The translations under genes and the position numbers were made by a program. From positions 41,402-93,955 of the IMG/VR virus record IMGVR_UViG_3300006622_000024: 52,554 nucleotides of DNA. One strand, given 5' to 3'. The stretch comes from a virus. Shown one piece after another: positions 1 through 52,554 of the stretch; position 1 is the stretch's first letter, and every line of letters begins with the position of its first letter. The notes under the pieces were generated by a model. The model was not told the origin of the DNA and made no database searches. It saw nothing but the letters and a program-made list of their open reading frames with translations.

Positions 1-44
1 TCTGCTTAGAAGGCAGATGCTCTATCCAGCTGAGCTATCGGTCC
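1..44 (-). tRNA. tRNA-Arg (UCU), 5' part, cut by window edge
   Basis: Read on the minus strand, the 44 nt fold as a 7-nt acceptor 5' strand (GGACCGA), TA, a D stem GCTC/GAGC, then an anticodon stem TCTGC/GCAGA around the loop CTTCTAA. The anticodon is TCT, which reads AGA (Arg). The variable loop, T arm and 3' acceptor strand lie before position 1. AGA is frequent in these AT-rich genes, so a phage-borne tRNA for it would suit translation of the phage's own genes. Confidence 0.9.
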
Positions 45-50
45 TCAGTT

Positions 51-323
51 CTAGAAGTTTTCTGCCAAGATCTTATCTATATCTTCTCTTGACTGCCAAC
101 CTCTTACATCATCATCTCCTTCAACAAGGACCTCAAAGCTTGCAGCATCGGATACTCTCTCACATTCAGCTCTGTTACCAGCTCTTGATGAACTGTACAT
201 ACCCTCTCCGCATACTATTGATATACGTTTACCACCTTTGCTTTTTAATCCTCTAACTTGAGTCATAATAGCACCTTTAACATGAGGGTGATCTAGAAAT
301 ATTAAATTATCAAATGTAATCAT
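51..323 (-). CDS. hypothetical protein with GWQ-x-x-DI C-terminal motif
   Basis: A 90-residue soluble protein with no known function. The C-terminus ends in GWQSREDIDKIL, which resembles the end of the 97-residue protein at 4475-4768 (GWQTLDDIAKVI). Both also start with a short beta-rich segment and an early 'HP', so they are probably distant paralogues. The ATG follows an A-rich leader (AATAAAAGTT). It lies directly upstream of the tRNA, with 6 nt between its stop and the tRNA 5' end. Confidence 0.75.
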   Translation of the reverse strand: MITFDNLIFLDHPHVKGAIMTQVRGLKSKGGKRISIVCGEGMYSSSRAGNRAECERVSDAASFEVLVEGDDDVRGWQSREDIDKILAENF

Positions 324-331
324 AACTTTTA

Positions 332-1102
332 TTATTCAGCTGTTAATACGTAATCTCTATATTGCCATTTAAGAACATCAATATTGCTCATTCTTACTTT
401 CTCATAGACTCTAGGAGTTTCTCCATAAGTACTAATCTCAATGTCAGCAGACTTACCAGAAGAAGTTTTAGAAATAATCTTAGCAGAAGTAATACCTCTC
501 AAAGTCCAGTCCCATCTAAGATCAATAGAACCTTTTTTATCTTTGTCAAATACTAACCCTTCTCCTTCTAGCTTAGATTTAGCTTCATCTAAGTAAGTTT
601 GATTTTTCTCATCTTTTAACTTTTGAATATCAGCTTCGGCTGACCACTTAGCTTTTTGTGCAGCACTATATTCTTCAGCAAATGATTCTTTATAGTCGTT
701 GAACTTAGCAATGATATCATCACCGTGATCCAAAAGTACTTTAGCAACTTCACCAGCAGTATACAATCTTTCTAATTCCCACTGAGAGTTATCGTTAGTA
801 GAATACATGCTAGTTTCGATATTAGTAAACTCTCCAGTCTTCCAATCATCTCTAAATCTAAGAGTAATCATCTCTTTGTCATAATTGTACTCCTTATGAG
901 GACGTTTAACTACAAAAGTAGTACCGTAATCATGGTGAAAGTATACATCATCTAGAGTAAACTCTCCTCCGAAATATTCTTGAATAATTTCAAAGTATTG
1001 AGCATCTCTCTTTTTTTCTACTTCAACGTAAGTTTTAGTAATTTCTTTGAGCTCTTGGCTCTTCGTTTCGATAATTTGATCTAAGATCTCTGTTTTTGTC
1101 AT
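332..1102 (-). CDS. hypothetical coiled-coil protein, 256 aa
   Basis: The function is not recognised. The N-terminal 35 residues and a central stretch (about 130-185) are Glu/Lys-rich and look like coiled coil. The rest looks like mixed alpha/beta with many aromatic residues. There is no signal peptide or membrane segment. It is the first gene after a strong class I promoter (GTTG-N20-TATATTAAGG) and has the AAAGGTT leader just before ATG, so it is probably an early or middle product. Confidence 0.8.
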   Translation of the reverse strand: MTKTEILDQIIETKSQELKEITKTYVEVEKKRDAQYFEIIQEYFGGEFTLDDVYFHHDYGTTFVVKRPHKEYNYDKEMITLRFRDDWKTGEFTNIETSMYSTNDNSQWELERLYTAGEVAKVLLDHGDDIIAKFNDYKESFAEEYSAAQKAKWSAEADIQKLKDEKNQTYLDEAKSKLEGEGLVFDKDKKGSIDLRWDWTLRGITSAKIISKTSSGKSADIEISTYGETPRVYEKVRMSNIDVLKWQYRDYVLTAE

Positions 1103-1130
1103 AACCTTTATTTTTAACCTTTTAACTATA

Positions 1131-1164
1131 CCTTAATATACGAAGAATATATCAGGATTCCAAC
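1131..1164 (-). promoter_or_regulatory. class I promoter GTTG-N20-TATATTAAGG
   Basis: On the minus strand GTTG is followed after exactly 20 nt by TATATTAAGG. The spacer GAATCCTGATATATTCTTCG is almost identical to that of the promoter at 5424-5457. The TTG and TAnnTT layout matches the known Bacteroidetes sigma-A pattern (TTG near -33, TAnnTTTG near -7). Confidence 0.75.
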
Positions 1165-1175
1165 TAGTAACCTAA

Positions 1176-1727
1176 TTATTTTTTAGGTTTTCCCATCATT
1201 ACTTTACGATGTTTCTCTCCTCCAATCACTCTATCATAAGAACCATCTCCGTGCCAAATGATTTCTTTTCCTTTGAGAGCAGCTTTTACTATTTCTTCAT
1301 CATCAACTATATCTACTCCTTTTGCTTTAAGTATATCTAAAATCTTTCCGGAAACTTCTATATAATGTCCATTTTTTTTCAAGCTGTTAGCAGTATGGTT
1401 AACTGCTGCTGATTTAGCTTTACTTCCTCCGTCGTGACCCATTGCAACATGCTTTGTTCCTCCTGATCTTTTTTTAGTTACAGCAACAGCATCTGGTTCT
1501 GGATCTTGATCTACGTCAATGACTGCAAACATATCTCCTACTTCAGGACCAATATCTTCTGGTTTGTTGACATTTGGATGACCTCCAATAGGTTTATAAG
1601 CTGTAGAAATCAAATTATATATCATTTCTTTAGCTTTCACTAATTCATCTGGGGTAAGAGGTCTCCATACATCTTTTTTGAATGCAGGTTCTATATCTCT
1701 TTCTAGTATAATATCAACTAACTTCAT
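1176..1727 (-). CDS. hypothetical phage protein, 183 aa
   Basis: Not assigned to a family. The N-terminus (LVDIILERDIEPAF) and a Pro/Asp-rich middle are followed by a basic, glycine-rich segment (KRSGGTKHVAMGHDGGSKAK) and a helical region that ends in a Lys-rich tail. The ATG overlaps the stop of the esterase gene upstream by 14 nt, and a TATTTATA box lies 16 nt before the ATG, inside that gene. The two may be co-transcribed. Confidence 0.75.
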   Translation of the reverse strand: MKLVDIILERDIEPAFKKDVWRPLTPDELVKAKEMIYNLISTAYKPIGGHPNVNKPEDIGPEVGDMFAVIDVDQDPEPDAVAVTKKRSGGTKHVAMGHDGGSKAKSAAVNHTANSLKKNGHYIEVSGKILDILKAKGVDIVDDEEIVKAALKGKEIIWHGDGSYDRVIGGEKHRKVMMGKPKK

Positions 1728-2187
1728 TAAGAATTACTTTATTATAAATATCCCTAAAAACAGTAAGAGAAGTTCTATGTCCCATTCCTTCTATCTCAGT
1801 CCAGCTATTTGCTAAGTCTTTATAAACTCTAGTAGCTTTAGGGTCAATAACATCATCTTCAGTACCTACAACAAAGTTTCTTTTCCAGTTCGTCTCTCCG
1901 TAAGTAACTCCTTCCGGTTCTATCGTTCTACTATGCAGTGCAGGATTAAAGAGCAGTACCTCTGTATCTAAATGACTACCCAAAGCATCAGCAAAATAAC
2001 CACCCATACTACTACCGATAATTAAATCAGGTTTATCTACCTTAGCAGCTTCTAACAAACTTTTAAACATTTTAGGATTAGTATAAACCATCCTCGGAGC
2101 GAAGACTCTATCAGCAACACTGTGCAGAAAGTCAACTTTCGGACCACCGACAGAAGACTCAAGACCATGTAAATACCAAATGTTCAT
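1714..2187 (-). CDS. YqiA-like alpha/beta-hydrolase (esterase)
   Basis: A small single-domain alpha/beta hydrolase of the UPF0227/YqiA type (known members hydrolyse short acyl esters). Visible motifs are the oxyanion HGLESS at residues 6-11, the nucleophile elbow GSSMGGYFA (Ser about 60), an Asp in VGTEDDVIDP and the catalytic His in GMGHR near the end. At 157 residues it is close to full length for the family. It has its own class I promoter. The substrate during infection is unknown. Confidence 0.85.
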   Translation of the reverse strand: MNIWYLHGLESSVGGPKVDFLHSVADRVFAPRMVYTNPKMFKSLLEAAKVDKPDLIIGSSMGGYFADALGSHLDTEVLLFNPALHSRTIEPEGVTYGETNWKRNFVVGTEDDVIDPKATRVYKDLANSWTEIEGMGHRTSLTVFRDIYNKVILNEVS

Positions 2188-2203
2188 ACCGTAACCTTTT
2201 ATA

Positions 2204-2237
2204 CCTAAATATATGAAAAATTATTCGGGTTACCAAC
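2204..2237 (-). promoter_or_regulatory. class I promoter GTTG-N20-TATATTTAGG
   Basis: GTTG is 20 nt from TATATTTAGG on the minus strand. It fills the 50-nt gap before the esterase gene and is followed by an AAAAGGTTACGGT leader to the ATG. Confidence 0.7.
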
Positions 2238-2594
2238 TTATTTCATGAAAGCTTGAACCCCTAAAATAGCAAAGCAAAGTAGTAATTGTATAGCTATTTT
2301 CATTGTAAATGGCTCTTTGAAGTAAATTTGAATAAGAGCTGCATAAACTACTATACCAATAGCAAAACCTATAAACCTTCCTGCCCATATACTTCCTCCG
2401 TAACCGGCAACATTATACTTTGTTGCAAGAATAAAGACATAAGTTAAAGGAATTGATAAAGCATACATTCCCCACCAAGTCTCATCTAGCTTAGGGTATT
2501 TAAATTGTAAGTTATGCTGAAACCAAGCTCCAATCTGAGCTATAAACGTAACTAGTGCACCTAGTAATATATAATACCAATTTAAATCTTTCAT
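2238..2594 (-). CDS. four-helix membrane protein, 118 aa
   Basis: About four hydrophobic segments can be read: residues 6-24, 44-60, 70-88 and 98-115. There are no recognisable catalytic residues. The start overlaps the stop of the flavin reductase as TAATG, so the two are translationally coupled. A membrane partner, perhaps an anchor or electron acceptor, of the reductase is an inference from this coupling. Confidence 0.8.
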   Translation of the reverse strand: MKDLNWYYILLGALVTFIAQIGAWFQHNLQFKYPKLDETWWGMYALSIPLTYVFILATKYNVAGYGGSIWAGRFIGFAIGIVVYAALIQIYFKEPFTMKIAIQLLLCFAILGVQAFMK

Positions 2595-3304
2595 TATCCG
2601 AATATTTCGACTCTAATATCTTTAGTCATTTCAAAACCTCTCTCTGTAAGATGTCTTCTACCTTCTTCAATCATTCTATTCCAGCCACAGAAGTACACTA
2701 GAGGCTTTACATCCATATTATCTATAAGTTTTAGATAATGTTCATGTACATAACCGGATGCAATTCCAGGTTTATTCTCTCTACTCAAAGTAGGAATATA
2801 TTCAAAATTAGGAATACCTTCTTGAATTCTCTCAAACTCATCTTTGTAGAGTAGTTCTTTTTCAGTTCTAGTTCCAAAGAATAATTTAATATCGTGGAAC
2901 TGTATATTTCTTTCTGCTAGCCATCCTGCCATAGAACGGAATGGGGATACACCTGAACCAGTACTCACCATAAAGATAGGTCTAGTTTCTACTTCTTGAG
3001 TTAAAGTAAATATTCCCATCGGGCCTCTATATAGAAATTCGGTACCTACTGTAGCTTCATGGAACAAATGATTGGACATAAGTCCTCCAGGTAGCTCTGT
3101 TATAATAAGTTCAAATTTATTAGAACCGTTAGGCCAAGAAGCAATAGAATAGTTACGAGCAAAGGCTCCTTCTTCTCCTGGTTTAGCTACTAACTGAACT
3201 AACTGTCCTGGAAGATATTTAAGTTCCTGTAATGGATCTTCGAATATAAATCTCCAGTTCCTATCTGTCTCTTTTATTATGTCTACTAGTACACAAACGT
3301 TCAT
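2594..3304 (-). CDS. ferredoxin-NADP+ reductase-like FAD/NAD(P) oxidoreductase
   Basis: A complete two-domain FNR-family protein (236 aa). The N-terminal beta barrel carries the FAD motif RNYSIAS (about residues 50-56) and PGGLMSNHL (FAD phosphate region). The C-terminal Rossmann domain starts with STGSGVSPFRSM and ends with FCGWNRMIEEG and VEIFG. There is no CxxxxCxxC 2Fe-2S domain, so it is a stand-alone flavoprotein that would pass NAD(P)H electrons to a separate carrier. It is coupled by TAATG overlaps to small membrane proteins on both sides. The electron acceptor cannot be told from sequence. Such genes are uncommon in phages. Confidence 0.88.
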   Translation of the reverse strand: MNVCVLVDIIKETDRNWRFIFEDPLQELKYLPGQLVQLVAKPGEEGAFARNYSIASWPNGSNKFELIITELPGGLMSNHLFHEATVGTEFLYRGPMGIFTLTQEVETRPIFMVSTGSGVSPFRSMAGWLAERNIQFHDIKLFFGTRTEKELLYKDEFERIQEGIPNFEYIPTLSRENKPGIASGYVHEHYLKLIDNMDVKPLVYFCGWNRMIEEGRRHLTERGFEMTKDIRVEIFG

Positions 3305-3483
3305 TAAAACAACCCTTTAAAAAATGTTATTAAAAATATCGAAAATGAGATAGGCCAACAAAATATATTAAACACCCTTTCTCTATTTGTCCAGCCTTCA
3401 GCTGCCTCTGGTAAGTTATGCTTAGTAGTGTAGTATTCTAACCATAAACACCATACTAGTCCAATTAGTATATATTCTATCAT
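3304..3483 (-). CDS. small membrane protein, 59 aa
   Basis: Two hydrophobic segments (residues 2-14 and about 36-55) are separated by a polar loop with charged residues. I chose the ATG at 3481-3483 because it begins one base after the stop of the 52-residue gene upstream; a longer reading would run through that gene. Its stop overlaps the reductase ATG as TAATG. It is probably part of the same translational unit as the reductase. Confidence 0.7.
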   Translation of the reverse strand: MIEYILIGLVWCLWLEYYTTKHNLPEAAEGWTNRERVFNIFCWPISFSIFLITFFKGLF

Positions 3484-3484
3484 A

Positions 3485-3643
3485 TTATTTTGGATTAGGT
3501 ACAAGTCTAAAAGTACATGCTGGTTTACCATTTATAATAGGCATACCAAACTCATCTGTTTCTATTGACTTAACCTTTACTCTTTTATTTTTAAAGCGGC
3601 CTACCATAATAGTATCGCCAACTTCTACGTTAATTTTTATCAT
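3485..3643 (-). CDS. small beta-rich hypothetical protein, 52 aa
   Basis: The protein begins MIKINVEVGDTIMVGRFKNK and looks like a small SH3-like or beta-barrel fold (VGDTIMVGRFKNKRVKV). The ATG overlaps the stop of the zinc-finger gene upstream as ATGA, and the stop is one base from the next ATG. This packing on both sides supports a real gene although it is short. Confidence 0.7.
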   Translation of the reverse strand: MIKINVEVGDTIMVGRFKNKRVKVKSIETDEFGMPIINGKPACTFRLVPNPK

Positions 3644-3876
3644 CTTACCTTATATAAGTTACTACCCCAGCCAGTTCTTCTATCCATAGCTGCGATAGTT
3701 CTAGCTGACTCTGGGTCTTTTATTATTTCAGTTTCACAGTAAGTAGTCTTTCCGGAAATAATATTCCTAACATACCATCTAGAGGTATCAGAACACTTAA
3801 CACAAACTTTAGTATCAGGCAATGCCTTTATTCTTAGAGGATTGATTTCCTCTGTACATTTACAACACTTTACCAT
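3640..3876 (-). CDS. DksA/TraR-like zinc-finger protein, 78 aa
   Basis: A C4 zinc finger is formed by CxxC at residues 4-7 (CCKC) and 25-28 (CVKC), with a linker INPLRIKALPDT that resembles the TraR/DksA C-terminal finger (I-x-x-x-R-L-x-A-x-P). The long coiled coil of DksA is absent, so this is a stand-alone finger. A class I promoter ends only a few bases before the ATG, which implies a very short leader. It may bind RNA polymerase or nucleic acid; this is inference. Confidence 0.7.
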   Translation of the reverse strand: MVKCCKCTEEINPLRIKALPDTKVCVKCSDTSRWYVRNIISGKTTYCETEIIKDPESARTIAAMDRRTGWGSNLYKVR

Positions 3877-3880
3877 TCTA

Positions 3881-3912
3881 TTAATATATGAATAATTTAT
3901 GTAGTTTGCAAC
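3881..3912 (-). promoter_or_regulatory. class I promoter GTTG-N20-TATATTAA
   Basis: GTTG (inside the 3' end of the SWIM-protein gene) is exactly 20 nt from TATATTAA. The ATG of the zinc-finger gene begins 5 nt after this box, so the transcript would be leaderless or nearly so. Confidence 0.7.
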
Positions 3913-4304
3913 TCAGAGCTGACTTCTTTGATATGCTTACATTTTTTATGTCCAATATATCCCCAGCAGTCACAGCTTAAGTTACCATGTTTATTATACC
4001 TTACAGTATATTCTTTATTACTAGAAGCAGAAGTAAATTTCCAACTCTTCTCTTCTACAAATAATTCTTCGAAAGGTTTCTTTTCAACTACTAAATCATC
4101 ATGAGTAGTTTTTGGATGAACCTCCATGTAAGATGGAGTATGAATCTTCTTTCCATCTCTCATTATAAACCCTCCTTTACCTACATTAGAGTAAGGAACT
4201 TTATATGTATGACGAGTTACAAATAAACCATTTGCTTTTATAGCGTTCAAGCTTAATGCTCCATCACTGTATACTATCTCACCGTCTACATTCCAAAGTG
4301 CCAT
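3897..4304 (-). CDS. SWIM-type zinc-finger protein, 135 aa
   Basis: The C-terminal 35 residues carry a SWIM finger, CxCx(n)CxH, read as CDCWGYIGHKKCKH. It is preceded by a beta segment with the usual KEYTVRYNKHGNLS lead-in. SWIM fingers bind DNA or proteins. The N-terminal 90 residues are beta-rich without a recognised domain. The role is unknown. Confidence 0.75.
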   Translation of the reverse strand: MALWNVDGEIVYSDGALSLNAIKANGLFVTRHTYKVPYSNVGKGGFIMRDGKKIHTPSYMEVHPKTTHDDLVVEKKPFEELFVEEKSWKFTSASSNKEYTVRYNKHGNLSCDCWGYIGHKKCKHIKEVSSELQTT

Positions 4305-4307
4305 ATA

Positions 4308-4478
4308 TTATTTATTAGGGTTAGTACAATCTTTTTTGTGCTGAAACCATCCACCACATTTACATTTAATATAGTGAACAGTAGCTAGAACTGCAGGAGA
4401 CCCGGCCATCAAGGTTATGACATTTGGGTGCCAGTGGTCTCCGCAAAGTCCTATTAAGTGTTTGAAAAATTCTATCAT
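4308..4478 (-). CDS. small Cys/His-rich protein, 56 aa
   Basis: Begins MIEFFKHLIGLCGDHWHPNV and ends with KCKCGGWFQHKKDC. The potential metal ligands are C12, H15, H17 and a C-x-C...H...C cluster at the end. The ATG overlaps the stop of the gene upstream as ATGA, and the stop is 3 nt before the next ATG. A central hydrophobic patch (VITLMAGSPAVLATV) could be a membrane segment. Confidence 0.65.
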   Translation of the reverse strand: MIEFFKHLIGLCGDHWHPNVITLMAGSPAVLATVHYIKCKCGGWFQHKKDCTNPNK

Positions 4479-4768
4479 ATTACTTTTCTATCTTTATATT
4501 CGTTAATTACTTTGGCAATGTCATCAAGAGTTTGCCATCCTTCTTGTACTAGTATCTTTAAAGAACTCTTACTCCTAACTATAAATTCAAATGCTATAAC
4601 TTCGTCAGGATCAGTTACAGCTTGTTTATCTTTTATGCCGCCAGGGGTACTAAAAAAGCCTGGTCCTGCTGCTATTCTATAATCATGATCCTTAGTTTCA
4701 TAAGTACCTAACAGAGCAGTAGGAATATTAGGATGAGTACTGAATTTAAATTTAGCTAGAACAGACAT
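4475..4768 (-). CDS. hypothetical protein with EGWQTLDDI motif, 97 aa
   Basis: Function not known. The C-terminal QEGWQTLDDIAKVINE matches the pattern at the end of the 90-residue protein at 51-323, which suggests a small paralogous family. There is no signal peptide. It sits in a run of very small, closely packed genes. Confidence 0.75.
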   Translation of the reverse strand: MSVLAKFKFSTHPNIPTALLGTYETKDHDYRIAAGPGFFSTPGGIKDKQAVTDPDEVIAFEFIVRSKSSLKILVQEGWQTLDDIAKVINEYKDRKVI

Positions 4769-4769
4769 A

Positions 4770-4988
4770 TTAAAATGGTAAGGGTTTATCTTTTTCAGAC
4801 TTACTAATAGGTTCTGAATGATCTTCTAGCTTCCTGTAGTTAAAAGAAGCAAAAGGTTGCTCACCTATCTCTGTTACATCAGCACCAATCTTTTTAGCTG
4901 ATCTATGAGCCTTATACCTAGCACTATAATCATCTTTAGCATAGACATATACGTCCATAGTCACTACATATCTTTTATCCTTACTCAT
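4770..4988 (-). CDS. hypothetical protein, 72 aa
   Basis: A highly charged small protein with a beta strand (YVVTMDVYVYAKDDYSA) followed by a basic helix and a polar tail ending DKPLPF. Function not recognised. The ATG overlaps the upstream stop by 4 nt (ATGA). Confidence 0.7.
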   Translation of the reverse strand: MSKDKRYVVTMDVYVYAKDDYSARYKAHRSAKKIGADVTEIGEQPFASFNYRKLEDHSEPISKSEKDKPLPF

Positions 4989-5206
4989 ACGTAATTATAT
5001 TTAAATTCTTCTCTCATAAATTCTAGTAAAGTTCTACTGAAATCAGCTTCATAGTCTCCTACTTCATTCCAAGAGAAGATAAAAGATTCAGCTATCTCTT
5101 CGATACAAGTACTATCCAACGTAGGGACTTTTTCCTTATTAAGTTGCATAAGCGAAATCGTATCTAATATTTCGCCAACGACATATTCTTTAGATAAATA
5201 TCTCAT
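4985..5206 (-). CDS. hypothetical acidic protein, 73 aa
   Basis: A small all-alpha acidic protein with no recognised motif. It is separated from its upstream neighbour by one base and overlaps the downstream one by 4 nt, so it belongs to the operon that starts at the promoter at 5424-5457. Confidence 0.7.
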   Translation of the reverse strand: MRYLSKEYVVGEILDTISLMQLNKEKVPTLDSTCIEEIAESFIFSWNEVGDYEADFSRTLLEFMREEFKYNYV

Positions 5207-5207
5207 A

Positions 5208-5399
5208 TTAACTTAACATTTTTATTGGTTCATTACCAGGCATACTAATTCTGATACCCCAGTTGGTACTACCAGAATGAACTATATATTTATCTCCTTG
5301 TACATCAACAAGTTTAGCTTTACTCCATTTAGTTTTACCACTAAGGGAGATACCTTCCATCAAGAACTCTTGACCGATATTTGCGTTTTTTAAAATCAT
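5208..5399 (-). CDS. hypothetical beta-rich protein, 63 aa
   Basis: A small protein, probably beta-barrel-like, with alternating hydrophobic strands (IGQEFLMEGISL, KYIVHSGSTNWGIRISM). No family is recognised. It is the first gene after a class I promoter and has the AAAGGTT leader before its ATG. Confidence 0.7.
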   Translation of the reverse strand: MILKNANIGQEFLMEGISLSGKTKWSKAKLVDVQGDKYIVHSGSTNWGIRISMPGNEPIKMLS

Positions 5400-5423
5400 A
5401 ACCTTTATTACTTTAATATTATA

Positions 5424-5457
5424 CCTTAATATAAGAAGAATATATCAGGATTCCAAC
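5424..5457 (-). promoter_or_regulatory. class I promoter, near-duplicate of the one at 1131
   Basis: GTTG-N20-TATATTAAGG. The 34 bp differ from the 1131-1164 promoter at a single spacer position, and the flanks also match for several bases, which indicates recent duplication or conversion between promoter copies. Confidence 0.75.
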
Positions 5458-5474
5458 TACTAACTAAGTTATTT

Positions 5475-5672
5475 TTAAGCTAAAATAACAAATTTTTCAG
5501 TTGAATCCATATTGATAAGGTTTCTGAGAGTACGTCTACCGTTTGGTCTTTTGGTAATACGTTCGTAGATGTATCCGTCTAGAGAGATATGAAATCCGTC
5601 GATGATCATATCGGCGATTCTAGAGGTCATTCTTGCTTTTGGAAAATAGTAGTATTTCGTCATTTGTATCAT
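5475..5672 (-). CDS. hypothetical basic protein, 65 aa
   Basis: A basic small protein (ERITKRPNGRRTLRNLINM) with predicted strand-helix content and no known family. A second in-frame ATG lies 3 codons in (MTKYYYF), and the true start could be either. The promoter CTTG-N20-TATATT lies just upstream. Confidence 0.65.
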   Translation of the reverse strand: MIQMTKYYYFPKARMTSRIADMIIDGFHISLDGYIYERITKRPNGRRTLRNLINMDSTEKFVILA

Positions 5673-5686
5673 ATTTTATTTAATAC

Positions 5687-5716
5687 AATATAAGAAATAT
5701 TAATCAGAAAAGCAAG
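5687..5716 (-). promoter_or_regulatory. class I promoter variant CTTG-N20-TATATT
   Basis: Same 20-nt spacing as the other class I sites but with CTTG instead of GTTG. It lies between the 65-residue gene and the oxygenase gene upstream. Confidence 0.6.
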
Positions 5717-6358
5717 TTAAATAAGTACTTTTTCTTTGAACTTAAGTTTAGTATTTCCTGCTAGCACTATTCTCCAATTAGTAGAATTTGGATTTAATTG
5801 AGGTTTGTGCCATAAGGTACCTGGGAAGATATATAGTGAATCTATTTCTGGGAATATCTTCATTGCATCATCATCAGATGAAGTAGGTGAAAAGAATAAT
5901 TTACCTTCATCCCCAACACAATTATCAGGAACATCTAAGTAATATGTCCATGTATAATCTGCGGACATTGGTTCTGATGGATGAAAACTTATATGGTTAT
6001 GATAGTTTGAATCTTTATTTTGTGGAGTACTTATAAATACCCATGAGTGAGTAAATGTTTGAACAGCTTTTCTTGGTTGTAGTTTATTATGATACTCTAA
6101 AACTTTCTGACCAAAATGCTTATCTAATCCACGTATTGATTCAGCATCAGAGAAACCAAGTTGTATCTGTATGCCAGGACCTCCAATTTTTTTATTTGCA
6201 TCTAATCCTAAGTTTTTAAGATGCTGTTTATTATCTAAATGTCCAGGACGAAAAAAACCTACATATTCCAGTAGGTCTTTTCTGAGTTGTTCTTTATTTT
6301 GTAATAACATAGGTACCTTGTGTACCTTATACTTTGCATAAGTAAAGTCAATTTCCAT
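5717..6358 (-). CDS. 2-oxoglutarate/Fe(II)-dependent oxygenase-like protein
   Basis: The C-terminal half has a double-stranded beta-helix signature: metal ligands in YHNHISFHP (about residue 120), a distal His in PGTLWHKPQ, then a 2OG-anchoring Arg in NWRIVLAGN. YYLDVPDN and GKLFFSP mark core strands. Phage members of this superfamily hydroxylate proteins or nucleic acids, but the substrate here is unknown. The Asp of the usual HxD is not certain. An AAAAGGTTTT leader precedes the ATG. Confidence 0.7.
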   Translation of the reverse strand: MEIDFTYAKYKVHKVPMLLQNKEQLRKDLLEYVGFFRPGHLDNKQHLKNLGLDANKKIGGPGIQIQLGFSDAESIRGLDKHFGQKVLEYHNKLQPRKAVQTFTHSWVFISTPQNKDSNYHNHISFHPSEPMSADYTWTYYLDVPDNCVGDEGKLFFSPTSSDDDAMKIFPEIDSLYIFPGTLWHKPQLNPNSTNWRIVLAGNTKLKFKEKVLI

Positions 6359-6381
6359 AAAACCTTTTGTTGTATTATATT

Positions 6382-6519
6382 ATAGGTGCACTTCTTTGAT
6401 AGCGTTAACTATTTTCTGGAATGCAGCTTTGATTGCTACTTGATCATCTGCAGAAGCCTTAGCTACCTGCATTTGGATTTCTCCTTGATTGAATTCTTTT
6501 TCTTTATTATTTTCCATTA
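6382..6519 (-). CDS. small acidic-start hypothetical protein, 45 aa
   Basis: Reads MENNKEKEFNQGEIQMQVAK at its start and continues as a single amphipathic helix to AIKEVHL. No homologue is recognised. It fills the 180-nt space between the oxygenase and the large Cys-tailed protein, has a clear ATG with A/T-rich leader, and there is no competing reading frame. Confidence 0.6.
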
Positions 6520-6541
6520 TATTATTATTAAATAGTTAATT

Positions 6542-8227
6542 TTATTTATTATTTCCACATCCAGAAGAGTTGTAATAATATCCACCTGCAGAACAGTAAG
6601 CAGTAACAGGTACACAACTACCTCCACTTGGGCAAGCACCGTAAGCACTCTCTATACATTGGCCTTGGTTTGATAAGTAACCATAGCATACATAACATAC
6701 ACAATTGTCAATGTTGTTATGGACTGCAAATATAGTTTCTCCATCAGACCCTTTAACTCCAATGACATCTTCTTCTTCAATATCTAAATTACCAGAACGC
6801 CCAATCACGTATTTAACTTTTAAGTCAGTAATTGTGATATTATCTTGTATTGTGTTTCCGTCTCCGTCTTTTTTGACTCCTGTTATAACATCTCCTACAT
6901 TAAGTTGGAAATATTTTTTAAATTTGACTGAGTCTCCATCTACTGTTAGAATTAAGGCTGTGTCTCCTAAAATTAACCAATCAGCTCCGTCATTGTAGTA
7001 AACTACATTAACAAAGTTATAAGCATCTTCAGATAGCTTATCAACATCTACAACGTTTCCTGTAGTTAAGTTACCGACAGGTCCACTAGCGTCATAACTA
7101 CCTGACCAACTTTGCCAGTAAAACTCTTGTTCGTTATCAGATAATCCTGCTACATCAATAGCACTTACTACATCGTTAACTTGAATTGAGTCAAACTCTA
7201 CATCAGCTCCTGTGTCTGAAATTAAAGGAGTGTTCCATAGAAACTTTCCAGGCTTGATATTAAAAGCGTTAGTCTTTTGAACGTAAGCTGGTCTATCCCA
7301 TGGCTGTAGCCAGTCACCTAAAATGTCTGGTTGCTCTGGTAATGCTAATCTGTTACCAACTGAGTAAGGAGTAAAGAAGTCTAATACTTCTAATTGTCCT
7401 CCAGCTAAAGCTCCTACCATTCTATATGTTTTAGCTCTACCATTAACTAAATCGTTAGGATTGTAAACATACTCTTGTAAGATTAAATCACCAGTTAATG
7501 ACTCTTTTAAAGCTTGCATTTGTTCTGCTGAAGTTACTTTAACTAATTTAGGATAGTTAAGGTAGTCTGAATGTATAGTTGATTCTCCTAATTTAATTAT
7601 ATAGTTAGGATGTACTCCATTATCTCTTAAACTATCATTATCGATAGTATCTAATACAGGCTCTAAACCTATCATTTCTCCGTAGGTCTGTCCTTCAGAA
7701 CCAGAAGGAGCAATGAATGAGTTAGGAATGCTAAGTGCATTATCTCCAACACAGTAAGTGTTTACAAACTCCAAGAAAGCCAATGATGAAGCTGCGTATG
7801 TTGAATCAATTAATGCTGTACTATCGAATGCATTTCTAAAAATTAAAGTATCATCTGCATCCTCTATATAAGGAACTGTAGTGGCATGAGGTTGTACTAC
7901 ATTAAAATTAGATGCAATACTAGAAGAAGCTTCAGAATAGATAACTTCTAATGCTCTTGGTCCATAGTCTGTTGTAGCATCTTGACCTTCTCCAGCTTCT
8001 AAGTCATAAACAGTCCCAGGTTCATGAGGAACATTTCCCCAACCTGTACCTCCGATATATTCGAAAGAGGTAATATTATTATTTGAAATGAAATCTGATA
8101 CTTTTGATGAGTCCAGATATAAACTTTGAGATACTGGATGGAGATCTACGTTAGTATTAAGCTCTAATGGCTTAAACGTACCATCAATGTCTTTTACAAA
8201 GTCGATTGCGATTACTGTGGCTTTCAT
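6542..8227 (-). CDS. large phage protein, ATP-grasp-like N-terminus and Cys-rich C-terminus
   Basis: 561 residues. The N-terminus (VIAIDFVKDIDGTFKPLELN) and the segment around 215-290 (YIIKLGESTIHSD, LVKVTSAEQMQALKE, LILQEYVYNP) resemble the order of elements in ATP-grasp proteins, but I see no clean set of ATP/Mg ligands. The middle is beta-rich and Asp/Gly/Ser-rich as in virion fibre or adhesin proteins. The last 55 residues hold ten Cys in short-spaced pairs (CVCYVC, CIESAYGAC, CVPVTAYC), probably disulphide- or metal-bonded. It could be a virion structural protein or a secreted factor. There is no signal peptide. Confidence 0.7.
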   Translation of the reverse strand: MKATVIAIDFVKDIDGTFKPLELNTNVDLHPVSQSLYLDSSKVSDFISNNNITSFEYIGGTGWGNVPHEPGTVYDLEAGEGQDATTDYGPRALEVIYSEASSSIASNFNVVQPHATTVPYIEDADDTLIFRNAFDSTALIDSTYAASSLAFLEFVNTYCVGDNALSIPNSFIAPSGSEGQTYGEMIGLEPVLDTIDNDSLRDNGVHPNYIIKLGESTIHSDYLNYPKLVKVTSAEQMQALKESLTGDLILQEYVYNPNDLVNGRAKTYRMVGALAGGQLEVLDFFTPYSVGNRLALPEQPDILGDWLQPWDRPAYVQKTNAFNIKPGKFLWNTPLISDTGADVEFDSIQVNDVVSAIDVAGLSDNEQEFYWQSWSGSYDASGPVGNLTTGNVVDVDKLSEDAYNFVNVVYYNDGADWLILGDTALILTVDGDSVKFKKYFQLNVGDVITGVKKDGDGNTIQDNITITDLKVKYVIGRSGNLDIEEEDVIGVKGSDGETIFAVHNNIDNCVCYVCYGYLSNQGQCIESAYGACPSGGSCVPVTAYCSAGGYYYNSSGCGNNK

Positions 8228-8237
8228 ATTTTATTAA

Positions 8238-8501
8238 TTAGATAATAGATTTACTAGTTTTTACTTTATTTAAATCGTAATGTTTCTTATCCACTTCCTC
8301 CCATTTATGAAGAGGGCATGGGTTAAATTCATCAGTATATATTTTTTTCTTTACAGGACATCCGCATCCTTTGCATACGCCCAACATTGAAAATTTTTCA
8401 CATCCAATGCAAACCTCCAGTCTAGCTTTCGCTAAAACTTCTTGTTTGTCACTTGGGTTAAAAGAAATAGCCCAAGCTTTTAAAATCGTCTTTAGGTTCA
8501 T
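8238..8501 (-). CDS. Cys-rich zinc-ribbon-like protein, 87 aa
   Basis: A cluster CIGC...CKGCGCP...CPLHKW (residues 31-66) gives six Cys and one His, typical of small phage zinc-ribbon proteins of unknown function. The N-terminal 30 residues form a basic helix. It sits 10 nt upstream of the large Cys-tailed protein gene. A TATTTATA box is 7 nt before its ATG. Confidence 0.7.
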   Translation of the reverse strand: MNLKTILKAWAISFNPSDKQEVLAKARLEVCIGCEKFSMLGVCKGCGCPVKKKIYTDEFNPCPLHKWEEVDKKHYDLNKVKTSKSII

Positions 8502-8508
8502 TCTTTTA

Positions 8509-8516
8509 TATAAATA
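8509..8516 (-). promoter_or_regulatory. class II TATTTATA box
   Basis: On the coding strand the context is GCTATTTATATAAAAGAATG. The box ends 7 nt before the ATG of the Cys-rich protein. The same GCTATTTATA context recurs before the genes starting at 29551, 35856 and 45680. Confidence 0.5.
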
Positions 8517-8540
8517 GCATGTTATTATAATTACAAGATA

Positions 8541-9281
8541 TCAAATTAATGTCTCTGGCTTTTTATATCCTAACTGTCCTCCATACGTTACTTTGAACTC
8601 TTTTGTACTATAAAAAGGTGTTGCTCCTCTTAATAAATATGGAGGGAAAATACATAAACAACCTTCATATAAACTACTAGTAGGTAATTCATAGATTTGA
8701 GACCTGAGTCTTGGTATCCAATTAGGGTCCGGATTAGAATGGTGTTGAGTTTCTTTCTCTGCTCCTGATATAAAGTAATCAGAACCTACATGGTACTTAC
8801 CAGCGTTTGGATTCGGCATACAGTTCTGCTCTGTACTTCTAGTATAGGGTACTCTACCAAAGTATTTAAAGTTAAATAACTCTTCTCCCATATGTGGATG
8901 TTCAAATTCAAATCTTTGTTGTAGTGTTACGAATCCTGAGTTAGTCCCATGATTAAAAGGACTATTCAAATTAGTATTCGTTTCTAACTTACCTAAATCG
9001 ATTCCCTTTATATTAGTATAGTGATATTCTCTAACTTCAGTTTCATATTTAATTAGTGTTTGTTTTATGAAATCAATAAATTCATCTGAGTAATTTATCT
9101 TAAAGGCTTTGTTAATTTGGGAGTAGTATAAGCCATCATCTAAAATAGGGTTAGCATACATATCATATAAGAGCATATCAGTTTTACTTCTCATCTCTTC
9201 TTGTATGCTTTCCGGAACTCTCTCTACTATAATGTAGTAATGTTTTTCTGCTAATGGAAAAAATCCAGTACGATAACCCAT
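8541..9281 (-). CDS. hypothetical protein, possibly 2OG-oxygenase-like
   Basis: 246 residues without a clear family. The end (CIFPPYLLRGATPFYST, then FKVTYGGQLGY) has the strand-turn pattern of the C-terminal core of 2OG oxygenases, but the distal His is replaced by Arg (LLRGATP) and no HxD is obvious (HPH occurs near 130). It might be an inactive relative of the oxygenases at 5717 and 37101. This is weakly supported. Confidence 0.65.
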   Translation of the reverse strand: MGYRTGFFPLAEKHYYIIVERVPESIQEEMRSKTDMLLYDMYANPILDDGLYYSQINKAFKINYSDEFIDFIKQTLIKYETEVREYHYTNIKGIDLGKLETNTNLNSPFNHGTNSGFVTLQQRFEFEHPHMGEELFNFKYFGRVPYTRSTEQNCMPNPNAGKYHVGSDYFISGAEKETQHHSNPDPNWIPRLRSQIYELPTSSLYEGCLCIFPPYLLRGATPFYSTKEFKVTYGGQLGYKKPETLI

Positions 9282-9291
9282 GTATTTTTTA

Positions 9292-9299
9292 TATAAATA
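9292..9299 (-). promoter_or_regulatory. class II TATTTATA box
   Basis: The coding-strand context is ATATTTATATAAAAAATACATG, with 10 nt from box to ATG of the gene at 8541-9281. It directly follows the hairpin at 9306-9349. Confidence 0.5.
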
Positions 9300-9305
9300 T
9301 TACGT

Positions 9306-9349
9306 ATACAGGGAAGGGGCCTCGGGGGCCCCTAACATTTAACCTGTAT
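9306..9349 (-). terminator. two-tier hairpin terminator after the DUF932 gene
   Basis: An inner stem AGGGGCC/GGCCCCT with a 5-nt loop sits inside an outer stem ATACAGG/CCTGTAT. It begins 2 nt after the DUF932 stop. The U-tract is weak, so it may end transcription inefficiently or protect the 3' end. Confidence 0.65.
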
Positions 9350-9350
9350 G

Positions 9351-10196
9351 TTAAATTAACGCAGTGGCTAATTTAAACAACTCCTTATTTACTTTAATAT
9401 CCTTTTCAAAGGAAGCAATCTTTCTAACCTTTCTAACCTTAGCTCCTGTTAAAGCAGCATGAAAGTCTCCTTGAGTAATCTTTTCTTGTATAACATTAAA
9501 TACTTTCCAAAGATCATCTCCTTCATCTTCCTTACGTTTAGGATCTAAAATATCGATAATAGTCTCATCATCGTAGTTAAACTTCTTAGCTTTTTCTGAA
9601 CCTGGTTCAATACCTGCTCTAACTAACATAGCGTCTAAAGCTAATTTATTCTTCTCTTCTTGAGTTAAGATTTTATCTTGCATCTTATTCATTACCTCAA
9701 CTCTATTAGGTAAATCTTCTACTGCTTGAGTAACTACATTTCTTAGCTCTGCAAAAGTATAACCTTTATGCTTAATTTTAAAGTCACTAAACTCCTCATC
9801 AGCAACAACCAATCCATTAGAACATACTAATCTATAGATACCTACGCTAAATTTGAAAGCTTGCATACCGTCGTGAGAGTTAGTAAGAATAATTCTAGGG
9901 AAAGCATCATCACCGTTCTTAGAGGTAATTTTAATCTCTGGATTCTGGAAAGATACCATATGTTTAGAGAAGATAGTATTAGTACCTCTGCTCTTTCTTT
10001 GAGCAACTGTAACAGGTTTCCATCCTAACTTATCTAAATCGTCTATAATCGTCTCAGTATTGACGAATAAGTACTTATTACTAACATCAGGGTTAGTAGG
10101 TGCTTCAGCAAACACTAGTGGTGCTAATTCACGAATTTGATCCTTTGAAAGGTAGGTATCAAGACCTTTGTTGAAACTAGACATTAAATCTGACAT
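9351..10196 (-). CDS. DUF932 protein, 281 aa
   Basis: Full-length member of the DUF932 family, common on phages and plasmids, with function unresolved. Recognisable parts are the N-terminal VNTETIIDDLDKLGWKPV region and the core IILTNSHDGMQAFKFSVGIY followed by RLVCSNGLVV. It stands alone between a class I promoter and a hairpin terminator, so it is a monocistronic, well-insulated gene. Confidence 0.85.
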   Translation of the reverse strand: MSDLMSSFNKGLDTYLSKDQIRELAPLVFAEAPTNPDVSNKYLFVNTETIIDDLDKLGWKPVTVAQRKSRGTNTIFSKHMVSFQNPEIKITSKNGDDAFPRIILTNSHDGMQAFKFSVGIYRLVCSNGLVVADEEFSDFKIKHKGYTFAELRNVVTQAVEDLPNRVEVMNKMQDKILTQEEKNKLALDAMLVRAGIEPGSEKAKKFNYDDETIIDILDPKRKEDEGDDLWKVFNVIQEKITQGDFHAALTGAKVRKVRKIASFEKDIKVNKELFKLATALI

Positions 10197-10224
10197 AACT
10201 TTTATTTTTTAATTATTAACTATA

Positions 10225-10258
10225 CCTTAATATACGAATAATAACTCAGTAAGGCAAC
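10225..10258 (-). promoter_or_regulatory. class I promoter GTTG-N20-TATATTAAGG
   Basis: GTTG, 20-nt spacer CCTTACTGAGTTATTATTCG, then TATATTAAGGTAT. It precedes the DUF932 gene. The spacer is closely related to that of the promoter at 14481-14514. Confidence 0.75.
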
Positions 10259-10271
10259 TATTTTAGTAACT

Positions 10272-11387
10272 TTATTTAAATATTTTTTGCTGCTTATGTT
10301 TTTCAAAAAGCTTTTCACCTCTAGTTAAAGGATCTTGTTGTATTTTAACCATGAAGGGCTCATAGTGTTTCCATATTTCCTGAATCTTCTCTAAGCCTAT
10401 AATTCTTTCTAACTGATGTAGTATATATGATTCAATAATAGGAGCTTCTTTATTGTAAGTGACATGGAAAAATCCTCCCATATCGTCATTGTATAGTTTA
10501 TCTATATCTGACTCTCTATCAATAGAAACTTTTGTTTTATGTCCTGTAGTACAGCTGCTGCAGATAGAATCATAAGAATAAGCAAATGGATACTTTTGAT
10601 CTAAATAAGGATCAAAATTTATCTCCCAAGGTTGCCATGGCTCTGTTTCAAATAGAACATGGTTACCAGCATCACTTGCTTTTAAGTAATCAGAATCTAT
10701 CATACGCATATAATGGTTGATAAGAAACTGTTCTAAGAAGCAAGCTGCTTTTCTATCTTTTTCTAGTACCTCTTTATTTTTATCAAAAAACTTTATGACT
10801 AGCTCTGATGCTTCTTTAATTAATTCATAATCTTGAGCATAGACTATATTCATATTAGGAATAGAGTTGAGATTAAAAGTCTTCTTAAACTCATCATCAA
10901 ATTGATTCCAGAATTTAAAATAGTAATTGAGGTATGTTCTATACTGAGCATCATAACCCCATTCTTGAGTCATGAATTTCTTAAGTATTTCTCCATCGTT
11001 GTCATCACTAAATTCCAGCTTAGCTTGATCTTGATAACAAAATAAATTAGCTGTATGTTTGTCTAGGTTTTCAAAATCTATTTTATCAAAGAAAATAGTA
11101 TCCGTATCAATATGCATAAAAGGTTCATTCATATCTGCGAACGTATAAACCTTAGGCATGCTCCATGCACCTAGATAACTGCTGTGAAATTCTTTCTCTT
11201 CTATATTGTCATAAAGATACTCTAAACCTAAATCTTGTAACGGTTTAATTAATGCTCGGTCTCCATATAAATTTATATTGCCGTAATTTTTTTTAGCATA
11301 ATATGCGCTAAGTATTGCTAGGTAAAAATTAACCTTCATGATAGGTCCACCTGTATTACCGGTAGCGTATGTATGTATTACTTTCAT
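10272..11387 (-). CDS. glycosyltransferase-like protein with DTD motif, 371 aa
   Basis: The N-terminal half has a GT-A layout: an initial strand, LAILSAYYAKKNYGNINLYG, then the metal-binding FMHIDTDTIFF near residue 93. Later parts (DMGGFFHVTYNKEAP) include conserved-looking aromatic residues. The sugar donor cannot be told. It is the first of several DxD glycosyltransferase-like genes spread along this window. The start overlaps the next gene upstream by 4 nt. Confidence 0.7.
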   Translation of the reverse strand: MKVIHTYATGNTGGPIMKVNFYLAILSAYYAKKNYGNINLYGDRALIKPLQDLGLEYLYDNIEEKEFHSSYLGAWSMPKVYTFADMNEPFMHIDTDTIFFDKIDFENLDKHTANLFCYQDQAKLEFSDDNDGEILKKFMTQEWGYDAQYRTYLNYYFKFWNQFDDEFKKTFNLNSIPNMNIVYAQDYELIKEASELVIKFFDKNKEVLEKDRKAACFLEQFLINHYMRMIDSDYLKASDAGNHVLFETEPWQPWEINFDPYLDQKYPFAYSYDSICSSCTTGHKTKVSIDRESDIDKLYNDDMGGFFHVTYNKEAPIIESYILHQLERIIGLEKIQEIWKHYEPFMVKIQQDPLTRGEKLFEKHKQQKIFK

Positions 11388-11680
11388 AAAGTTTTAACTG
11401 CTTCTAATAACTTCCATGTATCGATACACTTATCCGCTTCTTGTATTTCATGGTAATGATCTAGAGCTGCCTCCAAAGCATTGACCCATTCTACTGAGGG
11501 TAGTGCAATTTCAAATAATTGCTCAGCTTCTTCGAAAGTAACTTCAAATATATTAGCAGTCTTTTTATTATGCATAACTGCTTGTTCTATAGAATCTACT
11601 ATAGCATCTGTAACCATTACTTTTCTAGAAGTGAATACCTCTTGGAAGTCTTCTGGTGTTTTAAATTGTAATTTTCTCAT
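11384..11680 (-). CDS. hypothetical helical protein, 98 aa
   Basis: A small acidic, mostly helical protein (TANIFEVTFEEAEQLFEIAL) with no recognised motif. It overlaps both neighbours by 4 nt. Confidence 0.7.
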   Translation of the reverse strand: MRKLQFKTPEDFQEVFTSRKVMVTDAIVDSIEQAVMHNKKTANIFEVTFEEAEQLFEIALPSVEWVNALEAALDHYHEIQEADKCIDTWKLLEAVKTL

Positions 11681-12006
11681 CCTCTACTTGCTGATGTTGC
11701 GTTAGTAGCCTCATAGTATGGACTATTAACTATTTTTTCATTCCATTCTCTATCTACTTCTATATTAGTACCAAACATATATAGAGGTAAGTTATCGCAG
11801 TCAACAGTTATCCATTTAATATCATCGATATCCTTCATGCCTAATCCTGGTTGACGTTCTGGTTTAGTAAAACGTCTATGTCCGTCAAAGGATCTGAATT
11901 CTCTAGAGGTAGTTCTATACCACGTCTCTTTAATCTTGACTTCCAATACTGCTTCAGTAGGAAAGTCATATCTCAATTTTTCTAAATGTCCTCTCTTTTC
12001 TGCCAT
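11677..12006 (-). CDS. hypothetical protein, 109 aa
   Basis: A basic N-terminus followed by a beta-rich region (EVKIKETWYRTTSREF, DIKWITVDCDNLPLYMFG). No known family. It is the first gene after a class I promoter, with AAAAAGGTT directly before the ATG. Confidence 0.7.
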   Translation of the reverse strand: MAEKRGHLEKLRYDFPTEAVLEVKIKETWYRTTSREFRSFDGHRRFTKPERQPGLGMKDIDDIKWITVDCDNLPLYMFGTNIEVDREWNEKIVNSPYYEATNATSASRG

Positions 12007-12024
12007 AACCTTTTTATATCTATA

Positions 12025-12054
12025 AATATACGAAAAATATATCGTCTAAACAAC
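12025..12054 (-). promoter_or_regulatory. class I promoter GTTG-N20-TATATTTATA
   Basis: GTTG lies at the very end of the upstream gene, then a 20-nt spacer and TATATTTATAG. The box combines class I spacing with an internal TATTTATA, so both promoter classes may be read here. Confidence 0.7.
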
Positions 12055-12681
12055 TGATGAAGTAATTTTAATTCTATGACCTTCACTTGGACCATAGTGG
12101 TAAAAGCTGTCAAAAAATGCTTTCGGCTTACCTTCATAAATTGTAATTCCTGTTTCTTTAGCAGCAATTGATATTAAACAACCTTCTAAAGCTCCTGATG
12201 AAGTATCTGAGAATCTAAATGGAGAGTTATTTTTTGTAAGCTCTATGAGTTTATCCCAATACTCTATAAAAGCTTTCATTTCATCTTCTTCTAGATTGAA
12301 AATTATTATAGACTCATCAAGAAAGTTTATACAGCTATTACCATAATGTTCTTTAAGCAATTCAAAATAACCTTTCGTATCTATATCTTCTTCAATAGTA
12401 TCTTTTATCAAATAAGATCTAGAGTACTTAACATGAATACCTTTATCTAAGTTATTTAAAGATTCAAAGTCTATATTCTTATTAAGTACATGATCTGTAT
12501 CTATTAGAATTACTTTAGAGCCTTTACCTCTGATTGCATTTACTTTTTCATTAAAATTAAAAACCTCAGGAGTATGTTTTATATGCTCTTGACCTAACGT
12601 AGTAAGCTTATCGTTCAGGTATGCAAATTCCTGCTCGTACCTCTCTCCTTTGACCAAGGATGTAAATAAAAACTTAGTCAT
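12046..12681 (-). CDS. glycosyltransferase-like protein, 211 aa
   Basis: The segment GSKVILIDTDHVLNKNIDF (about residues 54-72) looks like a GT-A metal-binding DxD, and FLDESIIIFNLEEDEM is a later core strand. It resembles the 371-residue protein at 10272 and the 216-residue protein at 36454 in this pattern. Activity and substrate are unknown. It overlaps the transglycosylase gene upstream by 8 nt. Confidence 0.6.
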   Translation of the reverse strand: MTKFLFTSLVKGERYEQEFAYLNDKLTTLGQEHIKHTPEVFNFNEKVNAIRGKGSKVILIDTDHVLNKNIDFESLNNLDKGIHVKYSRSYLIKDTIEEDIDTKGYFELLKEHYGNSCINFLDESIIIFNLEEDEMKAFIEYWDKLIELTKNNSPFRFSDTSSGALEGCLISIAAKETGITIYEGKPKAFFDSFYHYGPSEGHRIKITSSVV

Positions 12682-13264
12682 TAAGTGCTAAGGTATAACC
12701 AGAAAAGCTCTCCATATATGATGTCATTTTAGTTCCGAATCCATCTTTGAATTCATAACCTCTTTTGAAAAACTTTCTGACATTACCAGCTCCAGCTAAA
12801 TGTGCTGCTGCGAGTACTCCTGATTCAGTAATATATACTCCGTGAAGAACTGTACCTTCGTATTCTTGTATGTACTTGTTTAACTTTTTCTTATTATGAA
12901 GTAAAAGCTTTTGCATAGCTTTCTCCTGAATGTAAGGACTATTAATAAACTCATCAGGAGTAACCTTAAACCCTAAACCTTTTAGAGTTGACTTACCGAA
13001 CTGATACCTACCCATATATCCGTATGAGTTTACTATGTCGTATCTGTTACCTGATTCTCTATGTCCTATTGCGTCCAAAAAGGCATCATGTCCTTTTATT
13101 TCTATAATCACCTCTGGTACAATTACCTCTGGTGTAACAATCTCTATTGGTTTAGCCTCTAGAGTTAAAGTAGTTTGTCTGTTAAAACTTCTTGATATTG
13201 TAGTGAAGGCCATTAGCAAACATAGCAGTAGCCCACTCAGTACAATCTTAGGAATGTTTCTCAT
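12674..13264 (-). CDS. lytic-transglycosylase/lysozyme-like protein with N-terminal anchor
   Basis: An N-terminal hydrophobic segment (VLSGLLLCLLMAFT) is an uncleaved anchor or signal peptide, followed by a Pro/Val/Ile-rich linker (to about residue 55). The catalytic domain begins DAIGHRESGNRYD, with Glu as the likely acid, then GYMGRYQFG and AAAHLAGAGNV, the usual order of SLT/lysozyme-like folds. It could be a virion-associated murein enzyme for entry or part of lysis. It lies far from the main lysis genes at 26.5-29.6 kb. Confidence 0.8.
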   Translation of the reverse strand: MRNIPKIVLSGLLLCLLMAFTTISRSFNRQTTLTLEAKPIEIVTPEVIVPEVIIEIKGHDAFLDAIGHRESGNRYDIVNSYGYMGRYQFGKSTLKGLGFKVTPDEFINSPYIQEKAMQKLLLHNKKKLNKYIQEYEGTVLHGVYITESGVLAAAHLAGAGNVRKFFKRGYEFKDGFGTKMTSYMESFSGYTLALND

Positions 13265-13273
13265 ATTTAAATT

Positions 13274-13426
13274 TTAGTTGAACAAATCAAGGAAGCTAGT
13301 TCCTATCCTTTTTTCTCGTAACTTCTCATTACGTTCATGTTGCTTTACTAGGTCGTCAGCAACTTTTCTTTCGAGGGGTTTTTTCTTTTTCCAAGTCGAA
13401 AACTTATTATTTTTCTTCTTTTCCAT
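13274..13426 (-). CDS. small Lys-rich protein, 50 aa
   Basis: Begins MEKKKNNKFSTWKKKKPLER and continues as a charged helix to SFLDLFN. A nucleic-acid-binding or scaffolding role would fit the charge but is a guess. The ATG is 5 nt downstream of a CTATTTATG box that overlaps the stop of the upstream gene. The next ATG follows 9 nt after its stop. Confidence 0.65.
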   Translation of the reverse strand: MEKKKNNKFSTWKKKKPLERKVADDLVKQHERNEKLREKRIGTSFLDLFN

Positions 13427-13438
13427 ACACATAAATAG

Positions 13439-14068
13439 TTAGATCCTAGAGATAAATTCGTCTCCTGGTTTATCTTCATCATATAATCCTAAATCTTTAA
13501 GGTGTTGTTTGTGGTGTTCATCCAACTCCCAATCAGGTTCATCTTTTGATGTTCTTACGTAATCTTCCATAGCCTCTGCACGTTTCTCATCTATAGGCGA
13601 TGCTGCATATAGGTAAGAGCAATTGTAACAGAGAAACTCTAAATTATCAAGATGCCAATTTTTTTTATTTCCATCTTTAAAATTTAAGATTACTGGTATC
13701 TTTTGATCTGTTACTCTTCTTTCTGAGAAGCCACATGAGTTACATACTTCTACCAATTTACCTTCACTTAAAAGTCTAGCTTTTATTTTTCTAGGATCAA
13801 AATGTTCTATTGGTACTCTTCCTTCTAAAACATCTAACAGAGGAATATTATCAATTCCGGCTACAGCAAACTTAGGAATGCCTTCACCGGATTGATTCAT
13901 ATGAGCTTGCAGCAAAGTAACCCCATCTTCATTCTTGTACATTTTAGCGTACTTCTTATAGTGATTATAAGAGACATGAAGATACCTGGCGGCTGCCATA
14001 TTAGAACGAGTTACTTTCTGTGCTCTTTCTATATCCTCTTTGGTTAATATTTTAGACGGTCTAGCCAT
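13439..14068 (-). CDS. HNH-derived zinc protein with HTH-like N-terminus, 209 aa
   Basis: The N-terminus (DIERAQKVTRSNMAAARYL, then HVSYNHYKKYAKMY) looks like the helix-turn-helix of phage HNH proteins. The C-terminal core has the HNH-family metal knuckles CNSCG and CYNC with the intervening FKDGNKKNWHLDNLEFLC. The paired catalytic His of LHHIDG is replaced by LNFKDG, and the final His after the second CxxC is Ser. It is therefore probably not a nuclease but a DNA-binding derivative, perhaps a regulator. Confidence 0.75.
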   Translation of the reverse strand: MARPSKILTKEDIERAQKVTRSNMAAARYLHVSYNHYKKYAKMYKNEDGVTLLQAHMNQSGEGIPKFAVAGIDNIPLLDVLEGRVPIEHFDPRKIKARLLSEGKLVEVCNSCGFSERRVTDQKIPVILNFKDGNKKNWHLDNLEFLCYNCSYLYAASPIDEKRAEAMEDYVRTSKDEPDWELDEHHKQHLKDLGLYDEDKPGDEFISRI

Positions 14069-14455
14069 TTAGTAATCAATTCCCTTAATTCTAGGAGCTG
14101 TATCGTTTTCTGGGTCTACTGTTTCTCCTGGATCTTCAGCGTTAAGAGCATTGTTAATACTTTCCTTTAACGACTGAGATAATTCATTCTCATCTTCATC
14201 AAAGCTAATAAGTTCTATGTTAGCTTTTTGACCTCTCAACTCTGCTTCTTTTTCTGCTATTGCTCTCCATTTAGATTGATCCATAATAATAATATCATTA
14301 TAAGTATGGTCTCCTGAACCTTCTACGGTAGTAACTCCTACTACAGGTTCTACATCAGAACAGTTCACACAGAAATTATATCCGTATTTTGTTTTTCTAA
14401 GTTCTGGGAATGGGTTGCCACATTTAGGGCAGGGAATCATCTTTAGTTCACTCAT
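14069..14455 (-). CDS. zinc-ribbon protein, 128 aa
   Basis: An N-terminal zinc ribbon CPKCG...CVNC spans residues 9-32 and is followed by an acidic, mostly helical C-terminus. It directly precedes the HNH-derived protein with no gap and shares its promoter, so the two may form one regulatory unit. The role is otherwise unknown. Confidence 0.75.
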   Translation of the reverse strand: MSELKMIPCPKCGNPFPELRKTKYGYNFCVNCSDVEPVVGVTTVEGSGDHTYNDIIIMDQSKWRAIAEKEAELRGQKANIELISFDEDENELSQSLKESINNALNAEDPGETVDPENDTAPRIKGIDY

Positions 14456-14480
14456 ATAACCTTTTGTTTTAAAATTAATA

Positions 14481-14514
14481 CCTTAATATAAGAAGAATAA
14501 CTCAGAGAGGCAAC
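14481..14514 (-). promoter_or_regulatory. class I promoter GTTG-N20-TATATTAAGG
   Basis: GTTG, spacer CCTCTCTGAGTTATTCTTCT (20 nt), TATATTAAGG. The downstream leader is CAAAAGGTTAT before the ATG of the zinc-ribbon gene. Confidence 0.75.
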
Positions 14515-14921
14515 TATTTCTTCTGAAAAGTTTCAATTACTTTCCATACATCTTCTGGTCTCTTAAATGGTACTATTTGTTCTTTTTTATTTTTTTCTAT
14601 CGTTATTGTACCATCCCATCCTTTATCAGGAATAAGTTGATATAGGTACATCTGTATTAATGCTAATTGTTCTTTATTATAATGAAGTCTAAGGAGATTT
14701 TCTATAACTGCAAAGAATTGATCTTCATATGCTGTCATGTCCATTCCTATTTCTTCAGCCATAAAATCCTTTCTCTCTTCTATTTGCTTTAGTTGCTTTA
14801 AAACATCGATGAATATCTTTTTTTCCATAAGCTCTCTGCTTGGTGTTCGAAGTTTTATTCTGTACTTTAATTTATATACAGAATGTAATGTCTGTCGGAG
14901 TTTCTTTTTAGGATCTGTCAT
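14514..14921 (-). CDS. hypothetical helical protein, 135 aa
   Basis: A basic N-terminal half and a long helical core (FIDVLKQLKQIEERKDFMAE). It ends EDVWKVIETFQKK. No known family. The ATG lies inside the end of the 55-residue gene upstream (14-nt overlap). It is the last gene before the promoter at 14481. Confidence 0.7.
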   Translation of the reverse strand: MTDPKKKLRQTLHSVYKLKYRIKLRTPSRELMEKKIFIDVLKQLKQIEERKDFMAEEIGMDMTAYEDQFFAVIENLLRLHYNKEQLALIQMYLYQLIPDKGWDGTITIEKNKKEQIVPFKRPEDVWKVIETFQKK

Positions 14922-15075
14922 TGCTAACTACTTTAAAAAGTCTTTTGAACTCATTTAGATTTAACCTTTTTGAAGTAGAGAAATAGTCATATGCAGCTTC
15001 AATTGATTCAGCTGATACCTTTGATATAGTCTCTTTGGTATGGTCTAATTTACTGTAGTATGCGAATGTTGGCAT
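14908..15075 (-). CDS. small hypothetical protein, 55 aa
   Basis: Begins MPTFAYYSKLDHTKETISKV, then AESIEAAYDYFSTSKRL and a final short helix with a Phe/Lys pattern. It looks like a compact phage alpha/beta miniprotein. It was placed by its clear ATG, its fit in a 173-nt gap and its 14-nt overlap with the next gene. Function not known. Confidence 0.65.
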   Translation of the reverse strand: MPTFAYYSKLDHTKETISKVSAESIEAAYDYFSTSKRLNLNEFKRLFKVVSNDRS

Positions 15076-15094
15076 AGGCGGTAAGTGTTAATGT

Positions 15095-15481
15095 TTATAA
15101 TTCTGTACCTGGAACTTCCTCCTCGGTATCTTTCTTCATATCTGGATTGGTACCTGATAATGCTTTTCGAATGATCCTATCAAAGTATTCAATATAAATA
15201 AAGAACCCAATAATAGTTTTGTCCTTCAAGTTTCGGTCTCTTTCTACTCTCATATCAAATTCTCCTAAACCTTTTTCAAGCCTAGTTTCTAATTCGATAG
15301 CAATATCATTTTGTTCAGTACGGGAAATGCTTCCAAACTCTGTAGGAAGAAACTGAACCTTTACTCCTTTCTTTTGAGGATCTTCGTTAGTATCAACTTT
15401 TAAAAGGAATGAATGACCAGCAAACTTAATTTTAGCTGCTTCTGAAATTACCGATTTTACTACTTTTTCTAAATTTTTCAT
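15095..15481 (-). CDS. hypothetical protein, 128 aa
   Basis: A soluble alpha/beta protein (SFLLKVDTNEDPQKKGVKV, IGFFIYIEYFDRIIRKAL) with an acidic tail. No recognised family. A TATTTAT box lies about 30 nt before the ATG, inside the intergenic space after the next gene upstream. Confidence 0.7.
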   Translation of the reverse strand: MKNLEKVVKSVISEAAKIKFAGHSFLLKVDTNEDPQKKGVKVQFLPTEFGSISRTEQNDIAIELETRLEKGLGEFDMRVERDRNLKDKTIIGFFIYIEYFDRIIRKALSGTNPDMKKDTEEEVPGTEL

Positions 15482-15514
15482 ATCTATATTCTATGAGAGT
15501 ATATTAATAAATAG

Positions 15515-15688
15515 TTACCCAAATAACATTCTTTTAGTATTTGATGAACCTTCTTCTAATACTTTGTGTCCTGAAACAGATCTGTTCCTGCACCATTGCT
15601 CAATTGACCAATCTAATCTATCAGTTAATAGTTCTATCTCTTCTACTGTCCCATCTGTCATAGTGAATTCTATAATATACTTTTTCAT
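15515..15688 (-). CDS. small hypothetical phage protein, 57 aa
   Basis: Begins MKKYIIEFTMTDGTVEEIEL and ends VLEEGSSNTKRMLFG, with a Trp pair in the middle (DWSIEQWCRNR). Marine phage genomes often carry similar short beta-alpha proteins; the function is unknown. The ATG overlaps the stop of the glycosyltransferase gene upstream (ATGA). Confidence 0.7.
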   Translation of the reverse strand: MKKYIIEFTMTDGTVEEIELLTDRLDWSIEQWCRNRSVSGHKVLEEGSSNTKRMLFG

Positions 15689-16437
15689 ACTCTTTCGTTT
15701 AAATTTTCTTTTAACTTTTCTGACGGTTTAGGGATTGTAAAGAATATCTGAGATTTAGGTAATGGTAAGTTACCTTTATGAGCCGTAAAGGACTCTTTTA
15801 TTGTCAGTATTCCTTCATCTCCTTTATCTCTTCTCTTCTTAACCACGTAAGGAGTACATATTTGATCTCTTATACTATGGTTACTAAGTTCTTTATAAAT
15901 AGCTTCTCCTAACTCTATACTCTCATCACAGTTTTTTCTAATAAGTACTCCAGTTTCGTAATGATCATATTGATATGGATGCTTCTCTTCAAAATATCTC
16001 TCTAACTGCCTGTTGACTATAGATGGTTTATCGTTATCGTATACATACGATGTTACCATGCCTTCTACATAAACGCTTTGTAAGTCAGTATGATGATGAA
16101 TAGCAGTATGATACTTACCTTGTAGGTAGTGATCGATAATAGCTTTAGGTTCAAACTTGAAGTAACATTGAGAGTCTAGCCAAAGAGTATGAGTATGTTC
16201 CGGAAGGTCAGCTTTCATAGGGTTCCATTTTAAGTACCTAGATTGCATTCTCCATGAACGTCCTTTTGGTTTACTTATTAGTTTAACATCCCAAAAGTCT
16301 GAGGTTAAATCTTTTCTATTAGTAAACGCTATATATTCTACATCTCCTTTATCGTGAGTAAAAGGATAGAAGTGACCTACTTCCTCTAATGGTAGTTCTG
16401 GGTCTGCTATTAATGCTGTGTATACTACTAACTTCAT
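15685..16437 (-). CDS. DUF616/TOD1-like glycosyltransferase, 250 aa
   Basis: Features of the TOD1/MUCI70 glycosyltransferase family: an opening YTALIADP strand, DVEYIAFTNRKD, then SRYLKWNPMKADLPEHTHTL and LWLDSQC with the metal-binding acidic motif, and a later GVLIRKN. It is the 3'-most gene of the contiguous sugar island and overlaps the epimerase gene by 4 nt. Confidence 0.7.
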   Translation of the reverse strand: MKLVVYTALIADPELPLEEVGHFYPFTHDKGDVEYIAFTNRKDLTSDFWDVKLISKPKGRSWRMQSRYLKWNPMKADLPEHTHTLWLDSQCYFKFEPKAIIDHYLQGKYHTAIHHHTDLQSVYVEGMVTSYVYDNDKPSIVNRQLERYFEEKHPYQYDHYETGVLIRKNCDESIELGEAIYKELSNHSIRDQICTPYVVKKRRDKGDEGILTIKESFTAHKGNLPLPKSQIFFTIPKPSEKLKENLNERV

Positions 16438-17510
16438 TTAATAGCTTTGACTTTTGGTAAATCTATTTTCTCTTTATCCTTCGGAGGAACTTTCCAAAAG
16501 CTATATAAACCTTTTTCTAATTCATATTCATCCCATACGAATCTTTCTCTCATAGGTTGCTTTTGTGCCCATTCCCACATTTTAGTTAATCCGTCTTTAA
16601 GCTCTGTTTTATCTTTATAGTCTAATATTACTTCAGACTTTTTATGAGTTGGATAAGCATCTTTTACTTCATGTCTTGCTTCTTTGAACACGACTGGTAT
16701 TCTTGATACATCTCCTCCGCCCATTACTTCTCTTAATATAGTACAAGCCTCATTAATAGTTGTAAATTTAGAGCCTCCTAAATTAATTATCTCCTTAGAA
16801 GATTCTTTTAGAAAAGCTGCTTTCCATAATGGTTCTAAACAGTCATCAATATAGCTCCATGCTCTCTTTTGTTCTCCATCTCCAAAAATAGTTAATGGTT
16901 CATTATTCATATACTGGTACATCCAGATACCTAATACATTTCTATACTTATCCCAGATGTTCTGCTTAATACCGTATACGTTATGAGGTCTAATAATAGT
17001 CCAATCAAGTCCGTGTTGCTCTCCTGCTGCTTGAATATCCATCTCACATGCAAATTTTGCTATACCATACGGGTCGATAGGTGCTGGAGGATCTGATTCT
17101 TCAAATGGTCTCTTACCTTCCCATCCATGTCCGTATACTGCCATAGTAGAAGTAAATACTAACCTATCCACATCCCACTTAATACATTCATTAACTATCT
17201 TAGCAGTAGCTTTAAGGTTATTGTCATAGTTGTACGCTCTTATAAAAGGTGATAATCCTTCTGCAGCATAAGCAGCAAAGTGAAATACTATATCAGGTTT
17301 ATGAGCTTCGAAAATATTTTCTATCGGATGATTAGCTAAATCCATCTGCCAGAAGTTTACCTCTTTATTAATATTTTCTCTATAGCCTCCGCTTAGATCG
17401 TCTACACCTACTACTTTACAGTTAGGATGATTTTCAATAATATAGTCAGCCAGTCTAGAGCCTAGAAGACCTCCTACACCTGTGATTAAGATAGTTTTGC
17501 TCTCTACCAT
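16434..17510 (-). CDS. NAD-dependent sugar epimerase/dehydratase (extended SDR)
   Basis: An extended SDR, 358 aa. The NAD-binding GVGGLLGSRLADYI occurs at about residue 11 and DDLSGGYRENI follows. The catalytic Ser/Thr lies in VFTSTMAVYG and the Tyr-Lys pair in DPYGIAKFACE. NVYG and IFGDGEQKRAWSYIDD are the usual UDP-glucose 4-epimerase-like substrate-side motifs. Together with the dehydrogenase two genes upstream it would interconvert nucleotide sugars for the surrounding transferases. Confidence 0.88.
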   Translation of the reverse strand: MVESKTILITGVGGLLGSRLADYIIENHPNCKVVGVDDLSGGYRENINKEVNFWQMDLANHPIENIFEAHKPDIVFHFAAYAAEGLSPFIRAYNYDNNLKATAKIVNECIKWDVDRLVFTSTMAVYGHGWEGKRPFEESDPPAPIDPYGIAKFACEMDIQAAGEQHGLDWTIIRPHNVYGIKQNIWDKYRNVLGIWMYQYMNNEPLTIFGDGEQKRAWSYIDDCLEPLWKAAFLKESSKEIINLGGSKFTTINEACTILREVMGGGDVSRIPVVFKEARHEVKDAYPTHKKSEVILDYKDKTELKDGLTKMWEWAQKQPMRERFVWDEYELEKGLYSFWKVPPKDKEKIDLPKVKAIK

Positions 17511-18289
17511 ATTTCTTTTATTTTATTAATTATATCTTGATAGTTATTCATTCCTATTATATTAGCATTGTTAAGCTTTGAGAGCCAAGAACCTGAGTCC
17601 CATACTCTTCTACCTGCTCCTTTACCTTCTGGGCTATCGTATATGATAACATCACCTCCAAAGTAAGCACTTAAACAAGCATTTCCTCCTGAGACTGTTA
17701 TATGTTTATCAGCAGTAGCTTGCAGCATTAATTGCATAACATTAAAGCTGTACTGTGGATAAAGCTCCATGAACTTATTAATAGTGTATACATAAGGATG
17801 ATTCTTAGCAATATATTCGTAGTCATTAAACTCCTGTATTTCGTTTTCATCTTTATAGTATCTCTTATCGTCTCCTTTAGGTCTAATATATATAATATCG
17901 TAATTTTCTTTCAGATAAGCAAATATTTCTCCAAGTACTTCTGTTGGAAAGTAATTAAATGTACCTTGAAGCCATTCTAATGCATACTTATTTTGAATTA
18001 CTACAGTAGGTTTATTGAACTTTATAAACTTACCGAACTTGTCTTTTAAAGGAGGAGGAGTCCATTCACTTAAAGCATACTCTGGTGCTTCTTTATTATA
18101 AGAAAGTGAGTCATTATAAGCATCGAACCTATCAACCTCTTCTACCTCATCTGCAAAATAGTATAGCTCTGATAGTCCAGGTTTACAATACACTTTTACC
18201 TTGTCTCCTTTGGAATGATGGTAATAAGCTTTAGGTAGAGCTCTAATAAGGTCCCAAGTAAACTCATGAAACTCTGCTACCTCTTTCAT
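17504..18289 (-). CDS. GT9/GT-B-like glycosyltransferase, 261 aa
   Basis: The C-terminal half (VMQLMLQATADKHITVSGGN, then ACLSAYFGGDVIIYDSPEG) looks like the donor-binding domain of heptosyltransferase-like GT-B enzymes. The N-terminal half has KVKVYCKPGLSELYYFADEV. The assignment rests on fold pattern, not on a signature motif. It overlaps both neighbours by a few bases within the sugar operon. Confidence 0.6.
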   Translation of the reverse strand: MKEVAEFHEFTWDLIRALPKAYYHHSKGDKVKVYCKPGLSELYYFADEVEEVDRFDAYNDSLSYNKEAPEYALSEWTPPPLKDKFGKFIKFNKPTVVIQNKYALEWLQGTFNYFPTEVLGEIFAYLKENYDIIYIRPKGDDKRYYKDENEIQEFNDYEYIAKNHPYVYTINKFMELYPQYSFNVMQLMLQATADKHITVSGGNACLSAYFGGDVIIYDSPEGKGAGRRVWDSGSWLSKLNNANIIGMNNYQDIINKIKEIW

Positions 18290-18912
18290 ACTTTTAATGT
18301 TTTATGGTAAGAACGTGTATGCTTACCTACATAAGGATCAAATACACTCCCTACATCTATATAAGTCTGAGTAGAATCAAAATGGTATAGATCATCTATA
18401 AATACATTTGTAGCCATACCAGCAGAAAAGCAATATACTTTATGCACACCTTCTTCTATACTTTGAGTGACTTTGTTAAATACGTCTTCTCTCTCTAACC
18501 AAACGTTGTTAGGAGGTATTTCTATAAATTCATCTATAAAAGGTAAACGTTTCAAGTCTTTGTTACCTATATAGACTACATGTCTAGATTGAAGAGCTTC
18601 TCCTAATAAGAAAATTCTATTCTCCATACTAGCCTTATGAAATATATCAGCATCAATCCAGTCTTGTTGAGGATATTTATCAACATCTGTCGGTAAATTC
18701 CATTGTTTATCTTGAGCTCCTAGAATGTATTCTTGCTTAACTGTTACAATTTCTTGTAGAGCATCTCCTAAATCATGATAATATAAATTACCATCGCAAT
18801 TGCCTCCTGGAGCTTTTCTTATATTGAGCCATTCTCCGTCTCCCCATCTACTAAAAGCAAAAGGTTTAGAAAGTAATATTGCCTCAACTATGTCATCATA
18901 TGTTTTAATCAT
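18286..18912 (-). CDS. GT-D fold (DUF1792-like) glycosyltransferase, 208 aa
   Basis: The start FAFSRWGDGEWLNI (about residues 18-31) matches the hallmark RFGDGEW of DUF1792-type GT-D glycosyltransferases. YIDVGSVFDPYVGKHTRSYH near the end matches their C-terminal DxGS...DPY...R motif. Known relatives add glucose to glycoproteins or capsules. It overlaps the dehydrogenase gene by 8 nt. Confidence 0.8.
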   Translation of the reverse strand: MIKTYDDIVEAILLSKPFAFSRWGDGEWLNIRKAPGGNCDGNLYYHDLGDALQEIVTVKQEYILGAQDKQWNLPTDVDKYPQQDWIDADIFHKASMENRIFLLGEALQSRHVVYIGNKDLKRLPFIDEFIEIPPNNVWLEREDVFNKVTQSIEEGVHKVYCFSAGMATNVFIDDLYHFDSTQTYIDVGSVFDPYVGKHTRSYHKTLKV

Positions 18913-19729
18913 CGCTTACTGCTCTTCCTTTATCTGCTTCCCAATCCTTTTCAGGTCTTACTTGTAGATTTGTAACCCACCCACCTTTAATAGTATTAAG
19001 GTCTACATTTAAATCATCAGCAAACGTCAACAAAGCATTAACGTCTTTTGGGAAACAAGTACCTCCGTATCCTAATCTACCATCAGGTCCTGGTACGTGT
19101 AGATGGCTATCTCCGATTCTTCCATCAGCAGCAAAACCATATAAAGCATCTTCCCAATCAGCTCCTATAGCATCTGCTAATAGTTTGAACTCATTCATGA
19201 TGCTGACTTTAGTTGCAAAGAAAGTATTATTCATATACTTAATTAATTCTGCAGTTGTAGAGGTAGTTTCGATAATATGTCTATTCATAAATCTTTGTTC
19301 AAATAGCTCTTTAGCTTTCATAGTAAGATCTTTTCTACCTCCTAATACTATTCTTGCTTGAGTAAGCATATCTAACTTAGCGGTTCTCTCAGTGAGAAAT
19401 TCAGGAGAAAATATAATACTTAACGTAGGATATTTACCCCATAGTCTATCTGTAGTTCCAGGTAGTACCGTAGACTTTATAATGTACACAGGTCCAGATA
19501 CAGCTTCATCAAATACTTTTTTAACGTAGCTTAAATCTTGAGTACCATCTTTCTTCATAGGAGTTGGTACACAAACGAATATAAAATCACATTCGTCTAT
19601 CTCTTCTTTTGTATGAGTTGCTTTTGTTGGATCAATATCATAGATTCTTAAATCCGTTGTTGGAGAGAAAGCAAAAGCTTGAGCTTCGCCTACAAAACCA
19701 TTTCCTATAACACCTACTTTAAATTTCAT
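18905..19729 (-). CDS. UDP-glucose/GDP-mannose dehydrogenase family, truncated
   Basis: The Rossmann start VGVIGNGFVGEAQAFAF, the strand FIFVCVPTPMKKDG, then KSTVLPGTT and SPEFLTERTA are all classic. The catalytic Cys is in GYGGTCFPKDVNALL. At 274 aa it stops soon after this motif and lacks the C-terminal UDP-binding domain (family usually about 390-450 aa). There is no downstream remnant, so it is a compact form rather than a fresh truncation. If active, it would oxidise a UDP-sugar to a uronic acid. Confidence 0.85.
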   Translation of the reverse strand: MKFKVGVIGNGFVGEAQAFAFSPTTDLRIYDIDPTKATHTKEEIDECDFIFVCVPTPMKKDGTQDLSYVKKVFDEAVSGPVYIIKSTVLPGTTDRLWGKYPTLSIIFSPEFLTERTAKLDMLTQARIVLGGRKDLTMKAKELFEQRFMNRHIIETTSTTAELIKYMNNTFFATKVSIMNEFKLLADAIGADWEDALYGFAADGRIGDSHLHVPGPDGRLGYGGTCFPKDVNALLTFADDLNVDLNTIKGGWVTNLQVRPEKDWEADKGRAVSDD

Positions 19730-19747
19730 ATAACTAATTAGTAATTT

Positions 19748-20296
19748 TTATGTTAGCTCTGAACGAGACCTAACTGGTTGTTTGACTTTCTTTACTTGTG
19801 ATATTGTTTTAATTACTGTTACTTCCCCGGTAGGAGATTTTAGAGCTTTGCTCTTCATAAATTCTTCCGGAATTGAGTTAACTATAACTGGGCTTATACC
19901 AGCTTGTTTATCTCTTATGTGTATAATGCTATCTATGTTAATTTTGAGAAATAAATCTTTGTAGACAGCTAACGTAGAAGGCTCATCTAAACTGATAATT
20001 GTATAAAAAGTCTTTGATACATCAATCGCTTTAGCATCTATTGTGCTTTGCTTAATGTACTCGCCATGCTTTTTAATTTTATTTTTAACTTCATTACTAA
20101 AGTCAAAAGCTTTTTGCCACGGTACTTTAGCAAAGTCGTCTACTACCTTAATATCTCTCTTTTTTAACTTACCATCAGCCATAGCAGAAAGTATGGTAAA
20201 TGCTAGCTTCTCATCGTAGCCAATTAACAATAGATCTCCTTCTGAGGAGTTTCTCAATTCTAAACACTGTACTGTATTATAATATGCTGGATCCAT
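19748..20296 (-). CDS. hypothetical protein, 182 aa
   Basis: No family recognised. There is an alpha/beta pattern with an early strand GDLLLIGYDEKLAFTILSAM, and the C-terminus is basic and polar (KTISQVKKVKQPVRSRSELT). It lies within the sugar island. A TATTTATA box is 3 nt before the ATG, so the mRNA would be leaderless if this box is the promoter. Confidence 0.65.
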   Translation of the reverse strand: MDPAYYNTVQCLELRNSSEGDLLLIGYDEKLAFTILSAMADGKLKKRDIKVVDDFAKVPWQKAFDFSNEVKNKIKKHGEYIKQSTIDAKAIDVSKTFYTIISLDEPSTLAVYKDLFLKINIDSIIHIRDKQAGISPVIVNSIPEEFMKSKALKSPTGEVTVIKTISQVKKVKQPVRSRSELT

Positions 20297-20299
20297 GTA

Positions 20300-20307
20300 T
20301 ATAAATA
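20300..20307 (-). promoter_or_regulatory. class II TATTTATA box, 3 nt from ATG
   Basis: The coding-strand context is GATATTTATATACATGG. It is the shortest box-to-start distance among the class II sites in the window. Confidence 0.45.
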
Positions 20308-20308
20308 T

Positions 20309-20947
20309 CTACTTTAATTGTCCTTGCTCAATAGCATCGTACCTAGCATTTTGAGCTTCTTGTCTTTCTATTTCTTTATTATGGTAAATGCACCATTTCT
20401 CATCAAGTGGTAGCGGAGCAAATGAATCGTAACCAGCAACCATGCCGTGAACTTTATGTCCAGACCATTGTATCTTAGGATCGTTTCTATATATTCTCTT
20501 CTGTTGGTCAGGCCAGTTTACCCATCCCTTATCGTTAACTTGCCATCTCCATTTGTCTATATGTTCTTGAGTTAGTCCTTTGACTAAATTTACTCTAGGA
20601 CCTATCAATAAGTCTAATGATGGATTTGCTTCTAATACTTTTTTCAAATTCTTTACTAAGAATTCTGAAGGTATTTCGTCAGCATCTATCTGGAAGATAT
20701 AATCACCTTTGCATTCACTACCTAGGTAATTTTTATTCTCTAAGAAGTTCTGTCTAAAGTCAAAAGGGAAGTAGTTGACTAAGTCTTTATGGTCTTCTAA
20801 TATTTTAAGTACTTGTTCTGTTACTCTATTCTTATCATATACTACTACTATCTCATCTTCCTTATCTATGATAGGAGACAGAAACTCTATCAAATGTAAT
20901 AGTTCTTGATGTTCGTTACATACTGTTATTCCGTAGCTTATTTTCAT
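20309..20947 (-). CDS. GT2-family glycosyltransferase, 212 aa
   Basis: A GT-A fold with the opening YGITVCNEHQELLHLIEFL, the nucleotide-binding DEIVVVYDKNR, and the metal motif YIFQIDADEIPSEF (DAD at about residue 92). W-rich segments follow (KWRWQVNDKGWVNW). It probably extends a surface or virion glycan using a nucleotide-sugar made by neighbouring enzymes. Confidence 0.85.
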   Translation of the reverse strand: MKISYGITVCNEHQELLHLIEFLSPIIDKEDEIVVVYDKNRVTEQVLKILEDHKDLVNYFPFDFRQNFLENKNYLGSECKGDYIFQIDADEIPSEFLVKNLKKVLEANPSLDLLIGPRVNLVKGLTQEHIDKWRWQVNDKGWVNWPDQQKRIYRNDPKIQWSGHKVHGMVAGYDSFAPLPLDEKWCIYHNKEIERQEAQNARYDAIEQGQLK

Positions 20948-20948
20948 A

Positions 20949-21410
20949 TTAACTTATTTGAAAGAATCCGATTTCTTCACAAGCATCCATAAAGTCACCT
21001 TGTTCAAATTTCTTACCGTTTAACACATCCATTTTATATTCTTGTTCCTTTGGAAATTTACCAGACTCTTTTTCTTCTTTAGTCAACGGTATTGCTTTTA
21101 CTGCTGCCCATTTCCAATCCTTTTTATTAGTCCCATCTACAAATACCATTCCTTTAGCTGGTAATGTTATTGTTGAAGGGAACCATACCTTACCGTCTTT
21201 GTCTGTGTGCATAAGGTCTTTATACAATTCAGGTGATGTTTCCATAAGATCAGTAACAGGTTTAGAACCTTCTGTCATTAATGTAGAAGTAGTATATCCG
21301 CTTCCAAAACATAACCAAGTAGTAACCTCTTTACCATCTTGAGTAAAGTTTTGCTCATAGCAAGCATTACTGCCAAATGGTCCGTCTACTAATTTATCTG
21401 TATTTATCAT
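20949..21410 (-). CDS. hypothetical protein, 153 aa
   Basis: A soluble, beta-rich protein with several Trp/Phe-Gly turns (TWLCFGSGYTTSTLM, KVWFPSTITLPAKGMVFVDG). No recognised family. It sits between two glycosyltransferases with 4-nt and 1-nt contacts, so it is in the same operon. Confidence 0.7.
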   Translation of the reverse strand: MINTDKLVDGPFGSNACYEQNFTQDGKEVTTWLCFGSGYTTSTLMTEGSKPVTDLMETSPELYKDLMHTDKDGKVWFPSTITLPAKGMVFVDGTNKKDWKWAAVKAIPLTKEEKESGKFPKEQEYKMDVLNGKKFEQGDFMDACEEIGFFQIS

Positions 21411-22648
21411 AACTGTGGTAATTTAAGTTCAACTAACTCAGGAAACTTAGGTAGCTTTTCCTCTAAGATATTATCTATCTTTTCTACCATATGTTCATAA
21501 GTAAATTCATTTAACGTTCTACGCTTCTGTTGTTTAGAAGAAGATAAGAACTTTTTATAGTGTTTGAAACTATCTCTTAATTTTTTTCCTAAGTCTATCG
21601 GGTCAGGAGTAAACCATTTCGATTCAGCTAAAATCATATCTTTAACCTGAGCTGATTTATCTACGTTTGTTAGGTTCCCTCCAATGAGAATACTTTTATC
21701 AGCATCTAAGAAATCAGTTTGACCAGACCAGCCTGAGGCAAGTATAGGCTTACCGGTTGTAGTAAACTCTAAAAGAGGTCTTCCGAACCCTTCACCTTTA
21801 GCGAGTGATAACATTACTTTAACTTTAGGGTGATTATATAAGTTGTTTATATTTTCATCTGTTAAATCACCATGAATTAAGTATATGTTAGGTAATCTAC
21901 CTTTAACTGTTCTTCTAATAGAGTTGATCTTCTCTAAGATTCTAGTTTGGTCTGATATAGAGCTCCCTACTTGCTGTGTTTTCAATATCAATGCTGGAGG
22001 GTTGTTTTTGTTCTTAAATGTTTCTAAGAATGCTTTAACCGTATAGCCTATATTCTTTCTATCTTCTCCTAGATTACCTTGCATCCAATGTCCTATTGTC
22101 AAATAGCAGAACTGTTCTTTAATATTAGATAAGTCTAATGTTGATTTAGTACTCTTGTACTTAGTTGTATCTACACCTTCAAATAGTACTTCGATATCTT
22201 TTGCAAGAGCTAACTTATTAACTGTCTTATTACCTTTGTCTTTTATATCGTAAGTAGTTTGTTGAAATACATTCTTCGAATGATTAGATGAGGTTAGTAT
22301 CAAATCCATTCTATTGCAACCTTCTAACCATTGAGGAGCAACTACTGTTGTTTCCATCCCAGCAGTACATCCTATATTAAACTTACCTACTCTTTGAAAT
22401 TCATTAGGTACTGTAATCTGCATCCATATATCTGGTTGCTTTTCTAATTTAGGAACAATACGACTGCTTAGAATATTATCATTATGATCTGATAGATACC
22501 CGAATCTTGTATTACCCCATCTTTGACTTAAGATAATAACTTCGTATTTGTCTGATGATATAATAGCTTTAACTAAGTCTCTAGATCTTGCTCCATAGCC
22601 GGAGTAAGTATCGATAGGACAGCTTATAGCGAATGTTGGCTTACTCAT
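21407..22648 (-). CDS. GT4-like glycosyltransferase (GT-B fold), 413 aa
   Basis: The N-terminal glycine loop is in PIDTYSGYGARSRDLVKAI. The C-terminal donor site has LSLAKGEGFGRPLLEFTTTG, with the GT4 E-x7-E acidic pair, followed by PILASGWSGQTDFL. Full length. It probably acts with the 482-residue transferase immediately upstream in successive glycan steps. Confidence 0.85.
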   Translation of the reverse strand: MSKPTFAISCPIDTYSGYGARSRDLVKAIISSDKYEVIILSQRWGNTRFGYLSDHNDNILSSRIVPKLEKQPDIWMQITVPNEFQRVGKFNIGCTAGMETTVVAPQWLEGCNRMDLILTSSNHSKNVFQQTTYDIKDKGNKTVNKLALAKDIEVLFEGVDTTKYKSTKSTLDLSNIKEQFCYLTIGHWMQGNLGEDRKNIGYTVKAFLETFKNKNNPPALILKTQQVGSSISDQTRILEKINSIRRTVKGRLPNIYLIHGDLTDENINNLYNHPKVKVMLSLAKGEGFGRPLLEFTTTGKPILASGWSGQTDFLDADKSILIGGNLTNVDKSAQVKDMILAESKWFTPDPIDLGKKLRDSFKHYKKFLSSSKQQKRRTLNEFTYEHMVEKIDNILEEKLPKFPELVELKLPQL

Positions 22649-22649
22649 A

Positions 22650-24098
22650 TTAATAACCTGTTAATTTATGTTTAATTTTTTTATCTGTACTTTCTTCTAC
22701 AAGAATAACATCGTACTCTACTCTAGGTTTAAAGTTATCGAATGTCTTATTAATAGCTTTGGCAATATTAATACACATATTCTTAGAAGACATTTGTGAT
22801 TCTTCAGATGTTACCCATTCTCTTCCTAGTAAACCTCTTCGTGTTCTTTCTTCTTTACCTAGTTCATAGGCTTTGACTAATTGGTTAGCAGCATCTGTAG
22901 AGGAGCATCTATCGTCAAATATATAAGGAGTATTAGGTGAACCTGCTAAACAAATATTCGAAGGAAAGATTGGTAGAGCCCATTCTCCACATTCCTTATA
23001 AGTACCTCTATGGTTAGATGGAAAGTCTGCATCGAAATCTATCCACTTGCCTTTTTCGTCTACGAATCTCATTTGATCTTGCATACCTCCAGTTACATTA
23101 CCAATTATCATAGTACCTGCCATCATAGACTCAGTTAATGCTAATCCCCATCCTTCATTAGATGACATCATAATAGTAGCATCTGCAACATTATATAGAA
23201 GATTCATCTGCTGAGGAGTAAGTTTATCTTTTGAGAAGAATATATTAACGTACTCTGGATCTGTTATAGCATCTTTAACTGCTTTAAGGTCCGTACCGTG
23301 TACGTCTGAGATGGCAGTATGCATAAGCAGAGCACATTTCTTAGCTTTCTCTTTGCCAATCTTATCACAAAATTCTTGATAAGCTAAAATAATATCACTA
23401 GGATGTTTACGTGCAATATTTCTAGAGTTAAAGAAAACTACAAACTCAATATCCTTTCCTTGAAATAAGTCTTTCTTATACTTTACAAAGTCATTAAATA
23501 AAGGATGCTTTTCGTCTACAGGGAAGAAGATCTCTTCATCAATACCGTGAGGTACATACTCTATAACTTTATCCTCAGCATCTTCTCCTAAAACTAATTT
23601 ATTAATGTTTTTAGTTTGTTTAGAAATAGCCATTAAACAATCTACTGAATTGTAATAAGGTTTATTGTACATTGGAGCAGGATAGTCATCCCAAATGTTT
23701 AACCATACGATAGGTATCTCACTTCTTATTTCTCTTTCAATATCAAATAACCAAGTCCAATACCTTGGATCAGTAAATATAAAAATTGCGTCTGGCTTCT
23801 GAGTGTTTAATAGCTGTCTAATTTTAGCTACATCTCCGTAACCATTATAAGGTTCAATTTTAACATTAGCATCATTGATACCTAATCTCTTATTGATATC
23901 TTCTGCTAGATCAAATACCTTGCCTTGGTCTGGGTGATTAATTCCGGCACCTAATTGATACCAATTAAAATGATTAGCAGTATTTACTACAAACTCTCTG
24001 GCCATAGTAGCAATGCCTGAATGCATTCTAATATCGTCACAGAGTAGTAAAACCTTTTTTCTATCCTTTTCAGGAATATAACCGAATTCTTTGCTCAT
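22650..24098 (-). CDS. GT4-like glycosyltransferase (GT-B fold), 482 aa
   Basis: The N-terminal substrate loop is in DDIRMHSGIATMAREFVVNT. The donor site near residue 320 is MMSSNEGWGLALTESMMAG, then GNVTGGMQDQM. The central PHGIDEEIFFPV matches a common GT4 motif. The gene is the first of the run of transferases. The ATG follows the stop of the RHH gene directly. Confidence 0.85.
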   Translation of the reverse strand: MSKEFGYIPEKDRKKVLLLCDDIRMHSGIATMAREFVVNTANHFNWYQLGAGINHPDQGKVFDLAEDINKRLGINDANVKIEPYNGYGDVAKIRQLLNTQKPDAIFIFTDPRYWTWLFDIEREIRSEIPIVWLNIWDDYPAPMYNKPYYNSVDCLMAISKQTKNINKLVLGEDAEDKVIEYVPHGIDEEIFFPVDEKHPLFNDFVKYKKDLFQGKDIEFVVFFNSRNIARKHPSDIILAYQEFCDKIGKEKAKKCALLMHTAISDVHGTDLKAVKDAITDPEYVNIFFSKDKLTPQQMNLLYNVADATIMMSSNEGWGLALTESMMAGTMIIGNVTGGMQDQMRFVDEKGKWIDFDADFPSNHRGTYKECGEWALPIFPSNICLAGSPNTPYIFDDRCSSTDAANQLVKAYELGKEERTRRGLLGREWVTSEESQMSSKNMCINIAKAINKTFDNFKPRVEYDVILVEESTDKKIKHKLTGY

Positions 24099-24290
24099 TT
24101 ACTTTTTTAATTTGATATTGTTTTGATTTAAAATTCTTTCTCTAAAATCCTTATCAGTAAGATAGAGATAAACTGCCCGATCTGCAAGCTTTTTGAAAGA
24201 AAAGCCATCCTGTAATGCTGCCATTTTAAAATTATCGAATAGCGGCTGTGTTATCTTTACGGAAGTGAGTTTTTCGTTTTTAATAGCCAT
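24099..24290 (-). CDS. ribbon-helix-helix-like small protein, 63 aa
   Basis: The pattern is a beta strand (TSVKITQPLFDNF) then a helix (KMAALQDGFSFKKLADRAV) and a final helix, as in MetJ/Arc-type RHH DNA-binding proteins. It may regulate the glycosyltransferase operon it heads; that role is inference. A TATTTATA box lies 23 nt before the ATG. Confidence 0.65.
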   Translation of the reverse strand: MAIKNEKLTSVKITQPLFDNFKMAALQDGFSFKKLADRAVYLYLTDKDFRERILNQNNIKLKK

Positions 24291-24313
24291 AACTTTAATT
24301 TGAGTCTCTTATA

Positions 24314-24321
24314 TATAAATA
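24314..24321 (-). promoter_or_regulatory. class II TATTTATA box before the sugar operon
   Basis: The coding-strand context is ATATATTTATATATAAG. It is the only promoter-like element seen before the RHH gene and the two large transferases, so it is a candidate start for the whole operon. Confidence 0.5.
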
Positions 24322-24329
24322 TATATTGT

Positions 24330-25241
24330 TTATAAAAAAGGCGAACAATGTTCACATTTTCCAAAAGGATTAGTACATTTGTACTCTTTATCGACGTACT
24401 CCCCTTCTTCGTTAATAACATCAGCAATGAAATTATTCATTTGAGTTATTACTTGTTTAGTTTTTCTAGGACCAGCATTAGGTCTAAACTCTTGAACTCT
24501 TCTTTGCATTATAGCATATTCAGCTTCTGCTGGTACTCTTCGTTTTACTATAAAGAATTCAACATTTATTTTATCTTTGTCTACTCCAAACTGCTTTGCA
24601 AAGAACTCTTTGTACAGAATTACCTGAGCAGTAAGGTTAGGATTCTTCTTTTGCTTATCTCTCCATCCAGATGTAGATGTCTTAATATCTATAATAGTCC
24701 ATGTATCGTTATTAGGATGATAAAAAACTAAATCTACTAAACCTTTGAACATTACTCCAGGTTTTATCTCCTGGTATAATAATGTCTCTACCCCAGCCAA
24801 CATCATTGACTTAGTACTAAAGTACGCTGCTCTTTTTTTAGATAGAAAGTTAAGTATATGTTTACCGTCTAACCAGAACTCTTGCAATTGATCTGCAGTA
24901 GAAAAATGCTCTCCTTTCATCATAGCCCTACCTTGCTTGTACGATTTAACAAGATTAGCGTAGAGTAACTTATCTAAATTTATATTGTTAGCATTCTTCA
25001 CACTATCATGGTACATCACAGTTAACCATTCTTGTATAGTTTCATGCATAGCAGTACCAAAGCAGGTATAAATGTTCTGAGTAAAGGGTACTTGATTTCT
25101 CAAATATTGCATTTCCCACAGCTTAGGACATTTAGCATATGTACTTATTGAACTATACGATACATGTAAGTTCTTAGACGGAGATTGTTTGATCTTAGAT
25201 TCCCATACCTTCTTTACAGGACCTTTTAATTTTTTTGGCAT
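24330..25241 (-). CDS. PD-(D/E)XK nuclease, RecB/Cas4 type, 303 aa
   Basis: N-terminal YSSISTYAKCPKLWEMQYL is the first motif with a Cys. GTAMHETIQEWL follows (the His-containing alpha motif), then GLVDLVFY with the catalytic Asp and TIIDIKTSTSG with the D-x-K pair. QVILYKEFF is the QxxxY motif. Three C-terminal Cys (CTNPFGKCEHC) plus Cys 38 or so could hold an iron-sulphur cluster as in Cas4/AddB. The likely role is DNA end processing in recombination or replication. Confidence 0.85.
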   Translation of the reverse strand: MPKKLKGPVKKVWESKIKQSPSKNLHVSYSSISTYAKCPKLWEMQYLRNQVPFTQNIYTCFGTAMHETIQEWLTVMYHDSVKNANNINLDKLLYANLVKSYKQGRAMMKGEHFSTADQLQEFWLDGKHILNFLSKKRAAYFSTKSMMLAGVETLLYQEIKPGVMFKGLVDLVFYHPNNDTWTIIDIKTSTSGWRDKQKKNPNLTAQVILYKEFFAKQFGVDKDKINVEFFIVKRRVPAEAEYAIMQRRVQEFRPNAGPRKTKQVITQMNNFIADVINEEGEYVDKEYKCTNPFGKCEHCSPFL

Positions 25242-25613
25242 CTAGTCGTTTTTCCACATCCCTCTCTTAACTAACTGAGCTATAATTCCATAGTTAGTTA
25301 CGTCTTGAAATGTGTCTATTAAAGTTTCGTTTTGTGCTTTACGGCCTGATATAATCATATTCTTCCATCTGTTAATCTTATCAGAAAGCCTATACCATAA
25401 GCCAGTCATAGCAAATTCAACCTCGTCTGGTGTGTCAAGGTTAGTACCAGCACTTACGTTATGCATTCCATAATCCAAATGCTTCCTAGCAAATAATTCG
25501 AATTGTTCATCAATGATAGACTTATACCCATTGTAGATTGTAGGGTACTCTTCTTTTAATATTTCTCTTGCCGAAGGAGGGTTCTTAGCATTCATGATCT
25601 CTCTATCACTCAT
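25242..25613 (-). CDS. DUF1599 (Nmad1-like) protein, 123 aa
   Basis: The core pattern KHLDYGMHNVSAG (about residues 44-56), LWYRLSDKINRWKN and a final DTFQDVTNYGIIAQL matches DUF1599, named for its frequent linkage to nucleotide-modification genes in phages. The all-alpha, acidic-residue arrangement resembles MazG-type nucleotide hydrolases. It heads an operon with the RecB-type nuclease under a class I promoter. Confidence 0.75.
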   Translation of the reverse strand: MSDREIMNAKNPPSAREILKEEYPTIYNGYKSIIDEQFELFARKHLDYGMHNVSAGTNLDTPDEVEFAMTGLWYRLSDKINRWKNMIISGRKAQNETLIDTFQDVTNYGIIAQLVKRGMWKND

Positions 25614-25649
25614 AACTGTATAACTGGTTTTAAAATTAATATACTATAT

Positions 25650-25679
25650 AATATACGAAATAATCTTTATCTGAGCAAC
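25650..25679 (-). promoter_or_regulatory. class I promoter GTTG-N20-TATATT
   Basis: GTTG, spacer CTCAGATAAAGATTATTTCG (20 nt), TATATTATATAG. It drives the DUF1599 and nuclease genes. Confidence 0.7.
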
Positions 25680-26519
25680 TTAAACTACAGTTCTTTTTGA
25701 AATTATTTCTTCAGCAGCAAGTAGTATTTTATTTAGAATATTGAACTGGGTAGAACCGTTTGGGTGTCCACCGTCAGGGTATAACATAGGCCAAAGTGGA
25801 GGAGTGCAAAAATGGTTAGAACCATCTAACGTTATAAATGTACCTATATCATTAACCATCCTTTTTGTAATATTAATATCCCATCCTTTTTTATCATGCT
25901 CTTCAAAGTCTATATCTGTACACATTCTAAAATAGTGAGGATATTGCCAAGTTGACTCCTTTGCTTCATGAGGGTTTCTTTCTAGATATAAATCTTTGAG
26001 TATGTCTTTTGATAGTACGGTGATTAATTCATTTGTTGCATCTGCTGCTTTATCACTTAGTACTCCATGTCCACCGATAAGTAAAATTCGTAAGTTATCT
26101 CGTTCTGCTATTTTATTTAATTTCCAAATTAACCTTAATTGTTTATTTTCGTAGAACTCTATAAATTTATCGTGATCTTTTCTTATATTTTCAGGAACTT
26201 TATCCCACATTCCTTCATGAGATAGTTCTCGAATAACACTAGAAATAAATACTACATGTATGTCGGCATCTTTTGCAGTGCTCTCCTCTATCTGGTGTAT
26301 AACATATTCCATATGAGCACAAGGAGCACCAAAGCTTACTGCAGAGTGACCTAGAGATCTAAGTAACATCCCATATAAAAAGTGAGCTTCTGGAGGAATC
26401 ATGTCCTCATACTTGCTTACACCTTTATAATTATTCTCTATTGATTTTGAGACTTTTTCTATTTCTTGGGGAAGCATCCAATGATAGCACCAACTATCCC
26501 CATAAAATGCGAACTTCAT
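25680..26519 (-). CDS. SGNH/GDSL-type hydrolase-like protein, 279 aa
   Basis: Block I is FYGDSWCYHW at residues 4-13 with the Ser nucleophile. IGGHG may serve as an oxyanion element and the final DGGHPNGSTQ (about residue 253) supplies the Asp-x-x-His pair, the standard SGNH catalytic layout. Such enzymes de-esterify glycans or lipids, so a role with the surface polysaccharides is plausible. No signal peptide is seen. Confidence 0.75.
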   Translation of the reverse strand: MKFAFYGDSWCYHWMLPQEIEKVSKSIENNYKGVSKYEDMIPPEAHFLYGMLLRSLGHSAVSFGAPCAHMEYVIHQIEESTAKDADIHVVFISSVIRELSHEGMWDKVPENIRKDHDKFIEFYENKQLRLIWKLNKIAERDNLRILLIGGHGVLSDKAADATNELITVLSKDILKDLYLERNPHEAKESTWQYPHYFRMCTDIDFEEHDKKGWDINITKRMVNDIGTFITLDGSNHFCTPPLWPMLYPDGGHPNGSTQFNILNKILLAAEEIISKRTVV

Positions 26520-27713
26520 TTACATATACTTTATTGTGTTCTCATCGTCATCATCTTTGTTAATCCAACCTTCTGTACCGTCCATAAACTCTACTCTTCT
26601 TTTAGTAGGAGTCTTTTGTAAGATTCTTTTAACTCTTTTATCTGATTCTTCTGCTAATTCCCAATCATAATGTTCTCCTTCGTTTCCATTCTGACCTATA
26701 ACATTCATTCTTTTTTCTTCCTTTTCGCTATAATCTTTCAATGGATCTTCAGGAGGAGCGAAACCTCTTGCTTCATCAGGAAGTACTTCTTCAGATTCAA
26801 CTTCTAGTTCGTTTAGTACTTCTTCTTCTGATACTTCATCCCATGGATCATCATCCCATAAATCAGGCTCTATTTCATCTTCATACTCATTGTAAAGATT
26901 CTTTTTATTAGCTTGATCAAAAGCAAAGTTAGCTGCAACAACTAATGATATTGCTAAGGGATCAAATACAAAAATAATTATAAGAAGTAAAATATTGATT
27001 ATCTTATCCATAGGAGTTCCAGTTAGCCCAGATAGGTACTGTAATGGACCTAATTCACCTACGGTATCAGCATTATTCTGTAACTCTAATATTTGGAGTT
27101 TAAATTTCTGTAAGCTATCTGCAGCTATAGTTCTTTGAGCATTTACTGCTTTCCTATTATCTTCCTCAACTTTGATTCTACTTTGTGCCAAGCGTAACTC
27201 AGCAGTGGATACCGTGGATCTAACACCGCCCACAGCCGATGTGTCCCGTACCTGGATTGAGGTTGCCTTAGCACCACTGAGAGTACTAATATTGCCAGAA
27301 ATTCTTTCAAGTTCTTGATCATATCTAATTACATCGTCTTCATAAAACTTAGATTTATTTTCTAAGAATGATATTTGATTTTCTTGTATTTGAAGCTTTT
27401 GGTAGGTTTCTTGATAAGCTGCACTTAAAAATCCATATATACCCATACTAGTAATGATAACTAATATAGCGGCAGCGATAGTAAGATACGTTCTGAGATA
27501 CTTATTAATAGTATTCCAATACTGATATAGAAGAGAAGCTATAACTAGCTTAGCTACTTCTAAAGAACCAGCCATAATTATAACTTCAAAGCTTGCTCCA
27601 GCAAATAATTTACTTAACCCACTAACAGAATAGAATGCAGCAGACGCAGATACTGATAATGCAGAGAATGCAATTATCGCTGGAAATAAGTTACGTTTTA
27701 TTCTGTTTATCAT
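26520..27713 (-). CDS. large coiled-coil membrane protein, 397 aa
   Basis: Three N-terminal hydrophobic segments (about residues 10-30, 38-62 and 72-96) are followed by a long coiled coil (100-215) and a further TM helix (about 238-262, LLLIIIFVFDPLAISLVVAA). The cytoplasmic tail is very acidic. Similar membrane/coiled-coil proteins occur in large marine phages without known function. It begins at an ATGA overlap with the spanin-like gene, which suggests a lysis or envelope role. Confidence 0.75.
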   Translation of the reverse strand: MINRIKRNLFPAIIAFSALSVSASAAFYSVSGLSKLFAGASFEVIIMAGSLEVAKLVIASLLYQYWNTINKYLRTYLTIAAAILVIITSMGIYGFLSAAYQETYQKLQIQENQISFLENKSKFYEDDVIRYDQELERISGNISTLSGAKATSIQVRDTSAVGGVRSTVSTAELRLAQSRIKVEEDNRKAVNAQRTIAADSLQKFKLQILELQNNADTVGELGPLQYLSGLTGTPMDKIINILLLIIIFVFDPLAISLVVAANFAFDQANKKNLYNEYEDEIEPDLWDDDPWDEVSEEEVLNELEVESEEVLPDEARGFAPPEDPLKDYSEKEEKRMNVIGQNGNEGEHYDWELAEESDKRVKRILQKTPTKRRVEFMDGTEGWINKDDDDENTIKYM

Positions 27714-28144
27714 TGTACTAGCAATAAGAGGACAGCTGCTGCTCCAACAGTAGTTCCTATCTTATAAATAGTCGACTGTCGCTTTTGTCTCTTAAGTGCT
27801 ACTTCAAAATCCTTAGTTAACGAAGCTTGAGTGTCGTATTTTTTGTTTAATTCTTTAATCACAGACTCTAAATTATTATTCTGTAACTCTAAATTAACTA
27901 CTAATTGATTCTGTGTTATTAACTTGTTATTTGTTTCAGTTAATATTGTTTGCATTGTCTGCATTTCAGTTGATAAACCATCAAACTGAATAAGATCTTT
28001 TATAACTAACTTAGCTATAGGCTTAGTTAATTGAATCTTGGTCTGTGTACTGTCTGTAGCGTTCTGCGAAAAAGCGTTCAAGCTCATCATCGCCGAAACT
28101 ATCAACAGCATCAAGTTTCTTCTCAGTTTCTTTTTTGATAACAT
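27710..28144 (-). CDS. spanin-like exported coiled-coil protein, 144 aa
   Basis: A cleavable signal peptide (LMLLIVSAMMSLNAFSQ) is followed by a periplasmic coiled coil (residues 60-118) and a C-terminal TM segment (IGTTVGAAAVLLLLV). Signal peptide plus C-terminal anchor is the layout of a membrane-bridging spanin. No lipobox is seen. Its first 122 nt overlap, in another frame, the upstream gene, an arrangement typical of Rz/Rz1-type pairs. Confidence 0.65.
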   Translation of the reverse strand: MLSKKKLRRNLMLLIVSAMMSLNAFSQNATDSTQTKIQLTKPIAKLVIKDLIQFDGLSTEMQTMQTILTETNNKLITQNQLVVNLELQNNNLESVIKELNKKYDTQASLTKDFEVALKRQKRQSTIYKIGTTVGAAAVLLLLVQ

Positions 28145-28391
28145 AAATTCTAGAATTTAACTTATTGATTTTAATATCGTACTCACTAATCTTTACATTT
28201 AATGAGTCGGCTTGCTCTGCTAATACAGTATTCTTTATGTTAAGAGAGTCTACTTTCTTCTCTAGTAACTGTATCTTGAGCTCGTATGATTCAACGTCAA
28301 CTTCTATTTTTGGTTGACCCCATATCATCCAGGCAACAAATCCTCCTAATATAGCAAATAGAAGGTATCCCTGTAGTCCTTTAGTATTCAT
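28023..28391 (-). CDS. inner-membrane spanin-like (Rz-like) protein, 122 aa
   Basis: A single N-terminal TM anchor (YLLFAILGGFVAWMIWG) is followed by a long periplasmic heptad coiled coil (residues 30-95), as in i-spanins. It is immediately downstream of the endolysin gene, with its 3' third overlapping the next gene in a different frame. The order endolysin, i-spanin, partner is standard. Confidence 0.7.
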   Translation of the reverse strand: MNTKGLQGYLLFAILGGFVAWMIWGQPKIEVDVESYELKIQLLEKKVDSLNIKNTVLAEQADSLNVKISEYDIKINKLNSRIYVIKKETEKKLDAVDSFGDDELERFFAERYRQYTDQDSIN

Positions 28392-28418
28392 AACTATAAT
28401 ATAATAATTTTATTTTTA

Positions 28419-29030
28419 TTAGACAACTATGTCCTTACTTTCTATTAAAGTATAGGTAAATGAGTTGCTCCAAGCATCTTTTGCTTTATTACAAATTTCC
28501 ATGAATAATCGGAAATCGTCGTTGGCAGCAATGACTTGACAGCCTGCTGACCATTTATCAATTTGAGTAGATGTTCTACCTTCGTATTTCGTAGCTCTAT
28601 GTATATTGATACCGTAAATACCTTCCTGTACATTTTCCTCTAATAAATCGTATTTACCGTCTTTATTTTTATCTCTATATACTTTTACAGGCTTTTGTTG
28701 CCTTAATGCTTCGTATTTACCTTGGTGAAGACCTATTTTATGTGACCCTCTATACTGACCAGGTTTAAGAATAGCTACTCCATCTTTATTAAGTAGATTC
28801 TTTTCCCAATGTGAACCTGGATCTGTAGTAGCGCCAAAACAATGAAACTTCTCTTCACCGTCTAAGTTGTATGAAACCGTTAAACAGTCATCAAACCTAT
28901 TGGTAACTACTCCTAAAGTATCTGAATTTCTAACTCCTACAATGTTTAAATTGTAATTACCACTCTCAAACCATTTGTAACCTTTTGCGATTACGGCTTC
29001 TTTAATTTGTTTTCTTGTATAACAATCCAT
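28419..29030 (-). CDS. endolysin-like protein with SxGC (L,D-transpeptidase-type) motif
   Basis: 203 aa. The C-terminal half has GIYGINIHRATKYEG followed by KWSAGCQVIA. This His plus S-x-G-C pair is the YkuD/L,D-transpeptidase catalytic signature, which is used in several Bacteroidetes phage lysins to cut or rearrange peptidoglycan crosslinks. There is no N-terminal signal, so it would need the holin for export. It sits in order with two holin-like genes upstream and the spanin-like pair downstream. Confidence 0.75.
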   Translation of the reverse strand: MDCYTRKQIKEAVIAKGYKWFESGNYNLNIVGVRNSDTLGVVTNRFDDCLTVSYNLDGEEKFHCFGATTDPGSHWEKNLLNKDGVAILKPGQYRGSHKIGLHQGKYEALRQQKPVKVYRDKNKDGKYDLLEENVQEGIYGINIHRATKYEGRTSTQIDKWSAGCQVIAANDDFRLFMEICNKAKDAWSNSFTYTLIESKDIVV

Positions 29031-29043
29031 TTTTTTATTTTAT

Positions 29044-29280
29044 TTAATCTTTTCTACCTTCTAAAAATCCTTTTTCGTATTGAAGTTCTTTTTCTATATC
29101 GACTATTCTATCTTCTAATTCATTGATTACTTTTATCTTCTTGTCTAGTCTTTCGTGTACTGTGGTAAGTTCCGCTTGTAATGCAGTAAATTGAGCAAAT
29201 ATAGTACCGGCTGTAAAAATAGCAGCTAATAACCCAACTACTATTGACCAATTGTTTGCTAAAAACTTATTAAGGTTCAT
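29044..29280 (-). CDS. small membrane coiled-coil protein (lysis-associated), 78 aa
   Basis: One TM helix (residues about 9-28, WSIVVGLLAAIFTAGTIFA) followed by a coiled coil. I chose the ATG MNLNKF because it has an AAGGAAGAA ribosome-binding site; a longer version would need a TTG start and overlap the upstream gene. It could be a second holin or an antiholin. Confidence 0.65.
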   Translation of the reverse strand: MNLNKFLANNWSIVVGLLAAIFTAGTIFAQFTALQAELTTVHERLDKKIKVINELEDRIVDIEKELQYEKGFLEGRKD

Positions 29281-29296
29281 TTCTTCCTTTGACACT

Positions 29297-29551
29297 CTAT
29301 TCTTTTTTACCAAAAATCTTACCTACTTCAGCAATACCAAAAGAACCTAATGTTATAATCACAAAAGAGTTGTAGATAAATTCTTGTATTACTAAATCTT
29401 TACCAAAAAATCCAGTAACTATATCAGCTACTGCAAATATTACCATTATTAGGAATGAAGCAAATCCAACTACTGATTTTTCGTTGATATCATTCTCGTC
29501 TTTAAATATGTCTTTAAAAGCCATCCATTTACGTTTTAAATAATTTAACAT
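29297..29551 (-). CDS. holin-like protein, two TM segments, 84 aa
   Basis: A basic N-terminus, two hydrophobic helices (SVVGFASFLIMVIFAVADIV; IYNSFVIITLGSFGIAEV) and a short charged tail match class II holin topology. It is directly upstream of the endolysin block. A GCTATTTATA box precedes it by about 30 nt, consistent with late expression. Confidence 0.7.
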   Translation of the reverse strand: MLNYLKRKWMAFKDIFKDENDINEKSVVGFASFLIMVIFAVADIVTGFFGKDLVIQEFIYNSFVIITLGSFGIAEVGKIFGKKE

Positions 29552-29582
29552 AAATAACTAATTTAGTGAAACAATCTTTAGT

Positions 29583-29590
29583 ATAAATAG
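29583..29590 (-). promoter_or_regulatory. class II TATTTATA box before the lysis genes
   Basis: The coding-strand context is GCTATTTATACTAAAG. It lies between the acidic outer-membrane protein gene and the holin-like gene, where a late lysis promoter would be expected. Confidence 0.5.
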
Positions 29591-29593
29591 CTT

Positions 29594-31336
29594 CTAGAAT
29601 GCGAATCTGGATCCTATAGTAATAGCATAAGACATTGGGATACCAGGTTGAGTATTACCAATTACTGTTCCTCCTATGTTAGCATTAAATCTCTGAGATA
29701 ATTTAAAGTCGAAGTTGCTTCCTATAATATATGTACCGTACTCAGACCATATAGGTGTCTTTGCTTGGAATGCATATGTAAATGGAGAATGAGAATAAGC
29801 AAGCATTGGAGAAATTACTACTCTATCTTTTATAGGGAACGGCTTAGTACCAAAAGCAGTAAAGGCTGCTGTTGTAACAACTTCTCCTCCTTCTAAAAAT
29901 ACTCCCATACCTGTTAGAGCAAAACCTCCTACAAAGCCTTTCCAGAAGTTATCTTTTTGTCCCATATATACATTGCTAATACCAGCTGTTGCTATATGAG
30001 TTGAATACATTTTCATATAGCCAGCTGATACTGATTGTACCATCATTATAGTACCTTGATCATGATAACTACCAAACTTATAGTATTCCATAGTATCTGG
30101 ATCTAATACCATTATAGGTACTTCCTTGTCATAATTAAAGTATACAGAGCTTTGAGAAAAGTTTATACTAAATTGCTGTAGGTTAGACCAAACCATTCCA
30201 TTTACTGAGTATGTCTCTTTACCTGTCAAGGAAGATTGAGAGTATCCGAATGATGCTGCTTGTTGTAGCACACCATCCATCATTTGCATAGTTACAAGGT
30301 TGGCTGTAACAATAGGAGGTGCAAGTCTCTTTTCTTTTTTGTCCTCATCTTCTTCTTCTTCATCCTCATTATCGCTTTTCTTTTGTTCCTCATCTTCATC
30401 TTCATCTTCAGATTCCTCTTTGTCAGACTTCTCTTCATCTGATTCTTCCTCTGAGTCCTCTTCTTTGCTCTTGTCATCGTCTTTTTTTTCTTCATCTTCT
30501 ACTTCTTCTTTAGATTCTTTTTCAGACTTTTCATCACTGCTCTCTTCTTTATTTTCATCACTTTTCGAATCACCGCTACTTTCTTCTCCTTCGCCGCTTG
30601 AATCACTTTCGGTTTCTCCTGACGAATCACCATCGCTGCTATTTCCATCCCCAGAAGAGTTATCTGAATCTGATGAACCACTATCATTATCCGAGCTAGT
30701 ATCCCCAGACGAACCTTCACTCCCTGAAGATCCGCTATCGCCTCCAGAGTCTCCGGATCCATTTCCTCCCGAGTTATCGTTTCCAGTATTTCCTGAATCC
30801 CCTCCTGAGCTATTTGATGAGCCTGAGCTTCCGCTGGAGTTACTTCCAGAGGAACTTGAATTAGAACCTTGCCCTCCTGAGCTTCCTGATGTTGATCCTG
30901 TATTTCCATTTGTATTTGTATTAGTTGAACCAGTGTTTGTACTGCCAGTATTAGCAGTCCCGGTCGTACCGGTTGTTCCAGTACTACCTGTTGCTCCTGA
31001 TGTAGCATTATTAGCTGCATTAGTAGCGTTCTGTGTTGCTTGATTTGTTGTTTGTTGAGTAGTTTGAGAAGAAGCGTTACCGGTAGAGCATGGTGATAAA
31101 GCTTGGTACCATGCATAAGTTTCTTCAAGCCATGCTTGTAAGGTACCATTAGTAAACTCAGTAGAAGTAAATACTCTTGATTTATTATAATAAGCGACTG
31201 CTGTTTGTCCGCCCATTTGAACAGTAAATACTTTTACCTCTCCGGTACATCTATCTGTATAGGTTTGAACGAGGGTCTGACTATGACCCTCGAACATCCC
31301 CATCGCAGCAATTACTAAGAATAGTAACCTTCTCAT
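29594..31336 (-). CDS. acidic low-complexity protein with C-terminal outer-membrane barrel
   Basis: 580 aa from the ATG at 31334-31336 (signal peptide RRLLFLVIAAMGMFEGHS). Residues about 20-80 form a small domain (TDRCTGEVKVF, two Cys). Next come an Asn/Thr/Gln-rich and a Gly/Ser-rich stretch, then a Ser/Asp run that grades into Glu/Lys/Asp blocks (to about residue 335). The last 240 residues look like amphipathic beta strands with a terminal Phe (SRFAF), as in outer-membrane barrels. It would display a long, highly charged linker at the envelope. A longer TTG start is possible but overlaps the CsgG-like gene. Confidence 0.75.
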   Translation of the reverse strand: MRRLLFLVIAAMGMFEGHSQTLVQTYTDRCTGEVKVFTVQMGGQTAVAYYNKSRVFTSTEFTNGTLQAWLEETYAWYQALSPCSTGNASSQTTQQTTNQATQNATNAANNATSGATGSTGTTGTTGTANTGSTNTGSTNTNTNGNTGSTSGSSGGQGSNSSSSGSNSSGSSGSSNSSGGDSGNTGNDNSGGNGSGDSGGDSGSSGSEGSSGDTSSDNDSGSSDSDNSSGDGNSSDGDSSGETESDSSGEGEESSGDSKSDENKEESSDEKSEKESKEEVEDEEKKDDDKSKEEDSEEESDEEKSDKEESEDEDEDEEQKKSDNEDEEEEDEDKKEKRLAPPIVTANLVTMQMMDGVLQQAASFGYSQSSLTGKETYSVNGMVWSNLQQFSINFSQSSVYFNYDKEVPIMVLDPDTMEYYKFGSYHDQGTIMMVQSVSAGYMKMYSTHIATAGISNVYMGQKDNFWKGFVGGFALTGMGVFLEGGEVVTTAAFTAFGTKPFPIKDRVVISPMLAYSHSPFTYAFQAKTPIWSEYGTYIIGSNFDFKLSQRFNANIGGTVIGNTQPGIPMSYAITIGSRFAF

Positions 31337-31346
31337 AACATTTAGA

Positions 31347-32108
31347 TTAGTGATCAAATATTTTCTTTCGTATCATTCTTTTAACGATCTTAGCAACTGC
31401 TGTCTCTAATGCTTTACGTGTTGATACACCAATCGATGATTGATTGAAAGACACTTCTGATAAATTTTGATCATTAAGTAAGGTCATCTCTCTAGTAGTT
31501 GTAGCGAGTCCTAATCCCGAACCAGTCATATATAGACCAGTTTGAGCATCGACCATTTTAACTTGAAGTCCAAGTCTGGTCACAAGAGTATTTTTTACTC
31601 CGTCTTTTAAATTAATAGTTTCATCTTCAGATATAGAAAAGTCATATATCTCTACATAAGCGAAATATTGAGCAAGAGTAATCTTACCTCTTATCTCTAT
31701 TTCATTTGCAGTAAAGCCTTTCTGAGATGCTTTGAACTGTACAATCATACGGTCCTTTATCTCATCTTTAGTTTCTACAAATTCAAATCTAAAAGTTTCA
31801 TCTAAAAAAGCTACAGTGATATTTGTTAGACCTAAGCCTACACGGTAGTCTCCTAATTCTGGATACTGTAGCAATATGTCATCTGTTAAACCTACGTCTA
31901 GAAGGGCTACTGGTACTGGATCACCAAAGTACTCTGGAATTGAGTATAACGAGGCTTGTCTCTCGAATTCCGCTTGATAATTCTCAGTAGTAGTCTTTCC
32001 GACGACTTGTCCATTTATATACCCTATACTAAATAATAGTATAAGGAATATTCTAATATCCAAGGGTGTCGAATACCCCGAACGTAGCGTTGTCAAAGTC
32101 AGCTTCAC
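31347..32108 (-). CDS. CsgG-like secreted protein (curli-transport superfamily)
   Basis: The mature part has the CsgG/penicillin-binding-LpoB-like pattern: VGLGLTNITVAFLDETFRF, a central EIRGKITLAQYFAYVEIYDF, then VTRLGLQVKMVDAQTGLYM (the usual 'V.D..TG' strand). KALETAVAKIVKRMIRK is the final amphipathic helix. The signal peptide (IRIFLILLFSIGYINGQ) has no lipobox Cys, unlike true CsgG. The ATG gives 253 aa but overlaps the upstream gene by 56 nt. A TTG at 32061-32063 would start right at the signal peptide and is a plausible alternative. If pore-forming, it would be an outer-membrane export channel. Confidence 0.7.
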   Translation of the reverse strand: MKLTLTTLRSGYSTPLDIRIFLILLFSIGYINGQVVGKTTTENYQAEFERQASLYSIPEYFGDPVPVALLDVGLTDDILLQYPELGDYRVGLGLTNITVAFLDETFRFEFVETKDEIKDRMIVQFKASQKGFTANEIEIRGKITLAQYFAYVEIYDFSISEDETINLKDGVKNTLVTRLGLQVKMVDAQTGLYMTGSGLGLATTTREMTLLNDQNLSEVSFNQSSIGVSTRKALETAVAKIVKRMIRKKIFDH

Positions 32109-32280
32109 CGGTAATTAGTCCTACGACTAATGTGGTCCATCCGACAATAAACAATAAAAATAAGCTAGATACCCATACTAGCAAAAATGCTTGCCAAATT
32201 TTCAGTAATAAAGTTGGCTGCTTAAATATTTCTTCATATATTTCAATGAAAGGGTTTGCGAAAAAGTTAATTACATTCAT
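32053..32280 (-). CDS. small membrane protein, 75 aa
   Basis: An amphipathic N-terminus (MNVINFFANPFIEIYEEIF) followed by one long hydrophobic segment (residues about 24-57), which may be one or two TM helices, and an acidic tail. The ATG at 32278 was chosen because the longer reading starts inside the preceding gene. Its 3' end overlaps the CsgG-like gene in another frame. Confidence 0.65.
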   Translation of the reverse strand: MNVINFFANPFIEIYEEIFKQPTLLLKIWQAFLLVWVSSLFLLFIVGWTTLVVGLITGEADFDNATFGVFDTLGY

Positions 32281-32296
32281 AGTTTTTAATTTTAGG

Positions 32297-32557
32297 TTAC
32301 CATTCAAACTCTTTTTTCTTAGGAGGCTCCGGTTTTGCGACAACTGGAGTCTCTTTTTTTATAACTACAATAGTATCCTTGCTGCTTTCTTTCTGTTCGA
32401 AAGGATCAGATACTATCTCTTGTTTTACATCTTCGTCTCCTCCGATGATTTTTTCCATGTTAGCAATAAAAAGTCCACCTGCAGTTGTAATAGCTAAGGT
32501 TACGACTCCTATTATTGCTTTTTTAATTTCTCCAAATGAGTTATCTTTATCTGCCAT
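32297..32557 (-). CDS. single-TM protein with Pro/Lys-rich tail, 86 aa
   Basis: One TM segment (residues 12-33, AIIGVVTLAITTAGGLFIA), then an acidic stretch and a VAKPEPPKKKEFEW tail. The Pro/Lys tail resembles periplasm-spanning linkers of TonB-like proteins but is much shorter. It is part of the continuous envelope gene run. Confidence 0.65.
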   Translation of the reverse strand: MADKDNSFGEIKKAIIGVVTLAITTAGGLFIANMEKIIGGDEDVKQEIVSDPFEQKESSKDTIVVIKKETPVVAKPEPPKKKEFEW

Positions 32558-32558
32558 A

Positions 32559-32933
32559 CTAATCTATCATTGTAAAGGATTCTATTCCTAATACGTTATT
32601 AAAGTTATCTGTAATGTGAACTTGATAAGAACTTTTATCAAGAGCTGTAGTATAAATGTTTAATAAGTTATCACCGACTGTTGCTGTAATCTTATCTTGT
32701 GATACTACTTTACCACTTATATCTATTATCTTAATTCTATAAGTACCTTCTACGTCGAACTTAGCATTTATTGCTACTTTGTTAGTTACAATTGCACTCT
32801 CTAATTTTAGTCCGATAGGGTCTACTATTTGTAATGCATCTGGTACTTCAGTAAAAGGTGCTTCAAATTCTAATTCGTCTTTAGCACATCCTAATAGGAT
32901 TAGTAATGCTAGTAATGTTGTAAGTTTTTTCAT
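32559..32933 (-). CDS. lipoprotein with T9SS-sorting-domain-like fold, 124 aa
   Basis: A lipoprotein signal peptide with lipobox LLGC at residues 13-16. The second half (TYRIKIIDISGKVVSQDKI, then GDNLLNIYTTALDKSSYQVH) closely follows the pattern of Bacteroidetes type IX secretion C-terminal sorting domains ('v.iyD.sGk.v', 'G.n.i.l..L..G.Y.v.i'). Here it is followed by 16 further residues, so use as a sorting signal is uncertain. It supports a Bacteroidetes host. Confidence 0.75.
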   Translation of the reverse strand: MKKLTTLLALLILLGCAKDELEFEAPFTEVPDALQIVDPIGLKLESAIVTNKVAINAKFDVEGTYRIKIIDISGKVVSQDKITATVGDNLLNIYTTALDKSSYQVHITDNFNNVLGIESFTMID

Positions 32934-32939
32934 ATTATT

Positions 32940-34628
32940 TTAGTATTGGAATTTAACTTTAGTTCCGTCTGCTTTAACTCCTTCTATGATTTTAAAGCTT
33001 ACTAGTCCTGCAGTATTTGTTATATTTTCGTTCGGTGTAAAAATTAATCTATAAGGTCTTCCTGTATCTACTGATACATCGCCGTTAAAATCTAAAGAAC
33101 CAAATGATACTACGTTACCTTTTACTGTACCGAAGTTAGTCATATTAGATCCTGTATCATAAACAATATCATCTAAAGTTAGAATATTATTATCAAATAC
33201 AATCTTAAACTGAGAACCAACTAATCCAGCTGTGTCTAAATTTACATCTACAATTACTTGTCCGTCAACAAGAGATGATGTTAAATCGATCTCTTCTGTT
33301 TCTACTGATCTATTAGCAATTACTGAATAAGCTTGTGCATTTCTAGCAGATGTAGATTGAGCATTTGAACTATTAAAAGTAGGTACAGTTGAATGAGAGA
33401 AATCTAAATCTCCTCTTAGTCCATGTCCTATAGTAAAGGACTTATTTTCTTCTGTTGCAGTAAAAGTACGAGCACCCATAAACTCAGATATGTCTCCGTA
33501 TGTATCCATTAAAGATGAGAAGTTAAATGCTCCATTATCTTTAGAAGTTACATTAGAACTTGTCTCTACTCCATTTACATGAGCAAGTAATTCATATGAA
33601 TCATCAAAGTTTACTTGACCATCGTTAGTTACTTCTCCTAATATAGCTTGTACTTCATGCTCCCAGTTAGCTGCTCCTCCTCCAGGACCGTCAGTAGATC
33701 CTAAAGAAAATTGGAATGCTTTATAAACGTCTGTTACCGTTACTACATCATCTAACCAGTCTGGGTTTCCAGTAACATATGTATGTACCCATACTTCTTC
33801 GTTTAATGTTAAAGTAGCAAGAGAAGTAGTTCCATTACCGTTAAAGCCTCCTGTAGCAAAAGGTGTTTCACCACTCTTAGGTTCTAAACCGTCATTAACA
33901 CCGTCTCCATCATAATCAATTTCTTCTAACTGACTAGCTGTATATATAGCGTATTCATAGTCTGTTTCATAGTCTGTAGGTATACTCAAGTTTAATGTAA
34001 CGTCACCTGCACCTACTCCACCTGGGTCTAGTCCTATTTGGTGATTAGTAGATGTTAACTCATACACAGTATTGTCTCTGTTATCTTTAAATTCAGCCCA
34101 GTTAATTTGAAAAGCACCAGAGTAGTTTTGGTAGTCGGTACCTTGTCTATCTAAGATTTTAAATTTCATAGTTAAGACTGCATCATATAAGTTAATGTCT
34201 TCTGAGGCTTGAATAGTGTATCTATTAACTGAATAATCTGGATTTGTAGGATAAGAATTAGAACCTGCTGCGGAAGCTCCAGAAAACCACCATAAGAACT
34301 GTCTGTATAAGTTATAAGTAAAGTATTCAAAATCAGGATTAAACTTATACCCATCCCAGTGTGATCTAGCAGACTGTTCGTTAGATAATTTATTTAATGG
34401 ATCTATAGTATGGCTTACATATTCTATTAATTTGTTATTCCACTGAATGTCGAAACGTAGAAATGTTCCTGGCATAGTCGATTGTCCTGAGGGAGGAAAT
34501 AATTCAAATTTAAGTTCAATTTCTTCCCCTACGTCAGCATCTGCTCCGTAGTTCATACCAACCTTGAAGTCTTGTGCCAATGCTATCGCCGGTAATGTTA
34601 ATAATAAAAATAATAATTTTTTCATCAT
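32940..34628 (-). CDS. secreted cohesin/dockerin-like protein, 562 aa
   Basis: A clear signal peptide (KKLLFLLLTLPAIALAQ). Residues about 20-170 form a beta-sandwich resembling a cohesin-like domain. DYDGDGVNDG (about 238) is a calcium-binding type-3 repeat. GEVTNDGQVNFDDSYELLAH (about 330) matches half of a dockerin repeat (GDVNxDGxVNxxD). The last 95 residues (VDVNLDTAGLVGSQFKIVFD) resemble a cohesin domain. The combination suggests non-covalent assembly of a surface structure. The start overlaps the upstream stop as TGATG. Confidence 0.75.
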   Translation of the reverse strand: MMKKLLFLLLTLPAIALAQDFKVGMNYGADADVGEEIELKFELFPPSGQSTMPGTFLRFDIQWNNKLIEYVSHTIDPLNKLSNEQSARSHWDGYKFNPDFEYFTYNLYRQFLWWFSGASAAGSNSYPTNPDYSVNRYTIQASEDINLYDAVLTMKFKILDRQGTDYQNYSGAFQINWAEFKDNRDNTVYELTSTNHQIGLDPGGVGAGDVTLNLSIPTDYETDYEYAIYTASQLEEIDYDGDGVNDGLEPKSGETPFATGGFNGNGTTSLATLTLNEEVWVHTYVTGNPDWLDDVVTVTDVYKAFQFSLGSTDGPGGGAANWEHEVQAILGEVTNDGQVNFDDSYELLAHVNGVETSSNVTSKDNGAFNFSSLMDTYGDISEFMGARTFTATEENKSFTIGHGLRGDLDFSHSTVPTFNSSNAQSTSARNAQAYSVIANRSVETEEIDLTSSLVDGQVIVDVNLDTAGLVGSQFKIVFDNNILTLDDIVYDTGSNMTNFGTVKGNVVSFGSLDFNGDVSVDTGRPYRLIFTPNENITNTAGLVSFKIIEGVKADGTKVKFQY

Positions 34629-35095
34629 AATTTAAGTTTACGTATTAAGTCTTCACAGAGTTTCTTTATTGCTGTCGAGACGTTAGCCTGTGAAAACTTA
34701 CCGCCTTGATCTATAATTAATGTTGCAGTAGATATAGATTTTGCTGTACCTTTAGCAACTGCTTTTTTCTTTTTCTTGCCGTCTACATAATATACGCCTC
34801 TAGCGATGATCTGATAGATATCGATATTTTTTCCGTAGACTCCTACTTGAAAATTGTTCTTCTGAACATCAAAGTAAAGTAGTTCTACTTCCAGCAAATT
34901 ATTTGAGTTTGGGTTAAGATCGTATCCATAGTCTTGGATAACTTCCTCTAATACATTCTTGACTCCGAATGCAAGGTCTCGATTACCTACGAGGTCTCCC
35001 AGTACGATGTTATTTTGTACGTCACCTATATTCAGTTCTTGCCCATAGAAGGAAGTGCTAAAAAGGAGACATAATAAAATTACTATTATTCTCAT
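34625..35095 (-). CDS. secreted protein of the CsgG-like module, 156 aa
   Basis: A signal peptide (VILLCLLFSTSFYGQ) followed by an alpha/beta domain: LAFGVKNVLEEVIQDYGYDL, LLEVELLYFDVQKNN, IARGVYYVDGKKKKK, then a final ANVSTAIKKLCEDLIRKL helix. The architecture looks like small lipoprotein-type partners that accompany CsgG-like or LptE/YajG-like proteins, but there is no lipobox and I cannot name a family. It is the first gene of the envelope module. Confidence 0.65.
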   Translation of the reverse strand: MRIIVILLCLLFSTSFYGQELNIGDVQNNIVLGDLVGNRDLAFGVKNVLEEVIQDYGYDLNPNSNNLLEVELLYFDVQKNNFQVGVYGKNIDIYQIIARGVYYVDGKKKKKAVAKGTAKSISTATLIIDQGGKFSQANVSTAIKKLCEDLIRKLKL

Positions 35096-35236
35096 ATAAT
35101 GCTGCTTTGCGACTGCAACGATTATAAAACGTTTGTTGAAAAACGATTGAAAAGAAAACGGTTACCATATACAGGGGTCGCCCTGTTAATCGATTATAAA
35201 TATATGTTGGTCGAAGAAAATGACAATTTTTTACAT
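35096..35236. other. gene-free stretch upstream of the envelope module
   Basis: About 140 nt between the terminator at 35237 and the ATG at 35095. On the minus strand it holds an ATATTTATA box near 35203-35210, then a GC-richer segment (GGGCGACCCCTGTATATGG) and a GTTG-N17-TATATG element ending at the ATG. No coding frame is convincing. It probably carries the promoter and a leader of about 100 nt for the secreted-protein operon. Confidence 0.5.
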
Positions 35237-35261
35237 AAAAAAAGGGGCAATAAATGCCCCC
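35237..35261 (-). terminator. strong Rho-independent terminator
   Basis: On the minus strand: GGGGCA stem, 5-nt loop, TGCCCC, then seven T. It follows the zinc-ribbon gene at 35300-35518 and separates it from the envelope module. Confidence 0.88.
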
Positions 35262-35299
35262 TTAATTATTCTTCATAGTCGTGAGTGCCAGGATGGCTA

Positions 35300-35518
35300 T
35301 CAGTCAAGAGATTGTATTTCCTTTGGAAGGAAGTCTTTATTGACGTGTCCGCATGCTGAGCATTTGAAGACTGGGATCGGAATGAGGGTGGGTTTCGTCT
35401 GACCAGTGAGGATTCCTGATGCTTTTCTAATGACGAGTGCTTGTTCGAAGTAAGTCCCATTACATTCTTCACATAAAACCGGAGTTGTTTGATTAAAGTC
35501 AACATTTAAATTCTGCAT
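35300..35518 (-). CDS. zinc-ribbon protein, 72 aa
   Basis: Two knuckles, CEEC (residues 16-19) and CSAC (about 53-56), are separated by a basic hydrophobic segment (QALVIRKASGILTGQTKPT). This is a common small phage zinc-ribbon layout. The Cys pairs support this frame over an overlapping 79-codon frame. The gene is followed by a strong terminator. Confidence 0.75.
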   Translation of the reverse strand: MQNLNVDFNQTTPVLCEECNGTYFEQALVIRKASGILTGQTKPTLIPIPVFKCSACGHVNKDFLPKEIQSLD

Positions 35519-35520
35519 AC

Positions 35521-35856
35521 TTATCTTTTAGATTTGTAGTACCCTTTACCAGCTTTAGATCCTCCTTTTTTTGCTGGTGCTTTTCTCGTACCACTCTTCT
35601 TATAGTAATCCTTCCCGGAACTAGCTTTTGGCTTTCTGCCTCTTCTTGCTGGTTTTTTCTTCAAGTCGTCGATTTTGTCTTCAACTTGCTTCTTAACTCT
35701 ACGAGCTGTCTTTTTTCCTTTTTCGACTGCTTCCTCAACTTCATCAGGAATACCGTCTTTGTCTTTGTCTGCGAATAGCCCAAATTTCTTTGTGGCTACG
35801 TAAATAGCTCCTGCAATAACAGCAAGAACTAAAATAATAACTAAAATTGTTTTCAT
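35521..35856 (-). CDS. membrane-anchored Lys/Arg-rich protein, 111 aa
   Basis: An N-terminal TM helix (ILVIILVLAVIAGAIYVA), then DKDKDGIPDEVE, an EF-hand/thrombospondin-type-3-like calcium loop, then a strongly basic tail with RRGRKPK (AT-hook-like) and KKSGTRKAPAKKGG repeats. A basic tail on a membrane anchor could bind DNA or the membrane surface. A GCTATTTATA box lies about 30 nt upstream. Confidence 0.7.
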   Translation of the reverse strand: MKTILVIILVLAVIAGAIYVATKKFGLFADKDKDGIPDEVEEAVEKGKKTARRVKKQVEDKIDDLKKKPARRGRKPKASSGKDYYKKSGTRKAPAKKGGSKAGKGYYKSKR

Positions 35857-35885
35857 TTGATAATTAATTAATTAATGTTTGTTTA

Positions 35886-35893
35886 TATAAATA
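35886..35893 (-). promoter_or_regulatory. class II TATTTATA box
   Basis: Coding-strand context GCTATTTATATAAAC, with a leader of about 30 nt to the ATG of the basic membrane protein. Confidence 0.5.
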
Positions 35894-35894
35894 G

Positions 35895-36419
35895 CTAGGG
35901 TAAACGTAATTTAACCATAGGTTTCCAATATGTCCCGTATTTCTCTTCCATTTCATAATAGAAGTCAATTAGTTCGTCTGCTGAAGTTTCTACTACTTCC
36001 TCATCGTACTGTTCCTTGGTCATTTTGAATGTCAATAAGAAGCCTTTTTTAAGTTCCTCTAATTTAGTTCTCTCATCTTTTTCGTGATCTTCATTCAGTC
36101 TTTTTATTCTAGCTCTATCGATAGAAGTTTCAGAATGATACTTACCAAAATCAGGATCTCCATTAGTAGTTGTGCATTCGATAAACTTATCATTCATCTT
36201 ATGCTTTGCTAATTCTATTTCTAATAAGTAAGGACCGAACTCGAAGTCACCATTAAGAATCTTATCTCTAAAAGTAGACCTTTTATCTAAAGGTTTATTC
36301 TTAAGAGTATAACCTCTCCACCACATGAATCTATCGTATGGTTTTTTATAATAACGTTGGCTAAGTTCTTTCTCTAACTTAGCTTTTGATAACTTAGGTG
36401 AATAAGGTAAATTGTACAT
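35895..36419 (-). CDS. hypothetical protein, 174 aa
   Basis: A charged alpha-rich protein (KLSKAKLEKELSQRYYKK, DRARIKRLNEDHEKDERTK) with a Tyr/Trp-rich end. No family is recognised. Its ATG starts only 3 nt after a TATATTTAAG box (class I-like at 36425-36454, GTAG instead of GTTG), so its mRNA may be leaderless. Confidence 0.7.
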   Translation of the reverse strand: MYNLPYSPKLSKAKLEKELSQRYYKKPYDRFMWWRGYTLKNKPLDKRSTFRDKILNGDFEFGPYLLEIELAKHKMNDKFIECTTTNGDPDFGKYHSETSIDRARIKRLNEDHEKDERTKLEELKKGFLLTFKMTKEQYDEEVVETSADELIDFYYEMEEKYGTYWKPMVKLRLP

Positions 36420-36424
36420 ACTTA

Positions 36425-36454
36425 AATATAAGAATAATATATCAGAAAACCTAC
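36425..36454 (-). promoter_or_regulatory. weak class I promoter GTAG-N20-TATATT
   Basis: Same 20-nt spacing with one mismatch in the upstream element. The box TATATTTAAG ends 1-3 nt before the ATG. Confidence 0.5.
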
Positions 36455-37104
36455 TAAATAAGATCTATTTTAGAACTTTTTGCTTTATATTTCATTTGCT
36501 TTATCTCCATAGAGTATTTTATAGCAATGGCCTGTAGAGCAAATCCTTCTGCATAACCTACTCCACTTTTAGTATAACGTTCCATAGCAGGAGTTTTAGG
36601 AACAGAGCTAAAATAATCTTCAAATAAAGGTTGTAATTCTCTTAAATCATCTAAAATATAGTCAATAAAAATAGAGCTGGGTATTGAGATAATATGCTCT
36701 CTAACGTATTTGTCGTATAATTTGTCTATTCCTATTGTGGAAAGTATTTTCAATACATCTACTTCTGTAGTGTCAGTTTTAAACATAGCCATATTCTCCC
36801 ACTCTAAGAGTTGACCGGAGTATAGAGAAGTATCATCAACTGATATGTTAGGATTGAAATTACGAATATTATTAGCATCAATATACGTTATTCTTTCTTT
36901 CCTTGATTTACTAAGATTAAATAAAAAAGGTAATTTTTCAAAGTAACTAAAATCTTCTCTTTCGTATAGAACGGTATTGCAATTATCGAATTCTTCAGGT
37001 ATGTCTGTTAAAACGTACAGTTCATTACTTTTAGCAAAACGATTAATTGAATCTTTAAAAACGTTTACCCATTTAGGGCCTATGCACATAGTGCAATATA
37101 TCAT
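36454..37104 (-). CDS. glycosyltransferase-like protein, 216 aa
   Basis: The GT-A pattern is weak but visible: MIYCTMCIGPKWVNVFKDSI, then SNELYVLTDIPEEF, and RITYIDANNIRNF, where a DxN/D-type acidic motif is expected. It resembles the proteins at 10272 and 12046. It overlaps the 2OG oxygenase gene by 4 nt. Confidence 0.55.
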   Translation of the reverse strand: MIYCTMCIGPKWVNVFKDSINRFAKSNELYVLTDIPEEFDNCNTVLYEREDFSYFEKLPFLFNLSKSRKERITYIDANNIRNFNPNISVDDTSLYSGQLLEWENMAMFKTDTTEVDVLKILSTIGIDKLYDKYVREHIISIPSSIFIDYILDDLRELQPLFEDYFSSVPKTPAMERYTKSGVGYAEGFALQAIAIKYSMEIKQMKYKAKSSKIDLI

Positions 37105-37706
37105 AACAGTCCTTTTTGTTTATTCACTCTATCATTATGTAGTTGTTGATCCCACCACCATACTACTAAAACTTCTCTCCAACCTTCCTCTATAGTAGTT
37201 ACCCTATGTCGTTTAGTACTTCCATCGTAACATATGTAATCTCCTTTTTCTTTGAAATCTTCTATAAGTTCTTTCTCTAAATAAAAGTCTCCTCCTTTTT
37301 TGAGGTCTGCATCTACAATAATAACCATAGTCCAAGTAGCATTATCTTTATGCTCATTGTTATATGTGCCTTCACCATAGAAACCTTGGTGCATAGATAT
37401 TAATTTACCTGAAGGGTTACCTGCTAGCTCTGTAACAAATTCAACCAGCTCTGGGTTACGTTCTAAACTATGATGCTTGATAGAAGAGAATCCGCTTTCG
37501 TCGGGTACTGATTCAAAACTTTTATTCTTACCTTTATTGTATACCTTACGGTTCTTTAAAACTTCTTTATTTTCAAGTACAAACAGACCATGGTTAATAA
37601 CACCAGGCACTACTTTTTTTTGTATAGCAAGTTCTGATTCATTCATCAGGTTACTGGTATCTAAAAGTTCCTTAAAGTGTTTGTATTGATTTTCTGATAG
37701 TTTCAT
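37101..37706 (-). CDS. 2OG-Fe(II) oxygenase, prolyl-4-hydroxylase-like, 201 aa
   Basis: The C-terminal half shows the P4Hc signature: GTYNNEHKDNATWTMVIIV with the HxD pair, GGDFYLEKEL, then KGDYICYDGS followed by KRHRVTTIEEGWREVLVVWW with the distal His and 2OG-binding Arg. All catalytic residues are present. Phage members are thought to hydroxylate proteins; the target is unknown. Confidence 0.8.
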   Translation of the reverse strand: MKLSENQYKHFKELLDTSNLMNESELAIQKKVVPGVINHGLFVLENKEVLKNRKVYNKGKNKSFESVPDESGFSSIKHHSLERNPELVEFVTELAGNPSGKLISMHQGFYGEGTYNNEHKDNATWTMVIIVDADLKKGGDFYLEKELIEDFKEKGDYICYDGSTKRHRVTTIEEGWREVLVVWWWDQQLHNDRVNKQKGLL

Positions 37707-38184
37707 CTACTTCGTTAAGTAATTGTTCTTCTGTTATAATTATACCTTGGAATTTTCTAATAAATAGATTTCTTACGTGTAAATTGGTACCTGTAACATA
37801 AATGTATTCATAATCGTAACCTTTAAGTCTTTGAACGTATCTGTTCATGTTTACAAAGTCTAAGATATCTCTATTTTGTCTCCGTTTACTAACAAAAAAG
37901 TTATAGGTATAATTCTTTTCATGCCACATATAACCTAACACTCCATCCTTATCTGTAATGTAGCTAAATATATGACCATTCTCTAATCTTCTATGCGCCT
38001 CACTAAGAGTCCACATTTTATCCCAATAGTGTTCTGAATTAAATAAGTCTATACTTTGGGTTAGTATTTCATCAGGAACAGGATCATCTGTATAGACAAA
38101 CTCTATACCTTTTCTTAACTCAGGTGCTACATCTAGTAATGGTACCTTAACGTAAAAATCTCCTTGTTCTCTTAATTCTAACAT
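37672..38184 (-). CDS. hypothetical protein, possibly GNAT-like, 170 aa
   Basis: HIFSYITDKDGVLGYMWHEK followed by NYTYNFFVSKRRQNRD and GYDYEYIYVTGTNLHVRNLF resembles the central strands and the acetyl-CoA helix of GNAT acyltransferases, but the R/Q-x-x-G-x-G/A loop is not clear. Its 3' end overlaps the oxygenase gene by 35 nt. Confidence 0.6.
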   Translation of the reverse strand: MLELREQGDFYVKVPLLDVAPELRKGIEFVYTDDPVPDEILTQSIDLFNSEHYWDKMWTLSEAHRRLENGHIFSYITDKDGVLGYMWHEKNYTYNFFVSKRRQNRDILDFVNMNRYVQRLKGYDYEYIYVTGTNLHVRNLFIRKFQGIIITEEQLLNEVDETIRKSIQTL

Positions 38185-38405
38185 ATTTCGTCTACTGCAA
38201 TCTCTAAGCCTAACAATAAGCTTGAAGTACCAAACTCTTTCTTAACTGCTTCTGCTCTCGTATAAACCTCGTACAGTTTATTTGCTTTTGCTGCTTGTGC
38301 TATTAAAGCTAATATTTTAGCTTCTCTCTTATCCTCATATGAAGTGTTAGGATCTATTTTACCTTCTTCTACTAATTCATGATACTTTTTAATTGAATCG
38401 CTCAT
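38178..38405 (-). CDS. hypothetical helical protein, 75 aa
   Basis: An all-alpha protein (YEDKREAKILALIAQAAKAN). The ATG MSDSIKKYHELVEEG was chosen; a longer form would run into the nucleosidase gene without a plausible start. It overlaps the end of the nucleosidase gene by 17 nt. Confidence 0.6.
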   Translation of the reverse strand: MSDSIKKYHELVEEGKIDPNTSYEDKREAKILALIAQAAKANKLYEVYTRAEAVKKEFGTSSLLLGLEIAVDEIC

Positions 38406-38934
38406 TGAAAACTTTTTTAAAATTATTGTAACCTTTAGAAGCATTAGCTAACCAAGAGCTGCTATCTCCATTGTCACTAACCCATTTATATAAAGATACG
38501 GAAATATTTTCGTCTTTGCAAACTTTAGCTATAGAATATCCTTCCATATCGACTACATCACATTTACGAATCATCTCTGTATAATGATTACTATAAACGG
38601 CACCTTTGTCATAAAATGTATCGGTAGTAAAAAGCTTGTATTGGGATTCTCTACCCCTAGGGAGTAAAGAGATAGGCTTGTGCTCAGGAACTACACAACC
38701 GTAAAAATCGTCGTATACTTCTCCTATCTCCAGTACTTGACCTACGTCATAGCCTTTTAGGTTACCGCAAGACCCAAAGTTTATAACAACTTCAGGTTTA
38801 TACTGATTGATGAGTCTCAACGTATTAGTGGCGGCAGCCACTTTCCCCACACCAATTATATGAATTGGATACCCGTTGATTTCATCGTCGTGATGTTCTA
38901 ATTTTGTTGCTGATACTAGTAAGATATTACGCAT
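38389..38934 (-). CDS. MTA/SAH nucleosidase-like (purine nucleoside phosphorylase family)
   Basis: 181 aa from ATG MRNILLVSAT. Family motifs are IIGVGKVAAATNTLRLI, VINFGSCGNL (the GSxG substrate loop), DVGQVLEIGEV and VVDMEGYSIAKVC, where the M-E-x binds ribose, plus KWVSDNGDSS with the catalytic Asp. It would release adenine from methylthioadenosine or S-adenosylhomocysteine. The APRT gene directly upstream would convert that adenine to AMP, so the pair is a salvage unit. It is shorter than the usual 230 aa at both ends. Confidence 0.8.
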   Translation of the reverse strand: MRNILLVSATKLEHHDDEINGYPIHIIGVGKVAAATNTLRLINQYKPEVVINFGSCGNLKGYDVGQVLEIGEVYDDFYGCVVPEHKPISLLPRGRESQYKLFTTDTFYDKGAVYSNHYTEMIRKCDVVDMEGYSIAKVCKDENISVSLYKWVSDNGDSSSWLANASKGYNNFKKVFNERFN

Positions 38935-39398
38935 TTTACATCTCTTTTTGTTATCCCAATATCTAACAAGCATATTTCATCTACTACTTGGTAGCCTGCA
39001 GTCTCAGCAACTAAAGATGCTGCAGCCATTGTACCTCCGGTCGCGAATACATCATCTACGATAACGACATTTCCTATGCCTTCTTCCATTTCGATGATAT
39101 CTCTACCGTACTCTAATCCGTATTCTAGAGTGATCAAATCACCAGGAGGTAATTTACCTCTTTTACGGATCATTTTAAATCCTTTCATATTCATGGCTGC
39201 TAGAGCAGATGCAAATATAAAACCTCGCGATTCTATACCTACGAAATAATCTACTTTAGTTAAGTCTACTAGCTCTCCCATTTGATATAGCGATTCGAAG
39301 AACGCTTGTTCATCTTGTAATAGAGGCTGTATATCTTTGTAATTTATCCCAATTTTTGGAAAGTCGGGCACTTCTCTAATATAACTCTTCAGATCCAT
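38916..39398 (-). CDS. apt: adenine phosphoribosyltransferase
   Basis: 160 aa, nearly full length. Motifs are DFPKIGINYKDIQPLLQD, VGIESRGFIFASALA, KRGKLPPGDLITLEYGLEYG and the PRPP-binding VVIVDDVFATGGTMAAA. It converts adenine plus PRPP into AMP. It overlaps the downstream nucleosidase gene by 19 nt. The C-terminus is slightly shorter than in bacterial APRT (the final helix is missing). Confidence 0.9.
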   Translation of the reverse strand: MDLKSYIREVPDFPKIGINYKDIQPLLQDEQAFFESLYQMGELVDLTKVDYFVGIESRGFIFASALAAMNMKGFKMIRKRGKLPPGDLITLEYGLEYGRDIIEMEEGIGNVVIVDDVFATGGTMAAASLVAETAGYQVVDEICLLDIGITKRDVKCVISY

Positions 39399-39528
39399 TT
39401 CTATGTTTTACCTTTCGCGAATATCGCTTTTTATTCTTTGTCGGTGTCGGCATCTTCAACGCTTCCTGCCACTCGTGCCACGTCAGTGTCACTTCCTTTA
39501 ACTTGGTCTTCTTCATTCCACTCTTCAT
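39376..39528 (-). CDS. small basic protein, 50 aa (alternative overlapping frame exists)
   Basis: Begins MKSGMKKTKLKEVTLTWHEW, then PTPTKNKKRYSRKVKH. The basic PTPTKNKKRYSRK pattern is familiar from small marine-phage proteins of unknown role. Its end overlaps the APRT start by 23 nt. A different frame (39431-39550, MIEFKFFNEEWNEED start, 39 aa, acidic) begins nearer the promoter and covers the same DNA; one or both may be translated. Confidence 0.5.
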   Translation of the reverse strand: MKSGMKKTKLKEVTLTWHEWQEALKMPTPTKNKKRYSRKVKHRNGSEELY

Positions 39529-39556
39529 TGAAAAACTTAAACTCTATCATTTATGT

Positions 39557-39586
39557 AATATATGAATTTAATTATAAATATCCAAA
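39557..39586 (-). promoter_or_regulatory. class I-like promoter TTTG-N20-TATATT with TATTTATA inside
   Basis: TTTG is 20 nt from TATATT, and the spacer itself contains TATTTATA (39573-39580). It drives the small overlapping frames and then APRT. The upstream TTTG lies in the T-tract of the terminator at 39584-39610. Confidence 0.55.
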
Positions 39587-39610
39587 AAAAAAGAGGGCTA
39601 TTTACCCTCT
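39584..39610 (-). terminator. Rho-independent terminator overlapping a stop codon
   Basis: On the minus strand: GAGGG, a 7-nt loop, CCCTC, then nine T. The stop codon of the upstream 83-residue gene lies in the loop, so the terminator stem is part of the coding end. Confidence 0.85.
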
Positions 39611-39849
39611 TCTTTCTTTTGTTGTTTGTAAATTTTGTTTATCGCTTTTTGCCACTTGGCTTGCGCTTCTTCCAAGGTGATTTCACCTGTTTCTAGTTGG
39701 GCACGAATCTCGAAGTACTTTGCTTTTTTCAAATATTCGTACTGCTTTGTCTCATTGATTGGATCATTGCTTGTTGCGGATGCTATGAATCCTGCCGAAA
39801 GGAATAGAACAAATGCAAGGACCAATCGTACTTGTCTAATCATGTTCAT
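39598..39849 (-). CDS. small secreted protein, 83 aa
   Basis: A signal peptide (LVLAFVLFLSAGFIASAT), then a single charged helical domain (EIRAQLETGEITLEEAQAKW, QKAINKIYKQQKKEEG). The likely location is the periplasm. It is monocistronic between a promoter-like element and the terminator. Function not known. Confidence 0.75.
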   Translation of the reverse strand: MNMIRQVRLVLAFVLFLSAGFIASATSNDPINETKQYEYLKKAKYFEIRAQLETGEITLEEAQAKWQKAINKIYKQQKKEEGK

Positions 39850-39905
39850 ATTAATAAATAGGCAAATCTCTTAAACTTCTCTTAATATTGCCTTAATATT
39901 AAATT

Positions 39906-39935
39906 AATATACGAAGTATAATGCAATAAAAAACC
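39906..39935 (-). promoter_or_regulatory. possible promoter TATATTAAT next to terminator
   Basis: A TATATTAAT box preceded by TTCG matches class I boxes, but the upstream element at 20 nt is GGTT, not GTTG. A second AATATTAAGG copy follows 14 nt downstream. It is the only promoter candidate for the secreted 83-residue protein, apart from a CTATTTATTAATATG near its start. Confidence 0.4.
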
Positions 39936-39953
39936 CTTCCGGAAAGGGAAGGG
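39928..39953 (-). terminator. Rho-independent terminator
   Basis: On the minus strand: CCCTTCC, 6-nt loop, GGAAGGG, then six T. It closes the structured stretch downstream of the GT25 gene. Confidence 0.85.
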
Positions 39954-40188
39954 CTTGTTAAAAATGCGCGTGGCGACTTCGTCGAGAGAGGAAAAAACGC
40001 CCCCTACTCTTCTCTCATCGCTGCTGCATGGCCTTGGTTAGGCTCTAAGGCTAATAATAATTTATCGTCCATAATGCTTAAGTTTTAAAGTTAAACAAAA
40101 TGCAACGTTTGTTTCGGATGCGTTCACTCCACCCGCGACTGTATTATTAGACCCAGTCCACACGGGTCATTAATAAATATCATCTTAG
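39954..40188. other. structured, mostly gene-free stretch after the GT25 gene
   Basis: About 235 nt. On the minus strand it has an ATATTTATTA box about 10 nt downstream of the GT25 stop. Hairpins follow: GACCC/GGGTC (9-nt loop), AAACAAA/TTTGTTT (8-nt loop) and CGAC/GTCG. It ends at a strong terminator. A 22-codon frame (40004-40072, MDDKLLLALEPNQGHAAAMR start) is the only coding candidate. The layout promoter, hairpins, terminator would fit a small RNA transcript. Confidence 0.45.
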
Positions 40189-41097
40189 TTACGCATCCCC
40201 GCCTCTACGCGGCCTAAATTTCATAGCGTACGAATACTCGTTATCTGATTCTGTATCTTCTGCTTGATCTATAATATTTTCAAGACTGAGGTATACTTTA
40301 GAACCTTTAAACATATAATTAATCCAAACATCTACTGGGCCGTCGATAGGAGCATTATCTAATAATTTCTTTGCAAACTTTCTAGAAATAATATATCCAG
40401 ATAACCACCATACTCCACTGTATACTCTAACTACATTCTCAGAATGTTCTTTCCATCTAAAACCATGTTCATTGGGAAGAGAGGATAAGTATATTACATC
40501 CCAGTTTTTTGGGACTTCTTTCATAATCTGTTCGAATTTTTTATTAAATCCGAAAGCTGGGAATATATCATCTTCTAATATAAGAGCTGATTTAGCTCCT
40601 GATTCGTAAAAGGTCTTCCATGTATTGTAATGAGCTTCTCCTAATCCTCTCTCTCCTCCAGAAAGATATAGAGTAAATTCATCTTTATAAGGAAGTAAAT
40701 CGTATTCTGGTTGAGGATCTATATCCCAGTGTTGCTGAAAAGTATAGTCTGGGTATATAATTGAATGGTCATCCCAATCTGCATCTTCTCCTAGGATACC
40801 ATCTATGAACTCTATGTTATCAAATAACGTCTCTCCTGTAGTTAGTTTAATTTTTGATAACCTTCTTTTAAGCTTCTTATACCTGTCTTCTCTGTGTGGG
40901 AGATGTATGGCATATACCTTGTCTATATGTTTAAATAAGTCGAGAGGTTTTTGAAAATCAAATAATTTAATAAAACCTTTGTAAATAGCATGAGTAGCTC
41001 TAACTATGTATCTAGTCGCATCATATACTTTCCATACTATATCCTCTTTCCAGGTAGAGGCAGAATAACCTTTCCATTTTTCAAATCCTTCGTTCAT
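40189..41097 (-). CDS. GT25-family glycosyltransferase, 302 aa
   Basis: Family motifs are VYAIHLPHREDRYKKLKRRL, EFIDGILG, GLGEAHYNTWKTFYESG (the 'E.GC..SH' region) and ALILEDDIFPAFGF with the DxD-like EDD, then VPKNWDVIYLSSLP. GT25 enzymes act in LPS or collagen-type glycosylation. An N-terminal basic region of about 50 residues precedes the domain. The gene stands apart from the main sugar island. Confidence 0.85.
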   Translation of the reverse strand: MNEGFEKWKGYSASTWKEDIVWKVYDATRYIVRATHAIYKGFIKLFDFQKPLDLFKHIDKVYAIHLPHREDRYKKLKRRLSKIKLTTGETLFDNIEFIDGILGEDADWDDHSIIYPDYTFQQHWDIDPQPEYDLLPYKDEFTLYLSGGERGLGEAHYNTWKTFYESGAKSALILEDDIFPAFGFNKKFEQIMKEVPKNWDVIYLSSLPNEHGFRWKEHSENVVRVYSGVWWLSGYIISRKFAKKLLDNAPIDGPVDVWINYMFKGSKVYLSLENIIDQAEDTESDNEYSYAMKFRPRRGGDA

Positions 41098-41101
41098 TTA
41101 T

Positions 41102-41109
41102 TATAAATA
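41102..41109 (-). promoter_or_regulatory. class II TATTTATA box
   Basis: Coding-strand context ATATTTATAATAAATG. The ATG of the GT25 gene is 4 nt after the box, so a leaderless or near-leaderless mRNA is expected. Confidence 0.5.
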
Positions 41110-41136
41110 TTTTATTAGAACCTTTTGTAACAAGAG

Positions 41137-41155
41137 ACGCCCCTTTCGGGGGCGT
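41137..41155 (-). terminator. GC-rich hairpin between RNA-like stretch and GT25 gene
   Basis: A perfect 7-bp stem ACGCCCC/GGGGCGT with a CGAAA loop on the minus strand. It lacks a clear U-tract, so it may be an RNA 3'-end or processing hairpin rather than an intrinsic terminator. Confidence 0.55.
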
Positions 41156-41308
41156 ATCTACGTATTGGCTTGGTGAATGCTATACATAACGTAATGCAAC
41201 AGTCTTATATATAACAAGCAACCCTACCGACCTGGCCAGGCTTTCCTAACCCGTCTGCTCTTACAACAGTCTTTCGAAAGTTGATCGGGCTCAGGGTCGT
41301 TAAACTCA
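41156..41308 (-). ncRNA. candidate structured RNA downstream of the Hc1-like gene
   Basis: No coding frame is seen. The GC content is visibly higher than the neighbours. On the minus strand CCTGAGCCCG pairs with CGGGTTAGG (one bulge), enclosing CAAC...GTTG around TTTCGAAAG. Next to it lie the palindrome CCTGGCCAGG and GGTCGGTAGGGTT, which can compete for CGACCCT. It is not a tRNA: no T arm or acceptor pairing could be built. It ends at the hairpin at 41137. Confidence 0.4.
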
Positions 41309-41476
41309 TTACTTAGATTCCGCTACAGAAGCTTTTCTGTAGTCAGTGATAAGTTTCTTTATCTCTCCTGCTGCTTTTCTAGCTCTCTGTTGAGATGCTT
41401 TTGTTGAACCAGCATTGTTTTCTGCTAGAGTGTTGAAATGTCCTTCAATCTGCTCAAAAATTTCTTGTTTTGTCAT
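41309..41476 (-). CDS. histone H1-like (Hc1-type) DNA-binding protein, 55 aa
   Basis: Begins MTKQEIFEQIEGHFNTLAEN and continues STKASQQRARKAAGEIKK, ending DYRKASVAESK. The order acidic helix, 'K.A..RARKA..E..KL', 'YRK.S' is that of the small Hc1 family common in Bacteroidetes, where it is thought to bind DNA. A phage copy might help nucleoid takeover or genome packing. It is the gene after nadE in the chaperonin operon direction. Confidence 0.75.
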   Translation of the reverse strand: MTKQEIFEQIEGHFNTLAENNAGSTKASQQRARKAAGEIKKLITDYRKASVAESK

Positions 41477-41485
41477 ATTTTAAAA

Positions 41486-42229
41486 TTACTTATTAATAAA
41501 GACGGGAATTGGTTCCATCTTATGTTTATTGTTCTTATTTAATGTACGATAAATATTTAATATTTCCAACTCTTTATCTGTTAATTCTTCTTCTGAACCT
41601 TCATAAAGCATAGCCCATTCTAAATCATCATAGGATGCTCCAATTTGTTCTTCGTCAGTTCTACTATCTCCCCAAAGTCCATCTGTAGGAGCTGCTTCCA
41701 TAATTCCGGAAATGATACCTAGTGACTTACCTAATGCGTAAACTTCTGATTTCATCAGATCAGCAATTGGACTTATGTCTACTCCTCCATCACCATATTT
41801 AGTGTAAAACCCTACTCCAAAATCTTCAACTTTATTTCCTGTTCCTACAACTATACCTCCGTACATTGCTGCAATTTGATATAGTGTAGTCATTCTTAAT
41901 CTAGCTCTAGTATTTGCAAGTGACAAATCATTTACGTAAGGGTTTAAAGTAGCTTTGAATGATTCGTATGTAGGAGTCAAATCAAATTTGAGAGACACTA
42001 CATTACTATACTTACTTTGTAACCATTTGATATGCTCTTGCTGAAGATCTACTTGTTTTTGGTTTTGATGAATTGGCATAGAAAGCACAATAGTTTCAAG
42101 ACCAGTCATTGCAGCAAGTGTAGAAGTAACGGCGGAATCAATCCCACCGCTAACTCCTATCACTAGTGAACTGATGTTATTCTCCTCTGCATACCCTTTA
42201 ATCCAATCTGATATCGCTTCTTGATTCAT
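41486..42229 (-). CDS. nadE: NH3-dependent NAD+ synthetase
   Basis: 247 aa. The PP-loop SGGIDSAVTS occurs at about residues 28-37. NTRARLRMTTLYQIA and VGTGNKVEDFGVGFYTKYGDG are the deamido-NAD/ATP contact segments, followed by DISPIADLMKSEVYALGKSL. There is no glutaminase domain, so it uses ammonia. It amidates nicotinate adenine dinucleotide in the last step of NAD synthesis. It starts 1 nt after the groEL stop, so it is co-expressed with the chaperonin. Confidence 0.93.
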   Translation of the reverse strand: MNQEAISDWIKGYAEENNISSLVIGVSGGIDSAVTSTLAAMTGLETIVLSMPIHQNQKQVDLQQEHIKWLQSKYSNVVSLKFDLTPTYESFKATLNPYVNDLSLANTRARLRMTTLYQIAAMYGGIVVGTGNKVEDFGVGFYTKYGDGGVDISPIADLMKSEVYALGKSLGIISGIMEAAPTDGLWGDSRTDEEQIGASYDDLEWAMLYEGSEEELTDKELEILNIYRTLNKNNKHKMEPIPVFINK

Positions 42230-42230
42230 C

Positions 42231-43868
42231 TTATCCCATTAACATTTGCGGATCCAGTTCATTGCTGGTTTTCTTCTTTTCTTTCCCAGTACTAACTACT
42301 GCTTCAGTAATTAATAATGTACCCGCTACAGATGCAGCATTCTCTAGAGCTAATCTAGTTACTTTAGTAGGATCAATAATACCTTCCTTAAACATATTAA
42401 AGTAGTCTTGTTCTCTAGGATTATAACCGTACCAGAAGTCACCGTCTTCCTTAATCTTAAGCTCTATATCACCAATGTCATCATTAGTATATCCAGCATT
42501 AAGTAGAATTTTGTAAAAAGGTCTTTCTAAAGCTGAGATGATAATGTCATATCCGGTTTGCTCATCGCCTTCTAAACCGCCGATTTGGTCTACCAGTAAC
42601 ATTGAAGCATTCAATAGAGCAATACCACCACCAGGTAAGATACCTTCTTCTAATGCTGCTTTCGTTGCATGAAGAGCATCTTCAACTCTATCCTTCTTCT
42701 CTTTCATCTCAACTTCAGTCATTCCCCCTACATGAACAATAGCTACTCCTCCGATAAAGGTTGCTAAACGTTCTTGTAGTTTCTCTTTTTCATAAGGAGA
42801 ATTAGTCTCATCAATTAGAGTTTTAATATCCTCTACTCTATTAGTGATTGATTCCTCATCTCCTTTGGCATCAATGATAGTAGTAGTTTCTTTAGAAATG
42901 GTAACTTTGTTAGCTTTACCTAACCATTCACCTTGAAACTTATCTAGTCTCATTCCTTTTTCTGTAGATACTACTGTACCACCTGTTAGAATTGCAATGT
43001 CTTCTAACATATCTTTTTTCCTATCTCCAAAGCTTGGAGCTTTAACAACAGCACAGTTAAGAATACCTCTCATCTTATTAACTACCATAGTAGAGAGTGC
43101 CTCTCCATCAATATCATCTGCAATGATTAATAGTGATTTACTTTGCTGAGAAACTGATTCTAAGACAGGTAATAATTCTTTGACTGAGTTTAATCGTTTG
43201 TCAGTAATTAAAACATACGGAGATTGAAGAACAGCAGTCATTGTGCTATTATCTGTAACGAAGTATGGAGACTTATAACCTCTGTCGAACTGTACTCCTT
43301 CGACTGTTTCTAAATATGTTTCTCCAGTTTTAGACTCTTCAATAGTCACAACTCCATCTTGCCCAACTTTATCCATAGCAGTGGAAATTAACTCACCTAT
43401 TTCGGTATCGTTGTTAGCTGAAATCGTGGCAATCTGTTTTAGCTGTTCTTCATCCGTAATTTCTTTTGATTTATCTTCTAAATACGTCACTACATCCTTT
43501 ACTGCTTTATCGATACCTCTTTTGATATCTACAGCATTCTGTCCTTTCTTCATGAAATCTAATCCGTCATTAAGAATAGCTTGCGCTAATAATGTAGAGG
43601 TTGTAGTACCGTCACCTGCTTGTTCAGCAGTCTTAATTGATGCTTGTTTTACTATCTGGGCTCCTAGATTCTCTACTTTATTTTTAAGTTCAATAGACTT
43701 TGCTACTGTGACTCCGTCTTTAGTAGATACAGGCATTCCCATATCTTGTTCAATAATTACATTCCTTCCGGAAGGTCCTAAGGTTGATGTTACTGCATCT
43801 GCTAGTTTATCAACTCCGTCAGCTAGTTTATTCCTAGCGTCTTTTGAAAATGTTATCTTTTTACTCAT
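42231..43868 (-). CDS. groEL: GroEL-type chaperonin, 60 kDa
   Basis: 545 aa, full length. ATP-site motifs are TLGPSGRNV, DGTTTSTLLAQ and the catalytic Asp in VEDALHATKAA. GILPGGGIALLNAS follows. The apical domain (FDRGYKSPYF, LLIIADDIDGEAL, VKAPSFGDRKKDMLED) is intact. The C-terminus lacks the GGM repeats of bacterial GroEL and ends QMLMG. It overlaps groES by 8 nt. It would form a folding chamber, probably for bulky virion proteins, with the phage GroES or the host's. Confidence 0.97.
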   Translation of the reverse strand: MSKKITFSKDARNKLADGVDKLADAVTSTLGPSGRNVIIEQDMGMPVSTKDGVTVAKSIELKNKVENLGAQIVKQASIKTAEQAGDGTTTSTLLAQAILNDGLDFMKKGQNAVDIKRGIDKAVKDVVTYLEDKSKEITDEEQLKQIATISANNDTEIGELISTAMDKVGQDGVVTIEESKTGETYLETVEGVQFDRGYKSPYFVTDNSTMTAVLQSPYVLITDKRLNSVKELLPVLESVSQQSKSLLIIADDIDGEALSTMVVNKMRGILNCAVVKAPSFGDRKKDMLEDIAILTGGTVVSTEKGMRLDKFQGEWLGKANKVTISKETTTIIDAKGDEESITNRVEDIKTLIDETNSPYEKEKLQERLATFIGGVAIVHVGGMTEVEMKEKKDRVEDALHATKAALEEGILPGGGIALLNASMLLVDQIGGLEGDEQTGYDIIISALERPFYKILLNAGYTNDDIGDIELKIKEDGDFWYGYNPREQDYFNMFKEGIIDPTKVTRLALENAASVAGTLLITEAVVSTGKEKKKTSNELDPQMLMG

Positions 43869-44178
43869 TATCTGATTCTTTTACAACTGCTAATACTTCT
43901 TTATCTTGTGCTAGGTAATATTCTTCTCCTTCAAAATCAATACGTAGTGTACCAATTTTTGGAACAAGTACTATATCTCCTACTTTACAAGATCTAACTG
44001 AAATAATTTTACTTGGGTCCAATTCTGACTGGCGTCCAGGACCAACTGCTAATACTTCTCCCATTTCGGGTTTTTCTTTCCCCATATCTGGGATAACGAT
44101 GTTACCGTATGTTTGTTCCCCTTCATCTATAGGACGAATCAGAATACGGTCATTTGATGGTGATAGTGTTTTTGTCAT
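43861..44178 (-). CDS. groES: GroES-type co-chaperonin
   Basis: 105 aa. SPSNDRILIRPIDEGEQT is the N-terminal strand. The mobile loop is YGNIVIPDMGKEKPEMGEVL with the hydrophobic IVI triplet that binds GroEL, followed by VGPGRQ and a C-terminal YYLAQDKEVLAVV. It is slightly longer than host GroES (about 92-97 aa), with extra residues in the roof-loop region. It has its own class I-like promoter. Confidence 0.95.
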   Translation of the reverse strand: MTKTLSPSNDRILIRPIDEGEQTYGNIVIPDMGKEKPEMGEVLAVGPGRQSELDPSKIISVRSCKVGDIVLVPKIGTLRIDFEGEEYYLAQDKEVLAVVKESDNE

Positions 44179-44199
44179 GTATAACTGTTTATTTTTATT

Positions 44200-44229
44200 A
44201 ATATAAGAATAATAATAATAGGATCAAAC
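44200..44229 (-). promoter_or_regulatory. class I-like promoter for groES
   Basis: TATATTAAT box with TTTG 19 nt upstream. The TTTG lies inside the inverted repeat copy at 44221-44238, so any factor bound to that repeat would block or modulate this promoter. Confidence 0.55.
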
Positions 44230-44238
44230 TCGAGAGCG
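44221..44238. repeat. inverted repeat, left copy (GGATC-AAA-CTCGAGAGCG)
   Basis: The plus strand reads GGATCAAACTCGAGAGCG. The right copy at 44711-44727 is its reverse complement except in the 2-3-nt spacer. The two copies bracket hsp20 exactly. Each contains the palindrome CTCGAG. Confidence 0.8.
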
Positions 44239-44245
44239 GAAAAAT

Positions 44246-44656
44246 TTAGCTAATTTTCAAAGTTTTTAACTCTGATCCTTTAGCAAAAGGAATTGTAACA
44301 GTTAATAGTCCGTCTACAAACTCAGCTTTCGCTTTGTTCAAATCAAACTTACTATCAATCTTCCAACCTAAATTAAAAGAACGTTTAGCAATACCCTTAT
44401 GGATAAAGTCTTTAGATTCTTCTGTTTTAGATTTATCGTAATTTACTCTCAAAGTATTATTTTGAGTCTGAATTTGAATTTCCTCTTTTGAGATTCCTGT
44501 AGCTGCTATTTCGAATACCAATTGGGTATCTGTCGTATAGATGTCTACTGGGTGAGGAACTTTGGTTTCTGCAAGCGGAGAAAAAGTGCTTGCGTCTTGG
44601 AAAAAATTTCTAACTAAAATGTCGAACGGTGTACGTTCATAAAATAATGTACTCAT
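44246..44656 (-). CDS. hsp20: small heat-shock protein (Hsp20/alpha-crystallin)
   Basis: 136 aa. The alpha-crystallin core (VDIYTTDTQLVFEIAATG, then EEIQIQTQNNTLRVNYDK) ends with AEFVDGLLTVTIPFAKG, the conserved 'A...GvL.v.iP' motif, and a short C-terminal extension. It binds unfolding proteins without ATP and can hand them to GroEL, which lies next in the operon direction. It has its own class I promoter and a leader of about 75 nt, unusually long here. Confidence 0.92.
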   Translation of the reverse strand: MSTLFYERTPFDILVRNFFQDASTFSPLAETKVPHPVDIYTTDTQLVFEIAATGISKEEIQIQTQNNTLRVNYDKSKTEESKDFIHKGIAKRSFNLGWKIDSKFDLNKAKAEFVDGLLTVTIPFAKGSELKTLKIS

Positions 44657-44710
44657 ATCATTTAAATTTGTGAGTGCCTAAGCTACTCGGGTTAAAAAAA
44701 TAATTAAAAT

Positions 44711-44727
44711 CGCTCTCGAGTCGATCC
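44711..44727. repeat. inverted repeat, right copy, in the hsp20 leader
   Basis: The plus strand reads CGCTCTCGAGTCGATCC. In the hsp20 transcript this gives GGATCGACTCGAGAGCG in the 5' leader, able to pair with the 3' copy over 15 bp with a small internal loop. Confidence 0.8.
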
Positions 44728-44738
44728 ATTATTATATA

Positions 44739-44768
44739 AATATAAGAAAAAAAAGTTTTATAAACAAC
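44739..44768 (-). promoter_or_regulatory. class I promoter for hsp20, GTTG-N20-TATATTTATA
   Basis: GTTG lies just after the stop-side of the epimerase gene, 20 nt from TATATTTATAT. The box also contains TATTTATA. The transcript would begin just before the right inverted-repeat copy. Confidence 0.75.
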
Positions 44769-44771
44769 TGT

Positions 44772-45680
44772 TTATTTTAATTTTTCTTTCCATATTGCTA
44801 TTGTTCTATCTAAACCTTCATCTAGGGAAACTTTTGGTTCCCATCCTAATTTAGATGTAATTTTTTTATTAGTTGAATTAAGTAAAAATATCTCACCTGG
44901 GCGTTCTGGTTTAGTATCCCAATTTACTTTTCCGTTCCAGTTTAATTTCTTAGCTATAATATCAACGTAGTCTTTTATTTTTAAAGCATTATTAGGTCCA
45001 AGGCATAATATTTCTCCTGCTACTTTCTCTGGGTTATTAATTACCTCTACCCATGCTTCTAATAAGTCGTCTATAAAGATGAAATTTCTATAAGGTTCTC
45101 CATATCCTAAATTGATTTCATTTGGATTTTTTAACATCTGAGTTATGATTTGCTCAGTGACAAAGAAGTCATTGTCTTTTCGTCCGTATGCGTTTGTTTG
45201 TCTTATAGCAGTAAAAGGAAGTCCATAACTTCTATGAGCATATTCCAAATACTTTTCACATCCGTACTTTGCTACTGCATATGGAGCATTAGGGTTAGGA
45301 GGAGTCAATTCATCGAATGTTTCGATTTCATCTTCCTTACCGGCCTTAATTACATCGGAGATAGGTTGCCATCCGTAAACTTCCATAGTAGATGCAAAAA
45401 CAAAATTCTTTAAGTTTTTTAGTCTTCTAGCACCTTCAATAAGATTCACTGTACCTACATAATTTACTTCAGAAAAAGTAATTTGTTCATAGAAGCTTTG
45501 CTCTACCTCAGTTCGAGCTGCTAAATGCACAATGACTTCAGGATCTGCTTCAAGAAGCTCTTCTTGTACAGCTTGATGATCTCTAAGGTCGTTTTGTAAA
45601 AGTGATATTTCGTGTTGTTTGAGAGTTTCTCTCAAATGGCTGCCAATGAATCCTTGCCAACCTGTCATAAATATTTTCAT
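44772..45680 (-). CDS. NAD-dependent sugar epimerase/dehydratase (extended SDR)
   Basis: 302 aa. The NAD-binding TGWQGFIGSHLRETL is at the start, HLAARTEVEQSF follows, then FASTMEVYGW and the Tyr-Lys pair in APYAVAKYGCEKYL. NAYG and NFIFIDDLLEAW are substrate-side motifs. It is a second SDR in addition to the one at 16434. It was probably acquired separately, as the two are clearly different in sequence. A GCTATTTATA box precedes it. Confidence 0.88.
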   Translation of the reverse strand: MKIFMTGWQGFIGSHLRETLKQHEISLLQNDLRDHQAVQEELLEADPEVIVHLAARTEVEQSFYEQITFSEVNYVGTVNLIEGARRLKNLKNFVFASTMEVYGWQPISDVIKAGKEDEIETFDELTPPNPNAPYAVAKYGCEKYLEYAHRSYGLPFTAIRQTNAYGRKDNDFFVTEQIITQMLKNPNEINLGYGEPYRNFIFIDDLLEAWVEVINNPEKVAGEILCLGPNNALKIKDYVDIIAKKLNWNGKVNWDTKPERPGEIFLLNSTNKKITSKLGWEPKVSLDEGLDRTIAIWKEKLK

Positions 45681-45696
45681 TAATTAAAACGTTTAA

Positions 45697-45704
45697 TATA
45701 AATA
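45697..45704 (-). promoter_or_regulatory. class II TATTTATA box
   Basis: Coding-strand context GCTATTTATATTAAAC, 16 nt from the ATG of the SDR gene. It lies between the SDR gene and the GT2 gene upstream. Confidence 0.5.
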
Positions 45705-45705
45705 G

Positions 45706-46389
45706 CTATATAAATGTATTTCTCTTCTTACGAGGTCTTGGATGATTTTTAGCAGAATTATTCCAACCGGTATGTTCTATATACTTATGTTCCAGTATTA
45801 CAGCATAAAAACCTAATTTAAGGTATTCTTGTCCTGCTAGTATTTCTGCTCTAGGTCCAAATTTACCTAATCCTCCTATTAAATTATGATCAGCTAAACG
45901 TTTTAAACCTGGGTTAGTTGAAAATCCGGTATAGCCGCCGTAATCTGTATCCATAGTATAGTACCCAATATCTTCAGTTATATACTTTTCTTCACTGAAT
46001 GGATGTTCCATAGTATCCGTTAATGCTCTAATCCATACGTTTATTACTTTTGGATTGTTTTCTAAAATTTTCATAGAGTCTTCTATAAATCCTTCTCTAA
46101 CAAATTTCCAATCATCTTCTAAATGAAAAACATATGGAGTATTTACTTGGCTATAAGCTTTATCTATACTACGAAACGTACCAAGATTTTCCTCATTTAT
46201 AATTAAAGTATAGTCAGAGTATTTGTTTTTAATATGTTTAATAGCTTTAGCATCTGTACTATCTTCTATAATAATGAATTCCTCAATTGGGTACGTATTG
46301 TACTTATGAAAACTTTCTATAGTTTTGTCAAGTAGTTTAATTCTATTACACGATGTTAAAACTACAGTGACTTTTTTATTAGTGTCCAT
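45706..46389 (-). CDS. GT2-family glycosyltransferase, 227 aa
   Basis: The opening VTVVLTSCNRIKLLDKTIES, then EEFIIIEDSTDAKAI and FHLEDDWKFVREGF with the metal-binding EDD, are standard GT2 elements. The C-terminus is basic (RPRKKRN). It is coupled to the polymerase gene by an 11-nt overlap, an unusual pairing of a sugar enzyme with DNA replication that would fit DNA glycosylation as well as surface glycans. Confidence 0.85.
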   Translation of the reverse strand: MDTNKKVTVVLTSCNRIKLLDKTIESFHKYNTYPIEEFIIIEDSTDAKAIKHIKNKYSDYTLIINEENLGTFRSIDKAYSQVNTPYVFHLEDDWKFVREGFIEDSMKILENNPKVINVWIRALTDTMEHPFSEEKYITEDIGYYTMDTDYGGYTGFSTNPGLKRLADHNLIGGLGKFGPRAEILAGQEYLKLGFYAVILEHKYIEHTGWNNSAKNHPRPRKKRNTFI

Positions 46390-48757
46390 CAGCCCAGTTG
46401 TCAGCTATTTCTGGAGGAGCTTTTAGAGTAACGCCAGGTAGCTTAGTAGTATTCTCCATAATCTCTTGAACATAAGGAGCAAACATTTCAGCATCCGAAT
46501 CAGATACGTTTATAATCAACTGGTCATGTACCTGTGCTTGACATACAGCGTCTATCCCTAGTTCTTTTGCTTTACGGTTAATCACTAATGCAGCTCTATT
46601 TACTACCGCAGCTGCAAGAGATTGCAATTGAAAGTTAAGACAGTTGTTGAGTCCGTTACGGTAATCTCTATATACTTTTACTACAGCATCTCTAGAGTAT
46701 TTACCTTCTAACTCTTTCCTAAATCTCCAATCCATCATTCGATCTTGAAACTTAGCGTAAGTCTTTTGAACTTTAGGTAAATGTCTAACTCTACCAACAT
46801 AGTTCTTAATAAACCCATGATCCTTAACTTGACGTCTAGAGTTTTCTCTCCATTCTTTAAGCTGGGGGAATCCATCTAAGTAACCTTGGACTAGTTTTTC
46901 AGCAGTCTTCTGATCAACACCAAGAGTCATCTTAAGAGCATATGCTTCCATACCGTACGCAATACCTAACGAATAGGCTTTAGCTTTATTACGAGCAGGA
47001 GCGTCTAGCTTCTTAAGGTAATTATCTGCTTTTTTATCAGCCGATACTCCGTTAGGAAATCTACTAGTCTGCTCATTTAACTTCTCAGTTTTGATAGCAA
47101 CAGTAGAGTAGAAGTCCCAACCCTTATTAAATATCTCTTGTAATGCAGTATCACCAGTAACTGAGGCAAAGCAGTGAGGTTCAAGAGATTCGTAATCCGC
47201 ATCAATAACTTTTCTGCCTTCACCTGCAATTAAGAACTTTCTCACTACGTTAACATACTTCATAATAATAGGAGCTTCTTCTCCTTCTTCTAAAGGTTTA
47301 GGTAGTTGCTGAGCATCACTTCCGTAGCGTCCGGAAACAGTACCATTCTGCTTGAAGTAAAAGTAGTATCTACCATCTTCTTGACGATCTCTGAATCTAT
47401 CAACATAAGTAGATTTAATCTTAAGTAGTTTATTGTATACTCGTAAATTCTCTGCCCATGGATATTCCTTAGCAAGAGTTTTAACCATATCCATATCGAA
47501 CTTTGCTCTACCGGACTTAGTATTAGCACCAGCAACTTTAGGTTCAATACCCATATAGTCAAATACTATTTCACCTAAATGCTTTTTAGATTGAATATTG
47601 ATGTAGTCGCCGTCGTTAGACTCTTTCCACATAGCCATAGATATTCTATGTCTTTCTAATTCATCAATATAATCTACATCACCAGATAGTAGAAACTTTT
47701 TTACATTCTCTTCTTTTTCATTAGAAGGTTCAAACGCCTCAATATTTTTAACAGTTAGTGAGTACTTGCCTGTCTTATCAGATTTAGGTAATGGAAGAGA
47801 GTATCTATCGATAAGTTTCTGAGCCCAGTTACCTTTATGAGATACAGGGTATGTGTAAGAAGCAGTATCAACTACCCATTGCTTTACTTCTGGTATATCG
47901 AGTAAAGATTTCATTACAATCTCTTTATTCTCCTTTTGATCTTTTACAATCTCATCATGCACCTTTTCTATTAACTCTACATCTAAATCAACTCCATGAG
48001 CTTCCATAGGTACTGTTACCTCTCTGTAGATAGGCATAACCTCATCTTCAAAGAAAAATTGCTCTAAACCTTCTTCTTTAAGTTTCTCTAAATATAAGTT
48101 ACAGATACGTAAAGTTAAATCGGTATCAGCAGATGCATACTCACTAAGTATAGATAAGTCTGCTTTATAAATCTCAAAAGAAGCTTTAGTAGTAGATCCT
48201 CCATTAGCTTTAATAGATTCTTTAAGTACTACTTGCTCTTCGTTAGCAGCTTTCTCTACGTCAAGTCCTAGAGCCTCTTGATTCATTATCGCAATAGATT
48301 TCAAACCAAAAGGATTACCAAAACCAAAAGCTCCTTCTTCGTAAACAGTATGTACTAACAATCCAGTATCTACCCATACGTCAGGGAGAAGGTCAATACC
48401 AAAATAGTTCTTTATAAACTGAACGTCAAACGATGCGTTATGGAAGACAAGTTTTTTACCTTTAAGTAACTTAAGTAGGTTTTTAGATATAACCTCAGTA
48501 GAGGTATTACCCTTTTTTGTAATGTTAATCTCCTGTAAGTCTAAAGTATCGGTAGTCGGATTATAAACTAGCGTAGGTAAGTAAAAACCTACACCCTCAG
48601 TACCAGAAACTGACCAGCCAATTATTTTATCTTTCCGAGGATTAAGTCCAGTCGTCTCGGTATCGACTGCAATGACATCGCTCTCTTCGATGTGCTTATA
48701 AAGTAGTTTAAGAGTTTCTTCATTCTGTACAGTGTAGTACTTCTTTTCTATTTGCAT
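46379..48757 (-). CDS. polA: family A DNA polymerase with 3'-5' exonuclease
   Basis: 792 aa. The exonuclease domain has VDTETTGLNPRKD (Exo I), LVFHNASFDVQF (Exo II) and YASADTDLTLRI (Exo III region), so proofreading is intact. Polymerase motif A is VIDADYESLEPH (about 520), motif B is RNKAKAYSLGIAYG (about 595) and motif C is QVHDQLI (about 740). There is no 5'-3' nuclease domain, as usual for phage replicases. At the position equivalent to E. coli Phe762 there is Leu (AYSLG). It has a perfect class I promoter and AAAAGGTT leader, so it is probably early. Confidence 0.95.
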   Translation of the reverse strand: MQIEKKYYTVQNEETLKLLYKHIEESDVIAVDTETTGLNPRKDKIIGWSVSGTEGVGFYLPTLVYNPTTDTLDLQEINITKKGNTSTEVISKNLLKLLKGKKLVFHNASFDVQFIKNYFGIDLLPDVWVDTGLLVHTVYEEGAFGFGNPFGLKSIAIMNQEALGLDVEKAANEEQVVLKESIKANGGSTTKASFEIYKADLSILSEYASADTDLTLRICNLYLEKLKEEGLEQFFFEDEVMPIYREVTVPMEAHGVDLDVELIEKVHDEIVKDQKENKEIVMKSLLDIPEVKQWVVDTASYTYPVSHKGNWAQKLIDRYSLPLPKSDKTGKYSLTVKNIEAFEPSNEKEENVKKFLLSGDVDYIDELERHRISMAMWKESNDGDYINIQSKKHLGEIVFDYMGIEPKVAGANTKSGRAKFDMDMVKTLAKEYPWAENLRVYNKLLKIKSTYVDRFRDRQEDGRYYFYFKQNGTVSGRYGSDAQQLPKPLEEGEEAPIIMKYVNVVRKFLIAGEGRKVIDADYESLEPHCFASVTGDTALQEIFNKGWDFYSTVAIKTEKLNEQTSRFPNGVSADKKADNYLKKLDAPARNKAKAYSLGIAYGMEAYALKMTLGVDQKTAEKLVQGYLDGFPQLKEWRENSRRQVKDHGFIKNYVGRVRHLPKVQKTYAKFQDRMMDWRFRKELEGKYSRDAVVKVYRDYRNGLNNCLNFQLQSLAAAVVNRAALVINRKAKELGIDAVCQAQVHDQLIINVSDSDAEMFAPYVQEIMENTTKLPGVTLKAPPEIADNWADGH

Positions 48758-48781
48758 ATAGTATAACCTTTTATTTACTTA

Positions 48782-48811
48782 AATATACGAAAAATTTAAT
48801 CATTATCCAAC
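48782..48811 (-). promoter_or_regulatory. class I promoter for polA, GTTG-N20-TATATT
   Basis: GTTG falls in the last codons of the J-domain gene, 20 nt from TATATTTAAG, then a leader with AAAAGGTTATACTAT before the ATG. Confidence 0.75.
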
Positions 48812-49380
48812 AGAAAATCAGGGTAATCTTCTACTGGTATTTTTATTCCTAACTGTTGTTCTATCATTTTCAAAATACCAAATCTAGTGTTTTTATCTCC
48901 GTTATAAAAGTTCCAAGCTGGGCTATTACGGAGGTTTGTGATTTGTTCTTCTAATCTTTTACAAGACTTAGATAGGAGAGTTTCGTCCTCTTCAGTCACT
49001 TCTACTTCTATTCCATACTTACCGGCAAAGATTAGAAGCTCCATCAAATTACCATCATTATATGCTTCTTTGATTTCGTTAAAATCTTCTACATCTCCTC
49101 CTTTATCAGGGTGTGTAATAGTAGTAAGCTTTCTATAAAGTTTCTTTACTTTAAGAGGTTGTTGTTTTTTAGCTTTTTTGTCTTTCTTCTTACTAGGGTC
49201 CTCTCTGCTGATTTCACCTGTTTCTTCATTAATCCAAACTTCTTGACCTTTGTCTACAAAGTACTTTCCAAAAAATGTATTAAACTCTTTTATATACTTC
49301 TCTGCTTCTGATGAAGTATCTTCGAGATCCATTTTAAGGAAAGAATACTTGTAGGAAAATTTCTTTAAGTTTACAGGCAT
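48796..49380 (-). CDS. J-domain (DnaJ-like) protein, 194 aa
   Basis: The middle holds KLYRKLTTITHPDKGGDVED followed by FNEIKEAYNDG. This is helix II, the HPD tripeptide and helix III of a J domain, giving the Hsp70-stimulating signature. Helix I is less clear. The N-terminal 80 residues are charged and helical. No DnaK is seen in the window, so the partner is likely the host Hsp70. With Hsp20 and GroES/EL it makes a third phage chaperone element. Confidence 0.8.
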   Translation of the reverse strand: MPVNLKKFSYKYSFLKMDLEDTSSEAEKYIKEFNTFFGKYFVDKGQEVWINEETGEISREDPSKKKDKKAKKQQPLKVKKLYRKLTTITHPDKGGDVEDFNEIKEAYNDGNLMELLIFAGKYGIEVEVTEEDETLLSKSCKRLEEQITNLRNSPAWNFYNGDKNTRFGILKMIEQQLGIKIPVEDYPDFLLDND

Positions 49381-49643
49381 TAATATTCACCGTATAGATC
49401 AAATTTCATTGGTTCTTCTTCCGGAATTTCTACTTCATTAGCTTCTATAGCATAAAGTTTGCCATCCAAAGGCTCTAATCTATAGTGACCTTTAAACTTA
49501 GTCTTACGCATATACATAGTTAATGCCATAACCAATCCTTCTATTGTAGTCCCTTGATCTATTACTAGCTCCCAGTTATCACCGGGAGGGACTCTAGTAG
49601 CGATAAGTACCTTTTCTTCCTCTATTTGAATTTCTGGTGCCAT
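49380..49643 (-). CDS. hypothetical protein, 87 aa
   Basis: A soluble alpha/beta protein (KVLIATRVPPGDNWELVIDQ, GLVMALTMYMRKTKFKGHYR) with an acidic tail. No recognised family. It shares one base with the J-domain gene (TAATG) and starts 1 nt after the small lipoprotein stop. Confidence 0.7.
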   Translation of the reverse strand: MAPEIQIEEEKVLIATRVPPGDNWELVIDQGTTIEGLVMALTMYMRKTKFKGHYRLEPLDGKLYAIEANEVEIPEEEPMKFDLYGEY

Positions 49644-49644
49644 A

Positions 49645-49824
49645 TTATCTAGTTGTAAAAGTATGTAGAGTAAATAATATTAATCCTGAGAATAGGATTC
49701 CTAACACTGCTCTATCATTTTGTGTTACTTGGGGTTTGTCGTTTTTCTTCCAAGACGGTTTAGAAGTTCCACAGCTAAGTGTTAAGGAACTTACTAAAAT
49801 CAATGCGATCATTTTCTTCTTCAT
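49645..49824 (-). CDS. small lipoprotein with C-terminal hydrophobic segment, 59 aa
   Basis: The start MKKKMIALILVSSLTLSCGT is a lipoprotein signal with Cys at residue 18. A short polar region (SKPSWKKNDKPQVTQNDR) follows, then a hydrophobic segment VLGILFSGLILFTLHTF. The lipid anchor plus TM segment is the layout of a unimolecular spanin, but the linker is very short. The ATG overlaps the QueF stop as TAATG. The role is uncertain. Confidence 0.7.
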   Translation of the reverse strand: MKKKMIALILVSSLTLSCGTSKPSWKKNDKPQVTQNDRAVLGILFSGLILFTLHTFTTR

Positions 49825-50735
49825 TATTGTCTAAGTGTTTTAGCTATTCTATACTCCTGCCCTGTAAAGAATTCTGGGATTAAACTACTATGTGTTGCTC
49901 TGACAGGATTGATATCAAGTCCTCCTCTTCTAGTATACAAACAAGCAACCATTAATTGCTCAGGTTGGTATGCATCAGTGAGATGCTTGAATACCATTTC
50001 ACAAATCTCTTCGTGAAAATGACTTACAGTTCTATGACTAACTATATACTTTGCTAACGAATCAGCTGCAGGAAGTTTTTTTCCTTTTATCTTAATAAAG
50101 ACATCACCCCAATCTGGTTGGTTGGTTACTCTACAGTTAGATCTTAATAGATTAGATTTTAATTTTATTTCTTTAACTTCATCGGAAGTATCTTCAACAG
50201 TTAATTGAGAAGCATCTGACTGGAATGCTGTAAAGTCGATTTGATCTAAATCAACTATATCTCCTAAATCTGAGTATCCATCGAATGTTAGAGGAACACC
50301 TTCTTCTTCTCCTGCATAGAAAGTTACTGTAGTGTCGGTCTCTAGTAATTCATCTAAATCTCTTTTTACTCTAGCTTCAATTCCTGATATACAGTCTGCT
50401 GCATTATCAGCAATTCTAGTCATATTAAATGAATTTAAGTATAACTTAATTGACTTTGATTCTACGTGAAACTCACTATCAGAAGGACATACAATTTTTA
50501 ACATCCCTGCTACCGGTTGCCCTTTAGTTGTAATCGCTGATACTTCGTAACAATTCCAAGTATCTACCCCAACAAAGCTATCCGATGTTAACCCGTAACC
50601 TTCTCTGTTTAAGTATCTCGGTACTTTAACTAAAAGTTCTGGTGAGTAGGTATCTTTGTACCCATCACCGCCAACTTTTCCTAAATGCTTAGACGCTATG
50701 TCTACTACTTCTTGATAATTTTTAACTTCTGCCAT
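49824..50735 (-). CDS. queF: NADPH-dependent 7-cyano-7-deazaguanine reductase (QueF, long form)
   Basis: 303 aa, the two-module YqcD-type. The N-terminal module has LVKVPRYLNREGYG, then VDTWNCYEVS and ESKSIKLYLNSFNMTR. The C-terminal module has the catalytic Cys and Asp in SNCRVTNQPDWG, and SHFHEEICEMVF follows. It reduces preQ0 to preQ1 in queuosine synthesis. In phages the pathway feeds 7-deazaguanine modification of DNA or helps tRNA queuosine. No queC/D/E or insertion enzyme (tgt/dpdA) is present in this window. Confidence 0.93.
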   Translation of the reverse strand: MAEVKNYQEVVDIASKHLGKVGGDGYKDTYSPELLVKVPRYLNREGYGLTSDSFVGVDTWNCYEVSAITTKGQPVAGMLKIVCPSDSEFHVESKSIKLYLNSFNMTRIADNAADCISGIEARVKRDLDELLETDTTVTFYAGEEEGVPLTFDGYSDLGDIVDLDQIDFTAFQSDASQLTVEDTSDEVKEIKLKSNLLRSNCRVTNQPDWGDVFIKIKGKKLPAADSLAKYIVSHRTVSHFHEEICEMVFKHLTDAYQPEQLMVACLYTRRGGLDINPVRATHSSLIPEFFTGQEYRIAKTLRQ

Positions 50736-50740
50736 AATTT

Positions 50741-51112
50741 TTAACCTTTAAATAATTGTTTTTTGCCACCTTCGTATTCATAAGCGTGACCGTTTTCTAT
50801 TAATAGTTTATTTAAAGAGGTTTCTTCTCCGTCGATATTTACGAAAATTTCTGCAAGCACTCGACCATACTTACCTTTACCATATGATTGAATAACAAAT
50901 TTACCATCATTCAATTCTAAATGCTTTTTAGTAAATTCAGAAGCTGCTATACCTTTCTTTTTTTCTTCTAAATCTCTAGTTCTTTTTTCCCAGGTATCAA
51001 CACCTTTGAATCTTAATCTAGCTTTTACCCATGTTGAAAATCCTAAATCGATCATAACATCGGCTGTATCGCCATCTACTACTCTTAATAGTTTTGCTCC
51101 GTATTTGTACAT
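50741..51112 (-). CDS. staphylococcal-nuclease-like (SNase) protein, 123 aa
   Basis: The OB-fold motif VVDGDTADVMIDLGFSTWVK, then ARLRFKGVDTWE with the first catalytic Arg and Glu (VDT-x-E). YGKGKYGRVLAEIF follows with the second Arg, and NKLLIENGHAYEYEGG closes the domain. All three catalytic residues of thermonuclease appear present. There is no signal peptide, so it acts in the cytoplasm, perhaps in host DNA or RNA breakdown. Confidence 0.85.
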   Translation of the reverse strand: MYKYGAKLLRVVDGDTADVMIDLGFSTWVKARLRFKGVDTWEKRTRDLEEKKKGIAASEFTKKHLELNDGKFVIQSYGKGKYGRVLAEIFVNIDGEETSLNKLLIENGHAYEYEGGKKQLFKG

Positions 51113-51121
51113 ATTTTAATT

Positions 51122-51478
51122 TTAAATTGTATTCTTAAAAAAGTGAATAGTCCAAGCTATCAGACCGTTCAATTGTAATGCTACTAAGTTCCACTGTCTT
51201 CTCGAAACTACTTGAACTAGTACGCATATAAACCCTATAATAAATAATACTGGTTCTACAGTCCATTGTCCTGCAATTAAAAATCCAGTACCCATATATC
51301 CTACCCTAGATGCTAGTCTTTCAGTAGGAGTTAATCTCCTATCTCTGACCATAGCTCTTAATAAACTATTTGTCCAGGTACGTTCACATGACTTACAGGT
51401 TTTTTTCCTACTCCCGTCTGCTAATTTTTTATACCTAAAATCAGGTTTTTTATATTTACAAACGTTACACTTTTTCAT
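51122..51478 (-). CDS. zinc-ribbon membrane protein, 118 aa
   Basis: The N-terminal zinc ribbon has CNVCKYKKPDFRYKK and CKSCERTW (four Cys). The C-terminal half has two hydrophobic segments (MGTGFLIAGQWTVEPVLFII; ALQLNGLIAWTIHFF). Function not recognised. It overlaps the upstream gene by 4 nt. Confidence 0.7.
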   Translation of the reverse strand: MKKCNVCKYKKPDFRYKKLADGSRKKTCKSCERTWTNSLLRAMVRDRRLTPTERLASRVGYMGTGFLIAGQWTVEPVLFIIGFICVLVQVVSRRQWNLVALQLNGLIAWTIHFFKNTI

Positions 51479-51915
51479 CTCTTATATCGATTTTCATCGA
51501 TTATAGCTCTTGCTTGTTTTAGTCTAGAATAAGAATATTTTCTAAATTCTGACATACCTTTCATTTTAGGTAGTTTTAGATCTTGTTCACCCCAATTAGT
51601 TAATATGACTTCTTCTAGTCTATTAGCTTTATCTTTGGTAAGCATAGCACTTGTCATAATTTTAATATCATCAAAATATTCGTACATAGTTGTTTCTACC
51701 CATTCTTTTTCTTTTCCTTGTTTGAATATGGAATGATTAGCTAGTAACCTATCGTATGCTTCCATATAGTCAGTAACTCCTACTTTCAAAAACTTCTCTT
51801 CATCTCTAGTGAATAAGAATACGTATACTTTACGTGCCCAATCTGGAACTTTTTGCCATAATTCAGTGCTAGGATTTCTTTTATCTAATAACGTATTGTC
51901 TAATATATCAGCCAT
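51475..51915 (-). CDS. hypothetical protein, possibly GIY-YIG/T5orf172-like, 146 aa
   Basis: The segment ARKVYVFLFTRDEEKFLKVG, then DRLLANHSIF resembles the start of T5orf172/GIY-YIG-type domains ('vYvf....KVGvT....R'), and NRLEEVILTNW could supply the late Glu. The first Tyr/Gly signature is degenerate, so I hold this loosely. It overlaps the methylglyoxal synthase gene by 8 nt. Confidence 0.55.
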   Translation of the reverse strand: MADILDNTLLDKRNPSTELWQKVPDWARKVYVFLFTRDEEKFLKVGVTDYMEAYDRLLANHSIFKQGKEKEWVETTMYEYFDDIKIMTSAMLTKDKANRLEEVILTNWGEQDLKLPKMKGMSEFRKYSYSRLKQARAIIDENRYKR

Positions 51916-52288
51916 TTTTACTTTTAAAATATTTAACTAAATAACTCGCAGTCTTATAATTTGTAGCTAACGGTATATTGTGAACATCACAAAGTCTCAT
52001 TAGCATAGAAATATCAACATCGTGAGGATGTTTGTCTAAAGGATCTCTAAGGAATATAACTAGGTTTATTTTACCTTCAGTTACCTGAGCTGCTATCTGT
52101 GCATCTCCACCTAATGGTCCTGATTGTACAGTTTCTACATTTGAAATACCTGCATGCTTTACATGCTTACCTGTAGTTCCTGTTGTTACTATTGTAATAT
52201 CATCTCTATTAAAAAATGGAAGTCTTTTAGAAACAAAAGCTACCATCTCTGCTTTTTTATTATCGTGAGCTATTAATGCTATTTTCAT
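51908..52288 (-). CDS. mgsA: methylglyoxal synthase
   Basis: 126 aa. ALIAHDNKKAEMVAFV (initial strand), VTTGTTGKHV (phosphate-binding TGTTG) and QSGPLGGDAQIAAQV with the catalytic Asp, then FLRDPLDKHPHDVDISMLMR with the His/Asp pair and IPLATNYKTASYL. All active-site elements are present; the C-terminal tail of bacterial enzymes is missing. It converts dihydroxyacetone phosphate to methylglyoxal plus phosphate. This would free phosphate and divert glycolysis, an unusual activity for a phage. Confidence 0.9.
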   Translation of the reverse strand: MKIALIAHDNKKAEMVAFVSKRLPFFNRDDITIVTTGTTGKHVKHAGISNVETVQSGPLGGDAQIAAQVTEGKINLVIFLRDPLDKHPHDVDISMLMRLCDVHNIPLATNYKTASYLVKYFKSKNG

Positions 52289-52542
52289 TTTATAAATTCC
52301 ATTATCTGTTCTACTCTTTGCATAGGAGAACCAGTTACAGTAAGATAAGGTTGACGTACTCCTTCTAGTACTGCTTTAAACTCATTATCTACTTCTTTTC
52401 TCCACTCCTCATTAACACTTCTTACTCCATCATCTATCGAATCAAATTCAATAGGAAAGTATACATAATGAGTATATTCATTCTTAACTCTATTCCAAGT
52501 ATCTTCAATATAGTTGTAAGTACTAACATTTATATTCTTCAT
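52285..52542 (-). CDS. hypothetical protein, 85 aa
   Basis: An acidic, aromatic-rich protein (IEDTWNRVKNEYTHYVYFPI) with a polar C-terminus (GSPMQRVEQIMEFIK). No family is recognised. Its stop overlaps the mgsA start (ATGA), so the two are co-translated. The promoter lies beyond the window edge. Confidence 0.65.
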   Translation of the reverse strand: MKNINVSTYNYIEDTWNRVKNEYTHYVYFPIEFDSIDDGVRSVNEEWRKEVDNEFKAVLEGVRQPYLTVTGSPMQRVEQIMEFIK

Positions 52543-52554
52543 AAACTTAGAATA

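Follow-up and report, generated by a model that had tools for sequence, protein, structure and literature searches.

CsgG/CsgF pores encoded by phages have been described in pelagimyophages (PMC7029224) and in the phage Melnitz, for which a role of the CsgGF pores in lysis has been proposed (PMC9004378). The gene module analysed here has in common with the curli CsgG/CsgF proteins and their phage versions the CsgG fold, phage encoding, an envelope location and a proposed part in lysis or aggregation. It differs from the curli system in that its CsgG-like protein has neither significant sequence similarity to CsgG nor a lipobox, its membrane hairpins are apparently missing, and cohesin-dockerin and T9SS-type proteins, rather than CsgF, CsgE, CsgA or CsgB, were found to accompany it. 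Proteins bearing T9SS sorting domains are likewise encoded by Cryophage, whose cargo proteins carry type A sorting domains and, in one case, a PA14 domain (PMC7468147). The Cryophage proteins are, however, single variable cargo genes, whereas the module is a conserved multi-gene set comprising a scaffold, a pair of CsgG-fold proteins and a barrel-like protein. With the scaffoldins and dockerins of cellulosomes the module shares an architecture of cohesin, X-module and dockerin, but it is phage-borne, lacks catalytic modules and has recognition heads in place of enzymes, and its cohesin-dockerin pairing is putative. No phage cohesin/dockerin modules were found in the open-licence PubMed Central literature searched. 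The Flavobacterium phage vB_FspM_immuto has the same module (gp013-gp019), including genes of lectin, cohesin, CsgG-like and barrel-like type that are mostly annotated as hypothetical; in immuto the scaffold is split over two genes, with the sorting domain fused to the second.

Organization of the envelope gene block

The window, a stretch of 52,554 nucleotides of an IMG/VR virus record, contains thirteen consecutive ORFs between positions 26520 and 35095, all on the minus strand. A simple hydropathy scan, used in place of SignalP, assigned an N-terminal signal peptide, lipobox or transmembrane (TM) segment to 12/13 of these, the endolysin (28419-29030) being the sole exception, which confirms the thirteen consecutive envelope genes, endolysin excepted, proposed in the initial annotation. 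The enrichment over the 7/75 ORFs with such signals elsewhere in the window (P = 7e-10) was computed with 13/14 ORFs inside the block, where the correct count is 12/13, and the start codons of some listed ORFs are placed too far upstream. The conservation of the signals across homologues is stronger evidence. Signal peptides following the Q-rule (an h-region and then Q), a pattern of the Bacteroidota, occur in 125/127 CsgG-like, 106/109 g156, 183/187 scaffold/dockerin and 128/129 "barrel" homologues, amounting to 97-99% of the proteins in these four families, versus 5/113 (4%) in the tm86 family used as control. The block can be divided into a module, comprising the first seven genes, and a separable lysis cassette, whose genes are neighbours outside the conserved core:

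35241..35263, minus strand: intrinsic terminator upstream of the module, with a 9-bp stem and T run
34625..35095, minus strand: g156, secreted protein of 156 aa, short CsgG-fold/YajG-like, with Q19 invariant in 17 homologues
32940..34628, minus strand: g562, scaffold consisting of a signal peptide, a cohesin-like domain, an X-like module and a dockerin-like duplication, followed by a further cohesin-like domain at the C-terminus
33579..33761, minus strand: g562 residues ~290-350, dockerin-like, with Asp300 and Asp343 invariant
32943..33293, minus strand: g562 residues ~446-562, the C-terminal cohesin-like domain (PDB profile and hhalign)
32559..32933, minus strand: lip124, lipoprotein with invariant lipobox Cys16 and a domain similar to the C-terminal sorting domain of T9SS cargo
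32297..32557, minus strand: tm86, inner-membrane anchor with a TM segment and a periplasmic proline/lysine-rich tail ending in Trp
32053..32280, minus strand: tm96, small two-TM protein (hydropathy scan; the listed 96-aa ORF begins at 32343)
31347..32108, minus strand: CsgG-fold secreted protein with signal peptide and Q34; no other gene of the module is as conserved
29594..31357, minus strand: sde587, with signal peptide, two-Cys N-terminal domain, low-complexity and then acidic linker, and putative C-terminal barrel
29297..29551, minus strand: holin-like two-TM protein (hydropathy scan), related family in 48/127 loci
29044..29313, minus strand: single-TM coiled-coil protein of the lysis cassette (hydropathy scan)
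28419..29030, minus strand: endolysin (PHROG 3000, E 1e-35; PHROG 33083 endolysin, E 1e-17)
28023..28391, minus strand: coiled-coil protein with an N-terminal TM segment and spanin-like architecture, overlapping in a different frame with the gene that follows
27710..28144, minus strand: secreted protein with a coiled coil and a hydrophobic C-terminal segment, its architecture resembling that of a spanin partner
26520..27713, minus strand: multi-TM coiled-coil protein (hydropathy scan), family in 31/127 loci

The Rz/Rz1 spanin label is putative and derives from architecture. Promoter-like hexamers are present at 35199-35226, upstream of the module, in a promoter scan that overall did not exceed chance. 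Given the terminator at 35241..35263, the module probably starts its own transcription unit; 18/40 type A loci have a terminator no more than 300 bp upstream of g156, versus 33/775 control stretches. The tm86 family occurs in 113/127 loci, with Trp as the last residue in 113/113, while tm96, judging from close relatives of 74-75 aa, probably has a true length of 75 aa.

The CsgG-fold proteins and sde587

An AlphaFold2 model of the CsgG-like protein built on a 50-sequence alignment (pLDDT 77.8, pTM 0.68) replaced an earlier, poor model from 17 sequences (pLDDT 52), which was set aside. CsgG (4uv2) was the top Foldseek match of the model (E 5.9e-8, prob 1.00), with TM-scores of about 0.40-0.47 against most CsgG chains, and the periplasmic proteins PelC, LptE, FlgT and GNA1162, which belong to the same fold group, ranked below CsgG. 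The predicted structure thus gives the protein a CsgG fold. Identification as CsgG by sequence was rejected: nothing matched PF03783 in the Pfam scan, a PDB profile search returned no CsgG match, and hhalign comparison of the family with 21 Flavobacteriaceae CsgG proteins was not significant (P about 0.06). The original CsgG-like label is hence borne out by fold and not by sequence similarity.

Each CsgG subunit contributes two amphipathic membrane hairpins to an outer-membrane barrel. At the position of the first hairpin the CsgG-like family has near-invariant Glu161 and Asp162 and an invariant Glu163, and is not hydrophobic, while a short polar loop occupies that of the second, so that the membrane hairpins seem to be missing, as judged from sequence and predicted structural elements. 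The family lacks a lipobox, its members carrying the Q-rule signal peptidase I site instead (125/127), and the Pfam scan recognized no CsgE, CsgF, CsgA or CsgB among the module proteins scanned or the small TM genes of the lysis cassette. The suggested self-contained envelope or surface module beside lysis genes is therefore retained, but not the outer-membrane export system in the sense of CsgG, for which lipobox, second hairpin, hydrophobic first hairpin and Csg partners are all lacking. With signal peptides removed, g156 aligns with the CsgG-like family (hhalign 96%, P 3.6e-9), which identifies it, at the level of profile comparison, as a short paralogue of the CsgG-like protein; its matches to YajG (Pfam E 0.001; NCBIfam E 4e-4) are both under cut-off.

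A homologue of sde587 follows the CsgG-like gene directly or nearly so in 124/127 loci, and its N-terminal domain is conserved, while the 587-aa protein has no matches in Pfam, NCBIfam or the PDB. Of the "SD/E-rich protein with barrel" initially described, the signal peptide and acidic linker are evident; the C-terminal outer-membrane barrel is inferred solely from a C-terminal Phe pattern, and a strand-alternation test, which is not discriminating, gave it no support.

The scaffold, lip124 and the two lineages

The cohesin- and dockerin-like parts reported for g562 are weak in the window's own protein and clearer among its homologues. The g562 profile matches cohesin (E 0.003-0.04) and dockerin (E 0.05) structures in the PDB, while Pfam cohesin and dockerin matches are absent at the family cut-off, which counts against a surface-display function. 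Over most of its length, g562 aligns with relatives bearing Pfam cohesin and T9SS domains (hhalign 98.9%, P 3e-17; P 3e-12 after removal of the signal peptide). Cohesin exceeds the family cut-off in the homologues L070 and L049 and in immuto gp015; dockerin is weaker than cohesin in homologues (PDB profile E 0.002; Pfam Dockerin_1 under cut-off).

Two lineages can be distinguished. In type A, lip124 is present in 31/31 loci and the sorting motif in 0/31, while type B has the sorting motif in 38/55 loci and lip124 in 0/55, and across 127 loci a scaffold sorting domain and lip124 never co-occur. The window belongs to the lineage with a scaffold devoid of the sorting domain and the lip124 lipoprotein instead, the lipobox being present in 42/44 lip124 homologues. 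In immuto and among type B relatives the T9SS sorting domain (TIGR04183/PF18962) exceeds the cut-off. The window's lip124 falls under it, which likewise counts against a surface-display function; its matches are to Por_Secre_tail (E 8e-5 in Pfam and E 0.002 in NCBIfam) and to the C-terminal domain of relatives (hhalign P 3e-4, prob 40%). The T9SS-like part noted earlier is thus clear in relatives and sub-threshold in the window. In the other lineage, the scaffold is followed by a dockerin protein with a C-type lectin, lectin plus LamG, PA14, GEVED or Ig head, the dockerin base being conserved and the recognition heads interchangeable between relatives.

Conservation and genomic setting

The scaffold, CsgG-like and "barrel" genes occur together in 85/86 relatives with enough flank, in agreement with the expectation that the genes are conserved as a block in related phages. 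As the loci were picked through the CsgG-like gene and share common descent, these counts are not independent; some ORFs of 192-196 aa first labelled as scaffold, probably non-specific endonucleases (one confirmed), were excluded from the recount. Scaffold identity among relatives drops to 19-40% while the gene set stays together.

A tail or baseplate role, named initially as the competing assignment, was rejected: tail and baseplate matches among the proteins scanned lie elsewhere, in L045/L046, and the module lies outside the tail cluster. In genome G000 the baseplate and tail-fibre genes are far from the module, and in immuto it adjoins DNA-metabolism genes; neither of the features of virion structural proteins, location in a structural cluster and lack of a Sec signal, was observed for the module.

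Proposed function and alternatives

The conserved secreted set looks like a kit for building a cohesin-dockerin scaffold through and onto the host envelope. We suggest, at roughly even confidence, that the first seven genes encode a trans-envelope surface-display complex by which the infected cell comes to carry an adhesive scaffold before it lyses. The module's carrier is a virus of Bacteroidota bacteria, in this reading a lytic phage. The module would probably be expressed late, alongside the lysis genes. Because their Q-rule signal peptides are conserved, g156, the scaffold, the CsgG-like protein and sde587 would be exported by the host Sec system and signal peptidase I. The two CsgG-fold proteins may then form a ring or adaptor under the outer membrane; sde587 would supply the component within that membrane, and tm86 would connect the complex to the inner membrane. 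In relatives, the host T9SS may display the scaffold outside via the fused sorting domain, while in the window's lineage display would proceed through lip124 with its similar domain. Copies of the scaffold could be linked through cohesin-dockerin pairing, either with one another or with lectin heads that bear a dockerin tag. The likely use is a coat, adhesive or masking, which the infected cell would acquire ahead of lysis and which would serve aggregation, particle attachment or a superinfection block. Counting against display, no lectin-head protein was recognized adjoining the window's module, and no sorting domain on any of the dockerin-head proteins. More tentatively, and with some doubt, the module may represent an undescribed phage-specific surface-assembly system that combines a cohesin-dockerin scaffold bearing exchangeable lectin heads, a host T9SS or lipoprotein anchor and a CsgG-fold/tether complex, and which captures neighbouring cells or particles or excludes rival phages.

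The main rival is a role in the outer-membrane stage of lysis. In this model the CsgG-fold proteins would join sde587, tm86 and the small TM proteins in a pore or tether that acts at a set time to break or open up the outer membrane, and the cohesin proteins would be structural parts of it. The module directly precedes the holin/endolysin genes in the window, no terminator was found to separate sde587 from the holin-like gene, holin-like TM genes lie within or adjoining the module, and endolysins of two families (GH19 and PHROG 3000 type) are located within 9 kb in at least 77/127 loci, which fits a lysis role equally well; the proposal for the Melnitz pores (PMC9004378) points the same way. 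Spanin-like genes are, however, also present in the window and several relatives, the endolysin family varies between loci while the module stays constant, and lectin, PA14 or LamG heads and T9SS tags would be needless for lysis, and we consider this explanation unlikely.

The same head domains, known from adhesion proteins, could instead serve virion decoration, whereby exported proteins attach to the particles that lysis sets free, helping these to stick to glycans or cells. While co-release at lysis would bring proteins and virions together, Sec signal peptides exclude the proteins from cytoplasmic virion assembly and the module's genomic position, away from baseplate and tail-fibre genes in G000 and beside DNA-metabolism genes in immuto, argues against it, making this improbable. 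Very improbable is a nutrient or macromolecule uptake system or secreted enzyme platform (mini-cellulosome) serving the infected cell. The T9SS commonly exports glycan-degrading enzymes, in keeping with such a platform, and cohesin and dockerin resemble cellulosome parts, but none of the dockerin proteins examined has a catalytic domain, and the separate non-specific endonuclease found nearby in some loci has no recognized dockerin. If the proposed surface-display complex exists, phages remodel the host surface shortly before lysis with a self-made scaffold via the host T9SS.

Distribution

No chromosomal copy of the CsgG-like family was found in 395-396 sampled Bacteroidota genomes, the sole match lying on a phage-like contig of G001; the search also returned two marginal matches (E 0.002 and 0.007), one viewed as DNA only. 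A tblastn search of phage records with the 562-aa protein returned nothing, while a type B relative of this protein as query recovered immuto, the only cultured phage species with the module. If the display reading holds, immuto with its host Flavobacterium sp. LMO8 would be one cultured system in which the roles proposed for CsgG-type genes of phages, in aggregation ("sibling capture"), superinfection and lysis, could be tested. Two overlapping scans of IMG/VR gave 363 and 336 gene-family matches, several of them on phage contigs of 250-430 kb, and the display reading, if true, would put a name to this gene family of IMG/VR phages.

Conservation and organization of the envelope gene block

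An unbroken series of 13 ORFs occupies positions 26520-35095 of the minus strand of the window, which covers bases 41402-93955 of a linear virus record of 93955 bases. The initial annotation had assigned envelope signals to every gene of this block except the endolysin, and ORF calling and a hydropathy scan bore this out. The endolysin was the sole ORF of the block without a membrane or export signal, and such signals were found in 7/75 ORFs elsewhere (Fisher P = 7e-10, computed with 13/14 inside the block, one above the true count; the conclusion is the same). The first seven genes, here termed the module, are followed downstream by holin-like, endolysin and spanin-like lysis genes. Two further small genes lie next to the module at its other end:

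35300-35518: small, zinc-ribbon-like protein containing two CxxC motifs, adjoining the module in both locus types described below; a relative is found at 14842-15084 of locus L049
35521-35856: protein with one TM segment and a repetitive, strongly basic tail, close upstream of the module

A scan of IMG/VR with the 253 amino acid CsgG-like protein as query yielded 43 loci. When a broader alignment served as query, 363 relatives were matched, of which 80 were kept. Two gene-order types can be observed among the 127 loci analysed. Type A, comprising the window and its relatives, has the order g156, scaffold (g562), lipoprotein (lip124), tm86, small TM gene, CsgG-like gene and sde587. Type B mostly begins with a scaffold to which a sorting domain is fused, followed by tm86, in many cases a TM gene, the CsgG-like and sde587-like genes, usually a dockerin protein, and g156. 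Several type B loci lie on contigs of 250-430 kb, and the type also includes the cultured Flavobacterium phage vB_FspM_immuto and one Bacteroidetes MAG, where it is found on a phage-like contig. In immuto and a few other type B loci the scaffold is split into two genes, and the lectin-dockerin gene of immuto is placed upstream, unlike in the usual type B order.

Where at least 6 kb of sequence flanks the module on each side (86 loci), the scaffold, CsgG-like and barrel-like genes occur together in 85 loci, in agreement with conservation of these genes as a block. At these loci tm86 is present in 79/86 and g156 in 85/86, upstream in 31 and downstream in 54. A DNA/RNA non-specific endonuclease gene adjoins the module in some loci (L125:13176-13757; PF01223; e-value: 2e-26; also immuto, L044:9935-10513, where gp012 is annotated as a nuclease).

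Export signals and predicted structure of the module proteins

Most signal peptidase I substrates of the Bacteroidetes expose a glutamine, the so-called Q-rule (PMC5837995, PMC10653852), and exported proteins following this rule have been noted earlier in Porphyromonas phages (PMC10367356). In four of the protein families nearly all members begin with a signal-peptide-like segment and then Q (125/127, 106/109, 183/187 and 128/129 proteins), which provides strong evidence for Sec export in a Bacteroidota host. The same feature is found in 5/113 tm86 proteins, while all 113 tm86 homologues end in a C-terminal Trp.

Sequence methods gave no link between the CsgG-like protein and CsgG, and the initial label holds only at the level of predicted structure. 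The best PDB match of an AlphaFold2 model built from 50 homologues (pLDDT 77.8) is E. coli CsgG (e-value: 5.9e-8), followed in order by HP0492/HpaA, GNA1162, FlgT, PelC and LptE, and its best viral structural match is a phage CsgG. The global TM-score lies around 0.4-0.47 for most CsgG chains, and as such the modelled protein is related to CsgG at the fold level. Near-invariant acidic residues occupy the position of the first membrane hairpin of CsgG and a short polar loop that of the second, and the protein probably represents a CsgG fold without a barrel of its own. The g156 protein is a short paralogue of it. The sde587 protein contains a conserved two-Cys N-terminal domain, followed by a low-complexity, acidic linker and a C-terminal part which may form a barrel.

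Scaffold, putative anchors and exchangeable heads

The g562 scaffold shows weak PDB profile matches to cohesin and dockerin and is homologous to type B proteins across 437 columns. In these homologues Pfam cohesin and T9SS (type IX secretion) sorting domains score above the cut-off and dockerin below it, with which the PDB profile matches agree. A region of lip124 resembles a sorting domain at a sub-threshold level. In all 127 loci lip124 and the scaffold sorting domain are mutually exclusive, suggesting that they are alternative anchors. The heads borne by a conserved dockerin base in type B are of several kinds (C-type lectin, lectin plus LamG, PA14, GEVED or Ig plus lectin), and this exchange of heads points to the recognition of variable surfaces.

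Proposed function of the module

Building on the synteny, export signals and domain homologies established here and on the predicted CsgG fold, we propose that the module encodes a trans-envelope complex, with tm86 in the inner membrane, the CsgG-fold pair in the periplasm and sde587 in the outer membrane. This complex would help to place the cohesin-dockerin scaffold on the cell surface late in infection, where it would be anchored through T9SS or the lipoprotein. A terminator is located before g156 and none was detected before the holin-like gene, which fits co-expression of the module with the lysis genes. Aggregation, attachment and superinfection block are candidate purposes.

The main rival explanation is that the module serves lysis, the genes for which adjoin it in the window. 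Across the loci these genes are less regular than the module, but an endolysin is found within 9 kb in at least 77/127 loci, with many of the remaining loci incomplete, and the endolysins near the module belong to two unrelated families. For the surface scaffold proposed here, the nearest published cases are the phage CsgGF operons (PMC7029224, PMC9004378) and phage T9SS cargo (PMC7468147), but this gene set is absent from the descriptions of both, and no account of it was found in the open-access papers searched.

Distribution and genomic setting

Among 396 Bacteroidota genomes sampled, a clear match was found only in one (G001), on a short phage-like contig, while immuto isolates were the only matches among 50,697 phage records. 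The initial annotation had held that structure predictions identifying the CsgG-like and cohesin-like proteins as tail or baseplate components would argue against a surface-assembly system, and in genome G000 the tail and baseplate genes are distant from the module.

Several further genes were observed in the window:

42231-43868: phage-encoded GroEL (PHROG 5725; e-value: 4e-165)
43861-44178: small ORF adjoining GroEL, which may encode GroES
16434-17510 and 44772-45680: nucleotide-sugar epimerases (PHROG matches)
21407-22648 and 22650-24098: glycosyltransferases (PHROG matches)
49824-50735: GTP cyclohydrolase

The two epimerases and two glycosyltransferases suggest modification of surface polysaccharide or DNA. 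The GTP cyclohydrolase, together with QueC in immuto (L044:18607-19488), hints at 7-deazaguanine DNA modification.
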